The notes under the pieces were generated by a model. It was not told the origin of the DNA. It worked only from the letters and a program-made list of their open reading frames with translations, and searched no databases. A stretch of DNA of 64,000 nucleotides. It comes from Agromyces sp. CF514. Its GTDB lineage: Bacteria; Actinomycetota; Actinomycetes; Actinomycetales; Microbacteriaceae. The number at the start of each line of letters is the position of its first letter. The first letter of the stretch is position 1. Positions 1 through 64,000 of this stretch are shown in pieces. The DNA is taken from positions 1 through 64,000 of the forward strand of contig NZ_FOZD01000002.1 of NCBI RefSeq assembly GCF_900113185.1, in the 5' to 3' direction. The position numbers were made by a program, and so were the translations under genes.

Positions 1-86
1 ACACATTCCGAACCCGGAAGCTAAGACTCGCAGCGCCGATGGTACTGCAGGGGGGACCCTGTGGGAGAGTAGGACACCGCCGGACA
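1..86 (+). rRNA. rrf: 5S ribosomal RNA, 3' part
   Basis: The first ~86 bases are the 3' two thirds of a 5S rRNA. The conserved CCGAACCCGGAAGCTAAG block is at 9-26 and the helix ending GTGGGAGAGTAGGACACCGC at 61-80. A complete 5S is about 120 nt, so roughly 35 bases lie outside the window. It should be the end of a 16S-23S-5S operon transcribed rightward. The exact 3' end is estimated. Confidence 0.93.
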
Positions 87-95
87 ACCATTACC

Positions 96-132
96 AGGAA
101 GGCCACCCCACAGGGGTGGCCTTCCTGCATTT
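96..132 (+). terminator. Intrinsic terminator of the rRNA operon
   Basis: A perfect 14-bp stem (96-109 with 113-126) closes a 3-nt loop ten bases after the 5S gene and is followed by GCATTT. The position directly behind the rRNA makes it the operon terminator. The U-tract is short, as is usual in high-GC actinobacteria. Confidence 0.85.
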
Positions 133-156
133 AACAGCACCAACACACACGCACGG

Positions 157-207
157 CTCACACCGAACCTGGTGTGAGAAGGGCCGCCCCTCGGGGCGGC
201 CCTTCTT
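157..207. terminator. Second hairpin, probably shared by 5S and the convergent oxidoreductase gene
   Basis: A second near-perfect 14-bp stem (177-190 with 193-206) lies 15 bases from the stop of the leftward oxidoreductase gene. An 8-bp hairpin (157-164 with 171-178) overlaps its left foot, so the two cannot form at once. The site lies between convergent genes, so I read it as a bidirectional or back-up terminator. Confidence 0.65.
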
Positions 208-221
208 GCGTTGCAGCGGGA

Positions 222-2525
222 TCAGGCCGGTCGCTCGCGCGGCTCCAAGCGCACGATCACGGCCTTCGACACCGGAGTGTTCGAGCCCTCGGCCGCACTC
301 TCGAGCGGGACGAGCACGTTCGCCTCGGGGTAGTACGCGGCGGCGCATCCGCGGGCGGTGGGGTACGACACGAGGCGCTGGTTCGGGAGCACGCGATCGG
401 GCTGCCCGGGCCACTCGCTCACCACGTCGACGCGATCGCCGTCGGCCAGTCCGAGCTCGATGAGATCATCCGGGTGCACGAACACCACGTCGCGCCCCTT
501 CTTGATACCGCGGTAACGGTCGTTCAGCCCGTAGATGGTGGTGTTGAACTGATCGTGCGACCGGAGGGTCTGCAGGATCAGCCGGCCGGGTGGTCGCTCG
601 ACGTGCTCCAACTCGTTCACGGTCAGCATGGCCTTGCCGGAGATCGTGTCGAAGCGACGTTCGTCGCGCGGTCCGTTCGGCAGGACGAAGCCGCCCTCGC
701 GGCGGACATCCACGTTGAAGTCCGCGAACCCGGGCACCACGCGCGAGATGCGGTCGCGGATCAGGTCGTAGTCGCTCTCGAACTCCTGCCACGGAATGCC
801 GTGGCGGCCGCCGAGAGCGGCCTCCGCGAGCCGGCACACGATGGCGACCTCCGAGAGCAGGCCGTCGGCGACCGGCGGGATCGCGCCATGGCTCGCATGC
901 ACCGCGCAGACGCTGTCCTCGACGGAGACGAACTGCGGTCCGGTCGCCTGCAGGTCGATCTCGGTACGGCCGAGGGTCGGCAGGATGAGCGCCTCCTCCC
1001 CCGTCACGACGTGCGACCGGTTGAGCTTCGTCGACACCTGCACTGTGAGCTTCGCTCCGCGCATCGCGGCCTCGGCGACGGCCGTGTCGGAGATCGCGCC
1101 CACGAAGTTGCCGCCGAGTGCGATGAAGACGTCGATCTCGCCGTCGCGCAGGCCGTGCACGGTCTGCAGCGCGTCGGCCCCGTGCTTGCGCGGCACGGGG
1201 AAGGCGAACTCCCGCTCGAGCGCGGCCAGGAACGGCTCGGGCATCCGCTCCCAGATGCCCATCGTGCGGTCGCCCTGCACGTTGCTGTGCCCTCGGATCG
1301 GCGAGGCGCCCGCTCCGGGCTTGCCGATGTTGCCGCGGAGGAGCAGCAGGTTGACGATCTCCTTGATCGTCGCGACCCCCTTCTTCTGCTGGGTGAGGCC
1401 CATCGCCCAGGTGATGATGACGCGGTCGGCGGCGAGGTAGTCGGCGGCCAGGGCATCGATCTCGCCGACGTCGAGGCCGGTGGCTGCGGCGACATCCGCT
1501 TCGTCGAGGCCTGCGAGGTGGGCGCGCAGCGCGTCGAGGCCCGTCGTGTGCGCTGCGAGGAAGGCGTGGTCGAGCACGGTGCCCGGCGCAGCATCCTCGG
1601 CGTCGAGCACGCGCCTCGAGACGGCTTGGAGCAGCGCCATGTCACCGCCCGAGCGGATCTGCAGGAAGCGGTCGGCGATGACGGTGCCCTTGCCGATGAG
1701 GCCCCGCACCTTCTGCGGGTTCTTGTAGCGGACGAGGCCGGCCTCGGGCAGCACGTTCACCGAGACCACGCGCCCGCCATTGCGCTTGGACTCCTCGAGT
1801 GCCGTCAGCATGCGGGGGTGGTTGGTGCCGGGGTTCTGGCCCATCACGATCACGAGGTCCGCCGCGCCGAAGTCGTCGTAGGCGACGGTGGACTTGCCGA
1901 TGCCGATCGTCGCGTTCAGGGCGGTGCCGGTCGACTCGTGGCACATGTTCGAGCAGTCGGGCAGGTTGTTCGTTCCGAGGGCGCGCACGAACAGCTGGTA
2001 GAGGAACGCCGCCTCGTTCGAGGCCCGGCCGCTCGTGTAGAAGGCCGCGCGATCCGGCGAGTCGAGGGCGTTCAGGTGCTCTGCGACGCGTGCGAACGCG
2101 GCATCCCAGGAGATCGGTTCGTAGTGGTCGGAGCCCGCGGGCTTGTACACCGGCTCGGTCAGGCGCCCCTGCTGGCCGAGCCAGTACTCGCTGCGCTCGA
2201 GCAACGACGTCAGGGAGTGCTCGGCCCAGAAGGAACGCGGCACGGTGATCGGCGTGGCCTCCCAGGTGGTCGCCTTCATGCCGTTCTCGCAGAACTCGAG
2301 CACATTGCGGTGGCCGGGATCGGGCCACGCGCAGCTCATGCAGTCGAAGCCGTCCTTCTGGTTGATCGCGAGGGCAAGGCGTGCGGTGCGCGACAGGCCC
2401 ATGTGCGCGAGCGCGGGTTCCATCGAGTGCACGATGCCGGGGGCGCCGACGGCCCAGGTCTTGCGGTGCCCGACGGCGAGATCGGGATAGGGGCTCTCGG
2501 CCTGCTCGGTGTGCGGCTCGGTCAT
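222..2525 (-). CDS. FdhF/YdeP-family molybdopterin oxidoreductase
   Basis: 767 aa. This is a molybdopterin (bis-MGD) oxidoreductase of the formate-dehydrogenase-alpha-like FdhF/YdeP group, which runs to about 760 aa. A CMSCAWPDPG cysteine motif lies near residue 40; it is much shorter than the four-Cys FeS domain of true FdhF. The catalytic domain follows, with QNPGTNHPR, GGNFVGA and a C-terminal molydopterin dinucleotide-binding domain (HPDDLIELGLADGDRVDVV). There is no signal peptide, so it is cytoplasmic. It starts one base after the fdhD stop, so the two are co-transcribed, and FdhD would supply sulfur to its cofactor. The electron partner and true substrate are unknown; formate is only one possibility. 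The opposite strand is open across the whole gene, but that frame is a high-GC shadow. Confidence 0.9.
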   Translation of the reverse strand: MTEPHTEQAESPYPDLAVGHRKTWAVGAPGIVHSMEPALAHMGLSRTARLALAINQKDGFDCMSCAWPDPGHRNVLEFCENGMKATTWEATPITVPRSFWAEHSLTSLLERSEYWLGQQGRLTEPVYKPAGSDHYEPISWDAAFARVAEHLNALDSPDRAAFYTSGRASNEAAFLYQLFVRALGTNNLPDCSNMCHESTGTALNATIGIGKSTVAYDDFGAADLVIVMGQNPGTNHPRMLTALEESKRNGGRVVSVNVLPEAGLVRYKNPQKVRGLIGKGTVIADRFLQIRSGGDMALLQAVSRRVLDAEDAAPGTVLDHAFLAAHTTGLDALRAHLAGLDEADVAAATGLDVGEIDALAADYLAADRVIITWAMGLTQQKKGVATIKEIVNLLLLRGNIGKPGAGASPIRGHSNVQGDRTMGIWERMPEPFLAALEREFAFPVPRKHGADALQTVHGLRDGEIDVFIALGGNFVGAISDTAVAEAAMRGAKLTVQVSTKLNRSHVVTGEEALILPTLGRTEIDLQATGPQFVSVEDSVCAVHASHGAIPPVADGLLSEVAIVCRLAEAALGGRHGIPWQEFESDYDLIRDRISRVVPGFADFNVDVRREGGFVLPNGPRDERRFDTISGKAMLTVNELEHVERPPGRLILQTLRSHDQFNTTIYGLNDRYRGIKKGRDVVFVHPDDLIELGLADGDRVDVVSEWPGQPDRVLPNQRLVSYPTARGCAAAYYPEANVLVPLESAAEGSNTPVSKAVIVRLEPRERPA

Positions 2526-2526
2526 G

Positions 2527-3390
2527 TCAGCCCGCCGTCACGTGCTCGGCGGAGTGGCCTGCCGCGTGCTCGACGATGCGATCGGCTCCCGCGTAGACGA
2601 CCATCGAGTCGCCGCGCATGAAGCCGACGAGCGTGATGCCGGCCTGCTTCGCGTGCTCGACCGCGAGCGACGACGGTGCCGACACCGCGGCGAGCACCGG
2701 GATGCCGGCCATCGACGCTTTCTGGGTGAGTTCGAAGCTCGTGCGGCCCGAGACCTGGAGCACCATGCCCCGAAGGGGGAGCAGTCCCTCGCGGGCGGCC
2801 CAGCCGATGACCTTGTCGACGGCGTTGTGGCGCCCGACGTCTTCACGGAGCACGATCATCTCACCGGTGCGGCCGTCGAAGAGCGCGGCCGCGTGCAGGC
2901 CGCCGGTCTTCTCGAAGACCTCCTGCCCGGCACGGAGCCGGTCGGGGAATCGCACGAGCAGTTCGGCATCGACGCGGAGGCCGGCGTCGTCGACGGGGTG
3001 CGCGGTGCGCGTGTGGACGGCATCGATGCTCGCCTTGCCGCAGACGCCGCACGAACTCGAGACGTACGTGCTGCGCTGCGCCGCGGCATCCGGAATCGGG
3101 ACCCCGGCGGCGAGCGTGAGATCGAGCACGTTGTAGGTGTTCTCGCCGTCGGCCCCGGCGCAGTGGATCGCCGCGGCGACCTGATCGCCACGCGAGATCA
3201 CGCCCTCGGAGACGAGGAACCCGACCGCGAGGTCGATGTCGTGCCCCGGCGTGCGCATCGTGACCGCGAGCGGCACCCGCCCGACGCGGATCTCGAGCGG
3301 TTCCTCGACCGCGAGGAGGTCGTCGCGGCGGCTCGTGCGCCCGCCGACCGTGATTCTGGTGACCCGCGTCCGCGCGGTGATCCTGCCCAT
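2527..3390 (-). CDS. fdhD: Formate dehydrogenase accessory sulfurtransferase FdhD
   Basis: 287 aa. FdhD passes sulfur from a cysteine desulfurase to the molybdenum cofactor of formate-dehydrogenase-like enzymes. The family signature SSCGVCGKAS, with the two sulfur-carrying cysteines in CxxC spacing, is in the N-terminal half; VGRHNAVDKVIGWA and VSGRTSFELTQKA follow as expected for the cofactor-binding fold. Length is typical. It is the first gene of a two-gene operon with the downstream oxidoreductase (1-nt gap). AGGAAG just upstream of the ATG is a good ribosome binding site. Confidence 0.95.
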   Translation of the reverse strand: MGRITARTRVTRITVGGRTSRRDDLLAVEEPLEIRVGRVPLAVTMRTPGHDIDLAVGFLVSEGVISRGDQVAAAIHCAGADGENTYNVLDLTLAAGVPIPDAAAQRSTYVSSSCGVCGKASIDAVHTRTAHPVDDAGLRVDAELLVRFPDRLRAGQEVFEKTGGLHAAALFDGRTGEMIVLREDVGRHNAVDKVIGWAAREGLLPLRGMVLQVSGRTSFELTQKASMAGIPVLAAVSAPSSLAVEHAKQAGITLVGFMRGDSMVVYAGADRIVEHAAGHSAEHVTAG

Positions 3391-3504
3391 GCTTCCTGCC
3401 TACCACGCCCGGCCGTGCACGGGATGCGATGCGGGCGGAGGAGCGGGGTTCGCGGTGCGTGAACAGGGCTGCCATCGGCATCCGCCCTGTGGTGGGATGA
3501 CGAC

Positions 3505-4500
3505 ATGGACCTGCTCGTACTCGGCGGCACGCAATGGCTCGGACGCACGCTCGCCCAGGAGGCGCTGGCGCGCGGCCATCGGGTGACGTGCCTCGCACGC
3601 GGCACGACCGGCGAGGTGGCCGCGGGTGCGGCGCTCGTGCGTGCGGACCGCTCGGAGCCAGATGCCTACGCCGAGGTCGCGGGTCGTACGTGGGACACAC
3701 TGATCGACGTGACCCGTCAGCCCGGTTACGCACGCGCGGCGGCCAGGGAACTGGCCGGCTCGGTCGGCCACGCGACCTTCATCTCGTCGGGCAACGTCTA
3801 TGCGGCCCAGAACGAGCCGGCCGCCGACGAGCGGGCCGAGCTGCTGCCGCCGCTCGCCGCCGACGAGTCGACGCCCGAGACCTACGGCGAGGCGAAGTCC
3901 GCGATCGAGCAGGCGTACCGGGAGGCGTTCGGGGCCCGATTCCTGGCCATCCGGCCGGGCCTCATCGCCGGCCCCGGCGATGCTTCGGGTCGCAGCGGGT
4001 ACTGGGTCGCGCGCGCGGCTCGGGCGGTGCGCGACGGAGGCCCGGTGCTCGTGCCCGACGTGCTCGACGACGCAGCGCAGGCGGTGCACATCCAGGACCT
4101 CGTGCGATTCACCCTCGACAGCGTCGAACGCAACGCCACCGGCGCCTTCAACGTGGTCGGCGACCGCGGGACGTTCGGCGACTGGCTCGCGACGGCGACC
4201 GCCGTGGCCGGGTACGACGGCGAGGTCGTCGCGGCCTCGCCCGAGTGGCTCGCCGAGCAGGGCATCGCCGAGTGGTCGGGGCCGGAATCGCTGCCCCTGT
4301 GGATCCGCGACCCCGAGTGGCGCGCGTTCCAGGATCGCTCGAACGCGGCCGCGAAGCGCGCGGGCCTGGTGCTGAGGCCGGTCGAGCAGCTGCTCGAGGA
4401 GACCCTCGAGTGGGAACGCGAGCAGGGACTCGATCGCGAACGCCGCGCCGGGCTGTCCGCCGAGCGTGAGCGCGAGCTGCTCGGACTGCTGCGGGGTTAG
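3505..4500 (+). CDS. NAD-dependent epimerase/dehydratase-family protein
   Basis: 331 aa, extended SDR fold. The N-terminus MDLLVLGGTQWLGRTLAQEA has the dinucleotide-binding GGTxxLGR motif. A Y-x-x-x-K pair appears as TYGEAKSAIE near residue 132, and IRPGLIAGPGD marks the substrate-side loop. No signal or membrane segment. Relatives include UDP-sugar epimerases and plant-type chloroplast reductases; the substrate cannot be read from the sequence. It diverges from fdhD across 114 bp and precedes the hutG-like gene, which has its own promoter, so it is probably a single-gene unit. Confidence 0.85.
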   Translation: MDLLVLGGTQWLGRTLAQEALARGHRVTCLARGTTGEVAAGAALVRADRSEPDAYAEVAGRTWDTLIDVTRQPGYARAAARELAGSVGHATFISSGNVYAAQNEPAADERAELLPPLAADESTPETYGEAKSAIEQAYREAFGARFLAIRPGLIAGPGDASGRSGYWVARAARAVRDGGPVLVPDVLDDAAQAVHIQDLVRFTLDSVERNATGAFNVVGDRGTFGDWLATATAVAGYDGEVVAASPEWLAEQGIAEWSGPESLPLWIRDPEWRAFQDRSNAAAKRAGLVLRPVEQLLEETLEWEREQGLDRERRAGLSAERERELLGLLRG

Positions 4501-4514
4501 CGGGTTACGGATCC

Positions 4515-4530
4515 GTCCGGGATCGCAGAC
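4515..4530. promoter_or_regulatory. hut operator copy 1 (upstream of hutG-like gene)
   Basis: GTCCGGGATCGCAGAC, an imperfect palindrome. The same 16-bp element occurs upstream of hutU (25927-25942) and hutH (46588-46603). It differs from the perfect hutH copy at 2 of 16 positions. Its near edge is 55 nt from the start codon of the arginase-family gene, against 54 nt at the other two genes. Confidence 0.8.
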
Positions 4531-4573
4531 GCGAACCGACGCGGATGCCGCGCCCGCACGGCTCTGCGATCGG

Positions 4574-4579
4574 TAGCGT
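4574..4579 (+). promoter_or_regulatory. -10 element of a leaderless promoter
   Basis: TAGCGT ends exactly six bases before the ATG at 4586. The same hexamer with the same spacing stands before moaC-moaB at 16273. Transcription would start at or next to the ATG, giving a leaderless mRNA; there is no convincing Shine-Dalgarno. A clear -35 box is missing (CGCCCG at 17-bp spacing), which fits a promoter needing the activator site at 4515-4530. Confidence 0.6.
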
Positions 4580-4585
4580 GCTGCC

Positions 4586-5578
4586 ATGTCCACGCTCTCG
4601 CATGACCCGAGCTGGCCGCGCGCCGGCGGCTGGCCCGCATTCGATGCGACGGATGCCGCGGCATCCGTGGATCTCGCACTGCTCGGCGTTCCGGCCTGGC
4701 GCACCTCGCTCTCGCCGACGAGCGCGTATGCGACGCCGGCGGCGATCCGCGACGCGCTGCGGCGGTACAGTCCGGCGCTGATGCCGGACCGGACCGCGGG
4801 CGGCGCCGTGCTCGACCTGGTCGCGGCGGGCGAGGCGATGCCCGGAGCACCGCGCGGTCGGGGCGACGACGGGCTGGTGATCGTGGACGCGGGCGACATC
4901 GACGAGCCCGACGGACCCGAGGGAGAGGCGCGCACCCGCGCCGCGGTGGCGTCGGCGCTGGGTCGCGCCCGCGCGCTCATGGCGCTCGGCGGCGACAACT
5001 CGGTGACCGTCGCGACGGCGCTCGGGGCGTGGGGCGACGACCTCGGTCGCGCCGGTCTCGTCACGATCGACGCGCACTACGACCTGCGCGACGGCGTCTC
5101 GAACGGATCCCCGGTGCGCCGACTCGTCGAGGCCGGACTCGATCCGGCTCGCATCGTGCAGATCGGCATCGCCGACTTCGCGAACTCCGCGGCGTACGCG
5201 CGCCGCGCGGCGGACCTCGGCATCACCGTGATCCACCGCGACGAGTTGCACCACCGTGCACCGGCCGACGTCATGGCCGAAGCGCTCGGCATCGCCGGGG
5301 CCGCGGGGGGCCCGGTGCACCTCGACGTCGATGTGGACGTGTGCGATCGCTCGGTCGCACCGGCCTGCCCCGCGTCGGTGCCCGGTGGCATCGCGGCGTG
5401 GGAGCTGCGCGCACTCGTGCGCGCCGCGGCATCCGATGCCCGCGTGCGCAGCGCCGACCTCGTGGAGATCGACGCCACGACCGATGCTGCTGACCACCGC
5501 ACCGTGCGGCTCGCCGCACTCTGCGTGCTCGAGTTCGCGGCCGGTCTCGCGCTGCGCTCGGATGCGGCGGCGGGCTGA
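4586..5578 (+). CDS. hutG: Arginase-family hydrolase, probable formimidoylglutamase
   Basis: 330 aa, ureohydrolase (arginase/agmatinase/formimidoylglutamase) fold. Metal motifs visible: LGGDNSVT, where a metal-ligand His is normal and here is Asn; IDAHYDLRDG with D162, H164, D166; NGSPVRRL; and HLDVDVDVCDRS carrying the DxDxxD ligands. The C-terminal EIDATTDAADHRT matches the family's E-x-x-P/A-x-x-D end. The gene stands alone, but the 16-bp palindrome upstream is shared only with hutU and hutH, which is why I prefer formimidoylglutamase, the last step of histidine degradation to glutamate, over arginase or agmatinase. The missing His could change the metal content. Family membership is strong; the substrate is inferred from regulation. 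Confidence 0.72.
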   Translation: MSTLSHDPSWPRAGGWPAFDATDAAASVDLALLGVPAWRTSLSPTSAYATPAAIRDALRRYSPALMPDRTAGGAVLDLVAAGEAMPGAPRGRGDDGLVIVDAGDIDEPDGPEGEARTRAAVASALGRARALMALGGDNSVTVATALGAWGDDLGRAGLVTIDAHYDLRDGVSNGSPVRRLVEAGLDPARIVQIGIADFANSAAYARRAADLGITVIHRDELHHRAPADVMAEALGIAGAAGGPVHLDVDVDVCDRSVAPACPASVPGGIAAWELRALVRAAASDARVRSADLVEIDATTDAADHRTVRLAALCVLEFAAGLALRSDAAAG

Positions 5579-5623
5579 GCGGGCCCCGGTGCGGCGGGGC
5601 ATGGGCGGTGGCAGACTCGGCGC

Positions 5624-6115
5624 ATGAAGACGCTCATGCTCGTGCGCCACGCCAAGTCCGACTGGGGTCAACCCGGTCTCGCCGACCACGACCGCCCGCT
5701 CAACGAGCGAGGGATGCGCGATGCGCCCGCGGTGGGCGCGCGGCTCCGCGAACGCGGCTCGATCCCCGACGCGATCGTCTCGAGCACGGCGCTGCGGGCG
5801 CGCACCACGGCGGGACTCATCGCCGACGCGCTCGGCCCGACCGCGGCATCCGTCGAGCTCGACGACCGGCTCTACGGATCATCGCCGCAGACGATCCTGC
5901 GCGTCGTCGGGGACCTCGATGACGGCGTGCAGCGCGCCATGATCGTCGCGCACAACCCCGGCATGGCCGATCTCGCCTACGACCTGACCGAATCGATCGG
6001 CGAGATGCCGACCTGCGCGGTGCTCGAGCTCGACTTCGACATCGACGAATGGGCGGAGGTCGAGTTCCAGCCGCCGGTCGCGACGCGGTTCGACACGCCC
6101 CGCTCGGCCGGATAG
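5624..6115 (+). CDS. SixA-like histidine phosphatase
   Basis: 163 aa, histidine phosphatase superfamily, SixA branch. The phosphate-accepting histidine is in LVRHAKSDWG (H9), and the second catalytic histidine in IVAHNPGMADLAYDL. The length is right for the small single-domain SixA type, which removes phosphate from phosphohistidine proteins; the substrate here is unknown. The ATG at 5624 is preceded by CAGACT plus six bases, the same layout as the leaderless promoters elsewhere in the window. It converges with modC, separated by 18 bp. Confidence 0.88.
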   Translation: MKTLMLVRHAKSDWGQPGLADHDRPLNERGMRDAPAVGARLRERGSIPDAIVSSTALRARTTAGLIADALGPTAASVELDDRLYGSSPQTILRVVGDLDDGVQRAMIVAHNPGMADLAYDLTESIGEMPTCAVLELDFDIDEWAEVEFQPPVATRFDTPRSAG

Positions 6116-6133
6116 CAGACGCCGCTCCGGAAC

Positions 6134-6892
6134 TCAGGCATCGGATGCCGCGAGCATGCGCTGCACGTACGGCGTCGCCGGGTCGGCCCGGATCTCGTCG
6201 AGCGTGCCGCGCTGCGTCACCCGGCCGGCCTCGAGCACGAGCACGGAGTCGGCGAGCCGCGCCGCATCCGCTGGACTGTGGGTGACGAGCACCGTCGCCC
6301 CGCCGAACTCGCGCACGTGCGTGGCGAGCTCGGCGCGCATGTCGGCCCGTACTTCGACGTCGAGCGCCGACATCGGCTCGTCGAGCAGCAGCACGTCGGG
6401 CTCCGCCGCGAGCGTGCGAGCCAGTGCGGCGCGCTGGCGCTGCCCGCCCGAGAGCTCGGCCGGCAGCCGATCGGCCAGCGAGACGAGGTCGTAGCGCTCG
6501 AGCCACGGCTGCGCGGCTTCGCGGGCCGCTGAGCGCGGACCCCGCATGCGCGCCGCGAACGCGACGTTGTCGCGCACGCTCAGGTGCGGGAACAGCACGT
6601 AGTCCTGGAACACCACGCCCACCCGACGGCGCTCGGGCGGCAGGGCATCGATGCGCCGTCCGCCGATCGCGATCTGGCCGGAGTCGAGCGGCACGAGCCC
6701 TGCGATCGCCGAGAGGACACTCGACTTGCCCGCGCCGTTCGGCCCGATGATCGCGAGCGGGCGGCCGGGCTGCACGTCGAATGCAGCGGCGATGCGCGTC
6801 CGGCCGAAGCTCAGCGCGACGGAGACCTCGAGCCCGGGGCGGTCGCCGGCGGCATCCGTCGGTCGAGCGGCTGGGCCGATGCGCTCGCTCAT
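6134..6892 (-). CDS. modC: Molybdate ABC transporter ATPase ModC
   Basis: 252 aa ABC ATPase. Walker A is IIGPNGAGKSSVLSAIAG, the Q-loop is VGVVFQDYVLFPHLSVRDN, the signature is LSGGQRQRAALAR, Walker B is DVLLLDEPMSALD and the H-loop is VLVTHSPAD. It lacks the C-terminal Mop/TOBE regulatory domain of E. coli ModC; a TOBE domain is instead found in the regulator gene at the head of the operon. The ATG overlaps the modB stop by 4 nt. Role: powers molybdate uptake together with ModA and ModB. Confidence 0.93.
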   Translation of the reverse strand: MSERIGPAARPTDAAGDRPGLEVSVALSFGRTRIAAAFDVQPGRPLAIIGPNGAGKSSVLSAIAGLVPLDSGQIAIGGRRIDALPPERRRVGVVFQDYVLFPHLSVRDNVAFAARMRGPRSAAREAAQPWLERYDLVSLADRLPAELSGGQRQRAALARTLAAEPDVLLLDEPMSALDVEVRADMRAELATHVREFGGATVLVTHSPADAARLADSVLVLEAGRVTQRGTLDEIRADPATPYVQRMLAASDA

Positions 6893-7707
6893 GCCGTCGC
6901 CCCCGGAAGCCAGCGATCGCGGAGCGTGAGCAGCACGACGATCGAGACTGCGAGCAGCAGCAGGGCGAGCGCGACGGCCTCGTCGGGGTCGGTCTGCATG
7001 GCGAGGTAGCTCGCGATCGGCAGTGTGCGGGTCGTGCCGGGCAGCGAGCCCGCGAACGTGATGGTCGCACCGAACTCGCCGAGGGCGCGCGTGAAGCAGA
7101 GCACTCCGCCGGCGGCCACGCCGGGCGCGACCAGCGGCAGGGTCACGTGCCGGAACACCTGCCAGCGAGAGGCGCCGAGCGTGGCCGCGGCGAGCTCCGT
7201 GCGCCGGTCGGAGGAGCGCAGGGCGCCCTCGACCGCGAAGACGAGGAAGGGCAGCGCGACGAAGACCTGCGCGATCACGACCGCCCCCGTCGTGAACGGG
7301 ATCGTGATGCCGAACGCCTCGTCGAGCCACTGCCCGAGAAGCCCCCGGCGCCCCAGCAGCATGAGCAGGGCGATGCCGCCGACGACCGGTGGCAGCACGA
7401 GCGGCACCGTGACGGCGGCGCGCAGCAGGCGGCGGGGCAGTACCGGCCACGCCTCCGCGTGCGCGATGAGCGCCGCGAGCGGGATGCCGAGCACGAGGCA
7501 GATCGCGGTCGCCAGCACGGCCGTCGTGAACGACAGCACGAGCGCGTCGAGCACGGCACTGCTCGCGAGCAGCTCCGGCAGGTCCGCCCACGGCGCCCGC
7601 ACCACGAGGGCGACGAGCGGCAGCACGAGCACCGCGAGGCCGACGACGGCGATCGCGGTGACCGGCCAGGCGAGGCGCCCGGCGATTCGTGCCGCCGCTC
7701 GGGCCAC
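6889..7707 (-). CDS. modB: Molybdate ABC transporter permease ModB
   Basis: 272 aa integral membrane protein with about five to six hydrophobic segments and the binding-protein-dependent transport signature ATLGASRWQVFRHVTLPL that contacts ModC. I choose the GTG at 7707, which shares one base with the modA stop (TAGTG). The reading frame is open far upstream, but only because it is a shadow of modA. Sits between modA and modC in one operon. Confidence 0.92.
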   Translation of the reverse strand: MARAAARIAGRLAWPVTAIAVVGLAVLVLPLVALVVRAPWADLPELLASSAVLDALVLSFTTAVLATAICLVLGIPLAALIAHAEAWPVLPRRLLRAAVTVPLVLPPVVGGIALLMLLGRRGLLGQWLDEAFGITIPFTTGAVVIAQVFVALPFLVFAVEGALRSSDRRTELAAATLGASRWQVFRHVTLPLVAPGVAAGGVLCFTRALGEFGATITFAGSLPGTTRTLPIASYLAMQTDPDEAVALALLLLAVSIVVLLTLRDRWLPGATA

Positions 7708-8561
7708 TACGGGGTTCCGAAGCCGTAGGCGTCGAGCGTCTCGCGGCCGGCCTCGCCCGTGACGAACGCGACGAACGCGGTCGCTGCCGCGGACCGAGCC
7801 GCATCGGCATCGGCTTGGGCGTCGGCGCTCGCATCGGCGATCGCGGCGATCGGGTAGCGGTTGACCACCTCGTCGGCACCCTCGACCTCGATGCCCTCGA
7901 CGTCGTCTCCGGCGGCCTGCACGTCGGTGCGATACACGAGCGCCGCGTCGACCTCGCCGAGCGAGACCTTGGTGAGCACCGCCTTGACGTCGGACTCGAG
8001 CGTGTCGGGCGCTGCGGTGATGCCTTCGTTCGCCAACAGCTTCGCCGAGGCCGCACCGCAGGGCACCGACTCGTCGCAGAGCGCGATGCGCAGGTCGGGG
8101 TTCGCGAGGTCTTCGAGACCGGTGACGCCCGCCGGGTTGCCGGCCGGGACGACGAGCTCGAGCGTGTTCGTGGCGAAGATCACCGGGTCTTCGGCGAGCC
8201 CGGCGTCGACGACCTGCTGCATGGGCGGCTCGGCGGCCGAGGCGAACACGTCGGCCGGCGCTCCCTCGGTGATCTGCGTCGCGAGCGCCCCGCTGCCGCC
8301 GTAGCTCACGGTGATCTCGACGCTCGGGTTCGCGGCCTCGAACTGGGTCGCGAGGTCGTCGAAGGCCTCGGTGAGGGATGCCGCGGCGAGCACGGTCACC
8401 TCGGCCGCCGCGAGGTCGGGGGCCGCCGAGCCGGTCGCGGCGGGAGCGTTCGGGTCCTCGTCGCCCGATCCGCCGGTGGCGCATCCGGCGAGGGCGAGCG
8501 CGACGAGTGCGGCGGCCGCGAGGCCGGTGGTCGTGCGAAGGGTCGTGGGGGTTCGGGTCAT
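7707..8561 (-). CDS. modA: Molybdate-binding lipoprotein ModA
   Basis: 284 aa. Lipoprotein signal peptide with lipobox ALAGC (Cys near residue 27), followed by a short Gly/Asp/Ala-rich linker and a periplasmic-binding-protein fold typical of ModA: VTVLAAASLTEAFDDLATQF at the start, then SYGGSGALATQI, ADVFASA and VYRTDV. It would capture molybdate or tungstate outside the membrane and hand it to ModB. Overlaps the upstream regulator gene by 4 nt and modB by 1 nt. Confidence 0.94.
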   Translation of the reverse strand: MTRTPTTLRTTTGLAAAALVALALAGCATGGSGDEDPNAPAATGSAAPDLAAAEVTVLAAASLTEAFDDLATQFEAANPSVEITVSYGGSGALATQITEGAPADVFASAAEPPMQQVVDAGLAEDPVIFATNTLELVVPAGNPAGVTGLEDLANPDLRIALCDESVPCGAASAKLLANEGITAAPDTLESDVKAVLTKVSLGEVDAALVYRTDVQAAGDDVEGIEVEGADEVVNRYPIAAIADASADAQADADAARSAAATAFVAFVTGEAGRETLDAYGFGTP

Positions 8562-8974
8562 GGCGTGGCTCCTCTGGGAAGTTCGATCGTGACGACGGTG
8601 GCCTTCGCGCTCGCCGCGGCGAGCACTCCGGGTTCGAGTCCGAGTTCGTCGGCGGCCTCGCGGCTCATGAGCGAGACGACTCGGAAGGGTCCGGCCTGCA
8701 GTTCGACCTGGGCCATGACGCCGTCGCGCTGCACCGCCGTGACGAGGCCGATGAAGTGGTTGCGAGCCGAGGTGCGAGCAAGGGGGAACGCCTCGGCGAG
8801 TGCGTTGCCGCCGCCGTGCTCGGTCATGAGCCCGACCAGCTCCGTACCCTCGACGACCTGCATGCCGTTCGCGCCGCGTTCGAGGGCGATGCGGCCCTGG
8901 TCGGCCCAGCGGCGCACGGTGTCATCGCTCACGCCCAAGAGTGCGGCCGCTTCGCTGATGCGGAACTGCGTCAT
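8558..8974 (-). CDS. HTH-TOBE molybdate-responsive regulator
   Basis: 138 aa. The N-terminal ~55 residues are an excisionase/MerR-type helix-turn-helix (FRISEAAALLGVSDDTVRRW); residues ~65-135 are a single Mop/TOBE domain (ARNHFIGLVTAVQRDGVMAQ onward), which binds molybdate in ModE and ModC. It therefore looks like a short stand-in for ModE that senses molybdate and controls modABC, which follows with a 4-nt overlap. GGGAGG stands 6 nt before the ATG. An inverted repeat in the divergent promoter region (8987-9021) is its likely operator. Confidence 0.85.
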   Translation of the reverse strand: MTQFRISEAAALLGVSDDTVRRWADQGRIALERGANGMQVVEGTELVGLMTEHGGGNALAEAFPLARTSARNHFIGLVTAVQRDGVMAQVELQAGPFRVVSLMSREAADELGLEPGVLAAASAKATVVTIELPRGATP

Positions 8975-8986
8975 GATTCCTCCCGT

Positions 8987-9021
8987 ATTCGCGGAACTCT
9001 CACGCTAGTGCATCCGCGAAT
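8987..9021. promoter_or_regulatory. Inverted repeat, probable operator of the molybdate regulator
   Basis: Perfect 9-bp arms ATTCGCGGA (8987-8995) and TCCGCGAAT (9013-9021), 17 bp apart. The repeat begins 12 bp upstream of the regulator start codon and faces the moeA transcript on the other side, so it could control both directions. No such repeat was noticed at the other molybdenum genes. Confidence 0.6.
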
Positions 9022-9106
9022 CCACCACGTGACGGGCCGGGCGGGCGATGGGCGGTTGATGGGCGGGCCTCGGTCTGGCTTGTGACGGGCCTGCGAGAAT
9101 CGAGGC

Positions 9107-9163
9107 ATGACCTGCATGCGCGCCGCCCGAGTCGAAGGCCGTCCGATCGAGGTGCGGCCGTGA
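9107..9163 (+). CDS. Possible 18-codon leader peptide in front of moeA
   Basis: A small frame starts at ATG 9107 and encodes MTCMRAARVEGRPIEVRP. It ends with a TGA that overlaps the GTG start of moeA (GTGA), as in translational coupling. GAGAAT lies six bases before the ATG, like the leaderless promoters of the window. The peptide resembles the first strand of zinc alcohol dehydrogenases (MRA.R..G.P.EVR), so it may be the remnant of such a gene instead of a regulatory leader. No homology was tested. Confidence 0.35.
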   Translation: MTCMRAARVEGRPIEVRP

Positions 9164-10398
9164 GCGCGCGCGTCAGCGTCGAGGAGCACGCCGCGTTCGT
9201 GCGCTCGTTGCTCTCCGGGCTCGGCGCCAGGCCGACCGAACGGGTCGCCGTCGCCGGAGCGCTCGGCCGGATCACCGCCTCGCCCGTCGAGTCGCCCCTC
9301 GCCCTGCCCCCGTTCCGCAACGCGCAGATGGACGGCTTCGCCGTGCGGGCGGCGGATGTCGCGGGCGCGGCAGAGGCGCCGGTGGTGCTGCCGATCTCGG
9401 GGGAGGTGGCCGCGGCGCCCGGCCTTCCTTCGCCGCTCGCGCCCGGCACGGCCGTGCGGATCATGACGGGCGCGCAGGTGCCCGACGGCGCCGACGCCGT
9501 CGTACCGGTCGAGGACACCGAGCCGGTTCCCGACGCGGGTGGTGCTGGCGGCGCCTCCGATGCCTCCGGCGCCGTTCGCATCCGCGTGCCGCGCGCCGCG
9601 GGCGAGTACGTGCGGGAGGTCGGCTCCGACCTCGCTGCGGGCGACGACGTGCTGCCGCCGGGCCTCAGGCTCGGCTCCCGCCACCTCGCCGCCGCCGCGG
9701 CATCCGGGCTCACCGAGCTGCTCGTCCGCGAGCGCGTGCGCGTGGCCGTGGTCAGCACCGGCAGCGAGCTCGTCGCCCCGGGCTCGGCGCTCGGTGCCGG
9801 CGAGATCCCCGACGCGAACGGCGTCGCGCTCGCCGCCGCCGTGCACGCCGCAGGTGCGGTCGTCGTCTTCGAGGCACGCGTGCGCGACGACGTCGAGCAG
9901 CTGCGCGCCGAGCTCGACGCGGCGCGCGAGGCCGGCGCAGAGCTCGTGCTCACGAGCGGGGGCATCTCGAAGGGCGCCTACGAGGTCGTACGCGAGCTGC
10001 TCGAGCCGCTCGGCGCCTGGGTCGGCGCGGTCGCCATGCAGCCGGGCGGTCCGCAGGCCGCGGCCGCCTACCGGGGCATACCCGTGATCGGGTTCCCGGG
10101 CAATCCGGTGAGTGCGCAGCTCTCGTTCGAGCTCTTCGTCGCCCCGACGCTGCGGGCGATCGCCGGGTTGCCCGCGGCATCCGTCGGCTCCCTCGAGCTC
10201 GCCGAGCCGCTCGCCTCGATAGCCGGGCGCCGACAGTACCTGCGCGGGCGACGCGACGGCGAAGGTCGGGCGGTGCTCGTCGGCGGGCCCGGGTCGCATC
10301 TCGTGGCCGGCCTCGCGGCATCCGACCTGCTGATCGTCGTTCCCGAAGACGTGACCGCGCTCGCCGCCGGAGACGCCGTGGAGACCATCGCGCTCTGA
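9160..10398 (+). CDS. moeA: Molybdopterin molybdenumtransferase MoeA (copy 1)
   Basis: 412 aa. MoeA inserts molybdate into adenylylated molybdopterin. Family motifs in order: LPPFRNAQMDGFAVRAADV, IMTGAQVPDGADAVVPVE, VVSTGSELVAPG, DANGVAL, LTSGGISKGAYE and GFPGNPVSAQL. The GTG at 9160 is chosen because GAGG precedes it by about 7 nt and homology begins just after it; upstream in-frame starts lie in non-conserved sequence. It diverges from the mod operon. A second moeA is at 19734-21065. Confidence 0.93.
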   Translation: MSARVSVEEHAAFVRSLLSGLGARPTERVAVAGALGRITASPVESPLALPPFRNAQMDGFAVRAADVAGAAEAPVVLPISGEVAAAPGLPSPLAPGTAVRIMTGAQVPDGADAVVPVEDTEPVPDAGGAGGASDASGAVRIRVPRAAGEYVREVGSDLAAGDDVLPPGLRLGSRHLAAAAASGLTELLVRERVRVAVVSTGSELVAPGSALGAGEIPDANGVALAAAVHAAGAVVVFEARVRDDVEQLRAELDAAREAGAELVLTSGGISKGAYEVVRELLEPLGAWVGAVAMQPGGPQAAAAYRGIPVIGFPGNPVSAQLSFELFVAPTLRAIAGLPAASVGSLELAEPLASIAGRRQYLRGRRDGEGRAVLVGGPGSHLVAGLAASDLLIVVPEDVTALAAGDAVETIAL

Positions 10399-10449
10399 GC
10401 GAGTCCGTCGGGGGTCCGCAGGACCGCGCGGCGCTCGACGAGAGGGACG

Positions 10450-11181
10450 CTACTCCTCCTCTTCGTCGCCGTCTTCCTCGTCGACCTCTTCTTGGTCGTC
10501 TTCGTCCTCGTCTTCGTCGTCTGCGGACGCCGCCGCCGGCCCGTCGATGAGCAGCTCGGCGACCAAGGCGAGCTCGGAGCTCGTCTTGCTGGTGATGCCG
10601 GCGTCGTTCTCGTTCGCGAGCGCCGCGCGCACGGCGCTGCCCTCCCAGACGAGCAGCATGACGCGTGCGGCATCGAGTTCTGGCATGCGGAAGGTGATGC
10701 CCTTCGCCCGACCGATGTCGGTGATGATCTGCGCGACGCTGCGCTGCATCTCGAGCTCCTGCTCGAGGTAGGCCCTGGCCATCTGCGGGTTGCGCAGTGC
10801 GTGGATGCGGATCTCGCTCATGAGCAGCACGCCCAGCCGGTCGTCGGCCGAGACCTCGAGCACCTGGTCGAGGATGTCGAAGACGTCGGCGTGCGTCGCA
10901 GTGAAGGCGCCCTCGCACTCGAGCTCGGCGACCCGCTCGGTGACGGCTGCGACCCGACCCTGCGTGACGCGCCCCGCGAGCTCGAGGAACAGCTCGTCCT
11001 TCGACTCGAAGTTCGAGTAGAAGGCGCCGCGCGTGAAGCCCGCGCGGTCGCAGACGGCCTCGACGGATGCCGCGGCGAGCCCGACCTCGGCGAAGACCTG
11101 CGCCGCGGCGTCGAGGAGCTTGCGCCGGGTGTTCTCGCGGCTGCGCGTCGCCGTCGCGGCCGGTTCGGTCGTGCTCGTCAT
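10450..11181 (-). CDS. TetR-family repressor with an acidic tail
   Basis: 243 aa from the ATG at 11181 (a GTG six codons upstream is possible, but GGGGG precedes the ATG). The N-terminal HTH is clear: RRKLLDAAAQVFAEVGLAAA then GFTRGAFYSNFESKDELF. The ligand domain follows. The last ~25 residues are almost all Asp and Glu, unusual for TetR proteins. It diverges from the MMPL/YhgE exporter genes, and two palindromes lie between them (11237-11269), so it should repress that operon and itself until an inducer binds. Confidence 0.9.
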   Translation of the reverse strand: MTSTTEPAATATRSRENTRRKLLDAAAQVFAEVGLAAASVEAVCDRAGFTRGAFYSNFESKDELFLELAGRVTQGRVAAVTERVAELECEGAFTATHADVFDILDQVLEVSADDRLGVLLMSEIRIHALRNPQMARAYLEQELEMQRSVAQIITDIGRAKGITFRMPELDAARVMLLVWEGSAVRAALANENDAGITSKTSSELALVAELLIDGPAAASADDEDEDEDDQEEVDEEDGDEEEE

Positions 11182-11236
11182 GCAAACCCCCGTTTTCACA
11201 TGAAGGCCACAGGTTTGCGAGCCCTCATCCCTCTAC

Positions 11237-11269
11237 GATACAACTATGTATCGGATACAGCGCTGTATC
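11237..11269. promoter_or_regulatory. Tandem TetR operators
   Basis: Two sites of the form GATACA-N4-TGTATC: 11237-11252 (spacer ACTA) and 11254-11269 (spacer GCGC; this one is a perfect 16-bp palindrome). Their centres are 17 bp apart, so two dimers could bind on nearly the same DNA face or fully cover the promoter. They sit 35 bp before the MMPL gene start and 56 bp from the repressor start. Confidence 0.85.
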
Positions 11270-11303
11270 GAACTGTCCTGACATCCGGCTCGGAGGCGCT
11301 GCA

Positions 11304-14168
11304 ATGTCCACTCTCCTCTATTCGCTCGGCCGCTGGTCGTACCGCCATCCGTGGCGCGTGCTCGTCTCGTGGCTGCTGCTGCTCGTCATCGCGGGCGGCG
11401 CCTTCGCGATGTTCGGAAAAGGCACGAGCAACAGCTTCTCGATCCCCGGTACCGAGGCGCAGGCCGGTCTCGAGCAGCTGAACCGGTCGTTCCCCCAGGC
11501 GAGCGGCACGAGCGCCCAGTTCATCGTCGTCGCAGCCGACGGCGACAGCATCGAGAACGCCCCGTACACGACCGAGATCGAGCAGACCATCGGCGACATC
11601 GAGGGCCTCGACGGCGTGCTCGCCGTGACCGACCCTTACGACGAGATGGTCACGGGCCTCGTCTCCGACGACGAGACCGCCGCCCTCGTGCGCCTGCAGT
11701 TCGACGGCGAGGCGACCGACGTGCCCGAGTCGACGAAGGAGCAGTTGCACGAGATCACCGACGAGCTCGGCGCGGCCCTGCCCGAGAGCTCGCAGGTCGC
11801 GCTCGGCGGCGACCTGTTCGCCGTTTCGGTGCCCGGCATCACCCTCACCGAGGGCGTCGGCGTGCTCATCGCCCTGTTCGTGCTGATCGTCGTGTTCCGG
11901 TCGTTCGCCGTGGGCGCACTGCCCCTCGCGTCCGCCGTGATCGGCGTCGGCCTCTCGCTCTCGCTCATCATGCTGTCGACCGCGTTCGCGTCGATCTCGT
12001 CGACGACCCCGCTGCTCGCGCTCATGCTCGGCCTCGCGGTCGGCATCGACTACGCGCTGTTCATCATGGCGCGACATCAAGACCAGGTGAGAGCGGGCGA
12101 AGACCCCGAGGAGTCCGCCGCACGCGCGACCGGCACCGCCGGCTCGGCCGTCGTGTTCGCCGGCATCACCGTGCTCATCGCGCTCATCGGCCTCGGCTTC
12201 GCGAACATCCCCTTCCTCACGGTCATGGGCATCGCGGCCGCGGTCGCGGTCGCCATCGCCGTGCTCGTCGCCATCACGCTGACCCCAGCGTTCCTCGGAT
12301 TCGCGAAGGGGCGCGTCGTCGGCTGGAGGCGCCGCGAGCCCCGTGGGCGTCGGCGTGCGAGGCAGCAGCGTGCGGATGCCGCGCGCGGGCGCCCGTCGGT
12401 CGACGGCGAGCCCGCGGCATCCGACGACCAGACCGAGGTCGTCGCCCGGCGCGGCTTCGCGACGCGCTGGGTCGGACTCGTGACCCGGCACCCCGTCGTC
12501 ACGACCGTCGCGATCGTGCTCGGCCTCGGCATCGTGGCGATCCCGGCCGGCAGCCTCGCGCTCGCGCTGCCGAACGCCGGCATGCTGCCGAAGGACGACC
12601 CCGCGCGCGTCTCGTACGACCTCGTCGCCGAGCACTTCGGTCCGGGCTTCAACGGCCCGCTCGTGCTCACCGGCACGATCGTGACCTCGACCGACCCGCT
12701 CGGCCTCATGGAGGACCTCGGCGACGAGATCGCGACCCTTCCCGGTGTCGAGACCGTCGCCCTCGCGACGCCGAACGAGACCGCCGACACGGGCATCGTG
12801 CAGGTCATTCCCACGACCGCCCCCGACGACCCGGCCACGGCCGACCTCGTGCGCGAGCTCCGCGGGCTGCACGACCACTTCCTCGACGAGTACGGCATCG
12901 ACCTGAAGGTCACCGGCTTCACGGCCGTCGCGATCGACATCTCCGATCGACTCGGCGCCGCGCTCGTGCCGTTCGGCGTCTTCGTCGTCGGCCTGTCGCT
13001 GATCCTGCTGGCGATCGTGTTCCGCTCGATCTGGGTGCCCATCACCGCCGCCGCGGGATACCTGCTCTCGGTCGTGGCCGCCTTCGGCGTCGTCGCCGCG
13101 GTCTTCGAGTGGGGCTGGGGCGCCGATCTCCTGCACGTCACGAAGGTCGGACCCATCATCAGCTTCATGCCGATCGTCGCGATGGGCGTGCTCTTCGGGC
13201 TCGCGATGGACTACCAGGTGTTCCTCGTCAGCCGCATGCGCGAGGACTACGTGCACGCACGTCGCGCCCTCGACGGCCACTCCAGCCGCCAGCCGCGCGA
13301 CATCGCGCTCGGCGCCGTGCGCTCGGGCTTCACGGCCTCGGCGCGGGTCGTCACGGCCGCGGCGATCATCATGTTCGCGGTCTTCGCCGCGTTCGTGCCC
13401 GAGGGTGACTCGTCGCTCAAGCCCATCGCCCTCGGCCTCGCCGTCGGCATCGCGATCGACGCGTTCATCGTGCGCATGACGCTCGTGCCCGCCGTCATGG
13501 CGCTGCTCGGCGACAAGGCCTGGTGGTTGCCCAAGTGGCTCGACCGCCTGCTGCCGCACTTCGACATCGAGGGCGAGGCTGTCGAACGCGAACGGGCGCT
13601 CGCCGACTGGCCCGAACCCGACACGACCGCGGCGGTCGTGGCATCCGATCTCTCGCTCGTCGAGCGCGACGTCACCGTCTTCGAGCGCGTGAGCCTGCGC
13701 GTCGAGCCGGGCGGAGCGCTCGTCGTCAGGGGACCGGACGAGATCGCCGCTCGCGCACTGCTGCTCGCGCTCGCCGGCCGCATCGACACCACCGGCGGAC
13801 GCCTGCGGGTCGCCGGGCACCTGCTGCCGGGGCGTTCGGCATGGGTGCGCGGGCACGTGGGCGTCGCGCTGCTCGCCGAGGCCGACGATCCGGTCGTCGA
13901 GCTGCGCAAGGCCCTGCGCGGCCGTACCGGCATCGTCGTCGTCGACGGCGTCGACCACATCACCGACCCCGCGACCCGCGACCGACTCGCCGCCCTGCTC
14001 TGGGACGCCTCACTGGAGGCATCCGTCACCGTCGTGATCTCGGCGCTCGACGCCGAGGGTGCCCGTGGCCTGCTCGCCGCAGCCGGCCATCCCGACGCCC
14101 CCACCATCGAACTCGCCGCGCCGGTCGCGGCGGTGCCCGCACTCTCCACCACCGAGGTGAACGCATGA
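11304..14168 (+). CDS. MMPL/RND-type exporter fused to a degenerate ABC-ATPase-like domain
   Basis: 954 aa from ATG 11304 (CGGAGG 7 nt upstream). Residues ~1-750 are an MMPL transporter with two repeats of one plus five membrane segments; the proton-relay type motifs GLAVGIDYALFIMARHQ and GVLFGLAMDYQVFLVSRMRE are present, each with the Asp-Tyr pair. Such pumps export lipids, pigments or drugs. The C-terminal ~200 residues resemble an ABC ATPase in outline (SLRVEPGGALVVRGPDEIAA for the Walker A region, IVVVDGVDHITDPATRDRLA for Walker B) but lack the GxxGxGKS/T loop, so the domain cannot bind ATP normally. Stop overlaps the next gene by 4 nt. Confidence 0.88.
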   Translation: MSTLLYSLGRWSYRHPWRVLVSWLLLLVIAGGAFAMFGKGTSNSFSIPGTEAQAGLEQLNRSFPQASGTSAQFIVVAADGDSIENAPYTTEIEQTIGDIEGLDGVLAVTDPYDEMVTGLVSDDETAALVRLQFDGEATDVPESTKEQLHEITDELGAALPESSQVALGGDLFAVSVPGITLTEGVGVLIALFVLIVVFRSFAVGALPLASAVIGVGLSLSLIMLSTAFASISSTTPLLALMLGLAVGIDYALFIMARHQDQVRAGEDPEESAARATGTAGSAVVFAGITVLIALIGLGFANIPFLTVMGIAAAVAVAIAVLVAITLTPAFLGFAKGRVVGWRRREPRGRRRARQQRADAARGRPSVDGEPAASDDQTEVVARRGFATRWVGLVTRHPVVTTVAIVLGLGIVAIPAGSLALALPNAGMLPKDDPARVSYDLVAEHFGPGFNGPLVLTGTIVTSTDPLGLMEDLGDEIATLPGVETVALATPNETADTGIVQVIPTTAPDDPATADLVRELRGLHDHFLDEYGIDLKVTGFTAVAIDISDRLGAALVPFGVFVVGLSLILLAIVFRSIWVPITAAAGYLLSVVAAFGVVAAVFEWGWGADLLHVTKVGPIISFMPIVAMGVLFGLAMDYQVFLVSRMREDYVHARRALDGHSSRQPRDIALGAVRSGFTASARVVTAAAIIMFAVFAAFVPEGDSSLKPIALGLAVGIAIDAFIVRMTLVPAVMALLGDKAWWLPKWLDRLLPHFDIEGEAVERERALADWPEPDTTAAVVASDLSLVERDVTVFERVSLRVEPGGALVVRGPDEIAARALLLALAGRIDTTGGRLRVAGHLLPGRSAWVRGHVGVALLAEADDPVVELRKALRGRTGIVVVDGVDHITDPATRDRLAALLWDASLEASVTVVISALDAEGARGLLAAAGHPDAPTIELAAPVAAVPALSTTEVNA

Positions 14169-16165
14169 CCCTCCCCATCGAGCGGGCGCGTACGAAGCGC
14201 CCCGTCACCTGGCTCACGATCATCGGCGTGCTCATGCTGCCCGTGGTGATCGGCGGCATCCTCGTCGCCGCTCTCTACAACCCGACCGAGCGCCTCGGCG
14301 AGCTCAACGCGGCCATCGTGAACAACGACGAGCCCGTCACGATCGACGACCAACTCGTCCCGCTCGGCCGCCAGCTCACGGCCGGCCTCGTCGAGGGCAC
14401 GGGCGACGACGACGAGAACCTCACCTGGACGATCTCGAACGCCGAAGATGCGAAGTCGGGCCTCGCCGACGGCACCTACGCCGCAGTGATCACGATCCCC
14501 GAGAACTTCTCGGCCGCCGCGACCTCGACGGCGCCCGGCGGCACGCCCGAGCGGGCGACCATCAAGGTGACCACGCCGCCCGACAGCCTCGTCGTCGACG
14601 ACGCCATCACCGCGCAGGTCGCATCGACCGCGACCTCGGTGCTCGGCGAGCAGCTCTCGACCACCTACCTCGAGAACGTGTTCGTCGGGTTCACCGACCT
14701 CGGCACGCAGCTCGGAACCGCCGCCGACGGCGCCGCGAAGCTCGCCGACGGCGCGCAGCAGGCCGCCGACGGCGCGGCCGCACTGCCCGACGGCGCCGCG
14801 AAGCTCGCGACCGGGGCGACGGACATTGCAGACGGTGCGACGCAGCTCGGCAGCGGGCTCGATGAGATCGCCGGCGGCACGTCGGCGTCGGCGGCCGGTG
14901 CGAGTGCGCTCGCCGGTGGCCTGCGTGACGCTGCGGCGAAGGTGAACAACCAGGAGCTGGTCGGGGCGGCGAAGCTGTCAGCCTCCAACGCGTCGGACGC
15001 TGCGAAGCAGACGAAGGATCTCGCGGCCGAGGTCGGGGGACTCGCGTACGCACTCGGCCCCGACGGCCTACTCGGCCAGTGCATCGCCTCGGACGCCTCG
15101 CAGGCATTCTGCGCCGAACTGGGCAAGGTCGCCGCGGCCGCCGGCGACGCCGCAGGCCATGCAGTGACGGCAGCGACGAGCGCCGGCACCGCGAGCGGCT
15201 ACGCGCAGCCCACGGCGGCCGGCATCTCGGAACTCACCACGGGGACGAGCGCAGGCCTCACCGAGGCCGCAGGCAAGACCGACGAGCTCGCGGCCGGCCT
15301 GACCCAGCTCGCCAACGGCACCACGCAGTCGGCCGACGGCGCGCGCGCCCTCGGCGACGGAGCAACTCAGCTGGGCTCGGGCGCCGACCAGCTCGCGACG
15401 GGCGCCGGAACCCTCGCGACGGGCGTGCAGTCCCTCGCCGACGGCACCGATGAGCTCGCCACGGGCCTGCGCACCGCCTCCGCGGCAGTGCCGTCGTACA
15501 CCGACTCCGAGGCGCAGAGCCTCGCCTCGGTCGTCGCCGACCCGGTGAAGGCCGACGGCACGGGCAGCTCGCTGTTCGGGGCATCCGCCATTCCGCTGCT
15601 CGCGACCCTTGCGCTCTGGTTCGGCGGACTCGCGACGTTCGTCGTGTTGCAGGCCGTGTCGCGTCGCGCGCTGACGTCGCGGGCGCCGTCGGCGATGCTC
15701 GCGCTGCGCGGGTTCGCTCCGGCCGCTGCGCTCGGCGCGCTTCAGGGCGTGCTCGTCGCGGGCGTCGTGCAGGTCGCGGCCTCGTACGACGTCGGCGAAT
15801 GGCTCGTGTTCGCATCCGTCTGCCTGGCCGCGGGCGTCGCCTTCGCGGCCGTCAACCAAGGCCTCGTGGCCGTCTTCAGCGGTGCGGGCCGCTGGATCTC
15901 GGCGCTCGTGGGCGTGCTCGCCGTCGCGACCGGCGTCGTCTCGACGGTTCCCGGGCCGCTCGCCGACCTCGCCGCGCTCATGCCGACGGCCCCCGCCTAC
16001 AACGGCATGGTCTCGGCCCTCACCTCGACGAGCGGGGTCGGTGCCGCGTTCGTCGGGCTCGCGATCTGGGCCGTGCTCTCGTTCGGCGCGACGACGATCG
16101 CGGTCGCGAGGCGGCGCACGACCTCGGTGCGCGCGCTCCTGAGCGCGGCGCCTGCGGGCGCCTGA
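14165..16165 (+). CDS. YhgE/Pip-family membrane protein
   Basis: 666 aa. YhgE/Pip proteins are ABC-2-permease-like membrane proteins with a large extracytoplasmic domain. One membrane segment near the N-terminus (WLTIIGVLMLPVVIGGILVA) is followed by a ~430-residue outer domain with many DGAxxLxxGAxxLADG-type heptad-like repeats, then five or six membrane segments at the C-terminus. These proteins often pair with MMPL pumps; here the pairing is by a 4-nt gene overlap under TetR control. Probable role: export or cell-envelope stress. Substrate unknown. Confidence 0.87.
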   Translation: MTLPIERARTKRPVTWLTIIGVLMLPVVIGGILVAALYNPTERLGELNAAIVNNDEPVTIDDQLVPLGRQLTAGLVEGTGDDDENLTWTISNAEDAKSGLADGTYAAVITIPENFSAAATSTAPGGTPERATIKVTTPPDSLVVDDAITAQVASTATSVLGEQLSTTYLENVFVGFTDLGTQLGTAADGAAKLADGAQQAADGAAALPDGAAKLATGATDIADGATQLGSGLDEIAGGTSASAAGASALAGGLRDAAAKVNNQELVGAAKLSASNASDAAKQTKDLAAEVGGLAYALGPDGLLGQCIASDASQAFCAELGKVAAAAGDAAGHAVTAATSAGTASGYAQPTAAGISELTTGTSAGLTEAAGKTDELAAGLTQLANGTTQSADGARALGDGATQLGSGADQLATGAGTLATGVQSLADGTDELATGLRTASAAVPSYTDSEAQSLASVVADPVKADGTGSSLFGASAIPLLATLALWFGGLATFVVLQAVSRRALTSRAPSAMLALRGFAPAAALGALQGVLVAGVVQVAASYDVGEWLVFASVCLAAGVAFAAVNQGLVAVFSGAGRWISALVGVLAVATGVVSTVPGPLADLAALMPTAPAYNGMVSALTSTSGVGAAFVGLAIWAVLSFGATTIAVARRRTTSVRALLSAAPAGA

Positions 16166-16193
16166 CGCCGCGGGCCCACCCGCCCGCTCGACC

Positions 16194-16231
16194 GACGGGT
16201 CGTGGACGCCATCCGGCGTTCGCGACCCGTC
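16194..16231 (+). terminator. Two-tier hairpin between the exporter operon and moaC
   Basis: Outer arms GACGGGTCG (16194-16202) and CGACCCGTC (16223-16231) pair perfectly; inside them ACGCC (16206-16210) pairs with GGCGT (16215-16219) around a 4-nt loop. No U-tract follows. It lies 28 bp after the yhgE stop and just before the moaC promoter, so termination of the exporter transcript is the simplest reading. Confidence 0.55.
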
Positions 16232-16237
16232 TCGCGG

Positions 16238-16266
16238 TTCACGCTGCGCCCGATGCTCGCTAGCGT
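16238..16266 (+). promoter_or_regulatory. Leaderless promoter of moaC-moaB
   Basis: TTCACG (16238-16243), a 17-bp spacer and TAGCGT (16261-16266) form a sigma-70-like promoter. The hexamer ends six bases before the ATG at 16273, so the transcript should begin at the start codon. The same TAGCGT and spacing precede the hutG-like gene at 4586. Confidence 0.65.
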
Positions 16267-16272
16267 GAGGGT

Positions 16273-17376
16273 ATGAACCCGCTCACCCACCTCGACGACG
16301 ACGGTCGTGCCCGCATGGTCGACGTCGGCGGCAAGCCCGTGACCCGGCGCGTGGCGATCGCCGAAGGGCGGCTCGACACGACGGCCGAGGTCGTCGCACT
16401 CGTGCAGGGCGACGCGTTGAAGAAGGCCGACGTACTGCCCACGGCGCGCATCGCGGGCATCCAGGCGGCCAAGCGCACGAGCGAGCTGATTCCGCTCGCC
16501 CACATCGTGCCCCTCGACGCGGTCTCGATCGACTTCGGGTTCGAAGCGACGGCGGTCACGATCCGCGCGACCGTCTCGACCACGGCCCGCACGGGCATCG
16601 AGATGGAGGCGCTCACAGCGGTCGCGGTCGCGGCGCTCACGCTGCACGACATGGTCAAGGCCGTCGATCCGGCCGCGCAGACCGGCGGCATCCGCCTGGT
16701 CGAGAAGCGCGGCGGCAAGCGCGGGGTCTGGCGAGCGGATGCCGCGGGCGCGACCGACCCCTCGGTCACCGTCCCAGCCGCGTCGCCGGCCGCGGACGCC
16801 ACGGATGCGGATGCGGCCACCGAAGGCCGACGCAGTGCCATCGTGCTCGTCGCGTCGACGAGGGCGGCAGCGGGCGAGGCGCCCGATACGACGGGTCCCG
16901 TCATTGTGGATTGGCTCCGCACCCGCGGATACGAGGTGCCCGCGCCCGTGGTGGTCGCCGATGCCGACATCGGCGACACCGTGCGCGGTGCCGTCGCCGG
17001 GTCGCCGACCGTGCTCATCACGACCGGGGGCACGGGTGTGAACCCGGGCGACCGCACGCCCGAGGCGACGCTCGCGGTGCTCGACCAGGAGTTGCCGGGC
17101 GTCGCCGAGGCGATCCGGGCGGCCGGGCGCGCGGTGACGCCGACCGCAGCCCTCAGCCGCGCACGCGCGGGCATCGCCGGGCGCACGGTCGTCGTCAACC
17201 TGCCCGGATCGCGGGGCGGCGTGGCCGACGGGCTCGCGGTGCTCGACGACCTGCTGCCGCACGTCGTCGACCAGGTCGCGGGCGGCGACCACGCGGCATC
17301 CGCTGGACGCGGTGCGCCCGACCCGATCGTGCCGCCGCACCCGACCACTCGTACCGGAGGAGCCCACCATGCCTGA
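16273..17376 (+). CDS. moaCB: Bifunctional molybdenum cofactor protein MoaC-MoaB
   Basis: 367 aa fusion. Residues ~1-157 are MoaC, cyclic pyranopterin monophosphate synthase: MVDVGGKPVTRRVAIAEG, IPLAHIVPL, TGIEMEALTAV and LHDMVKAVDP, with the catalytic Asp and Lys in the last motif, then GGKRGVW. A ~35-residue Ala/Asp-rich linker follows. Residues ~190-350 are MoaB/Mog, which adenylylates molybdopterin: TTGGTGVNPGDRTPEAT and NLPGSRGGVADGL. In MoaC the usual H-P of PLCHPL is H-I. Overlaps moaE by 8 nt. moaA and moaD are not in the window. Confidence 0.93.
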   Translation: MNPLTHLDDDGRARMVDVGGKPVTRRVAIAEGRLDTTAEVVALVQGDALKKADVLPTARIAGIQAAKRTSELIPLAHIVPLDAVSIDFGFEATAVTIRATVSTTARTGIEMEALTAVAVAALTLHDMVKAVDPAAQTGGIRLVEKRGGKRGVWRADAAGATDPSVTVPAASPAADATDADAATEGRRSAIVLVASTRAAAGEAPDTTGPVIVDWLRTRGYEVPAPVVVADADIGDTVRGAVAGSPTVLITTGGTGVNPGDRTPEATLAVLDQELPGVAEAIRAAGRAVTPTAALSRARAGIAGRTVVVNLPGSRGGVADGLAVLDDLLPHVVDQVAGGDHAASAGRGAPDPIVPPHPTTRTGGAHHA

Positions 17377-17833
17377 TCGCGAGACGACCGAACGCTCCTC
17401 GACCGACGGCTCCTCCACCGAACCCGAGGTCTACGCCCGGGTCACGACCGAGGCGCTCGATCGCGACGCCATCGAGGAATTCGTGCGGTCGCCCGAGAAC
17501 GGCGCGCTCGTCACCTTCGAGGGCGTGATCCGAGACCACGACCACGGCGAGACCGTGACGGCGCTCGACTACGAGGCGCATCCCGCGGCCGAGCAGTTCC
17601 TGCGCGAAACGCTCGAGCAGGTCGCGCGGGAGACCGGGCTGCGTCTCGCGGCCGCCCATCGCATCGGCTCCCTCGCGATCGGCGACGTGGCGCTCGTCGC
17701 ATCGGTCGCCGCACCGCATCGTGCTCAGGCGTTCTCGGTGTGCGGATTCCTCGTCGACCGTATCAAGGAGCACACGCCGATCTGGAAGCGCCAGCACCTC
17801 GACGGCGGCACCACCGAATGGGTGAACCTCTGA
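17369..17833 (+). CDS. moaE: Molybdopterin synthase catalytic subunit MoaE
   Basis: 154 aa from the ATG at 17369, chosen because CGGAGG precedes it by 8 nt. A hydrophilic Ser/Thr/Glu-rich N-terminal extension of ~20 residues precedes the MoaE fold (GALVTFEGVIRDHDHGETV, LDYEAHPAAE, HRIGSLAIGDVALVASVAAP). The active-site Lys lies in PIWKRQ and the C-terminus ends DGGTTEWVNL as usual. MoaE joins with thiocarboxylated MoaD to put two sulfurs into precursor Z. Confidence 0.94.
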   Translation: MPDRETTERSSTDGSSTEPEVYARVTTEALDRDAIEEFVRSPENGALVTFEGVIRDHDHGETVTALDYEAHPAAEQFLRETLEQVARETGLRLAAAHRIGSLAIGDVALVASVAAPHRAQAFSVCGFLVDRIKEHTPIWKRQHLDGGTTEWVNL

Positions 17834-17865
17834 GCTGATCGGACGTGGGGCCGAGGAGGCTCTGC

Positions 17866-18321
17866 TCAGAGCGGTGTCGATTCGGCGCGAAGCAGTTCGA
17901 GCCGTTCAGGGTCGAAGAGCGCGACGGCGGTTGCGGACGTGACTTCGACCGGCGTCGCCAGGATCTCGCGTGCCGCGCGAGAGAGCACGTCCACCGCATC
18001 GCCGCCCATCATGAGGTCGGTCTCGGCGAGGATCTCCACGAGATCGACATCCTCGCCACTTGCGAACGGACCGATGAGTCGGACATCGGACGCCCCGTAG
18101 CGCTCGAACGCGCGGAGCAGTTCGTCCCGCCGCAGGATGAGGCGCTGGCGCACCGGCAGGTCGGTGAAGGGTCGACGTTCGCGAGTCTCCGGCAATCGCG
18201 GGGCTGCGTAGCCGGCAACCGCCTCGGCGAGGACGTGCTTCTTCGTCACGCCCAGGAAGTAGGCGAGATCGCTCACCAGCCGGTGGGTCTCGGCATCCGC
18301 TTTCAGCGAGTGTTCGCGCAC
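17866..18321 (-). CDS. Small protein with N-terminal DNA-binding-like part and nucleotidyltransferase-like domain
   Basis: 151 aa from GTG 18321 (GAGGAA upstream). Residues ~1-45 (LVSDLAYFLGVTKKHVLAEA) look like a ribbon-helix-helix or short HTH segment. The rest resembles a minimal nucleotidyltransferase: LLRAFERYGASDVRLIGPFA, then SGEDVDLVEILAETDLM with two acidic residues placed like the D-x-D of MNT proteins. The usual G-S before R/K is G-P here, so activity is doubtful. MNT proteins often act in toxin-antitoxin pairs, but no HEPN partner gene is adjacent. Converges with moaE. Confidence 0.6.
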   Translation of the reverse strand: MREHSLKADAETHRLVSDLAYFLGVTKKHVLAEAVAGYAAPRLPETRERRPFTDLPVRQRLILRRDELLRAFERYGASDVRLIGPFASGEDVDLVEILAETDLMMGGDAVDVLSRAAREILATPVEVTSATAVALFDPERLELLRAESTPL

Positions 18322-18640
18322 GTCGTTCCTCGATCTCTTCGCTCGGTTCCGACCGGTTCGGCCGGGCCCGGTGTCTCGGTGTTCGGGTGCAGACTCCGGT
18401 GCCGGAGTGCCGGAGTGCCGGGGTGCCGGGTGTTCTGGGGAGATACTCCGCCGGGATGGTCATGCGAAGGCGGTTCCTGACGCATTGCATGCGGCTCCAC
18501 CGGGCCGGCCGCCCTGTGGAGGAGCAGGGTGTCCGAGTCGTGGACGGGCACGGCGGCCGCTTCTCAGGGGGATGTCTCCCGGCGGCGTCGAAGGATTGGC
18601 CGCCCGATGGGGCGTGACGTGATGAGGTCGCGAAGCGGGG
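18322..18640. other. 319-bp gene-free stretch
   Basis: Between two leftward genes. It holds the 8-bp tandem repeat at 18399-18430 and no reading frame that I would defend. It must contain the promoter of the nucleotidyltransferase-like gene, but no clear hexamers were found, and the 3' flank of the DUF6457 gene. Confidence 0.5.
18399..18430. repeat. Four tandem copies of an 8-bp unit
   Basis: GTGCCGGA twice (18399-18414) followed by GTGCCGGG twice (18415-18430, the last two copies sharing the changed final base). Non-coding. Copy number may vary between strains. Confidence 0.7.
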
Positions 18641-18907
18641 TCAGCCGTCGGCGCGCGTGCCGATGCGTTCGGCGACCTCGCTCGCGGTGCCGGTCGTGGT
18701 GCCGCGCCCGACGGCGAGGCCGATCATGAACGCCGTGACGGGGCCCGCCGGGCGTGCGATCCCGTGGGCGACCCGACGGGTGAGGTCGAGGATGTCGCCG
18801 ACCGGGACGTCGGACGGGTCGAGGCCGAGCGCGGTCGCGACCTCGTCGACCCACGCGTCGAGGTCGGCGGGGGTGGGCTGGGAGGGGTGTTCGGCGTCGG
18901 CGCTCAT
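18641..18907 (-). CDS. DUF6457 protein linked to molybdenum cofactor synthesis
   Basis: 88 aa, soluble, helical. DUF6457 proteins of actinobacteria are small and usually sit behind mobA or are fused to it; the stretch LDAWVDEVATALGLDP and ILDLTRRVAHGIARPAGPVT is typical. The start ATG at 18907 overlaps the mobA stop by 4 nt. Function is not established; a partner of MobA is the natural guess. Confidence 0.82.
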   Translation of the reverse strand: MSADAEHPSQPTPADLDAWVDEVATALGLDPSDVPVGDILDLTRRVAHGIARPAGPVTAFMIGLAVGRGTTTGTASEVAERIGTRADG

Positions 18908-19737
18908 GCGTGCTCCTCGGTATCAGTGTCGGTGTCGGGGCCGTCGTACGGCTCGGCTTCGGTCTGCGACTCGACGTGGGTGTGGGCGTCGGCCAGCTCC
19001 GGAGCCCGGATGCCGGCGCGCTCGCGAGCGCGTTCGAGATCGGGCCACGTGTCGACGTCGGCGCCGGTGCCGTCGTCGGCGACCTCGACGAGGCTCAGCG
19101 TGCCGACGAGGTGGCGCATCGCGGCGCCGTCGGGCCCGCCCTCGAGTCGTGCGAGTGCGGCATCGAGGGCGGCCCGACCGTAGACGGCGGTGAGCCACTG
19201 CGTGCGTCCATCGGCGTCGACGAGGCAGATGCCGTCGGCGTCGATGTGCGTGCGACGGCCGGCCAGCAGGCGTGCGACGGCGGCCGGCGCCTGCGGCAGG
19301 TCGCACGCGAGCACGAGCACGTCGGGAGGTGCGCCATGGCCGGTCGGCTCGGCTCGAGGTGCTTCGCTCGTCGACCGGCGGGGTTCGGCAGAGTCGGCAT
19401 CGAGTGCATCGAGTGCATCGAGTGCATCGAGTGCATCGAGGGCGCCGAGGCCGGCGGCGATCGCCGCGACCGGGCCGCCGAAGGGCGGATCTTCGCGGAC
19501 GACGAGACATCCGGGAGCGGCCAGCGTCGACGGCCCGACCACGACGACGGTTCGGGCATCGGCCAGGCGTGCGGCATCGATCGCGACGTCGAGGAGCGTG
19601 CGTCCGCCCACCTCGAGATCGGGCTTGCTCGCACCGCCGAGGCGCGTCGCCCGCCCGCCCGCGAGGAGGACGGCGTCGAGCGGTCGCGCCGCGGCATCCG
19701 TCGTCGCGGTCGTCTCGTCGGTCGTGCTGCGGCTCAC
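18904..19737 (-). CDS. mobA: MobA-like molybdenum cofactor guanylyltransferase
   Basis: 277 aa. The nucleotide-binding start AVLLAGGRATRLGGASKPDL is the MobA signature, followed by VLACDLPQAPAAVARLLAG, with the metal-binding Asp. MobA attaches GMP to molybdopterin, giving the bis-MGD needed by the FdhF-like enzyme. A run of Leu-Asp-Ala repeats (about residues 98-115) is encoded by a 9-bp tandem repeat and lies in a surface loop before the DxxQ/P motif. Overlaps moeA2 upstream and the DUF6457 gene downstream by 4 nt each. Confidence 0.88.
   Translation of the reverse strand: MSRSTTDETTATTDAAARPLDAVLLAGGRATRLGGASKPDLEVGGRTLLDVAIDAARLADARTVVVVGPSTLAAPGCLVVREDPPFGGPVAAIAAGLGALDALDALDALDALDADSAEPRRSTSEAPRAEPTGHGAPPDVLVLACDLPQAPAAVARLLAGRRTHIDADGICLVDADGRTQWLTAVYGRAALDAALARLEGGPDGAAMRHLVGTLSLVEVADDGTGADVDTWPDLERARERAGIRAPELADAHTHVESQTEAEPYDGPDTDTDTEEHA
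19397..19441. repeat. 9-bp tandem repeat inside mobA
   Basis: Four exact copies of GCATCGAGT and a fifth with one changed base. On the coding strand they give Leu-Asp-Ala repeats. The 9-bp unit keeps the frame, so gain or loss of copies would only lengthen or shorten a loop. Slipped-strand variation is expected. Confidence 0.9.
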
Positions 19738-21065
19738 GGCGTCACCAGCACCTCGACGGCATCGCCGGGCTCGACGCGCGCGACGTGCTCTGGCACGACG
19801 GCGAATCCGGATGCCGCGGCGAGCCCGCCCGACAGATGCGAGCCCGCGCCGCCGCGGGTCGCGGGCCGCACCGCAGGCCGGTCGCCGCGCAGTCCGGGCC
19901 CGTCGGGTTCGGCACCGGCGTCGGACCCATCGACGAAGCTGACCGGCATCACCTGCAACCGCCCGGCCGGCGAAGCCCAGCCGACGGCGGCGACGGCACG
20001 AACGCGGCGCCGCTCGGTGTCCGCTCGGCCCTGCAGCGCGAGCAGTGCCGGGCGCACGAACACCTCGAACGAGACCGCGACGGCGACGGGGTTGCCGGGC
20101 AGGCCGAACACGGGTGTGCCGTCGCCGAGTCGGCCGAACGCCTGCGGCGATCCGGGTTGCATCGCGACGCGCACGAAGTCGACCGTGCCGAGCGCCGAGA
20201 GCACGCGGCGGACGACGTCGTAGGCGCCGACGCTGACGCCGCCCGTGAAGACCACGGCGTCAGCCGGCTCGCGGTCATCGAGCCACGCTCGAAGCACGTG
20301 CTCGTCGTCGGGCATGCGCACCACCTCGACAAGTTCGCACCCGGCTTCGCGCACGAGCCCGGCGAGCAGCAGCGAGTTCGAGTCGGGGATGCGCCCGGGC
20401 GGCAGCGCCTCGCCGGGCTCGGTCAGCTCGCTGCCGGTCGCGATCGCCGTGACGCGCGGGCGGCTGACGACGTCGAGCATCGCGTGCCCCGCCGTCGCGG
20501 CTGCTGCGACCTGGCGGGGGCCGAGCAGGGTGCCTGCGGCGAGCAGGCGGTCGCCGACCTGCAGGTCTTCGCCGGCACGACGGATGTGCCGTCCGAGGTC
20601 GGGTGCGCCGAAGACGCGCACGACGTGCGTCTCGTGGCCCGTCCCGCCGTCGGTGCGCTCCACGGGCACGACGGTGTCGGCGCCCGAGGGCACCGGGGCC
20701 CCGGTCATGATGCGAGCGCACTCGCCGGGCTCGAGTGCCCGGGCGTCGGACACGCCCGATGAGCCGGCAGCGTGGTCGGCGACCACGTGCAGCGAGACGG
20801 GAGTCTCGGGTGTCGCGCCAGCGACATCCGCCCACCGCACGGCGAAGCCGTCCATGGCCGAGTTGTCGAAGGGAGGCGACGCGATCACGGCGTGGACGGA
20901 TGTCGCGAGCACGCGCCCCGAGGCATCCGCGAGTCGCACGGTCTCGATCCGTTCGGCCCTCCGAGTCCGGGCGTCGGCCCGGACCTCGGCGAGCACCCGC
21001 TCGAGATGGGCTGCCACCGGGATCTGGGTGGCCGTCTCGTGGAACGCGGCCCGCGTGCTCGGCAT
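19734..21065 (-). CDS. moeA2: Molybdopterin molybdenumtransferase MoeA (copy 2)
   Basis: 443 aa. Same family as the gene at 9160-10398: SPPFDNSAMDGFAVRWADVA, IMTGAPVPSGADTVVPVE, GRIPDSNSLLL, VFTGGVSVGAYDV and LPGNPVAVAV are all present. The C-terminal domain IV is longer. First gene of a moeA-mobA-DUF6457 operon. Two MoeA copies may serve the two cofactor forms (plain Mo-MPT and bis-MGD), since mobA is in this operon and copy 1 is not; that is inference. Confidence 0.93.
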   Translation of the reverse strand: MPSTRAAFHETATQIPVAAHLERVLAEVRADARTRRAERIETVRLADASGRVLATSVHAVIASPPFDNSAMDGFAVRWADVAGATPETPVSLHVVADHAAGSSGVSDARALEPGECARIMTGAPVPSGADTVVPVERTDGGTGHETHVVRVFGAPDLGRHIRRAGEDLQVGDRLLAAGTLLGPRQVAAAATAGHAMLDVVSRPRVTAIATGSELTEPGEALPPGRIPDSNSLLLAGLVREAGCELVEVVRMPDDEHVLRAWLDDREPADAVVFTGGVSVGAYDVVRRVLSALGTVDFVRVAMQPGSPQAFGRLGDGTPVFGLPGNPVAVAVSFEVFVRPALLALQGRADTERRRVRAVAAVGWASPAGRLQVMPVSFVDGSDAGAEPDGPGLRGDRPAVRPATRGGAGSHLSGGLAAASGFAVVPEHVARVEPGDAVEVLVTP

Positions 21066-21071
21066 GCGTCT

Positions 21072-21077
21072 ACGGTA
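21072..21077 (-). promoter_or_regulatory. -10 element of the moeA2 operon
   Basis: Read leftward, TACCGT ends six bases before the moeA2 ATG at 21065, the same spacing as the leaderless promoters at 4574 and 16261. The 90-bp divergent region also contains TATCGT (21111-21116) reading rightward, which could serve the oxidoreductase gene. Confidence 0.5.
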
Positions 21078-21155
21078 GCGCCGACCTCTGGCCGCGGGCG
21101 CGTCGCATCGGTATCGTCGGCTGGAAACGGGCGAAGGTCGATCGGGAGGCAGCGC

Positions 21156-21746
21156 ATGTCATTCGTCACACGCGGATTCGGCGGCAGGTCACGTGACCGC
21201 GATGAGCGACTGCCACCGGGCCAGACCCTCGTGCACGACTTCCCGGTGCTGTCGGCCGGCCCGACGCCAGAGGTCGACACCGCCGAGTGGGAGTTCCGGA
21301 TCGTCACCGAGGCGGGCACCCACCGGTGGAGCTGGGACGAGTTCAACGCCCTGCCCGCCGAAGACGTGGTCACCGACATCCACTGCGTCACGCACTGGTC
21401 GAAGCTCGGCACGAACTGGCGCGGCGTCTCGCTCGACACGCTGTTCGAGAACGTCGAGTCGCAGTTCGACTACGTCATGGCGCACAGCTACGGCGGCTAC
21501 ACGACCAACGTCCCGCTCGACGAGCTGCTCGACGGCCAGGCGTGGGTCGCGACCGAGTTCGACGGCGAACCGCTCGATCCGGAGCACGGCGGCCCCGCGC
21601 GGCTCATCGTGCCGCACCTGTACTTCTGGAAGAGCGCGAAGTGGGTGCGCTCGCTCGTGATGATGCCCCGCGACGACCCCGGATTCTGGGAGCAGAACGG
21701 CTACCACATCCACGGCGACCCCTGGCAGGAGGAGCGGTACTGGTGA
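21156..21746 (+). CDS. Sulfite-oxidase-family molybdopterin oxidoreductase
   Basis: 196 aa from ATG 21156 (GGGAGG upstream). Single molybdopterin domain of the sulfite oxidase/MsrP fold, without heme or dimerization domain. The molybdenum-ligand Cys is C77 in TDIHCVTHWSKLG; AHSYGGYTTNVPLDEL and PARLIVPHLYFWKSAKWVR are typical. No Tat signal, so it should be cytoplasmic. The next gene, a flavin reductase, overlaps by 4 nt and is its likely redox partner. Substrate unknown (an oxidized sulfur or nitrogen compound is plausible). Confidence 0.9.
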   Translation: MSFVTRGFGGRSRDRDERLPPGQTLVHDFPVLSAGPTPEVDTAEWEFRIVTEAGTHRWSWDEFNALPAEDVVTDIHCVTHWSKLGTNWRGVSLDTLFENVESQFDYVMAHSYGGYTTNVPLDELLDGQAWVATEFDGEPLDPEHGGPARLIVPHLYFWKSAKWVRSLVMMPRDDPGFWEQNGYHIHGDPWQEERYW

Positions 21747-22570
21747 TCGGTCGCGCCACGGTCCCGCGGTCGGGATGGCACACGGCCACGGTCGCTGCGA
21801 ACACCCCCGAGACGACGTCGGCGGCGCGCCTCGACCTCGACGTCGAGGGGTGGCCCGGGAACGCCGCGGGCCAGCACCTCGACGTGCGGCTCACCGCGCC
21901 CGACGGGTACTCGGCGACCCGCTCGTACTCGATCGCCTCGTCGGGACCGGCGACCGGTGAGGCCACGCGCGTCGTGCTCGCCGTCGACCGGGTGCCCGAC
22001 GGCGAGGTGTCGCCGTTCCTCGTCGACGAGGTGCGTGCAGGCGACCGGTTCGAGGTGCACGGGCCGCTCGGCGCCTTCTTCGTGTGGCAGGCGGCCGGTG
22101 GGGCGGATGTCGCGAGCGGGCCCGGTGCGGCCGGTGGGGAGGATGCCGCGGACGGGCCCCGGGCGACGGCTCGCCCCGTGCAGCTCATCGCCGGCGGCTC
22201 AGGCGTGGTGCCGCTCGTGGCCATGGCGCAGGCCCACGCCGACGCAGCCGACGCCACCCCGTTCCGCCTGCTCTACTCGGTGCGCAGGCCCGCCGACGTG
22301 TTCTTCGCCGACGAGCTCGAACGGCTGGCCGGGGCATCCGCGCCGTTCCGCCTCGACCTCGTCTACACGCGCGAGGCGCCCGCGGGCTGGCCGACCCCGC
22401 CGGCTCGCATCACGCGCGAGGTGCTCGCCGATGCCGTGCTCCCGGCATCCGATGCCCCGCTCGTGTACGTGTGCGGTTCGACCGGGTTCGTCGAGCGGGT
22501 CGCTGCATGGCTCATCGAGCTCGGGCACGACGCCCGGGCCATTCGCACCGAACGATTCGGAGGCACCTGA
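21743..22570 (+). CDS. Ferredoxin-NADP+ reductase-like flavoprotein
   Basis: 275 aa from the GTG at 21743 (AGGAGG before it). FAD motif TRSYSIASSGP, then the NAD(P) domain with LIAGGSGVVPLVAMAQ, FRLLYSVRRPADVFF and VYVCGSTGFVERVAAWL; ends ERFGGT as usual. No [2Fe-2S] domain is attached, so electrons pass from NAD(P)H via FAD to a partner, presumably the molybdoenzyme encoded just upstream. A Gly/Ala-rich loop near residue 120 is variable sequence. Confidence 0.9.
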   Translation: MIGRATVPRSGWHTATVAANTPETTSAARLDLDVEGWPGNAAGQHLDVRLTAPDGYSATRSYSIASSGPATGEATRVVLAVDRVPDGEVSPFLVDEVRAGDRFEVHGPLGAFFVWQAAGGADVASGPGAAGGEDAADGPRATARPVQLIAGGSGVVPLVAMAQAHADAADATPFRLLYSVRRPADVFFADELERLAGASAPFRLDLVYTREAPAGWPTPPARITREVLADAVLPASDAPLVYVCGSTGFVERVAAWLIELGHDARAIRTERFGGT

Positions 22571-22827
22571 TGCAGCACCTCGACGGCAACGCGCTCGCCG
22601 GAGCGCTCGCCGAGTTCTTCTCATTCGACGTGACGACGGCCATCGCCAGATGCAACGGATGCGGCGCGACCGACGAGTTCGCACGCGCGCTCGTCTACAC
22701 GAGTCCTGCGGGCACCGTCGTGCGCTGCCCGTCGTGCGACCACGTGCTCGCCACGCTCGTCGAGTCGGGCGACCGTGCCTGGCTCGGGTTCAGCGGCGTG
22801 AGCGCGCTCGAGGTGCGGCGGGCCTGA
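22570..22827 (+). CDS. DUF6510 zinc-ribbon protein
   Basis: 85 aa. Two CxxC pairs (CNGCG and CPSCD) about 30 residues apart form a zinc ribbon. DUF6510 genes regularly follow the molybdenum oxidoreductase and flavin reductase genes seen here, and this start shares one base with the reductase stop (TGATG). Probable small subunit or assembly factor of that enzyme; not proven. Confidence 0.83.
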   Translation: MQHLDGNALAGALAEFFSFDVTTAIARCNGCGATDEFARALVYTSPAGTVVRCPSCDHVLATLVESGDRAWLGFSGVSALEVRRA

Positions 22828-22846
22828 GCCCGCGGCCCGCACCGCG

Positions 22847-24165
22847 TCAGGCGACCTGTTCGCCTTCGGCCCACACCCGCCGCACGAGCGGCACGCCGGG
22901 TCGGTAGGCGAGGTGCACGTGGCTGGGCGCGTCGAGCTCGACGAGGTCGGCCCGCGCGCCCGGACGGATCGCGCCGACATCCGTTCGACGCAGGGCCAGC
23001 GCGCCGCCCGCGGTCGACGCCCAGAGCGCCTCGGCGGGCGTCAGGCCCATGTCGCGTACCGCGACCGCGATGCAGAACGGCAGCGAGCTCGTGAAGCTCG
23101 ATCCGGGATTGCAGTCGCTCGCGAGCGCCACGACGACCCCGGCCTCGAGCAGGCGGCGCGCGTCGGGGTAGGGCTGCCGGGTCGAGAACTCGACGCCGGG
23201 CAGCAGCGTGGCCACGGTGTCGGATGCCGCGAGGGCCGCGACATCCGCATCGCTCAGGTAGGTGCAGTGGTCGACGGATGCCGCGCCGAGGTCGACCGCG
23301 AGGCGGACCCCCTCGCCGGGGCCGAGCTGGTTGCCGTGCACGCGGATGCCGAGGCCCGCCCCCGCCCCCGCCTCGAGCACTCGTCGCGACTGCTCGGGCG
23401 TGAACGCGCCGCGCTCGCAGAAGGCGTCGACCCATCGGGCGTGCGGGGCGCAGGCGTCGAGCATCTCGCCGACCACGAGATCGACGTAGGCGTCGGACGC
23501 CCGAGCGGCCGCCTGGGCCGCCGCCTCGGGAGTCGAGCGGTCGCCGAAGCGCGGATCCTCGCGGAACTCGAACGGCACGACGTGCGCGCCCAAGAAGGTG
23601 ACCTCGTCGGTGACCTCGCGGGCGAGGCGCACCAGCCGCTCCTCGTCGGCGACGCTCAGGCCGTAGCCCGACTTGATCTCGAACGTCGTCGTGCCCTGCG
23701 CGTGCAGCTCGGCGACGAAGTCCGTGAGGCGGGCACGCAGCTCGTCATCGGTCGCCGCGCGTGTCGCCGCGACGGTCGAGCGGATGCCGCCAGCCTCGTA
23801 TGCCGCTCCGGACATGCGCGCCGCGAACTCCTCGGCGCGATCGCCGCCGAACACGAGGTGCGTGTGGCTGTCGACGAATCCCGGGATCACGGCGCGGCCG
23901 CCGAGGTCGACGACCTCGACGTCGGCATCCCACAGGGTGCGGTGCTCCTCGCCCTCGCGTCGCTCCTCGCGTTCGTGCCGCAGTTCGTCGTGGTGGGCGG
24001 GCTCGTGCGCCGCGGAGCCCACCCAGACGATGAGGCCGTCCTCGACGAGCACCGCGGCGTCGCGCACGATGCCGAGCGGCCCGCCGTTGCGATCGGGGGC
24101 CGGGTCGTTCGTGACGAGCTCGCCGATGTTCGTCAGCAGCATCCGTCGCATCGCACCGCCGTCGC

Positions 24166-24169
<4 letters not shown>
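22847..24169 (-). CDS. hutI: Imidazolonepropionase
   Basis: 440 aa, amidohydrolase fold. HutI opens the ring of 4-imidazolone-5-propionate, the third step of histidine degradation. Zinc site: [12 protein letters not shown] (HxH), HGNQLG and DHCTYLS, with ASDCNPGSS supplying the Asp; [10 protein letters not shown] binds substrate. A highly charged insertion of ~25 residues ([20 protein letters not shown]) at positions ~57-80, in the N-terminal beta domain, makes it longer than usual (about 400 aa). The start overlaps the hutU stop by 4 nt, and the two form an operon. It converges with the DUF6510 gene. Confidence 0.94.
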
Positions 24170-25872
<1,703 letters not shown>

Positions 25873-25926
25873 GTTCCGATGCTCGCTCACGCGATCGAGG
25901 GCGACAACGGATGCCGCGTGGAGGTC

Positions 25927-25942
25927 GTCCGGGATCCCAGAC
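25927..25942. promoter_or_regulatory. hut operator copy 2 (upstream of hutU)
   Basis: GTCCGGGATCCCAGAC, one mismatch from a perfect palindrome. Its near edge is 54 nt from the hutU ATG and its centre about 62.5 bp upstream of it. See copies at 4515 and 46588. Confidence 0.82.
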
Positions 25943-26018
25943 GTGGTGGATGAGCAGAGGAACGGGACGACTCGCTCGTCGACCGGCGACGCGGCCGGCT
26001 CGGGTGCGGCGAAGAGGC

Positions 26019-27473
26019 TCAGCCGAGCAGGATGCCGCGCGAGGCCATGAACGGGCGCGCGTCGACCGCGACGCCGTCGAGGCGGACCTCGAAGTGCAGG
26101 TGGCAGCCCGTGGATGCGCCGGTGCTGCCGACCATGCCGATGAGCTGCCCGGCCGTGACCGTGTCGCCCGCGTTCACGAGGATGCCGCCGTCGACGAGGT
26201 GCGCGTAGCCGGTCGAGACCCCGGAGCCGTGGTCGATCAGGATCCAGTTGCCGTAGCTGCCGTTGGTGCGCGCCTCGACGACGAGGCCGCCCGTCGCGGC
26301 GAAGACCGGCGTGTTGCAGGAGGCCGCGACATCCGTGCCGCGGTGGAACTCGTTCACCCCGGCGACCGGGCGCACCGGCCGTGGGCCGAAGCCGTCGGTG
26401 AGTCGCCCCGTGACCGGCTGCGACCAGCCCTGGTCGCTCAGCTGGCCCGAGTCGGCAGGGAGCGTGCTGATGAGCTGGACGCTCTCGGCCGCGGCCTTCG
26501 CCTGCAGGCCGTCGAGCGAGGTGCGGGCGTCGGCGAGCACGGTCTCGGCGTCGGCGACGTCGGACTCGCGCTGTTCGACGCCGGTGCCCTCGGCCGCGGC
26601 CCAGGCCTCTTCGGCCTTCAGCTCTGCGGCGTCGGCCTCTTCATCGCGCGCTGCGGCGATCTTCTCGAGCTCGGCGGTGTCGCCCGCGATCTTCGAGACG
26701 CGTTCCATGCCGGCGAGTCCGGCGAGCAGGTCCTTGCCGGAGCCGAAGACTGCGTCGAGCGACGAGAGCGTGCTGCCGTCGCCGTTCGCGGCGGCGAAGT
26801 ACGTGCGGCCGGCGGCATCGGCCTCGGTGCGCAGCTCGACGGCGTCCTGATCGGCCTGCCGCGCGAGCGAACGGGCGATCTCGCGGGTCGACTTGGCGTC
26901 GGCCAACGAGGACTCCGCCTTGCGCAGGGTGGTGGTCGCGCGGTCGATCGACGTGCGGGCCGCCAGCAGTGAGGTGACGTCGCGGTTGGCGCTGGTCGTC
27001 ACCCGGAGGAACGGTCCCTCGCCGCTGAAGACCACCTCTGCGGCGATGGCCGCCGGTGTGCGGGCGACCGGCGCCGGGGTGGGCGTCGGCGTCGGCGTCG
27101 GCTTGGGCGTGGGCGTGGGCGTGGGCGTCGGAGTGGGCGTCGGCGTCGGCGTCGGCGTGGGCGTCGGCGTCGGAGTCGGAGTCGGAGTCGGCTCGGGCGT
27201 GGGAGTCGGCTCGGGCGTGGGTTCGGGCGTCGACGTGGGGTCTGTCGGCGGGTCGCTCGGCGGGTCCGTCGGCGGGTCGCTCGGCGTGCCCTGTTCGTCG
27301 GTCGGTTCGCTCGAGACCGAGACGGGCGGCGTCTCGTCGGCGTACGACGGGCTCGAGCCGATCACGCCGACCAGCACCATCAGGGCGATCGCGGATGCCG
27401 CGGATGCTGCACGACGACCGCCTCGCGCGGCGTGCGTGCGGGGCGATTCGGGCTGAGATCGATGCGGCGTCAT
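26019..27473 (-). CDS. Secreted M23 peptidoglycan endopeptidase with Pro-Thr region
   Basis: 484 aa from the ATG at 27473 (GAAGGA upstream). Signal peptide at residues ~20-50 ([21 protein letters not shown]), a low-complexity Pro/Thr/Glu segment of ~90 residues that should span the cell wall, an Ala/Asp/Glu-rich coiled coil (~150-340), and a C-terminal M23/LytM domain. Zinc ligands: [10 protein letters not shown] (H, D) and [11 protein letters not shown] (HxH). It should cut peptide cross-links in peptidoglycan; the coiled coil suggests it works with, or is held in check by, division proteins, as in EnvC-like proteins. The NTPT run is encoded by the repeat at 27080-27230. Confidence 0.9.
27080..27230. 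repeat. Hexanucleotide repeat coding for Pro-Thr in the M23 gene
   Basis: About 25 imperfect copies of a 6-bp unit (GGCGTC, GGCGTG, GGAGTC and variants) which read leftward as Pro-Thr. In frame; length is expected to vary among strains. Confidence 0.85.
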
Positions 27474-27780
27474 TGGTTCCTTCGAGCGGCCGGCGCGACG
27501 CCGACTCCGTTCAGTCTGGCACCGGCTCTGGGGCCGCACAACCGTTGAAACACCGCCTGTGACCTGTTAAGGGGGTCCATCGGAGCACCTCTGCGCGATG
27601 GTGCAGCAGACCCGTGCGGATCGTGCTGCGAGGCCCTTCGACGGGGGCGGTCGCACCGACATCCGTTGATCATCTGCCGGACACCTGTCGGTCGTGCATC
27701 CGGGGTCGAGCCGTAACCCGTCGATCGGATCCTGCTCAGCGAGCGGCCACGAGGGAGCCGCCGTTCGAGACGAGGGCAAC
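27474..27780. other. 307-bp divergent intergenic region
   Basis: Separates the leftward M23 gene and the rightward YegP-like/kinase operon and must hold both promoters. An AT-richer patch GTGACCTGTTAAGG (27559-27572) is the most promoter-like part. I looked for a c-di-AMP (ydaO) riboswitch, often found before cell-wall hydrolases in actinobacteria, and saw no convincing match. Confidence 0.4.
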
Positions 27781-28383
27781 GTGACCGAGGGATTGGTCAT
27801 GCGCGGAGCTCCGCCGGTCCATGGCGACGGGGCGCGCAGTCGGGTCACCTTCACCGCATTCGACTCGGTCGACGATCCGATGCTCGCCGCGTGGGGGCGA
27901 TTCAGGTTCCAACTGCTGGAATCGACCGAACCGCCGGTCGCAGACCTGAGGGCGGAAGTGCGGCGTGCGCCTGCATCGGTTTCGGTGGTGGCGGCGCACG
28001 GCCGCACATCCGACGCGCAGGCTGGGCTCTGGCGACTGCTCGCCAGCAACAACCGCGAGCTCGGTCGCAGTTCGCTGCTGTACGGCACGCACGCTGCGGC
28101 GCGGAACCACGTGCTGCGGCTGCAGGCGGCATCCGATGACCTGAAGGTCGTCGCGGTCGGCGGCCCGGTGAATGCGTCGCACGGGTGGGTCGTCAGCCTG
28201 GCGGACCGGCCCGTCATGACCTGCAGCCGGTGGTACAGCTCGACCTCCACGAGCATCGCATCGGCCATCGGCGCGCTTGCGGCGTTGCGGACCGCGGTGC
28301 TGTCGGAGGATGTCGACCGGAGCGCACCGTCGAGACGGTTCAGCCGCCGCGCAACGGTGAGGTCGGATGTCGGTCGGTGGTGA
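27781..28383 (+). CDS. Hypothetical protein with YegP/DUF1508-like domain
   Basis: 200 aa from GTG 27781 (GAGGGCAAC before it). I recognise only a weak YegP-like repeat: GLWRLLASNNRELGRSSLLY then THAAARNHVLRLQAASDDLK, the shape of DUF1508 (bend-strand-strand-helix). No signal or membrane segment. Its last 17 nt overlap the kinase start, so the two are translated together. It may be a partner or substrate of the kinase; function unknown. Confidence 0.65.
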   Translation: MTEGLVMRGAPPVHGDGARSRVTFTAFDSVDDPMLAAWGRFRFQLLESTEPPVADLRAEVRRAPASVSVVAAHGRTSDAQAGLWRLLASNNRELGRSSLLYGTHAAARNHVLRLQAASDDLKVVAVGGPVNASHGWVVSLADRPVMTCSRWYSSTSTSIASAIGALAALRTAVLSEDVDRSAPSRRFSRRATVRSDVGRW

Positions 28384-30343
28384 GATCGCGGGCCGCTATC
28401 GACTCGGCGAACTGCTCGGGTCGGGCGGCTCCGCCTCCGTGTTCGCGGCCGTCGACACCGGATCGGGCGACCGGGTCGCGCTGAAGATCCTGCACCCGCA
28501 CCTGTCCGGTGAACCGGCCGCCCGCACGGCGTTCCTCGATGTCGCTCGGCGCACGCAGACGCTGCGACACGCGAACATCGCGGCAGTGCTCGAGACGGGC
28601 GTGCACGATGAGGCCGGTGAGCCCGTGGCCTGGATCGCCCTCGAACTCGCCGACGGGTCGAGTCTGGCGGAACACGTCGAACGGTCGGGTGCGCTCGACC
28701 CGGTCGAGGCGCTGGGCGTCATGGACGGGGTCCTGGGAGCCCTCGAAGCCGCGCACGCCGTCGGGTTGATCCATCGTGACGTCTCGCCCGCGAACATCAT
28801 GGTCGCAGCCGGTGAAGACGGTCGCGTCGGCGCGGCCGGCGCGCGCCTGCTCGATTTCGGCCTCGCGGATGCCGCAGGGCAGGCGGCCGTCGGTCGCGAC
28901 GTCCTGCGCAGCGAAACGGTCGGGCGGGCCGACCAGGCGCGCGCCGAGGCGTCGGGTGAGGATGCCGAAGCCGAGTACGGCGTCGACGGCCGGGCTGCGG
29001 GGGAGCAGGCGGTCCCGGTCGGCGTCATCGGCAACGTCGCCTACATGTCCCCCGAGCAGCTCAGGGGAGAGGCTGTCGACGAACGCGGGGACATCTACCA
29101 GGCGGGCGGGGTGCTCCACTTCGCACTCACCGGTCGTCCGCCGTTCGCCAGGACGAGTGCCGTCGAGACCATGCGGGCGCACCTCTCCTCGCCGCCTCCC
29201 GTGGCGTCCGTGCTCGACTCGCGGATTCCGCGTTCGATCGACCGCATCGTCGTGCGGGCGCTGCTGAAGGATCCGGCAGACCGGTTTCCGGATGCCGCGA
29301 GCATGCGTGCGGAGGTCGTCGACGCGCTCGCGCGTGCGGGTTCGCCGGCAGCAGGCGCTGCCGGCAAGGCGGGATTCCCCGGTGCGGGCATCGGTGCGGG
29401 CATCGACGCGGTCGCGTGGCAGCCGGAGCAGGCGGGCGCCGGGCGCACGCCCGGGCCGAAGCAGGACCACCGCACACGGGTGCTCGGGGCCACGAGCGTT
29501 CCGATCGCCCGCAACGCCGCGTCGGAGACCACGGCGGTCATCCGCCGGAGGCCGTCCGTGCCGCCGGCGTCGACGCGCGCGACCGCATCGACTGCCGACG
29601 CGCGTGCCGGAAGCGGTCCGCGACGGCTGACGGGCGGGTCCACCCGGGCCGCGAACCGTGCACGGCTCGGCGCCTGGGCCGTGGGCATCGCGTCCGTGGC
29701 CGCGGTGTCCGCGCTGATCGCCTTCGCAGCCGGTGCCGCGCCCGTCAACGTGCCGACCACAGGGGGCTCGTCGGCACCGAGGCCGCCCTCGACGGCCGCG
29801 CCGAGTCCTGCGGCTCCGACGGCGGCGCCGGCGGACGTCGAAGACCACGACGCGATCCCCGAGCCGCCGCAGCCGATCGCGTCGCTCGGGGTGCCGGCCC
29901 TTGCCGGGCTCACGCTCGCGGAGGCCCGAAGCCGCCTCGCGGAGGCCGGCTTGCGGGCGGGGTCGCTCACCATCGTCGAATCCTCCCGGCCAGGTGACAC
30001 CGTGCTCGCCTCGACGCCGGTGGCCGGCACGAACGTGGCAGCGGACTCCACCGTCGACCTCGAGGTCGCATCCGGCTCGAACCGCATGCCCGAAGTGACG
30101 GGCGCGTCGAGGGCGGATGCGGTCGCAGCCGCCCAGTCGGCCGGGTTCTCCGTCGACATCGTGTTCGTCGATGCTCCGGGCTCCGAAGCCGGGACCGTGA
30201 TCGGCACCCAGCCGAGTGCCGGCACCAGCGTCCGCGTCGGGGCGACGATCACGCTGAGGGTCGCGTCGGAGCAGCAGCCCGAGCCGACGCCGACCCCGAC
30301 ACCGCCGAGCCCGACGCAGACCCCGAAGCCCGGCGCGCCATGA
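28367..30343 (+). CDS. pknB-like: Membrane Ser/Thr protein kinase with two PASTA domains
   Basis: 658 aa, start ATG 28367 with GAGG 4 nt ahead. Kinase domain ~1-330: ATP loop LLGSGGSASVF, K40, HRDVSPANIM at 136-145 (the usual Lys of HRDxKPxN is Ser, seen also in other bacterial kinases), DFG at D163, then an insertion of ~40 residues before MSPEQLRGE. A long low-complexity linker leads to one membrane helix (~434-457) and two extracellular PASTA repeats (~508-640), which bind peptidoglycan fragments. Pro/Thr tail. Such kinases link cell-wall state to growth. The pst locus begins ~140 bp downstream in the same direction; a link is possible but unproven. Confidence 0.9.
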   Translation: MSVGGEIAGRYRLGELLGSGGSASVFAAVDTGSGDRVALKILHPHLSGEPAARTAFLDVARRTQTLRHANIAAVLETGVHDEAGEPVAWIALELADGSSLAEHVERSGALDPVEALGVMDGVLGALEAAHAVGLIHRDVSPANIMVAAGEDGRVGAAGARLLDFGLADAAGQAAVGRDVLRSETVGRADQARAEASGEDAEAEYGVDGRAAGEQAVPVGVIGNVAYMSPEQLRGEAVDERGDIYQAGGVLHFALTGRPPFARTSAVETMRAHLSSPPPVASVLDSRIPRSIDRIVVRALLKDPADRFPDAASMRAEVVDALARAGSPAAGAAGKAGFPGAGIGAGIDAVAWQPEQAGAGRTPGPKQDHRTRVLGATSVPIARNAASETTAVIRRRPSVPPASTRATASTADARAGSGPRRLTGGSTRAANRARLGAWAVGIASVAAVSALIAFAAGAAPVNVPTTGGSSAPRPPSTAAPSPAAPTAAPADVEDHDAIPEPPQPIASLGVPALAGLTLAEARSRLAEAGLRAGSLTIVESSRPGDTVLASTPVAGTNVAADSTVDLEVASGSNRMPEVTGASRADAVAAAQSAGFSVDIVFVDAPGSEAGTVIGTQPSAGTSVRVGATITLRVASEQQPEPTPTPTPPSPTQTPKPGAP

Positions 30344-30379
30344 CCGGTCAACGCGTCCTTCGGCCCTGCGCCATCCGTC

Positions 30380-30399
30380 GTTCACCTCGTCGAGGGAAC
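30380..30399 (+). promoter_or_regulatory. Candidate regulatory site before pstC
   Basis: GTTCACCTCGTCGAGGGAAC. The first seven bases match the GTTCACC half-site of the Streptomyces PHO box, but the following 11-bp unit does not repeat it. The same bases can also be read as an imperfect inverted repeat (GTTC-A-CCTCG / CGAGGGAAC). Either way it lies where a PhoP-type regulator would act on pstC. Confidence 0.4.
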
Positions 30400-30485
30400 G
30401 TGTGCCGACGTGCGGCACGGTCCGCGCGCCCCACCCACCACACACGAGGAATCCGCGTGAGTTCGTCAATGCCAGGAGCCTGCTC

Positions 30486-31751
30486 GTGAGCGGCCGGCCC
30501 GACCGGCCGGAGCCGAGCGGCGCAGCGGACGCGGGCGGCGACCCGTTCGAGTCGGGCGACCGGTTCGAGTCGGACGACCTGGCCGAGTCGGAGACATCCG
30601 GAACCGAATCGATGCCGGCGCCGTTCGAGGCCGTGGCCGACGTCTTCACCGACGCGGGGAACCGATACTCCGGCACGCAGGCGATCACCGCGATGCAGAG
30701 CCCCCTGGTGCTGCGCACGGAGGTGCTGTCCATCACGGACGACGAGGCACCTGCCGTTCCCGATGCGGTGGACGAGGCACCGCGCCCGCGTGCGCTCGTC
30801 TCGAGGGCGTCGCGCGTCGACCAGGTCTTCCGGGTCGTCGTGACCTCCGCCGGCGGAACCACGGTCGCGATCATGCTCGCCGTCGGCGTGTTCCTGTCGA
30901 TCAGGGCGGGTGACGCGCTCTCGGTCGCGGGCTTCTCCTTCCTCACCGAGACCGAATGGTCGCCCGAGACGCAGACGTTCGGCATCGCCGCCGTGCTGTT
31001 CGGCACCGTCTCGATCGCCGCGGTCGCGATGTGCGTGTCGGTGCCCTTGGCGCTCGGCACCTCGCTGCTGATCAGCGAGATCGTGCCTGGGCGCCTGAAG
31101 TCGACGCTCGTGAGCCTGGTCGACCTCATGGCGGCCGTGCCGAGCGTCGTGTTCGGCCTCTGGGGCGTGTTCTTCCTGCAGGCCAACGTGATCCCGGTCG
31201 CGCAGTGGATCTCGACCTACTTCGGGTGGATCCCGATCTTCGCGGTCACCGACGCCGACGGAAACCAGCTCACCGATGCGAGCGCGTACACCTCGTCGGC
31301 GTTCATCGCGGGCATCGTGGTGTCGCTCATGGTGGTTCCGACGCAGACCTCGGTCATGCGCGAGGCCTTCTCCCAGGCGCCGCTCGGCGAGCGCGAGGGG
31401 GCGCTCGCCCTCGGGTCGACGAGATGGGGCATGATCCGCACCGTCGTGCTCCCGTTCGGTCGAGGCGGCATCATCGGTGGAACGATGCTCGGCCTCGGGC
31501 GCGCCCTCGGCGAGACGATCGCGGTGTACATGATCATCTCGCCCATCTTCGAGATCAACTGGCAGGTGCTGAAGACCGGCTCGAACTCCGTCAGTGCGCT
31601 CATCGCCCTCCGCTACGGCGAGGCCAGCGAGTTCGGGTTGTCCGCGCTCATGGCGGCCGGGCTCGTGCTGTTCCTCATCACCCTGGTCGTCAACTTCGTG
31701 GCGTCCTCGATCGTGGCGCGCAGCCGGTCCGGCGCCGAGAGTCAGGCATAG
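30486..31751 (+). CDS. pstC: Phosphate ABC transporter permease PstC
   Basis: 421 aa from GTG 30486, chosen for AGGAG 8 nt upstream; an ATG at 30402 has no ribosome site. PstC has six membrane segments, here from ~residue 112; the permease signature is REGALALGSTRWGMIRTVVL and the C-terminus GRALGETIAVYMIISPIF is typical. An N-terminal cytoplasmic extension of ~110 acidic residues (repeated F-E-S-G/D-D units) is much longer than in E. coli. First of a GTG/TAG-overlapped run pstC-pstA-pstS. Confidence 0.92.
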   Translation: MSGRPDRPEPSGAADAGGDPFESGDRFESDDLAESETSGTESMPAPFEAVADVFTDAGNRYSGTQAITAMQSPLVLRTEVLSITDDEAPAVPDAVDEAPRPRALVSRASRVDQVFRVVVTSAGGTTVAIMLAVGVFLSIRAGDALSVAGFSFLTETEWSPETQTFGIAAVLFGTVSIAAVAMCVSVPLALGTSLLISEIVPGRLKSTLVSLVDLMAAVPSVVFGLWGVFFLQANVIPVAQWISTYFGWIPIFAVTDADGNQLTDASAYTSSAFIAGIVVSLMVVPTQTSVMREAFSQAPLGEREGALALGSTRWGMIRTVVLPFGRGGIIGGTMLGLGRALGETIAVYMIISPIFEINWQVLKTGSNSVSALIALRYGEASEFGLSALMAAGLVLFLITLVVNFVASSIVARSRSGAESQA

Positions 31752-33100
31752 TGACCATCCACGCGCCCCAGTACGACGACATCACGGAGGTCGTGGTCGC
31801 ACCGGACTCGCCTCCGGAGCCACGGCCGTCGGGCCGAACGACGACCCCTGGCACGCCGACCACGGAGGTGGGCCGGCGCCGACAGGTGCGCAGCGCGACG
31901 CTCGAGGACCGATTCAACGTGATCGGTGCGTTCGTCGCCGCGCTCGCGGTCTCCACGCTGTTGTTCGGGTGGCTCACGCCGATGACCGGGTTCGTCGGCT
32001 GGCTCGTCGTGACGTTCGTGATGTTCCTCGCCGTCTACGCCCTGCTCATCGCGCTGAGCGGCAGCCGTCAGCAGGTCGCCGACCGCATCATGACGAGCCT
32101 CTTCGGCAGCGCCGGCGTCATCCTGCTCTCGGCACTCGTCTTCGTGCTGCTGTTCACGGTGTTCCGTGGCATCCCGGCGCTCACCCACCTGAACTTCTTC
32201 GTCGAGACGATGGAGCTCGCGGGCCCGCTCGACCCGCTCGACATGGGCGGCATCCTGCACGCGATCGTCGGCACGCTGATCCAGATCTCGATCGCCCTCG
32301 CGATCACGATCCCGCTCGGCATCACCACGGCGATCTTCCTGAACGAGATCGGCGGCAGGTTCGCGCGATTCGTCCGCACGATCTCCGACGCGATGACGGC
32401 GCTCCCGTCGATCGTCGCCGGCCTGTTCGTCTACTCGGCCATCATCCAGCTGATCACCCACCAGCGATCGGGGTTCGCGGCGGCGCTGGCGATCAGCGTC
32501 ATGATGCTGCCGATCATCATCCGCGCCTCGGACGTCGTGCTCCGGCTCGTGCCCGGAAACCTCCGCGAGGCCGCATACGCCCTCGGCACCTCGCGATGGC
32601 GCACCGTCTGGCACGTGGTGCTGCCGACCGCACGCTCCGGACTCGTGACGGCCGTCATCCTCGGCACGGCACGGGGCATCGGCGAGACCTCACCGGTGCT
32701 GCTGACGTCGGGCGTCACCGCGGTGCTCAACCTCAACCCCTTCTCGGGTCCGATGATCTCGCTCCCGCTGCAGGTGTTCGACTTCGTGAAGTCGCCCGAG
32801 CCGAACATGGTCGCACGCGGGTTCGGAACGGCGGCGACGCTCGTGCTGCTCGTGCTCGCGCTGTTCCTCATCGCCCGCGCGATCGGCGGGCGGGCCCCCG
32901 GCGTGCTCGGCAGCCGTCAACGCAGGGCCGCCGCAGCTCGCAGCGCCGCGGATGTCTCGCGCATCGCGCTCGCGCACATGAAGCGCGAGGCCGCGGCGCA
33001 CCCGATCGACTACGCGCCGGATGCCGCGGCATCCGACCGCACGACCGACGTGCGCACCGATCCCGACACCCCTTCCCCGAACGAGGAGCCCCAGTCGTGA
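31751..33100 (+). CDS. pstA: Phosphate ABC transporter permease PstA
   Basis: 449 aa from the GTG sharing a base with the pstC stop (TAGTG). Six or more membrane segments in the middle; MMLPIIIRASDVVLRLVPGN and LGTSRWRTVWHVVLPTARSG (permease signature), then ARGIGETSPVLLTSG. Soluble extensions are present at both ends: ~55 residues before the first helix and ~60 after the last. Partner of PstC in the phosphate channel. Confidence 0.93.
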   Translation: MTIHAPQYDDITEVVVAPDSPPEPRPSGRTTTPGTPTTEVGRRRQVRSATLEDRFNVIGAFVAALAVSTLLFGWLTPMTGFVGWLVVTFVMFLAVYALLIALSGSRQQVADRIMTSLFGSAGVILLSALVFVLLFTVFRGIPALTHLNFFVETMELAGPLDPLDMGGILHAIVGTLIQISIALAITIPLGITTAIFLNEIGGRFARFVRTISDAMTALPSIVAGLFVYSAIIQLITHQRSGFAAALAISVMMLPIIIRASDVVLRLVPGNLREAAYALGTSRWRTVWHVVLPTARSGLVTAVILGTARGIGETSPVLLTSGVTAVLNLNPFSGPMISLPLQVFDFVKSPEPNMVARGFGTAATLVLLVLALFLIARAIGGRAPGVLGSRQRRAAAARSAADVSRIALAHMKREAAAHPIDYAPDAAASDRTTDVRTDPDTPSPNEEPQS

Positions 33101-34698
33101 CCACCCGACTCCGCCGCACGACCCGCGCGGCGCTCAGTTCCCTGCTGGTGCTGCTGCTGGCGGGAGGCATCGCCCAGTCCGGCGCGTCCGTCGCCAGCGC
33201 CGAGACCTGGATCCCCATCAGCGGAACCGGATCGACCTGGTCGCAGAACGCGCTCGACCAGTGGCGCAAGAACGTCGCGGCCAACTACGGCATGACGATC
33301 AACTACTCCGGCACCGGCTCGTCCGCCGGTCGACGGGACTTCATCGCCGGCACGGTCGACTTCGCCGTCTCGGAGATCCCGTTCCAGAGCGCGCCCGAAG
33401 ACAACTCGACGCCCGAGGTGCCGCTGTCGGGCTACGCGTACATGCCCATCGTGGCCGGTGGAACGTCGTTCATGTACAACCTGAAGATCGGCGGCAAGCG
33501 GGTGACTAACCTGCGACTGTCGGGAGACGTCATCACCAAGATCTTCACCGGTGCCATCGCGAAGTGGAACGACCCCGCGATCCAAGCCGACAATCCCGGC
33601 CTCGCGATGCCCGATCGGGCGATCGTGCCGGTCGTGCGCTCCGACGGCTCCGGCTCGAGTGCGCAGTTCTCGCTGTGGATGTCCAAGCAGTACCCGAGCC
33701 TCTGGGGGGCGGGCATGCGATCGCAGTTCCCGACCCCGGCGAACGGCAAGGCGCAGAACGGATCGCTCGGTGTCGCCGGGTACGTCAGCCAGGACTACGG
33801 CGAGGGCGCGATCACGTACGTCGAGTACTCCTACGCCCTCAAGTCGGGCTTCCCGGTCGCGAAGGTGCTCAACACGGCCGGGTACTACATCGAGCCCACG
33901 GCGAACTCCGTCGCGGTCGCCCTGCTCAGGGCCGGGATCAACTCGGATCTCTCGCAGAACCTCGACGGCGTGTACAACAACGACGACCCGCGAACGTATC
34001 CGCTGTCGAGCTACTCGTACATGATCGTTCCCACCGAGGTGAAGGCGCCCAGCATCTTCACCGAGGCGAAGGGCAAGACGCTCGGCGCCTTCGCGACCTA
34101 CTTCCTGTGCGAGGGCCAGCAGCAGGCCGCAGCGCTCGGCTATTCGCCGCTGCCGATGAACCTCGTGCGGGCCGGTTCCGAGGTCGTCAAGCGCATTCCC
34201 GGCGCGGGCACGGCGGGCGTCGACTTCAATTCGTGCAACAACCCCACGTTCAAGGCGGGCGAGAGCGAGTCCGACAACCAGCTCGCGAAGACCGCTCCCC
34301 AGCCCGCGGCCTGCGACAAGAAGGGTCCGGACCAGTGCACGACCGGCACCGCGGGTGCGCTCGGGGAGACGCCCGTCTCCGGGACCGGCAACGGCGGCGG
34401 CTCGGCCGACGGCGGAGCGGGCGGTGCCGCGACCGCCGGTGGTGGCACCGCCGCCTCGGGCGGTGCCGGGAGCTCCGGCGGCTCGGAGGCCGTGTACGAC
34501 GCGAACGGCAACCTCGTATCCGGAAACGCCACGGTCGCAGGTGCGGCGGTCTCGGCGCCGTTCACCCTGCCCGAGGACGACTGGGGTGCGCCGCAGGTGC
34601 TGATGGCCGTCGCCGGCGTGCTCCTGCTGCTGGCGATCGCCATTCCGCCGCTCGTCTCGCCTCGCCTCCGACGGGGCGCCCGAGGCGACCAGAGCTGA
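33097..34698 (+). CDS. pstS: Phosphate-binding PstS with C-terminal membrane anchor
   Basis: 533 aa from GTG 33097 (GAGGAG upstream; GTGA overlap with pstA). N-terminal Sec signal (SSLLVLLLAGGIAQSGASVA) without lipobox Cys. The phosphate-binding fold follows: ISGTGSTWSQNALDQWR, INYSGTGSSAGRRDFIAGTV, DFAVSEIPF, IFTGAIAKWNDPAI and VVRSDGSGSSAQFSLWM, which supply the phosphate-binding Ser/Thr/Asp. A Gly/Ser-rich linker (~430-490) leads to a C-terminal membrane helix (VLMAVAGVLLLLAIAIPPLV) and Arg-rich tail. Usual PstS is a lipoprotein or soluble; this one is anchored at its C-terminus on a flexible stalk. Confidence 0.93.
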   Translation: MTTRLRRTTRAALSSLLVLLLAGGIAQSGASVASAETWIPISGTGSTWSQNALDQWRKNVAANYGMTINYSGTGSSAGRRDFIAGTVDFAVSEIPFQSAPEDNSTPEVPLSGYAYMPIVAGGTSFMYNLKIGGKRVTNLRLSGDVITKIFTGAIAKWNDPAIQADNPGLAMPDRAIVPVVRSDGSGSSAQFSLWMSKQYPSLWGAGMRSQFPTPANGKAQNGSLGVAGYVSQDYGEGAITYVEYSYALKSGFPVAKVLNTAGYYIEPTANSVAVALLRAGINSDLSQNLDGVYNNDDPRTYPLSSYSYMIVPTEVKAPSIFTEAKGKTLGAFATYFLCEGQQQAAALGYSPLPMNLVRAGSEVVKRIPGAGTAGVDFNSCNNPTFKAGESESDNQLAKTAPQPAACDKKGPDQCTTGTAGALGETPVSGTGNGGGSADGGAGGAATAGGGTAASGGAGSSGGSEAVYDANGNLVSGNATVAGAAVSAPFTLPEDDWGAPQVLMAVAGVLLLLAIAIPPLVSPRLRRGARGDQS

Positions 34699-34715
34699 GT
34701 CGATCGGCATTCGAC

Positions 34716-34751
34716 AGACCAGCTTGAACTCAGGCTGATCTGGCCTTTCTT
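34716..34751 (+). terminator. Weak intrinsic terminator after pstS
   Basis: AGACCAGC (34716-34723) pairs with GCTGATCT (34734-34741) with one mismatch, and is followed by CCTTTCTT (34744-34751), the most T-rich stretch near a gene end in this window. May end part of the pstCAS transcripts; the next gene has its own promoter-like region. Confidence 0.45.
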
Positions 34752-34787
34752 CGCGCGTCGCACAAGGTTCGGCAGGCCGCTCCCGTC

Positions 34788-34820
34788 GTTGAGCACCCGT
34801 TCATCTGGGCGTCACGAACC
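34788..34820 (+). promoter_or_regulatory. PHO-box-like direct repeats and promoter
   Basis: Three consecutive 11-bp units: GTTGAGCACCC, GTTCATCTGGG, CGTCACGAACC. The first seven bases of each resemble GTTCACC, the PhoP half-site known in Streptomyces, with 5, 6 and 4 matches. CTAATT (34825-34830) follows as a possible -10, giving a ~45-nt leader to the GTG at 34881. Suggests that the second half of the locus is switched on by phosphate starvation. Confidence 0.5.
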
Positions 34821-34880
34821 GACCCTAATTTCAGTCCCGGCCGGCAGGAGAACTGCCCGAACATCCTCTTGGAGGAACCT

Positions 34881-37421
34881 GTGCAGAGCGCACGCACCAC
34901 TCGTTCGACGTGGATCGCATCCGGGACCTCCGGACTGCTGACCGGGGCCATCGTCTTCGCCGCCATCGCGTTCTCGGGTGTCGCCGTCGAGGCGTCGTCG
35001 GCGCGGGCGAACGACTCGTCGGCCGTGACCGTGACTGCCAAGGACGAGGATCCCGACGGGTACCAGGACGCCCCGTTCCCGGACCTCGCCGTGACGATCT
35101 CGCAGACGGAGCACCTCGTCGCGCAGGGCATCCAGATCGACTGGACCGGCGGCGAGAAGTCGGTCGCCCCCGGCTCGGGCAACGGCGGAACGAACTTCCT
35201 CCAGATCTTCATGTGCTGGCGCGACGACCCCGCCGACGCGACCCGGCCCGATCGCACCACGTGCCAGTACGGCGGCGCCAACACGCCCGGGGCCACGCGC
35301 GATGCGTACCGGAACCTGAAGCTCGCCGACATCCCCGAAGCCGACCAGCCCTACTCGGCGCTCACGGCGGTGCCGTTCCTGCCGCCGTACACCGGGATCC
35401 CGTTCGAGGCCCGTGACGGAACCCGCGTCGACGGGGTCGTGACGGATGCCGGGACGGGTGCGAAGTCGATCGACCCGAACGTCAACCTCAACGTCAACCA
35501 GTTCTTCACCTCGTACACGACGAACGAGATCCCGTGGGTCGGCTCGGGCGACGACGGCAAGGGATCGGTCTCGTTCGAGGTGCAGACCGCCGCCCAGTCG
35601 CCGGCGCTGGGGTGCGGAGAGGCCGTGACCGAAGGCGGCGCCACGACGGGCGCGAGCTGCTGGCTCGTCATCCTGCCGCGCGGCGAGGCCGACAACGGTT
35701 CGAGCACCATCACCCAGTCGGGGCTGTTCGAGGACTCCTGGAAGCACGCGCTCTCGGTGAAGCTGCGGTTCGAGCCGCTCGGCAGCCGGTGCCCGGTGGG
35801 TGCGTCGGAGCGTCAGCTCGCGGGCAGCGAGCTCGCGGCGCTCGCCGTGAACTCGTGGCAGCCGGCGGTCTGCAGCCAGGCGGGCGCCTCGGTGTACTCG
35901 CTCCTCACCATGCCCGAGTCGGACGCAGCGGTCGCTGCGGCGACCACCGTGGATGCACCGCTCGCCCTCACCAGCTACCCGCTGTCGCTCGAGGGCGCCG
36001 ACCCGTTGCAGTACGCGCCGATCGCATTGACCGGCGTGAGCGTCTCGGTCGCGATCGACCGCCGGCCCGACCCGTTCAAGGAGCTTCCCGACGAGTACCT
36101 GGATGCCGCGCACTCCGCGTTCACGAACGTGAACCTGACCCCGCGGCTCCTGGCCAAGCTCCTCACCTCCTCGTATCGGTCTGCGCTGCCGACCGGGGCC
36201 GATACCGGATATCTCACCGGAGTCATCCGCGACAACATCACCAAGGATCCCGACTTCCTCGAGGTCAACGACGAGGAATGGGCGGCCCAGGATCTCAACG
36301 GCCCGGCGATCGCCGACGTCATCGTGCCGCAGGGCCGCTCCGACGCGGCTCGTGCGGTGTGGGCCTACATCGCCGCCGACGCGGACGCCCGCGACTTCAT
36401 GGCCGGGAACGCCGACCCGTGGGGCATGACGGTGAATCCGTACTACGCGACGGATGCCTCGAAGAACCCCACCGGTTCCGCGTTCTCGTTCGACCGTGAC
36501 GACTTCCCGAAGGCCGACCCCATCGAGGTCTCGCCGACGAATACCGGACCCATCAACCTGGTGACCTGGCGCCCCTTCGCGAACGACCTCGGCACCGTCG
36601 CCTACCTGACCCTGCGTGGCGACGGCCAGGTGCTCGGCGGTTGGGATTCCAACTCGTTCCCACCGAAGTACACCAAGGGCGCGCGCATGCTCGCGGGCAA
36701 TCGCGCGCTGCTCGGGCTCACCAGCACCTCGGCGGCCGCCCGCTACCAGGTCGTCACGGCCTCGCTGCAGAACTCGGCGGATCGCTTCGTCGCCCCCACC
36801 GAGGGCGGCATGCTGGCGGCCGCCGAGGCGATGACCTCCGTCGACGAGCGAGGCCGCGTGCTCGGCTTCGTGGCGGACTCCGCGACCGCCCGCACCGCGA
36901 GCGAGGCATACCCGCTCACCCTGCCGGTCTACGCCGCGGCGAATCCCGCGGCGATCAGCGAGCCCCTGAGGGCCGCGTACGCCGCCTTCATCACGTACGC
37001 GGCGAGCGAAGACGGCCAGACGCCGGGGGTCGATGTCGGAAGGCTCCCCGAGGGCTACGCGTCGATCCCCCCGGCATGGGCCCAGGCGGCCGCGGCTGCG
37101 GCTGCGGCGATCGCGGCGGGGCCGACGACGCCGCCGACGAGCGCACCGTCGACGGTGCCCGGCACGACCGGCGGCTCCGCGAACCCGGCACCGACGGGGA
37201 CCGGATCCGGGGCGGGTGCCGGGGCTGCGCCGGCGACCGTGCAGCAACCTGCGGCGAGCGGCACGCCGAGCGCCGCCCTCACCGGGGGTACCACGCCGGA
37301 CGACCCCGCCGTGACGGCGGGGGCCGCGCTTCCGCTCAGCATTCTCGCCGGATCCGTCGGAGCGATCGCCAGCGCGATCGTCTCCCGGCGCCGGCCGATC
37401 AGAGCTTGGGCCCGCCGATAG
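34881..37421 (+). CDS. Large binding-protein-like surface protein of the pst locus
   Basis: 846 aa from GTG 34881, with GGAGG 5 nt upstream. Signal peptide or N-terminal anchor at residues ~14-35, then ~780 extracellular residues, a Pro/Thr/Gly/Ser linker (~745-810) and a C-terminal membrane helix (LPLSILAGSVGAIASAIVS) with an Arg-rich tail; no LPxTG. The middle resembles a type-2 periplasmic binding fold: PLALTSYPLSLEGADPLQYA, IALTGVSVSVAIDRRPDPFK, LTPRLLAKLLTSSY and DNITKDPDFLEVNDEEW, the order seen in PstS-like proteins around the hinge. The N-terminal ~250 residues (FMCWRDDPAD, Cys-containing) are unknown. Probably a ligand-capturing component; substrate unproven. Confidence 0.72.
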   Translation: MQSARTTRSTWIASGTSGLLTGAIVFAAIAFSGVAVEASSARANDSSAVTVTAKDEDPDGYQDAPFPDLAVTISQTEHLVAQGIQIDWTGGEKSVAPGSGNGGTNFLQIFMCWRDDPADATRPDRTTCQYGGANTPGATRDAYRNLKLADIPEADQPYSALTAVPFLPPYTGIPFEARDGTRVDGVVTDAGTGAKSIDPNVNLNVNQFFTSYTTNEIPWVGSGDDGKGSVSFEVQTAAQSPALGCGEAVTEGGATTGASCWLVILPRGEADNGSSTITQSGLFEDSWKHALSVKLRFEPLGSRCPVGASERQLAGSELAALAVNSWQPAVCSQAGASVYSLLTMPESDAAVAAATTVDAPLALTSYPLSLEGADPLQYAPIALTGVSVSVAIDRRPDPFKELPDEYLDAAHSAFTNVNLTPRLLAKLLTSSYRSALPTGADTGYLTGVIRDNITKDPDFLEVNDEEWAAQDLNGPAIADVIVPQGRSDAARAVWAYIAADADARDFMAGNADPWGMTVNPYYATDASKNPTGSAFSFDRDDFPKADPIEVSPTNTGPINLVTWRPFANDLGTVAYLTLRGDGQVLGGWDSNSFPPKYTKGARMLAGNRALLGLTSTSAAARYQVVTASLQNSADRFVAPTEGGMLAAAEAMTSVDERGRVLGFVADSATARTASEAYPLTLPVYAAANPAAISEPLRAAYAAFITYAASEDGQTPGVDVGRLPEGYASIPPAWAQAAAAAAAAIAAGPTTPPTSAPSTVPGTTGGSANPAPTGTGSGAGAGAAPATVQQPAASGTPSAALTGGTTPDDPAVTAGAALPLSILAGSVGAIASAIVSRRRPIRAWARR

Positions 37422-37479
37422 GCGTGTTCGAGCCGGGCACCCCAGCGGCGCCCGGAACCCACCATCGAAAGGGAACGGA

Positions 37480-38631
37480 ATGAAGTCCAGGAAGGTAGTC
37501 GCCCTCGGGGCGACTGCGGCCATCGCCCTCGCGGGCTTGGCTTTCGGCGCAGCTCCGGCGCAGGCTGATCCGATCAGCGACGGGTACTCGGTCGTCGGTT
37601 CCGACACGCTCCAGGACGCGGTCGGCGCGCTCGCGAACGGCACCGGCATCACCGGCTCGCAGGTGAAGCTCAAGGGTGCCGGCACCTCGCTCGCGTCGTG
37701 GGATGCCTTCACGCTCGGCGTCTCGGGCGGCGTCGGCAAGATCCAGACCAAGGCCTTCGGCAACGTGTTCGATCGGCCCAACGGCTCGGGAGCGGGCCGG
37801 ACGGCGCTCCTCCGCTCGATCAACTACTCGAGCAGCACCTCGTACAACGGCGTCAACGTCGCGGGCCAGATCGACCTCGCCCGCAGCTCGTCCAAGGGCA
37901 CGAGCGTCGCCGGCGGCGTGCTCACCTACCTGCCGTTCGGTCAGGACGCGATCGGCTTCATCTACAAGATCGGCGCCGATGCCAACAGCAACGGCGACGC
38001 CGCCGCCGCAAAGACCTGGATCGACGGCCTCACGACCGCCGAGCTCAACTCGTTCTACTCCGCCTCCTCGCCGGTCGCCGTTCCCGGCACCGACTACACC
38101 GTGAAGCCGCTCGCCATCCAGTCCAGCTCCGGCACGTGGACCACGTTCCTCTCCAAGATCGGCGTGACAAACATCGGCGGCGCGGTCGACACCCGCAACA
38201 ACTCGATCCCCGAGAACGACGGCACCGTGCTGACGCCCGCGGCCGACCAGATCCAGCTCATCCCGCTGTCGGTGGCGAACTACATCGGCCAGGTGAACGG
38301 TGCCTCCCGCATCAACACCATGGCAGGCGTGACCGTCGGCACGATCGGCGGCGTCGCGCCGGCGACCGGTACCGCTCCGAACGTCACGCCGAACACCGCG
38401 TACTTCAACAGCTCGACCTGGGGCCGCACGGTCTTCATCGTCGTGCCGACCGCGCGGATCACGCCCGGCAACGCCGCGTACGACCAGGGCCTGTTCGCGC
38501 TGACCGACCCGGCTGCGTCGTCGAGCCTGACCTACTGGGGCGCCTCCGGGTCGCCCGCGACCACCAAGGCAGTGAAGGCCAAGTTCGGCTTCTCGGCCCC
38601 GCAGGACGCGGCCTTCACCGCGAACAACTGA
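37480..38631 (+). CDS. Secreted PstS-like substrate-binding protein
   Basis: 383 aa, start ATG 37480 after AAAGGGAACGGA. Sec signal (VALGATAAIALAGLAFGAAP, cleaved after AQA) and no lipobox or anchor, so it is released or held by another protein. Binding-protein motifs: YSVVGSDTLQDAVGALANG, KLKGAGTSLASWDAF, PNGSGAGRTALLRSIN and IDLARSSSKGTS, then YLPFGQDAIGF. The GSDT, SGAGR and ARSSS pieces correspond to the oxyanion-binding loops of phosphate-binding proteins. Only 29 bp separate it from the WxL gene. Confidence 0.78.
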   Translation: MKSRKVVALGATAAIALAGLAFGAAPAQADPISDGYSVVGSDTLQDAVGALANGTGITGSQVKLKGAGTSLASWDAFTLGVSGGVGKIQTKAFGNVFDRPNGSGAGRTALLRSINYSSSTSYNGVNVAGQIDLARSSSKGTSVAGGVLTYLPFGQDAIGFIYKIGADANSNGDAAAAKTWIDGLTTAELNSFYSASSPVAVPGTDYTVKPLAIQSSSGTWTTFLSKIGVTNIGGAVDTRNNSIPENDGTVLTPAADQIQLIPLSVANYIGQVNGASRINTMAGVTVGTIGGVAPATGTAPNVTPNTAYFNSSTWGRTVFIVVPTARITPGNAAYDQGLFALTDPAASSSLTYWGASGSPATTKAVKAKFGFSAPQDAAFTANN

Positions 38632-38660
38632 CCCACCCAACCAGCAAGGAGAACACGGAA

Positions 38661-40262
38661 ATGAAGATGCTCTCTCGGCGAGGCCGGAACGGCCTCGTCG
38701 CCGTTGCGGTCGCCGCTGCACTCGTCGCCGTCCCGGCGATGTCTGCGAATGCCGCGGTGGTTCCCACCGTCGGATCCGACAAGCCCCTCTACCTCCAGGA
38801 CACCGACACGGGAATCCAGATCCCTGCCGGCACGTCGCTGAACTGGAACGCCAACATCGTCGCGTCGCCCGAGGCGAACGACGAGGACTACAACGCCGCG
38901 TTCCCGGCACCTGCCGGCACCACCAAGGCGGTCACGTTCCTCGCTCCGCGCGGACAGGAGAAGAACTACACCTCCTGGAACGCGTTCGCCAGCCTCGGCA
39001 ACCCGTCGCAGCTGCTCATGGCTTCGATCACCCCGTCCGGCAACACGTCGGCCGGACAGGGCTCCCCCTCGGGTGCCGGAGCCGTGGCGATCGCGGGCGG
39101 TGACTACTCGCTGGGCGTCGCCTTCCTCGTCGACGAGACGAAGACGGTGCTCGAGGCCGACTTCACCTTCATCACGGTCGTCGCCAACGCCAACCCGAAC
39201 AACGCGACCTGGACGTTCGACACCCCCACGCAGGCAGTGTTCCCCGACTTCGCCAACTATTCGGCCACGGCCGGCGCATCCGCGGTGATCCGCAACGGCA
39301 ACCTCGAGATCGACGCCACCGCGGCCAACGCGAACAAGACGGTCGACGTCTTCGTGGAGGGCACGGCTGCGAAGGTCGCGACCGTGACGCTCTCCGCACA
39401 GGGCAAGGCCGTCAACACGCTGCCCGCGGGCGTCTCCACCGGCAAGCGCCTCGTGCTCGCCGAGGGCCAGACGGCCGTCGCATGGGTCGCGGCGTCCGAC
39501 TACGTCGCCCCGGCCCCGGTCGAGCCGACCGGCACGCCGAACGCCACCATCTCGACCCCGGCCGAGGGCGACGGCAGCGTCACCATCGACGCAGGTGTCG
39601 CGAACGCGGGCAAGACGCTCCGCGCGGTGGGCTGGTCGAACCCGACCGAGCTCGGCAACGTGCTCCTCGACTCGAACGGTATGGGCACCGTGAGCATCGT
39701 CGGCCTCTCGACGGGTGCCACGCACACGATCGCGCTGCTCGACACCGACAACGCCGTCGTGGCGTGGGGGACCGTCGCCATCCCGGCGCCGACCTACACG
39801 CTGCAGAGCGAGGTCGACCTGTCGGCCGAGGTGCTCAACTCGGGCAAGTTCGCGCTCGAGGGTGCGGCCGCGCCCGTCAACCTCGGGTCGATCAAGCGCG
39901 GCGGCACCACCGCCGCCGTGCCGCTCGGCGCCTTCACCGTGACCGACGACCGCGACGACCTCAAGGGCTGGACCCTCAAGGCCGACGTGGCCGACTTCGT
40001 GAACGGCGGCAACACCATCGCCAAGAGCGCGCTCGGCGTCACCCCGAAGATCGTCGGCGGCGAGACGGACGGCATCTCCACCGGCGCCACCCAGGTCGCC
40101 GGCTCGGGCGTCTACTCGGCGACCCTCGCCGACGCCGCGGTCGGCTCGACCACCATCGAGACCGGCGCCCAGCTCGACGCGGACCTGACCTTCAAGGCTC
40201 CCAAGACCGCGAAGAAGGGCACCTACACGTCGACCATCACGCTGACGCTCGTCTCGAAGTAA
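38661..40262 (+). CDS. WxL-domain surface protein
   Basis: 533 aa; AAGGAG 11 nt before the ATG. Sec signal ending SANAA. N-terminal domain (~30-185) starts with PLYLQDTDTG and includes TSWNAFASLGNPSQLL. The middle (~185-390) has two Ig-like parts. The C-terminal ~130 residues look like a WxL domain: LKGWTLKADVADF with W437-T-L439, then GTYTSTITLTLVSK at the very end. WxL domains, known from Gram-positive bacteria, bind peptidoglycan non-covalently and WxL-interacting proteins; the gene for such a protein is next. The N-terminal domain is repeated in the protein of 42296-42910. Confidence 0.75.
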   Translation: MKMLSRRGRNGLVAVAVAAALVAVPAMSANAAVVPTVGSDKPLYLQDTDTGIQIPAGTSLNWNANIVASPEANDEDYNAAFPAPAGTTKAVTFLAPRGQEKNYTSWNAFASLGNPSQLLMASITPSGNTSAGQGSPSGAGAVAIAGGDYSLGVAFLVDETKTVLEADFTFITVVANANPNNATWTFDTPTQAVFPDFANYSATAGASAVIRNGNLEIDATAANANKTVDVFVEGTAAKVATVTLSAQGKAVNTLPAGVSTGKRLVLAEGQTAVAWVAASDYVAPAPVEPTGTPNATISTPAEGDGSVTIDAGVANAGKTLRAVGWSNPTELGNVLLDSNGMGTVSIVGLSTGATHTIALLDTDNAVVAWGTVAIPAPTYTLQSEVDLSAEVLNSGKFALEGAAAPVNLGSIKRGGTTAAVPLGAFTVTDDRDDLKGWTLKADVADFVNGGNTIAKSALGVTPKIVGGETDGISTGATQVAGSGVYSATLADAAVGSTTIETGAQLDADLTFKAPKTAKKGTYTSTITLTLVSK

Positions 40263-40299
40263 CCCGCTTCGAGCCGCCGTCGGCGGTCCCGTGAACACC

Positions 40300-40334
40300 C
40301 GCGTGGAGAAGGCGCCCAGCGCCTTCTCCACGCG
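40300..40334 (+). terminator. Perfect 16-bp hairpin after the WxL gene
   Basis: Arms 40300-40315 and 40319-40334 pair without mismatch around CCA. No U-tract follows. It lies 37 bp behind the WxL stop and 67 bp before the next gene of the same set, so partial termination or 3'-end protection, giving more WxL protein than downstream membrane proteins, is likely. Confidence 0.6.
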
Positions 40335-40401
40335 GCCGGTTCATGCCTCCACAACCTCTGCTTCGCCTGTCCGCAACCTGAATCAAGAAACATCGAGCGC
40401 T

Positions 40402-41523
40402 GTGACCATGCAATCCCCCACCCGAGCCCGTACGGGCTCGATCCGCGCCGTCGAGGCGTTGGCGCGCGCGCTGGCCGTCGTGGCGCTCGCCGCAGCGACC
40501 GTGCTCGTCGGCGCGACCCCCGCCCACGCCGATGATTCCGTCGGGATCTCCGCCAGGCCGGCGGCAGCCGACGGCTCGTCCGACGCCCGCACCCGGTTCG
40601 AGTACCTCGCCGACCCCGGCCAGCGCGTCGAGGATCACTTCTCGGTCACGAACACGGGCACCGCCGCCCAGACGTTCACCGTGCTCGGCACCGACGCCTT
40701 CAACGACAGCGACGGCGACTTCGCCCTGCTGCCGACCGTCGAGGAGCCCACCCTCGCCGGCACGTGGATCCGGTTCGAGAACGGCGCGAACCGCATCCAG
40801 TTCGACCTCGGCCCAGGTGAGACGCGGCTGCTTCCGTTCAGCCTCGAGCTCCCGGCGGAGGCGACGCCCGGAGACCACGTCGGAGGACTCGTGGCATCCG
40901 TCGTCACCCCCGGCGAGCAGGTGACCCTCGACCGCCGCGTCGCGACCAGGCTGTACGTGCGGGTGTCAGGTCAGCTGCAGCCCGCCCTCAACGTCTCGGG
41001 CATCGGCGGCGAGCACGTCGGCGACTGGTGGAACCCCTTCGCAGGCGCGCTCACGCTCCACTACGTCGTCAAGAACACCGGCAACATCGCGGTCGCCGCA
41101 AATTCGTCGACGACCATCGACACGTGGTTCGGCATCACCGCGGCGCCGCAGATCGGCGGTGGAGTCAGCGAGATCCTGCCCGGGCAGGAGGCCGAGATCG
41201 AGGTCGACGTGCCCGGTGTGGCTCAGTGGGGCTATCTCAACGCAGCCGTCAGGTTGAACCCCTTCGTCGATTCGACCGATCCGAGCATGCAGCTGACCGT
41301 CGCGCCTTCGACCCGGGACGCGATCGTCATCGCGCCGCCGTGGGCGCTGCTGCTCGCGATCGCGCTCGTCGTGGCCGTGGTATTCCTCATCCGTCGCCGC
41401 CGTCGCCAGGACGACCAGCGAGCGCGTGAGTGGATGGCCTATACCGAGCAGGAAGCGGCACGGAAGGCTCAGGACCAGCGCGATGCCGAGCTCGCCGGCG
41501 CGGGCAGGGCGGCGGGGTCGTGA
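40402..41523 (+). CDS. WxL-interacting-type membrane protein (DUF916-like)
   Basis: 373 aa from GTG 40402; ATG 40408 is equally possible and neither has a good ribosome site. Sec signal (~15-38), then two beta domains: residues ~40-170 as in the DUF916 peptidoglycan-binding part of WxL-interacting proteins (FEYLADPGQRVEDHFSVTNT and LPFSLELPAEATPGDHVGGL), residues ~195-310 as in the partner-binding part (LHYVVKNTGNIAVAANSS, VDVPGVAQWGYLNAAVRL). C-terminal membrane helix APPWALLLAIALVVAVVFLI and a basic cytoplasmic tail. It should hold the WxL protein at the membrane-wall interface. Confidence 0.8.
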   Translation: MTMQSPTRARTGSIRAVEALARALAVVALAAATVLVGATPAHADDSVGISARPAAADGSSDARTRFEYLADPGQRVEDHFSVTNTGTAAQTFTVLGTDAFNDSDGDFALLPTVEEPTLAGTWIRFENGANRIQFDLGPGETRLLPFSLELPAEATPGDHVGGLVASVVTPGEQVTLDRRVATRLYVRVSGQLQPALNVSGIGGEHVGDWWNPFAGALTLHYVVKNTGNIAVAANSSTTIDTWFGITAAPQIGGGVSEILPGQEAEIEVDVPGVAQWGYLNAAVRLNPFVDSTDPSMQLTVAPSTRDAIVIAPPWALLLAIALVVAVVFLIRRRRRQDDQRAREWMAYTEQEAARKAQDQRDAELAGAGRAAGS

Positions 41524-42299
41524 CGTCGCGTCCCCCTCGCCGCTCGCGCTCGGTCGTGCTGACCGGGGCCGCCCTCTCGGCAGCACTCGTCGGGATGTTG
41601 AGCATCAGCGTGGTCGAGCAGGCGAGAGCCGAGGACGATCTCGCGGGCACACCCCTGTCGGTGACGATCCTCGACGAGGACGCACCCACGACGACGCCGC
41701 CGACGACCGGCCCCACCGGCGCGACGGGCTCTCCCGGCGCCGTCGGGGCACTCGGGGGCATGGGAGGGTCCCAGCCGACCGCGCCGGCGGCGTCCGACAC
41801 CGCCGTGCCCGCGGCTCCGGCCTCCGACGAATTGTCGATGGGCGGAGTCCTCTACATCGGCGGTCTCGAATCGACGTTCACGCCGTCGACGGATCCCCTG
41901 GCCGGTGACGTGGATCTCTCGTTCACCGTGCGGAACGCCTCGAAGAAGGCCTTCGACTCGAGGGCGACCTTCTGGATCGAGACGCCCTTCGGCGCGCGTC
42001 TCGACTCGGCGCGCGCCGACATGGAAGCCCTCGCCGCAGGCGAGTCCCGTCGGGTGCAGGTGCGCCTGACGGGCGTCGGCCAGTGGCCGATCGTGAACGC
42101 CTCGGTCACGCTGACTCCGCCGACGCAGGTGGAAGGCACCGAACTGACGCCCATCACTCGCGAGACCACCGTGCTCGCGTTCCCGTGGGCGCTCGCACTG
42201 TTCGCGGTGCTCGTGGGCTCGGCGGTCGCCGTGTTCCGATTGCTTCGGTCCAAGCGCCTCGTGACCGTGTCCCCGCGACCGCAAGGAGCCGCCGCATGA
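41520..42299 (+). CDS. Paralogue of the C-terminal half of the WxL-interacting protein
   Basis: 259 aa from GTG 41520 (GTGA overlap). Sec signal, a Pro/Thr/Gly linker (~45-105), then one beta domain and a C-terminal membrane helix. Line-up with the preceding protein is clear over its second half: LSFTVRNASKKAFDSRATFW against LHYVVKNTGNIAVAANSSTT, RLTGVGQWPIVNASVTL against DVPGVAQWGYLNAAVRL, and TTVLAFPWALALFAVL against DAIVIAPPWALLLAIAL. The DUF916-like N-terminal half is absent. Probably arose by duplication and would offer a second partner-binding site. Confidence 0.72.
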   Translation: MTSRPPRRSRSVVLTGAALSAALVGMLSISVVEQARAEDDLAGTPLSVTILDEDAPTTTPPTTGPTGATGSPGAVGALGGMGGSQPTAPAASDTAVPAAPASDELSMGGVLYIGGLESTFTPSTDPLAGDVDLSFTVRNASKKAFDSRATFWIETPFGARLDSARADMEALAAGESRRVQVRLTGVGQWPIVNASVTLTPPTQVEGTELTPITRETTVLAFPWALALFAVLVGSAVAVFRLLRSKRLVTVSPRPQGAAA

Positions 42300-42910
42300 C
42301 CGCGGAGACCGACGGCGCCCGGTCCGAGCGGTCGCGCCGTCGCCGTCGGACGGTCATCGTCGCAGGCGCAGCAGGCGTCGCGCTTCTCGGGATCGTCGTG
42401 GGAGTGATCGTCGCCTGGTCGGGCGGGGCGGGCACGCCGCCCAGCGACGGGCCGATCTACCTCTGGGACACTGCCGCCGATGAGTTCGCCGAGGCGCCCG
42501 GAGCGACGTTCGCCGCCGAGCGGTCGGTCAACTGGGCAGGTGACGACACCGACTCGTTGGTGCCCATCGTCTGCCCCGCCGACTCGACCGAGGCCTTCAC
42601 GTTCATCAGCCGTGCCGGCTCGGAACGCACGGGCATCTCCGGGTGGCAGGCGTACTCCGTCTCGGGGTTCGACCCCGAACCGACGGTGGCAGGCCGTCTC
42701 GAGGTCCTGCTGCCGGTGGCTTCGCTCGACTACCAGAGCGACGGATCCCTCCCGGCGTACGAAGCGGTCCTGCGCGACGGCGGCACGTGGAGCGCGGGCC
42801 TCGCCTGCACGACCGATGCAGGGCGCGCCGTCACCGGGGCCTTCTACCGCACCGTCCAGATCGCGGCGGATGCCGGCAGCTTCACCGTCGATCCGATCGG
42901 CGGCAAGTGA
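42296..42910 (+). CDS. Membrane-anchored paralogue of the WxL protein's N-terminal domain
   Basis: 204 aa; AAGGAG 8 nt before the ATG; ATGA overlap with the previous gene. Arg-rich N-terminus then one membrane helix (VIVAGAAGVALLGIVVGVIV), leaving ~165 residues outside. These match the first domain of the WxL protein at 38661: PIYLWDTAADE against PLYLQDTDTG, AFTFISRAGSERTGISGWQAYS against AVTFLAPRGQEKNYTSWNAFAS, and GTWSAGLACTTD against GDYSLGVAFLVD. Two cysteines (VCPAD, LACTT) could form a disulfide. It lacks the WxL domain and is tethered by its helix instead. Confidence 0.7.
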   Translation: MTAETDGARSERSRRRRRTVIVAGAAGVALLGIVVGVIVAWSGGAGTPPSDGPIYLWDTAADEFAEAPGATFAAERSVNWAGDDTDSLVPIVCPADSTEAFTFISRAGSERTGISGWQAYSVSGFDPEPTVAGRLEVLLPVASLDYQSDGSLPAYEAVLRDGGTWSAGLACTTDAGRAVTGAFYRTVQIAADAGSFTVDPIGGK

Positions 42911-43926
42911 CGGCCATGGCGTTGACCACCACGCCGGAGCAGGAGCACCGGCCGGTGCTCGAGCAGCCGGGGCCACCCCAGCAGCCCGGGCCGCCTCGGC
43001 CGCCCGGGGGGCCCCGGCCGCCGAAGGCCCCCAGGCCGCCGAGACGCCCGCCGCGTCCGCCCGTCGAGCTCGCACCGCTGACGACCGGGCAATCCCTGCT
43101 GCGCGGCCTCACCGCACTCGTCGCCGTGCTGCTGCTCGCGTTCTCGGCCGAGCTGCTGGTGCTCAGCCATCTGCAGCACCTCGCCGCGCAGCAGCGACTG
43201 GGCGACACCTACCGGCAGCAGCTCGCCGACGGCACCGCGCCCGTGAGCGAGGGCGACTTCGAGGACGTGCTGCTGGCCGACGGCGCCCCGGTCGGCATCC
43301 TCGACATCCCGACGATCGGCGTGCACGAGGTGCTCTCCGAGGGCACCTCGTCCGGCGTGCTGACCGGAGGCCCAGGCCACCTGCGGTCGACGGTGCTGCC
43401 GGGCCAGGCCGGAGTGAGTGTCATCATGGGGCGCGCCGCGGCGTACGGCGGGCCGTTCAGTCGCATCCAGCAGCTCTCGCCCGGTGACACCCTCGTGGTG
43501 CGCACCGGCCAGGGGGAGTCCGAGTTCGAGGTCATCGGCCTGCGGTACGGCGGGGACCCCACTCCGCCTGCCCCAGTGCGAGGCGAGAGTCGACTCATCC
43601 TGCAGACGGCGCGGGGGGCGCCCTTCGTGCCGACGGGCGTCGCGTACGTGGACGCCAGGTCCACCGGCGAAGCGCTGCCGGCCGGCGCCAGGCAGACCTC
43701 GACCCTCAGCCTCCGCCCGCAGGACACGGCACTGGCCACGGACACGTCCACGGTGTGGGCACTGGTCTTCGCGCTCCAGTTCCTCGTGATCGCCGAGTTC
43801 GCGGCCGTGTGGTCGTTCCGGCGCCTCGGCCCGCAGAAGACGTGGATCGTCTTCCTCCCCGTGCTGCTCATCGGAGGCCTCTTCGTCGCCGACCAGGTCG
43901 TGCGGCTGCTGCCGAACCTGCTCTGA
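42907..43926 (+). CDS. Sortase-fold membrane protein lacking the catalytic residues
   Basis: 339 aa from GTG 42907 (GTGA overlap) or ATG 42916. A Pro/Arg-rich cytoplasmic N-terminus (~15-50), one membrane helix (~62-83), a sortase domain (~115-260), and two more helices (VWALVFALQFLVIAEFAAVW and IVFLPVLLIGGLFVADQVV). The fold is recognisable: VGILDIPTIGVHEVLSEG, GGPGHLRSTVLPGQAG, YGGPFSRIQQLSPGDTLVV. But the GHR motif is GRA (His replaced by R176), the TLxTC motif is LILQTARG (Cys replaced by A235) and the following Arg is missing. It cannot work as a transpeptidase. No LPxTG protein is encoded in the locus, so a structural or binding role is likely. Confidence 0.78.
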   Translation: MTAMALTTTPEQEHRPVLEQPGPPQQPGPPRPPGGPRPPKAPRPPRRPPRPPVELAPLTTGQSLLRGLTALVAVLLLAFSAELLVLSHLQHLAAQQRLGDTYRQQLADGTAPVSEGDFEDVLLADGAPVGILDIPTIGVHEVLSEGTSSGVLTGGPGHLRSTVLPGQAGVSVIMGRAAAYGGPFSRIQQLSPGDTLVVRTGQGESEFEVIGLRYGGDPTPPAPVRGESRLILQTARGAPFVPTGVAYVDARSTGEALPAGARQTSTLSLRPQDTALATDTSTVWALVFALQFLVIAEFAAVWSFRRLGPQKTWIVFLPVLLIGGLFVADQVVRLLPNLL

Positions 43927-43962
43927 ACCGATACCCCACCGCTCCCCATGAAGGACGAGAAC

Positions 43963-44859
43963 ATGCCAGAGACGACCACGATCATCGACGTCGTTCCCGA
44001 CCGTCGCGGCCAGGGGTTCCGCCTGCCGTCGTTCGGGCGCCGGCCGGCGGCATCCGAGAGCGAGGCGACAGCGGCGCCTCCCTCGCTCGCGACCCTCGAT
44101 GCACGGAACATCTCCGCCTGGTTCGGCGACCACCAGGTGCTCGACCGCGTGTCGCTCGAAATGCCCGCAGGCGTCGTCACCTCGCTCATCGGGCCGTCGG
44201 GATGCGGCAAGTCGACGTTCCTGCGCATCCTGAACCGCATGCACGAGCTGGTGCCGTCTGCGAGCCTCGCGGGCGAGGTGCTGCTCGACGGCGACGACAT
44301 CTACGATCGCGAGAAGTCGCTCACCGAGGCCCGCAAGCACATCGGCATGGTGTTCCAGAAGCCCAATCCGTTCCCGGCGATGTCGATCTACGACAACGTG
44401 GTGGCGGGCCTGAAGCTCACCGGTACGCGAGTCGACCGGGATGCGAAGGACCAGCTCGTCGAGTCCTCGCTCGCGAAGGCCGGACTCTGGAAAGAGGTCA
44501 AGGATCGCCTGCGCGCACCCGGCGGCGGGCTCTCGGGCGGCCAGCAGCAGCGCCTCTGCATCGCGCGGTCGCTGGCGGTGAAGCCGCGCGTGCTGCTCAT
44601 GGACGAGCCGTGCTCGGCGCTCGACCCGACGTCGACGCGCGTCATCGAGGAGACCATGCTCGAGCTCGTGCACGACGTGACGATCGTGATCGTGACGCAC
44701 AACATGCAGCAGGCGCAGCGCGTGTCGCAGCAGTGCGCGTTCTTCCTCGCCGCACACGGCACGCCGGGCGCGATCGTCGAGCACGGCGACACCGAGGCGA
44801 TGTTCGCCGACCCGATCGACCCCCGCACGTTCGACTACGTCAACGGGCGGTTCGGGTAG
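43963..44859 (+). CDS. pstB: Phosphate ABC transporter ATPase PstB
   Basis: 298 aa from ATG 43963 (AAGGACGAG before it; an ATG five codons earlier lacks a ribosome site). Walker [22 protein letters not shown]-loop [20 protein letters not shown], signature [16 protein letters not shown], Walker [17 protein letters not shown] and [12 protein letters not shown] are all those of PstB. A ~45-residue N-terminal extension is unusual. It is separated from pstCAS by seven surface-protein genes, 9 kb away, yet lies in the same direction at the end of the run. No phoU follows. Confidence 0.94.
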
Positions 44860-44937
44860 GCGAGCGGATGCCGCGGGCCGGCGCCGCCGGGCAGGCGCGG
44901 GTTCCGGCCGCGCGCACCATGCCCGACGCCTGCGGGG

Positions 44938-46533
44938 TCAGGCGAGCGGTGCGCCGGCCGCTGCAGCGGCCCGGTCGCGCACCGCGCCATCGGCCACCAG
45001 CGCGGTGATCGCCTCGATCTCGGGGGAGAGGAACCGGTCGGGGCCGGGCACGGCGCCGACGCCCGCGACGAGCTCGACGACGGCGCCCGTCGGGGCGCCC
45101 GGCTCGAGCGGTGCGCGCAGGGCGAGTCCGCGTGCGGCGGTCATGACCTCGATCGCGAGCACTCGAGTGAGGCCGTCGATCGCGCGGCGCAGCTTGCGGG
45201 CCGCGGCCCAGCCCATCGACACGTGGTCCTCCTGCATGGCCGACGACGGGATCGAGTCGACGGATGCCGGCACGGCGAGCCGCTTCAGCTCCGACACGAT
45301 GCCGGCGGCCGTGTACTGCGCGATCATGAGGCCGGAGTCCACACCGACCTCGTGCGCGAGGAACGGCGGCAGGCCCTGGTTGCGCGCCCGGTCGAGGAAC
45401 CGGTCGGTGCGCCGCTCCGACATCGACGCGACATCCGCCACCGCGATCGCGAGGAAGTCGAGCACGTAGGCGACGGGCGCCCCGTGGAAGTTGCCGTTCG
45501 ACTCGACACGCCCGTCGGGCGTGAGCACGGGATTGTCGATCGCGCTCGCGAGCTCGGCATCGGCGACGGATGCCGCGTGCGCGAGCGTGTCGCGGGCGGC
45601 GCCGTGCACCTGCGGGGCGCAGCGCAGCGAGTAGGCGTCCTGCACGCGCGTGCACTCGGGGCCCTTGTGGCTCGCGACGATGGGGGAGTCCGCGAGCAGC
45701 GCGCGCAGGTTCGCGGCCGAGACGGCCTGTCCCCGCTGCGGGCGCAGGGCGTGCAGATCTGCTGCGAAGACGGCGTCGGTGCCCATGAGGCCCTCGACGC
45801 TCATGGCTGCGGCGACGTCGGCGGTGGCGAGCAGCATCCGCAGGTCGTCGATCGCGAGGGCCAGCATGCCGAGCATGCCGTCGGTGCCGTTGATGAGCGC
45901 GAGGCCCTCCTTCTCGCCGAGGCGGAGGGGCGTGATGCCGGCGGCGGCGAGGGCGGCCCCGGCTTCGGCGGGATCGCCGTCTGCGGTGCGGACCGCTCCC
46001 TCGCCCATGGCCACCAGCGCACAGTGCGAGAGCGGTGCGAGGTCGCCCGAGCAGCCGAGCGAGCCGTACTCGCGCACGACCGGGGTGATGCCCGCGTTGA
46101 GGATCGCGGCGTAGGTCTCGGCGGTCTCGCGGCGCACGCCCGTGCGGCCGGTCATGAGCGTCGACAGGCGCAGCAGCATGAGGGCGCGCACGACCTCGGT
46201 CTCGACCTCGGCACCAGATCCGGCGGCGTGCGAGCGCACGAGGCTCGCCTGGAGCTGCGCGCGGCGGTCCTCGGCGATGAAGGTCGTGGCGAGCGCGCCG
46301 AAGCCAGTCGAGATGCCGTAGTGCGGCTCGGGGTCGGCGGCCAGGGCCTCGATGATCGCGCGGCTCGCGGCGACGCCGTCGAGGGCGGCGGGGTCGAGCA
46401 CGACGGATGCCCCGTGCCTGGCGACCGCGACGACGTCGGCGATGCCGAGCGGGCCGACGCCGACGACGACCTCGGTGGCGGGAGCGGATGCCGCGGAGGA
46501 CGCGGTGGCGTGGGCGGGCGCAGTGGTGCTCAT
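44938..46533 (-). CDS. hutH: Histidine ammonia-lyase
   Basis: 531 aa. HutH removes ammonia from histidine, giving urocanate, the first step of the pathway. The MIO-forming tripeptide is C161-S162-G163 in GSLGCSGDLAPLSHCAL; the first residue is Cys where Ala is usual, as I recall for some actinobacterial enzymes. YGISTGFGAL, with the active-site Tyr, and SSAMQEDHVSMGWAAARKLR are intact. GGAGGC stands directly before the ATG. It is alone on its strand, divergent from iclR and 19 kb from hutU-hutI. A 16-bp palindrome lies 54 nt upstream. Confidence 0.95.
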   Translation of the reverse strand: MSTTAPAHATASSAASAPATEVVVGVGPLGIADVVAVARHGASVVLDPAALDGVAASRAIIEALAADPEPHYGISTGFGALATTFIAEDRRAQLQASLVRSHAAGSGAEVETEVVRALMLLRLSTLMTGRTGVRRETAETYAAILNAGITPVVREYGSLGCSGDLAPLSHCALVAMGEGAVRTADGDPAEAGAALAAAGITPLRLGEKEGLALINGTDGMLGMLALAIDDLRMLLATADVAAAMSVEGLMGTDAVFAADLHALRPQRGQAVSAANLRALLADSPIVASHKGPECTRVQDAYSLRCAPQVHGAARDTLAHAASVADAELASAIDNPVLTPDGRVESNGNFHGAPVAYVLDFLAIAVADVASMSERRTDRFLDRARNQGLPPFLAHEVGVDSGLMIAQYTAAGIVSELKRLAVPASVDSIPSSAMQEDHVSMGWAAARKLRRAIDGLTRVLAIEVMTAARGLALRAPLEPGAPTGAVVELVAGVGAVPGPDRFLSPEIEAITALVADGAVRDRAAAAAGAPLA

Positions 46534-46587
46534 GCCTCCATTCCAGCGTGCGCCCGTGCGTGCGAGAATGACCAGGGGCCGGCATCC

Positions 46588-46603
46588 GTCCGGGATCCCG
46601 GAC
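46588..46603. promoter_or_regulatory. hut operator copy 3 (between hutH and iclR)
   Basis: GTCCGGGATCCCGGAC, a perfect 16-bp palindrome, 54 nt from the hutH start codon and 62 nt from the iclR start. Best version of the element also found upstream of hutU and of the hutG-like gene. The neighbouring IclR-family regulator is the obvious binder. Confidence 0.85.
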
Positions 46604-46656
46604 GCCGCTCAGGTGCGGCGATCGGTGCCGCGCCACGCCGACGTCGGTCAGTGAAA

Positions 46657-46703
46657 GGTCGCAAAGTGCCGGAATCCGGGTCTCAGAACGACCATTTGCG
46701 ACC
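46657..46703. promoter_or_regulatory. Inverted repeat over the iclR start
   Basis: GGTCGCAAA (46657-46665) and TTTGCGACC (46695-46703), perfect 9-bp arms with 29 bp between. The left arm abuts the GTG start codon and the right arm is inside the first codons. Differs in sequence from the hut palindrome. May be an autoregulation site or a weak mRNA hairpin limiting translation. Confidence 0.5.
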
Positions 46704-47505
46704 ACTCGATGAGCGCGTCGGCGCGTCGACGCCGTCGAAGGTCCCCGCCGCCGACCAGACGCTCGCGATCCTCAGCCACCTCGCGGCCCAGCGCGGTCCC
46801 GTGCCGGCCGCGACCATCGCGCAGGCCCTCGAACTGCCGCGCTCGACGGTCTACCACCTGCTCGCCGTCATGGCCGAGCGCGGCTTCGTCGTGCACCTGC
46901 CCGAGGAGCGCCGTTACGGTCTCGGTGTCTCGGCCTTCGAGCTCTCGAGCGGGTTCAGCCGCCAGCAGCCGCTCGCGCGACTCGGGCGCCCGCTCGTCGC
47001 GGCGCTCGTCGACCGGCTCGGCGAGAGCGGGCACCTCGCGGTGCTGCACGGCCGCGACGTGCTCTACCTCGTCGAGGAGCGCGCGCCTCGACGTCCGTCG
47101 CTCGTCACCGACGTCGGCGTGCGCCTCCCCGCCCACCTCACGGCCACCGGCCGCGCCATGCTCGCCGAACTGCCGCCCGCGCAACTGCGCGCGCTCTACC
47201 CGGATCGCGCGGCGTTCGCCACGCGGCATCCGTCACCCGAAGCGGATGCCGCGGAGTGGACCTACGGGCGCCTGAAGCGCGTGCTCGCCGAGGTGCGCCT
47301 GCGCGGCTGGGCCGCCGAGGACGGCGAGGTCACGCCCGGGCTGGCATCGGTCGGCGCGCCCGTCGTCGACCACCTCGGCTGGCCGGCCGCGGCGATCGCG
47401 GTCACCTACTCCAACGAGTCCCCCGACGAGACGGCGGATGCCGCGGCGACCGGAGTGCTCGACGCCGCCGCCGAGCTCTCCCGCCGCATCCGCGGCACGC
47501 GCTGA
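46666..47505 (+). CDS. IclR-family regulator, probable hut regulator
   Basis: 279 aa from GTG 46666; AAAGG lies 7 nt upstream. N-terminal winged HTH (AADQTLAILSHLAAQRGPVP, ATIAQALELPRSTVYHLLAV), C-terminal effector domain (LPAHLTATGRAMLAELPPAQ, SVGAPVVDHLGWPAAAIAVT). IclR proteins bind small acids and act as repressors or activators. Its position next to hutH, with the best copy of the shared palindrome in between, makes it the likely regulator of hutH, hutU-hutI and hutG; the -62 location of the sites fits activation. Urocanate or histidine are candidate effectors. Confidence 0.88.
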   Translation: MPESGSQNDHLRPLDERVGASTPSKVPAADQTLAILSHLAAQRGPVPAATIAQALELPRSTVYHLLAVMAERGFVVHLPEERRYGLGVSAFELSSGFSRQQPLARLGRPLVAALVDRLGESGHLAVLHGRDVLYLVEERAPRRPSLVTDVGVRLPAHLTATGRAMLAELPPAQLRALYPDRAAFATRHPSPEADAAEWTYGRLKRVLAEVRLRGWAAEDGEVTPGLASVGAPVVDHLGWPAAAIAVTYSNESPDETADAAATGVLDAAAELSRRIRGTR

Positions 47506-47746
47506 GCCGTGCTGCTCGACCGCTCGTGGCGGTCTGGTTCGGTTCTCCGCTGGCTGTCGGGTGTGACATACCCCCGCGCGAATCGTCATCGCGTGGGGCA
47601 AGCGGGAATCGCTGAAGCCGGGCGCCTGCGCATGCCCTCCGGCTTGGTTGCACCGCCACGGGTGCCATGCGCTGCCAACACAATCTCGCCGGAATCAGCC
47701 CGAACCCATCCGGGCTATTCGAGGAGCCCCACTAACGTGCGACCGA

Positions 47747-48007
47747 CTATCCAAGAATCAGCCGCACAGAGGCCTCCACAATGAGCGATAGCGAGATCAG
47801 GGCCATGAAGAGCGCCACTAGCGCAACCGATTCCGGTGTGGCGTTTCTCGCGGCGGTCTCGCCACTCCGGAGGGGCAGGCGCCGTAGCCGTTGGCTGGTC
47901 TCTTTCGCACGCGTCTTTCGTGTGGCATAGAGCCATAGAGCGGCAGTGAGACCTCCTATGCCTGCAAGAAGTTCAACCACGGTTATCGTGATCGCGCTTG
48001 ACCACAT
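47747..48007 (-). CDS. Small two-helix membrane protein
   Basis: 86 aa from the only reasonable in-frame ATG (48007); no clear ribosome site. Two predicted membrane helices, TITVVELLAGIGGLTAALWL and ESVALVALFMALISLSLIVE, with a basic loop between. I do not recognise a family. It overlaps the end of the upstream lipoprotein gene by 25 nt, so the two are probably one operon. Confidence 0.5.
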   Translation of the reverse strand: MWSSAITITVVELLAGIGGLTAALWLYATRKTRAKETSQRLRRLPLRSGETAARNATPESVALVALFMALISLSLIVEASVRLILG

Positions 48008-48519
48008 GCAAGTGCTGACGGTGGGACATCGTCCATGTCTGACGGGCCCACGTACGAAGGGGTCAGCGGCGGTGCAGACGAAATCGCGGCGGTCGAGCTG
48101 CCGACGGTCACGAGGTCCCCAGAGAAGTCCGTCGCAATCGGGTTGGAGGAGGATGCCCAAACAACGAAGTACCCGCCCTCGCTCCCGGTACTTGGCAGGA
48201 CGCCGGTCAACAGCCATTTGCCGAGTTCCGCATCGGGATGCGCGGTGATCCACTCGACCCGATTTCCCCCGCCTGGCATGGAGTCGTCGATCGTGTCATT
48301 GATCGCGGCGACCACGGCGGCCGAAGCGTCTTGGCAATCGGGGGTGCTGGCCGACGCGCCATCCGGCCACAGGACCGAAGCCGGTTGCTCAGTCTGTGTC
48401 GAACCCGATTCGGACGCGATGCTCGTATCGGCATCACCATCGGCGCTCGAGCTACATGCAGAGAACGCCAGCACAATCAGAATCGCTGTTCCGAGGGCTG
48501 CTTCACGATTTCGGACCAC
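47983..48519 (-). CDS. Hypothetical lipoprotein
   Basis: 178 aa from GTG 48519. Lipoprotein signal with lipobox AFSAC (Cys ~22), then a Ser/Asp/Thr-rich linker and a ~130-residue domain (DCQDASAAVVAAINDTIDDS, WITAHPDAELGKWLLTGVLP, GYFVVWASSSNPIATDFSGD). Family not recognised; similar lipoproteins are common and variable in actinobacteria. Base composition is less GC-rich than the core genes, as in its neighbours. Confidence 0.6.
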   Translation of the reverse strand: MVRNREAALGTAILIVLAFSACSSSADGDADTSIASESGSTQTEQPASVLWPDGASASTPDCQDASAAVVAAINDTIDDSMPGGGNRVEWITAHPDAELGKWLLTGVLPSTGSEGGYFVVWASSSNPIATDFSGDLVTVGSSTAAISSAPPLTPSYVGPSDMDDVPPSALACGQARSR

Positions 48520-48657
48520 ACGGGGATCGTAGCTGTATGAGTCGGCGTTGGCCGACGAGGCGTGACCGCCACCACTTGTGACGATCTGCGGTGCGGAGAG
48601 GCACAGAGGGATCCCTCACAGCTCGAGATACTCGCACCTAAGCGCTAGCTTCGTGAC

Positions 48658-48693
48658 ATGGAATTCCCGATCGCGCTGCACCATTGTGCCTGA
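48658..48693 (+). CDS. Possible 11-codon leader before the DUF2510 gene
   Basis: ATG 48658 follows TAGCTT by exactly six bases, the leaderless promoter layout used in this genome, and encodes MEFPIALHHCA. Its TGA (48691-48693) is one base before the ATG of the DUF2510 gene at 48695, so ribosomes could restart there. Whether the peptide itself matters is unknown. Confidence 0.35.
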   Translation: MEFPIALHHCA

Positions 48694-48694
48694 A

Positions 48695-49202
48695 ATGACC
48701 CCGGAGCTGGGCGATGTGCAGGGGGTGAAGGCCGCGGGGTGGTACGAGGACCCGGAGGCCTCCGACTTACTCCGGTGGTGGAATGGAAGCGAGTGGTCTG
48801 AAACGGAGTTTCGAGCGAAGCCTGAGGATTCCGCGCTGCTGCCTATATGAAGAGCTACCACCAGGACCTCAGTCCACGTCACCCACCAATTACTTGGCGG
48901 TCTCGTCACTGTTCGGAGCGTGCGTTGCGTTCGTTGTCGCGGCCGCGCTCCTCGCTGTCAGCGTTGCGTTCTCGCCGGCGAGTTCGAATGTCCTTGCTCT
49001 GACGCTGCTCGTCTTCGCTGATGTGACAGTCGCGATTGTGGGAATCTGGGCAGTCGCCCTAGGCCTCTTGGCAGTCCGAAACGCGAGACGCCTCCAGGGC
49101 AGGCGGATCAGGCATGCGATTGGAGCGGTCCTCATCGCGATCGCTGCACTGTTCCTCTTGGCGTTGGGTTCTGGTGCGACAGCTCCCTGTCTGGCTCGAT
49201 AG
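48695..49202 (+). pseudogene. DUF2510 membrane protein, split by a frameshift
   Basis: The first 51 codons (48695-48850) carry a DUF2510 motif: AAGWYEDPEASDLLRWWNGS with W-S-E after it. They end at a TGA, but the sequence continues in another frame with YEELPPGPQS and then three membrane helices (LFGACVAFVVAAALLAVSVA, ALTLLVFADVTVAIVGIWAV, HAIGAVLIAIAALFLLALGS), the usual layout for DUF2510 proteins. One extra base in CCTATAT (48843-48849) explains the break. Either a recent pseudogene, a sequencing error or programmed slippage; the last has no supporting slippery site. Confidence 0.65.
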
Positions 49203-49305
49203 CTCCGGCATCGTCAGCTGAAGATCCGCATCTGGATCCTCTCGTGGAGTCTGTGACAGAGTCCGCCGGCACGGACATCTGAGGTGGGAGCTCTCGACTG
49301 CCCGG

Positions 49306-49692
49306 TCAACTTCCGTTGCTGAGGATCTCGACCCGGTTGCCGAAGCCATCGCGAGCGTGGAAGCGCGTGTATCCCTCGAAGGTCTTTCGCTCGGTCCATG
49401 ACACCTCGAAGCCGGCCGCCTCGACCCGACGGCCGAGTGCTTCGAGTTCTTCAACCGAGTCGACGATCAACGCCGGGTGAGCTTTCTTCGCCGGGACGAA
49501 TGGGTCATCGACTCCCAGGTGTATTTCGGCGACGACGGCTCCGTCATCGAAGCCGCGGAACCAGCAACCGCCCCGGCCTGCGAGGGACGCAGGCTTGTCC
49601 ACCTCGGTGAGGCCGAGAGCATCGCGGTAGAACCGACGAGCGAGGTCTTCCTGGCCACGTGGCATCGAGACCTGGACATGATGTAGCCGCAT
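49306..49692 (-). CDS. VOC-family (glyoxalase-like) protein
   Basis: 128 aa from ATG 49692, with AGGAGG 5 nt ahead. Vicinal-oxygen-chelate fold: MRLHHVQVSMPRGQEDLARR at the start, FYRDALGLTEVDKP, then the second module ALIVDSVEELEALGRRVEAA and HARDGFGNRVEIL with the terminal metal-ligand Glu. The first ligand is His in HHVQV. Could be a glyoxalase, a dioxygenase or a resistance protein; no neighbour helps to decide. Confidence 0.83.
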   Translation of the reverse strand: MRLHHVQVSMPRGQEDLARRFYRDALGLTEVDKPASLAGRGGCWFRGFDDGAVVAEIHLGVDDPFVPAKKAHPALIVDSVEELEALGRRVEAAGFEVSWTERKTFEGYTRFHARDGFGNRVEILSNGS

Positions 49693-49951
49693 CCGATCCT
49701 CCTGAACTCGTCGCCATAAAGATATGTCAGGTACGGATTCGGTCAATCTGAGCGGTTGGCGAGCAGAGCGAACGCTGCCCGCGGACTGCTTCCGAAAAGC
49801 CCGCACCAACGGGACAAGGAACTCCTCGAGTTCAGTGCGCCTCTTTGATCACAACCCTGAATGGACGATCGACGCAGGCACTTCCCGGCGCTGAGACTGG
49901 GCAGCATGGTCGAGACGTACCGCGACCACGAGGCACCTGCATTGGCAGCGG
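49693..49951. other. 259-bp gap
   Basis: Between the VOC gene and the end of the nucleotidyltransferase gene, both leftward. It includes a patch of AT-richer sequence (about 49718-49745) that probably holds the VOC promoter. No gene that I would support. Confidence 0.4.
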
Positions 49952-51385
49952 CTATCTCTCGATGCGGTCCGCCTCGTACGCGTCCAGCCAGACGAGAGCG
50001 CTCTGTTCGTCGTGGATCCAGCCGTCGTCTTGGGCATCGAGAGCGGCAGACAGCAACGGTTTGAACTCAGGTCCGGGAACGTATCCACGAGCGATGAGAT
50101 GCTCGCCCGTGAGGATCCCCTTTCGCGGAGCGTCGCCGACGGTCGCGTGTGCGGCGACGGCCAGCCATCGCGTCGCCGGGCTCGGCTTGGCGGACGGTCC
50201 GCGGCCGGCGCAGTCGGCATCGACGACCCGTGCCCAGTCGTGAATCGTCGCACCAGCACCGTTGGTGTCGAGTCGGCGGATCAGCCGGCGTACCTGGGAC
50301 GAGGTCGGCTGTTCGATGCCCACGTGTGACATGTGCTCGCGCACGATCGGCGTGACGCGGGTGAGCAGGCGCTCTGGGGCGCCGATCCTGCGGAGGAACG
50401 CAGCCGCGGGAGCCACCCCGGCTGCGGCGTGACCGCGACTGGTGATCCGGCCATCGGTGTTCTGCGTGTGGGTGACCTTGCCGAGGTCGTGCACGAGGGC
50501 ACCGAGGACAGCGACCTCACGTTCCGTTCCGGACAGGTCGTCGCGCTCGGCATTCACCGCTGCCTGTTCAGCGGCGAGGGCCAGGTGCGTCCAGACGTCA
50601 CCCTCCGCGTGCCATCCTGGGTCCTGTTCGACGCCGCGGGTCGCCGCGAGTTCTGGGTAGAACCGGATCAGGCCGGTGTCGACGAGCGTGTCCATCGCGT
50701 TCGTCCAGGCGGTGCCGCGCCGCGCGAGCTTTCGCCATTCCTGCCAGACCCGCTCAGGTGAGACGGCCTTGCTCAATCCGCCGCTCTTGGCCAATGCGTC
50801 GGTGATATCGCGGCACTCGGCAGCAGTCTCCGGAGCGAGCGTGAACCCGAAGCGGCCGGCGAACTGAACCGCGCGAAGCACTCGCAGCGGGTCTTCCCGG
50901 AACGAAGCCGTGGTGTGGCGGAGGATCCCGGCATGGAGGTCGGATGCACCGTCGTACGGGTCGATGAGCTCGCCGGTCAGCGGGTTCCACCCCATCGCGT
51001 TGATGGTGAAATCTCGACGACCGAATGCCTGCTCAACCGAGATGTTCGGGTCGATATCGATCCCGAATCCACGAGCACCGGCGCCGGCCATGGAGTCCCG
51101 GCGCGGGAACGAGATGTCGAAGTCCTGCCCGTCCACCCTGATCGCGAGCACGCCGAACGCCTGGCCGCGGTGATCGACGTGACCGAGGACAGAGAGCCGG
51201 CTCGTGAGCTCGGCGACATCCGTCGGTCCATGGATTTCGAGGTCGATGTCCTTGGCCGGACGATCGAGCAGCGCGTCGCGAACCGAGCCGCCGACCACCA
51301 GCGGACGACCGCCGGCTGCCGCAGTGGCATGGATCACGGCAATCGCTGCCGGCGTCAGCGAAACGAGGCCGGTGGTGTCCGTCAC
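49952..51385 (-). CDS. CCA-type tRNA nucleotidyltransferase/poly(A) polymerase family with HD domain
   Basis: 477 aa from GTG 51385 (AGGAG 8 nt before it). Class II nucleotidyltransferase head: LVVGGSVRDALLDRPAKDID with the G-S-V-R-D and D-x-D catalytic motifs, then RRDFTINAMGWNPLTGELID and REDPLRVLRAVQFAGRFGF. A middle region follows, then an HD domain (LGALVHDLGKVTHTQ). CCA-adding enzymes of actinobacteria share this layout, and most such genomes have a main copy near the replication origin, so this may be a second one with a different RNA substrate. It sits among variable small genes. Confidence 0.85.
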   Translation of the reverse strand: MTDTTGLVSLTPAAIAVIHATAAAGGRPLVVGGSVRDALLDRPAKDIDLEIHGPTDVAELTSRLSVLGHVDHRGQAFGVLAIRVDGQDFDISFPRRDSMAGAGARGFGIDIDPNISVEQAFGRRDFTINAMGWNPLTGELIDPYDGASDLHAGILRHTTASFREDPLRVLRAVQFAGRFGFTLAPETAAECRDITDALAKSGGLSKAVSPERVWQEWRKLARRGTAWTNAMDTLVDTGLIRFYPELAATRGVEQDPGWHAEGDVWTHLALAAEQAAVNAERDDLSGTEREVAVLGALVHDLGKVTHTQNTDGRITSRGHAAAGVAPAAAFLRRIGAPERLLTRVTPIVREHMSHVGIEQPTSSQVRRLIRRLDTNGAGATIHDWARVVDADCAGRGPSAKPSPATRWLAVAAHATVGDAPRKGILTGEHLIARGYVPGPEFKPLLSAALDAQDDGWIHDEQSALVWLDAYEADRIER

Positions 51386-51709
51386 AGGGGGCTCCTGATT
51401 CCTCTCGCCGCAACGCTCAGCGCGGACGATGCGCCGACCAAGCGGGATTGCCAAGTGCGCCAGCCTAGAGCACGCAGTCGCCGTCGTGAAGCCGCAGTCT
51501 CGGTGACGTACCGCCGAGCCGGTAGGCATTGCATGATGTCGGGGGAATCGCACCCGACTGACCGCCTCTTCCGCGAGCCGGGTTCCCTGTCGGACGTCGT
51601 AAACTCTTCCAACACTCCGTGGACGATGCCGGCGAGCCGCAATGGCGCCCACATCTTCATGGTCTCGATGATGATCGGTGTGGCCCGGTCGGTACTAGTG
51701 GGAGTGGAC
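51386..51709. other. 324-bp divergent gap
   Basis: Separates the nucleotidyltransferase gene from a small rightward gene. It is less GC-rich. A stretch at about 51540-51600 briefly looks like a tRNA arm but does not fold as one. Both promoters must be here; none is clear. Confidence 0.4.
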
Positions 51710-51982
51710 ATGAGCGGCGAGTGGCATCGGAAGCACCTCGGAGACGGCGTACCGGAGCAGCCCGAAGGCGAAGAGACGCTGTTGGGCGCCGCGGGCGATG
51801 AGGTTCCACCCGGGGGAGTCGTCGCGGGCTCCTTCAGCCAGGAGTTCCCCGGAGCCGACCCGTACGCGGGCATTCCGGCAGACCAGGTCGGCCTCCCGCC
51901 GTTGAGCGAGGCCGAGCAGGAGGCCATGGAGCGTGAGGCGGATCGGCTCGCCGACGACCCGGACGCGCGCCGCGACCTCTGA
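51710..51982 (+). CDS. Small acidic hypothetical protein
   Basis: 90 aa from ATG 51710 (GGGAG 5 nt upstream). Rich in Glu, Asp, Gly and Pro, with a probable C-terminal helix PPLSEAEQEAMEREADRLAD. No membrane segment or known motif. The frame is open further upstream but without ribosome site or coding character. Function unknown. Confidence 0.6.
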   Translation: MSGEWHRKHLGDGVPEQPEGEETLLGAAGDEVPPGGVVAGSFSQEFPGADPYAGIPADQVGLPPLSEAEQEAMEREADRLADDPDARRDL

Positions 51983-52145
51983 GATGTCGTCTGGGTGCTG
52001 ACACGGGGCGCGGCGCGGTGAGGCCTTCGACGGTTGAACCGCGAGCCGGAGAGCGTCCCCGTACGGTCGGACTCGTCGATTCGCCGCTACGACGCCTCGG
52101 CTAGGGCAGCGGCGATCGCTTGCTCATCGCCCCGCAGTCGGGCCC

Positions 52146-52517
52146 TCACTCGCCCGCGACATCCTGCACCGCGAACCGCGCCTGCAGGAGCGTGCGGACC
52201 TCGTACTGCCGGAGCAGGAACGCGCGCTCGTCGAGCTTCTTGCGGCGAAGCCACGACGTGACCTCGTCGTTCGACTTGCTCGCGTTGCAGGCGCCGCAGG
52301 CCGGCACGACGTTGTCGAGCGTGTACCGGCCGCCGCGCGAGATCGGCTGTACGCAGTCCTTCTGCAGGGCCCGGCCGTTCGCGCCGCAGTACGCGCAGCC
52401 ACCCCATTCGGCCGTCATCGCATCCCACTGCTCCATGCTCAAGTCGTGGGTGTTCTGCGCCATGCGGCGCTTCCGCCGACGGGCGTACACCGCAGCGCGA
52501 CTCCGACTGACGGGCAT
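52146..52517 (-). CDS. HNH endonuclease-like protein
   Basis: 123 aa. Basic N-terminus (RRRKRR), then a treble-clef HNH core: CAYCGANGRALQKDCVQPIS and RYTLDNVVPACGACNASKSN. Two CxxC pairs bind zinc; the usual D-H of HNH is D-C (KDCVQP), so the general-base His is replaced by Cys. It may still cut DNA weakly or act only in binding. Not adjacent to restriction or phage genes. Length is normal for free-standing actinobacterial HNH proteins. Confidence 0.78.
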   Translation of the reverse strand: MPVSRSRAAVYARRRKRRMAQNTHDLSMEQWDAMTAEWGGCAYCGANGRALQKDCVQPISRGGRYTLDNVVPACGACNASKSNDEVTSWLRRKKLDERAFLLRQYEVRTLLQARFAVQDVAGE

Positions 52518-52683
52518 GTCGACAGGCTAGATCCGGAACGCTCGGGATGAGCGCAGGCATCAAGGCCAGCCGCGGCATCCGTCGGGCGCGGCGCGCCGCG
52601 ATGCTCAGGCGGCGTTCACCGATGCCAGCTAGCGTGGTCACGCCGACGGGCACCCCTCACCGACCGCCGACCATCGGAGCCGC

Positions 52684-53406
52684 ATGACTCCCCTGACGAC
52701 CCTCGCGTCCGCGCCCGCACACGCGGCGCTCGCCGCAGCCGAGACCGCCGATCACGGCTTCACGGGCCTGACCGGCTTCGCCGCCGACATCCTGAACGCC
52801 ATGGGCGACGCGGGCGTCGGCGTGCTCGTGTTCCTCGAGGTGCTGATCCCGCCGATCCCGAGCGAGGTGATCCTGCCGTTCGCGGGCTACCTCAGCCAGT
52901 CGGGCGACCTGCACCTCGGGTGGCTCATCGCCTGGTCGACGCTCGCGTCGGTGCTCGGCGCGCTGCTGCTCTACGCGCTCGGCGCCGCGATCGGCATCGA
53001 GCGCGCCATCTCATGGGTCGCGTGGACCAGGCTCGTCAGCCGCACCGACCTCGAGCGCGGCGCCGAGTGGTTCCACCGTCACGGCAGGTGGTCGGTGCTG
53101 TTCGGCCGCATGATCCCGGGGGTGCGCAGCCTGATCTCGCTGCCCGCCGGTGCCGATCGGATGCCGCTGCCCACGTTCGTGGCCTTCACCGCCCTCGGGT
53201 CGGCGGCCTGGAACTCCCTGCTCATCGGCGTCGGCGCGGCCCTCGGCACGCAGCACCAGGCCATCGACCACTGGCTGCAGTACCTCGACTACCTGGTCTA
53301 CGGCGCGATCGGCGTCGGGCTCGTCGTGCTCGTGGTGCGTCGCATCCGCGAGCACCGGGCCGTGGCACGAGGTGGCGCCGACGGCGGCGAGGCGACCGAA
53401 GGGTGA
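52684..53406 (+). CDS. DedA-family membrane protein
   Basis: 240 aa. Five or so membrane segments and the DedA/SNARE-associated pattern: FLEVLIPPIPSEVILPFAGY near the N-terminus, then RHGRWSVLFGRMIPGVRSLI and SLPAGADRMPLPTFVAFTAL. The Glu, the paired Pro and the F-G-R-x-x-P-G-x-R stretch are the conserved functional residues. DedA proteins move phospholipid carriers such as undecaprenyl phosphate across the membrane. Stands alone; a TAGCGT hexamer lies ~50 nt upstream of the ATG. Confidence 0.9.
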   Translation: MTPLTTLASAPAHAALAAAETADHGFTGLTGFAADILNAMGDAGVGVLVFLEVLIPPIPSEVILPFAGYLSQSGDLHLGWLIAWSTLASVLGALLLYALGAAIGIERAISWVAWTRLVSRTDLERGAEWFHRHGRWSVLFGRMIPGVRSLISLPAGADRMPLPTFVAFTALGSAAWNSLLIGVGAALGTQHQAIDHWLQYLDYLVYGAIGVGLVVLVVRRIREHRAVARGGADGGEATEG

Positions 53407-53537
53407 GCGGATGCCGCGGCGGCCGCCCGGGGCATCCGTCGCCGTTATGCAAGCGTGACGCGCTCGCGTGGCGACTCGAGGTCCGCTGCAGGTAGGTTCG
53501 TCGAGCCCGCCGATTCGGCCCTACCCGGAGGCCCCCG

Positions 53538-54758
53538 ATGCTCGAGAACCCCGCCACGCCAGACGCGCCCGCTGACGTGAGCGACGTGCTTGCCGAGACG
53601 CCCGAAGCGCCCGGCGAGGCGCACCGCCGCACCGCGTGGTGGGTGCCCGTGCTCGCCGTCTCGATCGCAGTGCTCGGTGCGACGGGTACCTACTTCGGTG
53701 CGGGATACGTCGCGCACACGCTCCGCAACGACCACATCGCCAAGGTGATCGAGATCGAGCAGCGCGCCGATGACGCGGTCGGCGACCTGAAGGCCTCCAT
53801 CACCCGAGCCGATTCCGCGGGCGACCAGGGTGCGGCGGTCATGGAAGCTGCCGTCGACGGCCTCGGCACCGATGAGCTCGCCGGCATCCTCGAATCCGCG
53901 GCCACCACGGCGACCGAGCTGGCGGCGACCGAGGTCGCACCGCTGCCCGAGCCGATCGCCTACGACGAGAGCGACGTGCGCCCCGCCTGGGTCAGCATCA
54001 TCGAGGTGCTCGAGACGCGAGCACGGGCGCAGGCGTTGCTCGACGACCTCGATGACATGACGACGTCGACGCTCGAGATCGACGGCGCGGCAGCCACGGC
54101 CGACGCCGCGCGCGTCGCCTTCTACGCCTCGGCCGCCGAGAACGCCGCCGCCCTGCTCGACGTGAACCGGATCGCCTCCTACGAGACCCGCATCGCCGTG
54201 CAGCACGGCATCGACCAGGCCGGCGACGATTGGTTCGAGTCGCGCGACAGCTCCGGCGCCTATCGGCAGCTGGCGAAGGCCGTCGACGCCATGCGGGCTT
54301 CCGCCGGAGCCGAGGCGGCGCGCCGAGCCGAGGCCGACTACGCGGCGCGCGGTCCGATCGAGGACTTCGCCAGGTCGATCGCACACGGCGTGAACCTCGA
54401 CTTCGTCTGGGCGAACGTCGTGGCCGGCAAGTCGAGCGACGAGGGTTGGTACGCGGGCACGGCGATGTACCGCTACGGCGACGGCGGCTGGGCGACGATC
54501 GAGCTCAGTCACAGCATCGGGTGGCACTTCACCGACGACATCGACGCGAAGGCCGTCGTCGTCCACGAAGTGGGCCACGCGCAGGTCGTGCGGCCCGAGT
54601 GCGAGCCGCTCTACACGGGCCCCGTGTTCAACGGCGACGACGAGATGTGGGCGACGGCGTGGGCCATCGCGTCGGGGTACGACGTCGAGGGGTCGGGCAT
54701 CCAGGCCTACGGGCGTCCGAGCGACGCGCAGATCGCCGAGGCGGGCAAGTGCATCTAG
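53538..54758 (+). CDS. Membrane-anchored protein with HEVGH zinc-protease motif
   Basis: 406 aa. Short cytoplasmic start, one membrane helix (WWVPVLAVSIAVLGATGTYF), then a long helical extracellular part rich in Ala/Glu/Asp (~65-290) and a compact C-terminal domain. The latter contains VVVHEVGHAQVV with H343-E-V-G-H347, the zincin HExxH motif, followed by a Cys, DDEMWATAWAIASGYD (a possible third ligand) and a terminal Cys that could pair with the first. I do not recognise the family. Upstream TAGGTT (53494-53499) may be its -10. A surface zinc protease is my reading. Confidence 0.6.
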   Translation: MLENPATPDAPADVSDVLAETPEAPGEAHRRTAWWVPVLAVSIAVLGATGTYFGAGYVAHTLRNDHIAKVIEIEQRADDAVGDLKASITRADSAGDQGAAVMEAAVDGLGTDELAGILESAATTATELAATEVAPLPEPIAYDESDVRPAWVSIIEVLETRARAQALLDDLDDMTTSTLEIDGAAATADAARVAFYASAAENAAALLDVNRIASYETRIAVQHGIDQAGDDWFESRDSSGAYRQLAKAVDAMRASAGAEAARRAEADYAARGPIEDFARSIAHGVNLDFVWANVVAGKSSDEGWYAGTAMYRYGDGGWATIELSHSIGWHFTDDIDAKAVVVHEVGHAQVVRPECEPLYTGPVFNGDDEMWATAWAIASGYDVEGSGIQAYGRPSDAQIAEAGKCI

Positions 54759-54851
54759 GCGCTATCGAACGTTCGTGAGCGGCGGGCGGCGGGCGTCGTC
54801 GCCCGGCGTCGTGATTCGCTGGAGCAGCGCCCGCCCGAGGCATCCGCTCGC

Positions 54852-55469
54852 TCAGCTGGTGCGCGGGGCGAGCCAGCGACGTAGCGAGCGGGTCACGAAC
54901 GGAAGCACCCAGTACGTCATGATCGGCGTGAGCACGAGGGTCGTCGCGAGCACGCGGAGCCAGATCGGCAGCTCGTTCCAGCCGGGCACGGGGGAGGCCA
55001 GGTAGCTGAACGCGAGGTTCACCGGGAAGAACCCGAGCCAGATCGTGACCGCCTGCTTCCATCGGGGCGGTGCCGGCGGCAGGTCTTCGGATTCGGATGC
55101 CGCGCCCGAATCGATCACCGGGATCGACCCGGTCGGCGGCTCGTCGAACCAGCCCTCGATGCCGGATCGGCGACGCGAGCGTTCGGACCGCACGAGGCCG
55201 TGGCCCTCGGCCAGCCATGCCGTGCGCTCGGCCGAGTGCTCCCAGGCGTCGAGCGTCGCCTCGCTCGAGAACCGGTAGAGCATGTGCCAGATGTTCGAGT
55301 CCTGGTCGACGCGCACCCAGCCCGAGCCGAGGAAGCCGGGATAGCGGTTGGCGAGGTTGACGCCGGACTGCACCCAGCTCGTGGTCTCGGGGATGCGGTC
55401 GGGGTCGACCTCTCGACGGATCGAGACGGTGACGGGCTGGTTCGCGGCGCCGGTCGGATTCGCGGTCAT
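54852..55469 (-). CDS. Antibiotic-biosynthesis-monooxygenase-like protein with membrane tail
   Basis: 205 aa from ATG 55469. Residues ~10-100 fit the ABM ferredoxin-like fold (VTVSIRREVDPDRIPETTSW, YPGFLGSGWVRVD, WHMLYRFSSEATLDAWEHS). A Pro/Glu/Ser linker leads to two membrane helices (AVTIWLGFFPVNLAFSYLAS and LRVLATTLVLTPIMTYWVLP). This two-part layout is common in a family annotated only as ABM-domain proteins. Role unknown; stress response is likely. Confidence 0.75.
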   Translation of the reverse strand: MTANPTGAANQPVTVSIRREVDPDRIPETTSWVQSGVNLANRYPGFLGSGWVRVDQDSNIWHMLYRFSSEATLDAWEHSAERTAWLAEGHGLVRSERSRRRSGIEGWFDEPPTGSIPVIDSGAASESEDLPPAPPRWKQAVTIWLGFFPVNLAFSYLASPVPGWNELPIWLRVLATTLVLTPIMTYWVLPFVTRSLRRWLAPRTS

Positions 55470-55622
55470 GGGTGATGGCCTCTCGTGGCCCGCGGGGGTG
55501 GTGCGGGGATCTGAGTGAGGAGAACGCCGCGAGGGCCCTCGGTGTTCCGTGGGCCCCCTCGGCAATGCACCAGTGTAGGCATCCCGGGTTACCCGCGTGT
55601 TTCGGCTCGATAGGCTGCGCTG

Positions 55623-56051
55623 GTGAGCGACTATCAGGTTCTGGACATCGGCGGCCTCGACGACTGGCGGGGGCATTTCGGCGGGTTTCGCCCCGACAGC
55701 TCGCGCGACGGGCGCCGTGTGGTCGACCACGAGCTCACGATGCAGTTCATCGGCATGACGGCCAACGCGCTGGCGCCGGGTGAAGAGGCGGGCTACTGGC
55801 ACCGGCACGCGAAGGTCGAGGAGCTCTACGTGTTCCTCGAGGGTCGCGGGCAGATGGGCCTCGACGACGACGTGCTCGACGTCGGCGCCGGATCCGTCGT
55901 GCGCGTCGGCCAGGGCGTCTGGCGCACGTGGCGCTGCGCGCCCGACGGCGACGGCGAGCTGCGGTGGCTCTGCATCCGCGCAGGCGGCACCGAGCTGCCG
56001 CACTTCCCCGACGACTCCGAGCGCGGCGGCGACCGGCCGATGCCCTGGTAG
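55623..56051 (+). CDS. Cupin-domain protein
   Basis: 142 aa from GTG 55623, preceded by TAGGCT and six bases (leaderless layout). Cupin motif 1: GYWHRHAKVEELYVFLEGRG (H-x-H, E), motif 2 around VRVGQGVWRTWRCAP, where the usual His is missing. Small single-domain cupins may isomerise sugars, bind metals or regulate; the substrate cannot be read. Converges with the MFS gene. Confidence 0.8.
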   Translation: MSDYQVLDIGGLDDWRGHFGGFRPDSSRDGRRVVDHELTMQFIGMTANALAPGEEAGYWHRHAKVEELYVFLEGRGQMGLDDDVLDVGAGSVVRVGQGVWRTWRCAPDGDGELRWLCIRAGGTELPHFPDDSERGGDRPMPW

Positions 56052-56081
56052 GGCCGCCCGAGCGGACTCCTTCGGGCCGGG

Positions 56082-57710
56082 CTAGGCCGACTTCGACGGG
56101 TCGGGGATCTCCTCGGGCCGGTACTTCGGCAGGCGCGACGCCGGGATCGCGGCGACCGCGCTGAGCCCCGCCAAGACGAGGAACCCGAGCTTGAGCGTGC
56201 GCAGGCGCTCCTCCTCGTTGAGCGCGACGGCCGCGTCGACCTGTTCGGGCGTTGCGGTCGTCTGCTCGAGCGTGACGCGCAGGTCGTCGTTGCTGATGAA
56301 GTTCACCTGGTCGAGGTCGACCTGCGCGAGGAGTTCGTCGGGCAGGTCGGGATGCTCGGCCGCGGCACCTGCGACGTTCAGGGTGAGCATCGTGACCAGC
56401 AGGGCGCCCATCACGGCCGTGCCGACCGCTGAGGCGAGGTTCTGCGTGGTGCCGCGGATCGAGCCGACGTCGCCCGCGAGCTCCTTCGGCGCGGCCGTGA
56501 CGAGCACGTTGAACACCAAGGTCACGAGCGCGCCCTGGCCGATGCCGAAGACCACGAGCCCGAGGATCGTCGGCAGCGTCTCCCAGTTGTTGGTCACGAC
56601 GAACGAGAGCCACAGCAGCGCCAGCGTCGTGAGCGCGAACGAGAACAGCGCTATCGTGCGGGGGCTGAAGCGGCGGTAGAACCGCACGATGAGGGTCGCC
56701 GTGACGAACACGGTCAGGTTGAACGGCATCATCGCGAGCGAGGTGTCGAACGGCGTGCGGCCCTGCACGACCTGGATGTAGGTCGGCACGGTGAAGTTCA
56801 CCGCGGCCTCCATCGAGACGATGATGAACATCGCGTAGACCGCCGAGCGCTCGCGTGCGTGCCCGAGCACGCTCAGGTTCACGAGGGGTTCCTGGCCACG
56901 CCGCATGCGTCGCCTCGTCCAGAGGAAGAAGGCCTGCCCGAGGATCAGCCCGACCACCACGAAGACGGGCGCCGGCGAGAGGCCGAGCACGTCGAAGGGG
57001 GCACCGTCGTCGGCGAGCAGGATGCCCCACGAGTTCAGGTTGTTGAATCCGAGCGTGAGCAGCACGATCGCCGCGCCGATGAGCAGTGAGGCGACGAGGT
57101 CGATGCGCACCGACCGGTCGCCGCGGTCCGAACGAAGCCCGAAGCTCAGCGCGAAGACCGCGATCGCGAGGGCGAGCGTGATGAAGAAGATCGGACGCCA
57201 GCCGACGAGCGTTCCGAGCGTGCCGCCGATGAGGAAGGCGCTGATGCCCGAGAACGCGCGCGCCGAGCCGAGCGAGCCCACGGCGGTGGCCTGCTGCGTG
57301 CCCCGGTAGTTCTCGGCGATCAGGGCGACGAGCGACGGAACGATGATGGCCGCGGCCGCACCCGCGAGCACCTGCCCGGCGATGGCCCAGCCGATCGTGG
57401 GTGCGAGGATCATGATGAGCGAGGATGCCGCGAACACCACGAGCACGCATCGGAAGATGAGCACCCACCCGATGCGCTGGCCGAGCTTGGCGCCCGTCAT
57501 GACGAGGGCCGCGACTGCGAGGCCGTAGACGACGATCGTCGTGCTCGCGACGGTGGGCGGCACGCCGAAGTCCTCGACCATGCCGCCGAGCGAGATCGGC
57601 AGCGCCGCGACGTTGAACGACATCAGGACCTGGGCGAGGAAGAGGCCCACCATCGGCGCCCAGGAGCGCCGCTCCTCGGTGGCCGTCGTCTCGGGTGCGT
57701 GCTCGGTCAT
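56082..57710 (-). CDS. MFS drug exporter, DHA2-type
   Basis: 542 aa from ATG 57710. Fourteen predicted membrane segments, with MVGLFLAQVLMSFNVAALPI as the first and motif A-like GAKLGQRIGWVLIFRC after TM2. The antiporter motif C region RAFSGISAFLIGGTLGTLVG lies in TM5. A ~70-residue extracellular stretch near the C-terminus (ELLAQVDLDQVNFISNDDLR) precedes the last helix, as in DHA2 transporters. Exports drugs or metabolites in exchange for protons. No adjacent regulator. Confidence 0.88.
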   Translation of the reverse strand: MTEHAPETTATEERRSWAPMVGLFLAQVLMSFNVAALPISLGGMVEDFGVPPTVASTTIVVYGLAVAALVMTGAKLGQRIGWVLIFRCVLVVFAASSLIMILAPTIGWAIAGQVLAGAAAAIIVPSLVALIAENYRGTQQATAVGSLGSARAFSGISAFLIGGTLGTLVGWRPIFFITLALAIAVFALSFGLRSDRGDRSVRIDLVASLLIGAAIVLLTLGFNNLNSWGILLADDGAPFDVLGLSPAPVFVVVGLILGQAFFLWTRRRMRRGQEPLVNLSVLGHARERSAVYAMFIIVSMEAAVNFTVPTYIQVVQGRTPFDTSLAMMPFNLTVFVTATLIVRFYRRFSPRTIALFSFALTTLALLWLSFVVTNNWETLPTILGLVVFGIGQGALVTLVFNVLVTAAPKELAGDVGSIRGTTQNLASAVGTAVMGALLVTMLTLNVAGAAAEHPDLPDELLAQVDLDQVNFISNDDLRVTLEQTTATPEQVDAAVALNEEERLRTLKLGFLVLAGLSAVAAIPASRLPKYRPEEIPDPSKSA

Positions 57711-57800
57711 CGTGCGGGTCCCCTCGCTCCGGCGCCCCTCGCGCCCGGTGCCAGCATGGCGCACGGCGGCGGGGCGGCGCGGTCACCGCGCCGAAACGGG

Positions 57801-58640
57801 TCAGGTCTGGATGACCGCGACGGGTTCGGTCGTGGGCTGCGGCGAGCCGCCCGCCGGCTCCACCGTGATGCCGACCGCGAGGCCCTGCGCGAACTCGCCC
57901 TCGAGGATTCGCCAGGCCTCGTCGCTGCCCGTCACGTCGAACGTGCCCGCCGACACGGCACCGCTCTCGTCGATGTACCAGAGCTCGTACGTGTGCTCGT
58001 CGCCGAGCTCGGAGAGCCCGTCTGCGACGATCGCGCTGCGACCCTGCTCGGCCGACGACACGAGGGTGACCTCGCCGCCGCCGGTCACCTCCGCAGTGGT
58101 CTGCTGCGCATCGGATGCCGCGGCCAGCGACGCCATCTCGCGCTGCGCGCCCCAGCCGTTCGGGCCGAACCAGTTCGCGCCGATGAAGGCGCCCGCGACG
58201 AGCAGGACCACGGCTGCGGCCGACGACCAGGCGATCGCGATGCGGCGGCGTGCTCGACGTGCGGCGAGATCGACGGCGGGGGCCGCGACGAATTCGGGGG
58301 CGGTGTCGGAGGCCGGCGCAACCTCTGGAGCGGCGGCGGGTTCGGACTGCGGAGTGACGGATGCCGCGGCATCCGCCCGCCGTTCCTGCGGAGCCGCATC
58401 GAGCTTGTCGAACAGGCTCGCCTTGAGCGAGGCGGGGGGCGCGACGGGTTCGACCCCGTCGCCGAGGCCGGTGGCGATCGCACGGAACGACTCGACCTCG
58501 GCCTGCAGTTCGGGGGAGTCCGCGAGCGCGCGCTCGAACCGGGCGCGGTCCGACTCGTCGAGCGCATCGAGCGCATACGCCGCAGCGAGGTCGCGGAGGT
58601 CGTCGCCGGCGCCGTTCGCCGCGTCATCCGCTCGGTTCAT
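57801..58640 (-). CDS. rskA-like: Anti-sigma factor, RskA-like
   Basis: 279 aa. N-terminal anti-sigma domain (LRDLAAAYALDALDESDRAR) without the HxxxCxxC zinc motif, one membrane helix (IAWSSAAAVVLLVAGAFIGA near residue 135) and a C-terminal extracellular RskA domain (TYELWYIDESGAVSAGTFDV). It should hold the sigma factor at the membrane until proteolysis releases it. ATG overlaps the sigma gene's stop by 4 nt. Confidence 0.88.
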   Translation of the reverse strand: MNRADDAANGAGDDLRDLAAAYALDALDESDRARFERALADSPELQAEVESFRAIATGLGDGVEPVAPPASLKASLFDKLDAAPQERRADAAASVTPQSEPAAAPEVAPASDTAPEFVAAPAVDLAARRARRRIAIAWSSAAAVVLLVAGAFIGANWFGPNGWGAQREMASLAAASDAQQTTAEVTGGGEVTLVSSAEQGRSAIVADGLSELGDEHTYELWYIDESGAVSAGTFDVTGSDEAWRILEGEFAQGLAVGITVEPAGGSPQPTTEPVAVIQT

Positions 58641-59227
58641 GTCGTCACCCCCAATACGTCTCGCAATCGGATCATGCCATCTCGAAGCCGCGTCTTCACC
58701 GTGCCCAGCGGCACCTCGAGCCTCGCCGCGATCTCGGACTGCGTGCAGCCCCCGTAGTACGCGAGCGAGATGCACTCGCGCTGTGCTGGGCTGAGCTCGG
58801 CCAACGCATCGGCGACCCGCTCGTGCTCGATCGCGATCTCGGCCGCCTCGGCGACCTCGTCGACCGGCACGTCGAGATCGCGGATGCCGGTCTTCAGGTC
58901 GCGTTCGCGCGAGGCCTGCGACGCACGCACGCGATCGACCGCTCGCCGGTGCGCGAGCGTGAGCAGCCACGGGACCGCCGAGCCCCGCTCGGGGTCGAAT
59001 CGCGCGGCGGTCTGCCAAGCCTCGAGGAACACGTCCTGCGTCACCTCCTCGGCCTGCGCGGCGTCGACGAGCACGCGCCGGACGAGTCCGAACACCCGTG
59101 CCGACGTCGCGTCGTAGAGGAGGCCGAACGCCTCGCGATCGCCAGAGGCGGTGGCCACGAGCAGGTCCTCGAGCGCGCGCGGGTGCTCCCCGGCATGCTC
59201 AGCGACGTCGACCACGATCCCAAGCAT
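58637..59227 (-). CDS. sigK: ECF sigma factor, SigK-like
   Basis: 196 aa from ATG 59227; earlier in-frame starts add sequence with no sigma character. Region 2: DREAFGLLYDATSARVFGLV and EEVTQDVFLEAWQTAARFDP; region 4: ELSPAQRECISLAYYGGCTQ then SEIAARLEVPLGTVKTRLRD, the -35-binding HTH. Typical of the SigK branch, which is released from RskA by a redox or protease signal. Translationally coupled to the anti-sigma gene. Confidence 0.9.
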   Translation of the reverse strand: MLGIVVDVAEHAGEHPRALEDLLVATASGDREAFGLLYDATSARVFGLVRRVLVDAAQAEEVTQDVFLEAWQTAARFDPERGSAVPWLLTLAHRRAVDRVRASQASRERDLKTGIRDLDVPVDEVAEAAEIAIEHERVADALAELSPAQRECISLAYYGGCTQSEIAARLEVPLGTVKTRLRDGMIRLRDVLGVTT

Positions 59228-59468
59228 GTCAGAGCCGTGGCGGGCGAACCGCCCCTTGCGGAGCGGCGCGGTTCGTGGAAGGAGGGCATGGGTCATCCGT
59301 CGGGCTCGGAGTTCGGTTCGTGCCGACCGGTGCCCTGGCCGGCACGGAGTCGGGGAGCGGTGGTCACCGGGGCACCTCGTTTCGTGTGTCACCGGGTATT
59401 CGGAGCCGACGGGCGATCCGATTGGGTCGCGCGGCGGTCGGGCAGACCCGCCTTCGCGGTCGCTCCCG

Positions 59469-60098
59469 CTAGTCGAGCAGTCCTCGCTGGAATCCGACGG
59501 CGACCGCGGCCGCGCGATCGCCGACGTCGAGCTTGGCGTAGAGGTGCAGGAGGTGGGTCTTCACCGTCGCCTCGCTGATGAAGAGGCGGCCTGCGATGTC
59601 GCGGTTCGTCGCACCGGTCGCGATCAGGCGCAACACCTCGCACTCGCGGGTGCTGAGCGGCGAATCGGGCCGGCGAACGCGGCCCATCAGGCGCATCGCG
59701 ACCGTCGGAGACAGCACCGCCTCACCGCGGGCGGCTGCCTCGACGGCGCTCATGAGCTGGTCGCCGGCGGCGTCCTTCAGCAGGTATCCGGTGGCGCCCG
59801 CCTCGATCGCGGGGAGCACCTCGCTGTCGGTGTCGTAGGTGGTCAGCACGAGCACGCGTGTCGCGAGGCCGAGCTCGGCGAGCCGCTTGATCGCGGTGAC
59901 GCCGTCCATGCGGGGCATCCGGAGGTCCATGAGCACGACGGCGGGTTCGAGCGCACGGGCGAGGGCGACGGCCTCCGCGCCGTCGGCTGCCTCGCCGACC
60001 ACCTCGAATCGGGGATCGCCCGTGAACATGCCGCGGAGCCCGTCCCTGACGATGGGGTGATCGTCGGCGATGAGGATGCGGATGGCGGTCTCAGTCAC
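59469..60098 (-). CDS. NarL/LuxR-family response regulator
   Basis: 209 aa. Receiver domain with acidic pair IADDHPIVRDG, phospho-Asp in VVLMDLRMPRMDG (~D55), the switch Thr in VLTTYD and Lys in YLLKDAAGD; LuxR-type HTH at the C-terminus (STRECEVLRLIATGATNRDI, then ISEATVKTHLLHLYAKLDV). Overlaps the kinase gene by 8 nt. It probably controls the ABC exporter operon it belongs to. Confidence 0.93.
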   Translation of the reverse strand: MTETAIRILIADDHPIVRDGLRGMFTGDPRFEVVGEAADGAEAVALARALEPAVVLMDLRMPRMDGVTAIKRLAELGLATRVLVLTTYDTDSEVLPAIEAGATGYLLKDAAGDQLMSAVEAAARGEAVLSPTVAMRLMGRVRRPDSPLSTRECEVLRLIATGATNRDIAGRLFISEATVKTHLLHLYAKLDVGDRAAAVAVGFQRGLLD

Positions 60099-61347
60099 TC
60101 GTGCTCCTCGGTGAGGTCGTGATCTCCTGCGGCAGGATCGGTACGCTCGCCGACACGGCCGTGCCGACGCCCGGCTCGGATTCGATCTCGAGCACGCCGG
60201 CGATGCGCTCGACGCGCTGACGCATGGACGTCAGGCCGAATCCCCCGCCGTCGGCCGCCAGCGCGGGGTCGAAGCCGGTTCCGTCGTCGCGGACGTCGAG
60301 GGTCGCCAGGTCGTCCATGTACGAGAGCGTGATGCCCACGCGGTTCGGGGAGGCGTGCTTGCCCGAGTTCGCGAGCGCCTCCTGCGCGACGCGCAGGAAG
60401 GTCACTTCGACCTCGGGATGCAGTGGGCGCACGTCGCCCGTCGTCGAGACCTCGACGGCGACGTCGTGCAGGCGGCCCCATTCGGTCGCGACGGCCGCGA
60501 TCGCGTCGGGCAGCCGGTCGGCGTCGAGCTGCGACGGCCCGATGGCGTGCACCGAGCGCCGCGCCTCGGCGAGGCTCTCGCGGGCGAGCTTGGCGGCGTT
60601 GCCGAGGTGACGGCGGCGGACCTCGTCGCTGCCGAGCTCGTCGGCGCGTTCGGCCGCCTGGAGCTGGGTGATGATGCCGGCCAGTCCCTGGGCGATGGTG
60701 TCGTGGATCTCGCGGGCGATGCGCTGCCGCTCGTCGAGCACCCCGGCCTCGCGGGCCTGCACGAGCAGCTGGGCGTGGAGCCCGGCGTTCTCCCGGATCG
60801 TCTCCTCGAGCTGGGTCACCATGCGCTTGCGCTCGGCGCTGTGCGCACTCGGGGTGTCGCCGATGCTGCTGAACAGGCCGACGGCGGCCACGATGGCGCC
60901 GATGAAGAACAGGTACGTGAACACGGCGACCGGCGTCGGATCCGGGAGGCCGCCCATGAACGTGGTGATGCTGATCGTGGCCGTCGCGGTCAGCCCGACG
61001 AAACGCCAGCCGGAGCGGAGGTACTGCCAGGAGTGCAGGTATCCGACGAAGCCGAAGAATCCCGCGAACCACACGTCGCGGGTGCAGAGCACGGCGATGA
61101 GCAGGATGAGGCCGGTGACGTACACCGCGCCCGGCGGGCGGCGGCGGCCCATGAACCACATCCATGCCGCGGTGAGCAGCACGAGCCACAGGGTGATCAG
61201 CCGATCGATCCACGTGTGCGCCCCGGTGAGCAGCGAAAGCAGGGCCGAGGTCGCGAGGAGCAGGTAGGGTGCGACGGCCATCACGCGCAGCAGCCGCTGC
61301 TCGCGCAGCTCGAGCTGCCTCGCCGTCGTCCCCGAGATGCTGCTCAC
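60091..61347 (-). CDS. Membrane sensor histidine kinase (HisKA_3 type)
   Basis: 418 aa from GTG 61347 (GTGA overlap with the exporter permease). Five or six membrane segments in the first ~160 residues, with little outside the membrane, then HisKA_3 with the phospho-His in RIAREIHDTIAQGLAGIITQ and an HATPase_c domain (FLRVAQEALANSGKHA, DDGTGFDP, GFGLTSMRQRVE). This intramembrane-sensing type often watches over the ABC exporter encoded next to it. Confidence 0.92.
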   Translation of the reverse strand: MSSISGTTARQLELREQRLLRVMAVAPYLLLATSALLSLLTGAHTWIDRLITLWLVLLTAAWMWFMGRRRPPGAVYVTGLILLIAVLCTRDVWFAGFFGFVGYLHSWQYLRSGWRFVGLTATATISITTFMGGLPDPTPVAVFTYLFFIGAIVAAVGLFSSIGDTPSAHSAERKRMVTQLEETIRENAGLHAQLLVQAREAGVLDERQRIAREIHDTIAQGLAGIITQLQAAERADELGSDEVRRRHLGNAAKLARESLAEARRSVHAIGPSQLDADRLPDAIAAVATEWGRLHDVAVEVSTTGDVRPLHPEVEVTFLRVAQEALANSGKHASPNRVGITLSYMDDLATLDVRDDGTGFDPALAADGGGFGLTSMRQRVERIAGVLEIESEPGVGTAVSASVPILPQEITTSPRSTSD

Positions 61348-62063
61348 TCCCAACGGAAGAACTTGGCTGCCGCGAGGCCCACGACCACCGAGTAGGCGGC
61401 CATGACCCCGAGCAGCAGCGGGTCGGGCGCGGCTCCGGTCCAGACATCCTGCAGGCTCTGGCGGAAGGCGCCGAGCGGGGTGAACTCCCCGATCCTGACC
61501 AAGATAGCGGGCATCTGCGAGGCCGGCTGCATGAGCCCTGCGAGATAGGCCATCGGGAAGTACAGGAGCACGCCGATGCCGTTGGCGGCGCGACCGCTCG
61601 GCGCGAGTGCGGCGATCAGGAGGCCGATGGAGAACATCGAAGCCGTGCCCAGCAGGAACACGGCGGCGAAGCCCATGGCGTTCGCCGGAAGGGGTGCGCC
61701 GAGCACCGCCGCGGCCACGACGAGCAGTGCGCCGCAGCTCACGAGCACGAGCACGAACTGCAGGATCAGCTGTACGGCCAGGAGGCTCACCGGCCGCACC
61801 GGTGTGGTGGAGAGCCTGCGCAGGATCCCCTTCTCCCGGTAGGTCGCGAGTGCCGTGGGCATGAGGTAGAGCCCGACGAGGCCGATGGCGATCGCGATCG
61901 CCATCGGGAGCAGCGTCGTGTCGTCGGGGCCGATCGAACTGCCGAAGACGATGAGGATGAACAGCGGGATCAGCACGGTGAAGAGCGAGCCCGGCTCGCG
62001 TACGAGCAGCTTGGACTCGACCGCGGTGAGCTTGACGGTCGCGGGCATGGCGATTGCGGACAT
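61344..62063 (-). CDS. ABC-2 type exporter permease
   Basis: 239 aa. Six membrane segments and the ABC-2 pattern: LTAVESKLLVREPGSLFTVL at the start, YREKGILRRLSTTPVRPVSL before TM3 and FPMAYLAGLMQPASQMPAIL, FTPLGAFRQSLQDVW towards the end. Works with the ATPase encoded 38 bp upstream. Exporters of this group handle drugs or envelope components. Confidence 0.9.
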   Translation of the reverse strand: MSAIAMPATVKLTAVESKLLVREPGSLFTVLIPLFILIVFGSSIGPDDTTLLPMAIAIAIGLVGLYLMPTALATYREKGILRRLSTTPVRPVSLLAVQLILQFVLVLVSCGALLVVAAAVLGAPLPANAMGFAAVFLLGTASMFSIGLLIAALAPSGRAANGIGVLLYFPMAYLAGLMQPASQMPAILVRIGEFTPLGAFRQSLQDVWTGAAPDPLLLGVMAAYSVVVGLAAAKFFRWE

Positions 62064-62101
62064 GACGGTCTCCTGAGATGTGGTGGGCGGATGCTTCGTG
62101 G

Positions 62102-63019
62102 TCAGACGTCGGACTCGCGCCCGGTGAGGGCGGCGAAGGCGTCGTCGAGGGTTCGCTTGTCGATGCGCAGATCGGTGACGAGCACCTGCTCGCGGGCCAG
62201 CATCGACGTGACGGCCATGGCGAAGTCGCCCCTGCCCGACACGGTCACCGCCGCACCGGCGCGTTGCACCGTGGCGACCCCGGGAAGGTCGCGGATGGCC
62301 TCGAGGCGCCCGTCGGAGGCATCCGAAGCCAGGGTGAACCGCATCGCGTGCTCGGCGTCCACGCCGTCGATCAGTCGGGCGGGCGAGTCGATCGCCACGA
62401 TGCGACCCTGGCTGAAGACCGCGACCCGGTCGCACAGCTCCTCGACCTCGTCCATGAAGTGGCTCACGAGCACGACGGTGACTCCGGTGTCGCGGATCTG
62501 CTTGATGAGCGCCCACGTCGCTCGGCGCGCCTGCGGATCGAGCCCGGTGGTCAGTTCGTCGAGGAACGCGACCCGAGGATCGCCGACGAGCGCGAGCGCG
62601 ATGATGAGTCGCTGCTTCTGGCCGCCCGAGAGCTTGGCGAACCGCACGTTGCGCTGCTCCGAGAGTCCCCATTCCACGAGGAGCTCACGCCAGTCGCGCG
62701 GGCGGCGGTAGAACGAGGCGTAGAGGTCGAGCGCCTCCCAGACCTTGAGGTTGTCGGGCAGGTCGGTGTGCTGCAACTGCACGCCGATGAATTCGTGCAG
62801 TTCCCGGCCGTCGACGACGGGATCGAGACCGAGCACGCGGACCGACCCGGAATCGGCGGTGCGCAGTCCTTCGATGATCTCGACCGTGGTGGTCTTGCCG
62901 GTGCCGTTCGGCCCGAGGATGCCGAAGATCTCGCCCTCCTCGACCGAGAAGGAGACCCCGTCGAGCACGGTGCGGCCGGAGTAGCGCTTGGAGAGTTCGG
63001 TGACGTCGATGACTGGCAT
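62102..63019 (-). CDS. ABC exporter ATPase (DrrA-like)
   Basis: 305 aa from ATG 63019. Walker A ILGPNGTGKTTTVEIIEGL, signature KLSGGQKQRLIIALALVGDP, Walker B VAFLDELTTGLDPQARRATW (Glu-Leu in place of Glu-Pro) and the H-loop VVLVSHFMDEVEEL. The C-terminal ~80 residues are the extra domain usual for drug/antibiotic exporters (DRRA type). First gene of the operon ATPase-permease-kinase-regulator. Confidence 0.92.
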   Translation of the reverse strand: MPVIDVTELSKRYSGRTVLDGVSFSVEEGEIFGILGPNGTGKTTTVEIIEGLRTADSGSVRVLGLDPVVDGRELHEFIGVQLQHTDLPDNLKVWEALDLYASFYRRPRDWRELLVEWGLSEQRNVRFAKLSGGQKQRLIIALALVGDPRVAFLDELTTGLDPQARRATWALIKQIRDTGVTVVLVSHFMDEVEELCDRVAVFSQGRIVAIDSPARLIDGVDAEHAMRFTLASDASDGRLEAIRDLPGVATVQRAGAAVTVSGRGDFAMAVTSMLAREQVLVTDLRIDKRTLDDAFAALTGRESDV

Positions 63020-63178
63020 GACTCGAGCCTCGCCGGTATCCGCTCGCCGCCCATCGACTGGGCGGGCGCCGTTCGGTCGGCTCCGGTGGATTCCGGAATC
63101 CACCGATCGGTTGATGCGGGCGGCTCGACCCGGTCCGCCTCGCGGCAGGCCGGCGCCCTTCGGTGGGGCCAGACGCGG

Positions 63179-63835
63179 TCAGGCGCGAGCGGCGAGCAGC
63201 TCCTCCATGAGGGCGATCTCCGCGTTCTGGCTCTTCACGACCGACGTGGCGAACGGGGTGACCAGCGTGTTCGTCGAACGGTCGAGCACCGCCTCGGCCA
63301 TCTCGACCGCACCCTGGTGGTGCGCGATCATCAGCTCGAGGAAGATCCGCTCGGCGTCGACCCCGGTGGCGGCCTGGAGTTCGGCGATCTGCTGCGGGGT
63401 CGCGAGGCCGGGCATGGGCTCGCCGGGCTCGTGCGCGCCGCTGCCGTGCGCGTCGTGCGCTGCTGCGCCCGCCGGCGCCGTGGTCATCCAGGTCATCGAG
63501 GGCTCGGACGCCGCCTGCGGGAGACCCCACGCTCGCAGCCACCCGTACAGCTGACCCGCCTGCTGCGACTGGGTGTTGGCGATGTCGTACGCCAAGAGGC
63601 GGATGTCGGGGTCATCGGTCTCGTCGCGGACGATCATCGCCAGCTCGGCGCCCTGGAGGTGGTGCACCTGCATGTCGCGGGAGAAGCCCGCCTCGGCGCT
63701 CGAGTCGGTCGGCGTGGGCTCGGCGAGCGTGCTGAGCCGACCGATCGAGAAGGCGACGACCGCGACGACCACCAGGGCGACGGATGCCGCGATGAGCACC
63801 GACATCCGCGCGACGGAGCCGTTCCGAGCGGTCAT
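63179..63835 (-). CDS. DUF305 membrane-anchored protein
   Basis: 218 aa. N-terminal membrane helix (VLIAASVALVVVAVVAFSIG) and a ferritin-like DUF305 domain with two HH pairs: FSRDMQVHHLQGAELAMIVR and LELMIAHHQGAVEMAEAVL. A His-rich stretch (AAHDAHGSGAHEPG) lies between. DUF305 proteins are thought to bind copper or other metals in the envelope. ATGA overlap with the upstream DUF3105 gene. Confidence 0.9.
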   Translation of the reverse strand: MTARNGSVARMSVLIAASVALVVVAVVAFSIGRLSTLAEPTPTDSSAEAGFSRDMQVHHLQGAELAMIVRDETDDPDIRLLAYDIANTQSQQAGQLYGWLRAWGLPQAASEPSMTWMTTAPAGAAAHDAHGSGAHEPGEPMPGLATPQQIAELQAATGVDAERIFLELMIAHHQGAVEMAEAVLDRSTNTLVTPFATSVVKSQNAEIALMEELLAARA

Positions 63836-64000
63836 GCGACCTTGCCGGGGCCGTCCACGGCACCCGTGCACGGCGCGCCGGGCTCGGGCACGTCGCCGCT
63901 CTGCCAGTACTCCTCGATGAACGACTCGATGCGCGAATCGGCGACGTCGTCGACGGCCAGCTGCGTGTTCCATCCGCTCAGCACGATCGGTGCGGGCAGG
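63832..64000 (-). CDS. DUF3105 protein, C-terminal part
   Basis: Only the last 55 codons are inside the window; the gene continues beyond 64000. The visible part (VLSGWNTQLAVDDVADSRIE, SFIEEYWQSGDVPEPGAPCT) matches the C-terminal end of DUF3105, an extracytoplasmic domain usually paired with DUF305. It ends with an ATGA overlap with the next gene. Function unknown; role in envelope metal handling is a guess from the pairing. Confidence 0.8.
   Translation of the reverse strand, partial: LPAPIVLSGWNTQLAVDDVADSRIESFIEEYWQSGDVPEPGAPCTGAVDGPGKVA

Follow-up and report, generated by a model that had tools for sequence, protein, structure and literature searches.

A Pst-type importer array of Agromyces encoded around additional PstS-type proteins and a putative wall scaffold

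The window analyzed here comprises positions 1 to 64,000 of contig NZ_FOZD01000002.1 from Agromyces sp. CF514, a stretch of 64,000 nt. As listed in Table 1, pstC, pstA and pstS are followed by seven surface genes and then by pstB, all on the forward strand between 30486 and 44859. Coordinates and strand thus bore out the sequence-only reading of this DNA, which had described pst genes split by seven surface genes ahead of pstB. That reading had also counted ten genes, five of them starting inside the preceding stop codon; the five stop/start overlaps were found (pstC/pstA, pstA/pstS, WIP/sWIP, sWIP/sWxL and sWxL/srt), while the array consists of 11 genes, ten being the number of its junctions. 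At the sWxL/srt overlap, an alternative in-frame ATG for srt lies a few codons downstream. The array lacks phoU, as had been claimed: both PhoU matches of the genome map elsewhere, to a single frame of 263 aa. This frame lies about 8 kb away from a second pst operon, a separate pstSCAB of the ordinary kind.

Table 1. Coordinates and main characteristics of the array, its neighbor and its candidate regulatory sites
Feature	Position	Strand	Characteristics
Ser/Thr protein kinase with PASTA domains	28367..30343	+	PF00069, PF03793; frequent upstream neighbor of the cluster
Single GTTCACC upstream of pstC	30380..30386	+	weak PHO-box candidate; good second unit absent, rank 396 in the window
pstC	30486..31751	+	long N-terminal extension; TIGR02138 241.5 bits (cut-off 196.45), match starts at residue 112
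pstA	31751..33100	+	N- and C-terminal extensions; TIGR00974 222.1 bits (cut-off 193.45), residues 112-378 of 449
pstS	33097..34698	+	signal peptide, C-terminal transmembrane anchor (hydropathy); TIGR00975 227.7 bits (cut-off 205)
Putative PhoP-type operator before X1	34788..34820	+	three 11-nt units, the first degenerate; then TAATTT at 34826-34831 (units and hexamer assigned by eye)
X1	34881..37421	+	N-terminal domain; binding domain with PstS fold (residues 306-752); linker of low confidence; hydrophobic segment at the C terminus
X2	37480..38631	+	secreted PstS-like binding protein; second hydrophobic segment absent (hydropathy)
WxL-like protein	38661..40262	+	N-domain common to sWxL, middle part rich in beta structure, WxL-like domain at the C terminus (about 394-533)
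WIP	40402..41523	+	WxLIP/DUF916-like; C-terminal hydrophobic helix, hydropathy segment 312-330
sWIP	41520..42299	+	short WIP paralogue, covering its C-terminal part; hydrophobic helix at the C terminus (hydropathy)
sWxL	42296..42910	+	short WxL paralogue, covering its N-domain; hydrophobic anchor at the N terminus (hydropathy)
Pseudo-sortase (srt)	42907..43926	+	one N-terminal, two C-terminal hydrophobic segments; PF04203 4.1e-11
pstB	43948..44859	+	best family TIGR00972 (PstB equivalog), 337.1 bits, just under the cut-off of 343.2

PstC, PstA and PstS of the array all exceed their NCBIfam equivalog cut-offs, and its PstB is 55% identical to the other PstB of the genome. In PstS, Glu replaces the usual Asp of the SD motif in 44 of the 47 aligned rows with a letter at this position, two duplicate loci being among the rows. 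Two of the surface genes had been read as encoding binding-protein-like products, which held true for X1 by its two-lobed PstS fold and for X2 by homology to PstS-like proteins, its profile matching the PDB entries 9l8j (2.1e-9), 1twy (1.3e-7) and 4q8r (2.5e-5). GxxT, SD and RxDGSGT, which we take to be the phosphate-ligand motifs of PstS, are replaced in X1 by GSEL, TS(R) and GRSD in a motif alignment at the sequence level. By this alignment, the phosphate ligands of PstS are gone from the pocket of X1, where conserved acidic residues have been gained; the pocket residues are E317 (in 46 of 47), R486 (43), S487 (43) and D488 (45). A similar reading of X2 showed that the usual Arg/Asp positions are lost. 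X1 is therefore unlikely to be a simple phosphate carrier, and binding of free phosphate would not be required of either protein.

The next two genes had been assigned to a WxL protein and a WxL-interacting protein (WIP). Only the first of the two Trp-x-Leu motifs is kept in the former (DxR..GWxL, in 38 of 42), the second being found in none of the 42, and we accordingly name it WxL-like. At E<=0.1, PF13731 (WxL) matched 11 of the 46 relatives, 1.8e-4 being the best value, and did not match the window protein itself, for which a structure model reached a pLDDT of 85 and a pTM of 0.45. The assignment of WIP was upheld by its C-terminal transmembrane helix and by DUF916 similarity: at E<=0.1 every one of the 43 relatives matched PF06030, with a best value of 1.5e-9, and the window WIP itself gave 7.9e-5, under Pfam's cut-off. 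DUF3324 was not among the matches listed for WIP (25 of 35 families, E<=0.1). These similarities support the placing of WxL and WIP in a family of wall scaffolds. The short paralogues are real, as profile comparison gave probabilities of 100% for WxL against sWxL and 99.9% for WIP against sWIP; only 5 of 71 loci have sWxL as a gene of its own. The last surface gene had been described as a sortase fold without catalytic residues. The fold is supported by its PF04203 match; the positions that correspond by sortase motifs to the catalytic His and Cys are Arg in 43 of 43 and Ala in 40 of 43 relatives, and Cys is entirely absent from 33 of these 43. By sequence, PstC, PstA, PstS and PstB are encoded around two further PstS-type proteins, the membrane-anchored X1 and the secreted X2, and around a putative scaffold, short paralogues and a predicted inactive sortase.

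A PHO-box-like promoter precedes the genes from X1 to pstB. GTTCACC-type 11-nt direct repeats are present before X1, with degenerate units; GTTCACC is the sequence given for S. coelicolor (PMC4415409). A gap of 100-400 bp before X1, with room for a promoter of its own, exists in only 21 of 48 loci; GTTCAC/T was found in 20 of these 21 gaps, and the density of GTTCAYC was 3.25 per kb in the gaps versus 0.39 in the same loci. A PHO matrix (PWM) was built from 27 of 29 regions upstream of PstS matches that lie outside the cluster in these loci and may include second paralogues. Its mean at the X1 gaps was 2.7, compared with -6.7 after shuffling, and the best matrix site differed from the aligned one in 4 of the 21 gaps. 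By the same matrix the X1 operator ranks 6th in the window, two of the five higher sites lying inside WIP and sWIP, and GTTCACC is over-represented generally there (18 versus 5.1 expected). Upstream of pstC, GTTCACC was found in 19 of 41 loci, compared with 1.0 in shuffles, and at 1.53 per kb versus 0.21 in the same loci, with the 11-nt spacing only slightly favored (motif counts leave out L043, L065 and L047). The putative PhoP-type promoter of X1 fits phosphate control.

Conserved synteny with pst, proposed earlier as a check, was found. As many as 48 of 48 named X1 loci, two of which (L044 and L047) are records of one strain name, contain pstS and X2. The array recurs in A. bauzanensis, where identities are 47% for X1, 39% for X2, 38% for WxL, 53% for WIP, 42% for sWIP and 57% for srt and a separate sWxL is absent, and the gene order is shared by dozens of loci that have diverged to protein identities of about 30-60%. 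Of 71 de-duplicated loci, 68 had one or more pst genes in the fetched stretch, a count that leaves out three copies of named loci (L107, L109 and L150) and two weak X2 matches lacking the cluster (L105 and L106, E 2e-4 and 5e-4). The three without a pst gene are L091, L094 and L098, for which the sequence covered was a 3.5-kb contig, a 6.1-kb contig and 14 kb out of a contig of 18.7 kb; L103 has only X2, a partial X1 and pstB. Occurrence of the surface genes away from pst, which the sequence-only reading had held to count against it, was seen for the WIP family, with six further matches in the same genome (three adjoin a protein with a WxL-like tail, as read by eye), and not for X1, X2 or the pseudo-sortase within the stretches fetched. 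WxL/WIP were not detected in 13 of the 71 loci; loci of this kind retain X1, X2 and srt alongside pst. Big_3_5 Ig repeats are fused to X2 in 6 of these 13 (L152 being counted on its Pfam result) versus 0 of the 58 others, a contrast that is not phylogenetically independent, seven of the 13, some of them truncated, having no Ig fusion either. The loci may have gained WxL/WIP on more than one occasion.

On balance, we consider it somewhat more likely than not that the array encodes an accessory ABC importer of the Pst type, controlled by PhoP, whose capture stage reaches beyond the membrane into the cell wall. Phosphate limitation would switch on the system. In keeping with what is published for WxL/WxLIP, WIP would clamp the WxL-like protein, and the resulting scaffold would display X2 in the wall. 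X1 may serve as a membrane-proximal adaptor within the PstS-PstCA assembly, and the pseudo-sortase as a subunit with a structural, not an enzymatic, function. Capture of phosphate or a phospho-compound at the wall would then provide a greater supply to PstS and PstCAB. A wall-spanning relay, in which X2 in the wall, membrane-anchored X1 and anchored PstS hand phosphate or a phospho-compound inward over a scaffold made, according to lineage, of WxL/WxLIP or X2-fused Ig domains, is a more specific and doubtful proposal. The interpretation in the sequence-only reading, which had such a relay deliver to PstS, is supported in part, by the coupling to Pst, the binding-protein folds, the scaffold family and the promoter.

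Several other explanations have to be weighed against this extended importer. X1 and X2 might dock separately and give the same permease another substrate (a phosphate ester, phosphodiester, oxyanion or cation-phosphate complex) instead of extending phosphate capture. This would agree with pocket residues of X1 that are conserved yet unlike those of PstS, with the Glu for Asp in PstS and with the existence of a separate pstSCAB; however, PstS itself exceeds the phosphate equivalog cut-off, the promoter is PHO-like, and three PstS homologues of marine Synechococcus that differ in their pockets all showed high phosphate specificity (PMC10846223). We regard it as somewhat unlikely. That the surface genes form a phosphate-starvation adhesin or wall-remodelling complex merely co-regulated with pst, leaving the transported ligand untouched, is quite improbable, since two of the seven surface proteins have PstS-type folds or homology and X1, X2 and srt stay with pst where WxL/WIP were not detected.

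The altered pocket of X1 is also what a phosphate-sensing complex might have, with X1/X2 signaling extracytoplasmic phosphate to a PASTA kinase or PhoR and transport being secondary. A PASTA kinase, possibly a functional associate of the cluster, precedes pstC in 33 of the 48 named loci, and in L078 and L088 one follows pstB. In contrast, no upstream kinase was found at seven loci (L073, L074, L076, L079, L082, L083 and L085) in flanks of 2.0-6.1 kb, and both permease genes and pstB are retained in most sufficiently long loci, L103 excepted; such a sensor is very unlikely. Chance juxtaposition or hitch-hiking within the pst operon would explain the sporadic distribution of the array (X2 in 3 of the first 25 genomes of the genus), yet it is contradicted by the synteny at such divergence and by recurrence in A. 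bauzanensis and widely, and we give it practically no weight.

The array shares with PstSCAB its PstC, PstA and PstS and a PstB that best matches the PstB family, but its pstB is separated from pstCAS by the surface genes, its PstS has a C-terminal hydrophobic anchor and is joined by two additional PstS-type proteins, and a second, ordinary pst operon is present. With the WxL/WxLIP (csc) clusters of Firmicutes (PMC9772566, PMC10599100, PMC1534035) it has in common a WxL-like domain and a DUF916/WxLIP protein with a transmembrane helix; unlike them, it has lost the second WxL motif, its short form is a paralogue of the N-domain and not a WxL domain, and it is coupled to Pst in Actinomycetota, while over 91% of 938 WxL sequences were from Firmicutes (PMC9772566). 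The Ang-2/HupE-metallophosphatase-DUF916 loci of Actinomycetota (PMC12537917) likewise have a WIP beside a large surface protein and a phosphate theme, but pst genes and X1/X2 are not named in the accessible part of that source. A locus of this type is also present in our genome (L156). More than one PstS-type protein is described for Synechococcus WH8102 (PMC10846223) and mycobacteria (PMC7866108), whereas here three with diverged pockets share one array with a wall scaffold. A description of Pst combined with extra PstS-type proteins and a wall scaffold was not found in the literature searched.

Some soil actinobacteria have a predicted second phosphate importer, apparently induced by low phosphate and combined with additional phosphate-binding-type proteins and a wall scaffold. 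In the usual picture, a Gram-positive ABC importer reaches no further than the membrane and has a single anchored binding protein. A conserved Pst system that combines three PstS-type proteins with a wall scaffold would allow a direct test of whether nutrient capture can be shifted into the wall; it would also extend WxL/WxLIP modules to nutrient uptake in Actinomycetota, and would hint at what a conserved but inactive sortase might do.

In the window, pstC, pstA and pstS are followed on the same strand by seven surface genes and then by pstB. The surface genes encode X1, with a PstS-fold binding domain; X2, a secreted PstS-like binding protein; a WxL-like protein (WxL); a WxLIP/DUF916-like protein (WIP); the short paralogues sWIP and sWxL; and a pseudo-sortase (srt). 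As the sequence-only reading had claimed, stop/start overlaps occur at five of the ten junctions; the gap between pstS and X1 is 182 nt. Hydropathy analysis placed a C-terminal hydrophobic segment in PstS, X1, WIP and sWIP, an N-terminal one in sWxL and three in srt, and the sole such segment of X2 and WxL was signal-peptide-like. The contig that starts with the window is 1.15 Mb long, in a genome of 4.3 Mb.

Scanning genome contigs with an X1 alignment yielded 48 named loci, chiefly from Microbacterium, Cryobacterium, Agromyces and relatives, and also from Tessaracoccus and some MAGs. Conserved synteny of the surface genes with pst, a check suggested by that earlier reading, was indeed found: pstS and X2 were present in all 48 loci, and pstS was the nearest same-strand upstream cluster gene of X1 in 47. 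WxL or sWxL was matched in 46 and WIP or sWIP in 45. At least one pst gene lay within the fetched stretch in 68 of 71 de-duplicated loci. A separate sWxL gene was rare (5/71), and in three of its five loci it was placed between WxL and WIP. X2 was found in 24 of 297 genomes of the order, two of these being weak matches without the cluster, and the cluster is sporadic in the genus (X2 in 3/25 genomes). Across the phylum, six of 396 genomes, including this one, gave strong X1 matches (E<1e-60); in all five others X1 occurred together with pstC, pstA and pstS, and one of the five (G501) is a contig already counted among the named loci. Another 28 gave weaker X1 matches only, almost all at the PstS-like end.

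In the 21 pstS-X1 gaps of 100-400 bp among the 48 loci, an unbiased 7-mer count put CGTTCAT (17/21 gaps, 0.23 expected) and GTTCATC (14/21, 0.28 expected) at the top. GTTCAT or GTTCAC was present in 20 of the 21; in most cases we read it as the central one of three 11-nt units, after which comes a TA-rich hexamer. The density of GTTCAYC in the gaps was eight times that of the same loci. GTTCACC is a conserved S. coelicolor motif according to an excerpt of PMC4415409, and an excerpt of PMC7866108 describes two 11-nt repeats upstream of pstS. A genus PHO box (PhoP-type operator) with the consensus GTTCACCTnCCGTTCACCGnCG was derived from the regions upstream of pstS matches outside the cluster; 27 of these 29 regions had a clear site. 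With this box the gaps scored 2.7 on average, whereas shuffled sequences averaged -6.7 (sd 1.1) and reverse-complemented ones -9.6. The window site ranked sixth among all positions on both strands, two of the five sites outscoring it lying inside WIP and sWIP; GTTCACC is over-represented across the entire window (18 versus 5.1). An imperfect repeat of this site is perhaps a second operator. Upstream of pstC, GTTCACC was enriched (19/41 loci versus 1.0 in shuffles; 1.53 per kb versus 0.21 in the same loci), with 11-nt spacing just slightly favoured; the window copy ranked 396 and had no good partner unit.

WxL and WIP were undetected in L097 and L100-L102, loci of one other family, and in the distant genomes of L152-L154, all of which retained pstCAS, X1, X2 (weak in L153) and srt. 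In six of 13 loci without WxL/WIP, X2 runs on into Ig-like repeats, and none of the 58 loci with WxL/WIP had an X2 extension of more than 43 residues (Fisher p 1.2e-5 for the contrast of Ig fusion with WxL/WIP, kinship among loci ignored). Proteins for the Pfam scans of these extensions were picked after their length was known. The remaining seven loci, several at contig ends, had no Ig fusion on X2. We infer that X2 needs a stalk, supplied by the WxL/WIP module. In a WIP tree, 42 cluster WIPs, mostly from Microbacteriaceae, grouped together (98/98), separate from the other WIPs of this genome. Cluster WIPs from other families branched elsewhere, and therefore WxL/WIP may have been recruited more than once; a single origin is also compatible with the well-supported branches.

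The analysis showed which genes make up the set, their folds and anchors, their conserved linkage, and a promoter of PHO-like type. We propose that the WxL/WIP scaffold would hold X2 in the wall, that X1 would act beside PstS, at the membrane, and that the inactive sortase would be a structural part. A ligand, which may or may not be free phosphate, might then move from X2 through X1 to PstS. WxLIP is predicted to insert a beta-strand into WxL (excerpt of PMC10599100). We saw no description of Pst combined with WxL, WIP and sortase in the open-licence literature searched; in the one paper that mentioned both WxL and PstS, pstS was a typing locus.

Features and loci of the cluster, its surroundings and related regions
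Feature	Position or loci	Strand	Remark
Array pstC to pstB	30486-44859	+	
X1	34881-37421	+	
X2	37480-38631	+	
Candidate X1 operator	34788-34820		
Site scored with PHO box	34788-34809		
Imperfect repeat of PHO-type site	34724-34743		20 nt, 65 nt upstream, 70% identical
GTTCACC near pstC	30380-30386		
PASTA kinase	28367-30343		precedes pstC in 33/48 named loci and follows pstB in L078 and L088
M23 peptidase	26019-27539	-	long Pro-Thr repeat
Other binding-protein-dependent transporter	6889-8561	-	SBP_bac_11 protein and permease domain; sub-threshold PBP_like_2 match
Aromatic amino acid lyase (histidine ammonia-lyase-like, -) and IclR-type regulator	44938-47505		after the cluster; look unrelated to it
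Protein between pseudo-sortase and X2	L085:14435-15577		distant cluster; LPxTG-like anchor near end
Ig-fused X2 (Big_3_5)	L097, L100, L101, L102, L152, L154		
Further WIP-family loci of this genome	L155, L157, L158, L159, L160		
WIP with glycosidases	L155, L158		
WIP with sugar ABC transporter genes	L155, L159, L160		our reading
Surface protein with purple acid phosphatase domains	L156:5987-11335 (C1 ~1,115,000-1,120,300)		WxL-like tail (our reading); adjoins WIP and HupE/UreJ-2 protein

Elsewhere, the genome carries a second, separate pstSCAB operon on C1, with PhoU about 8 kb away, and a third PstS. Six more WxLIP-family matches were found, one of them weak (E 0.006). Their neighbours include a GH127 arabinofuranosidase, GH30/GH43 domains and what we read as genes for sugar ABC transporters. 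Another neighbour is a purple acid phosphatase that ends in a WxL-like tail and adjoins HupE; this locus resembles the Ang-2 loci in an excerpt of PMC12537917. Given these varied neighbours, the WIP-family scaffold looks like a general surface-display platform in this genome, and the pst cluster like its phosphate version.
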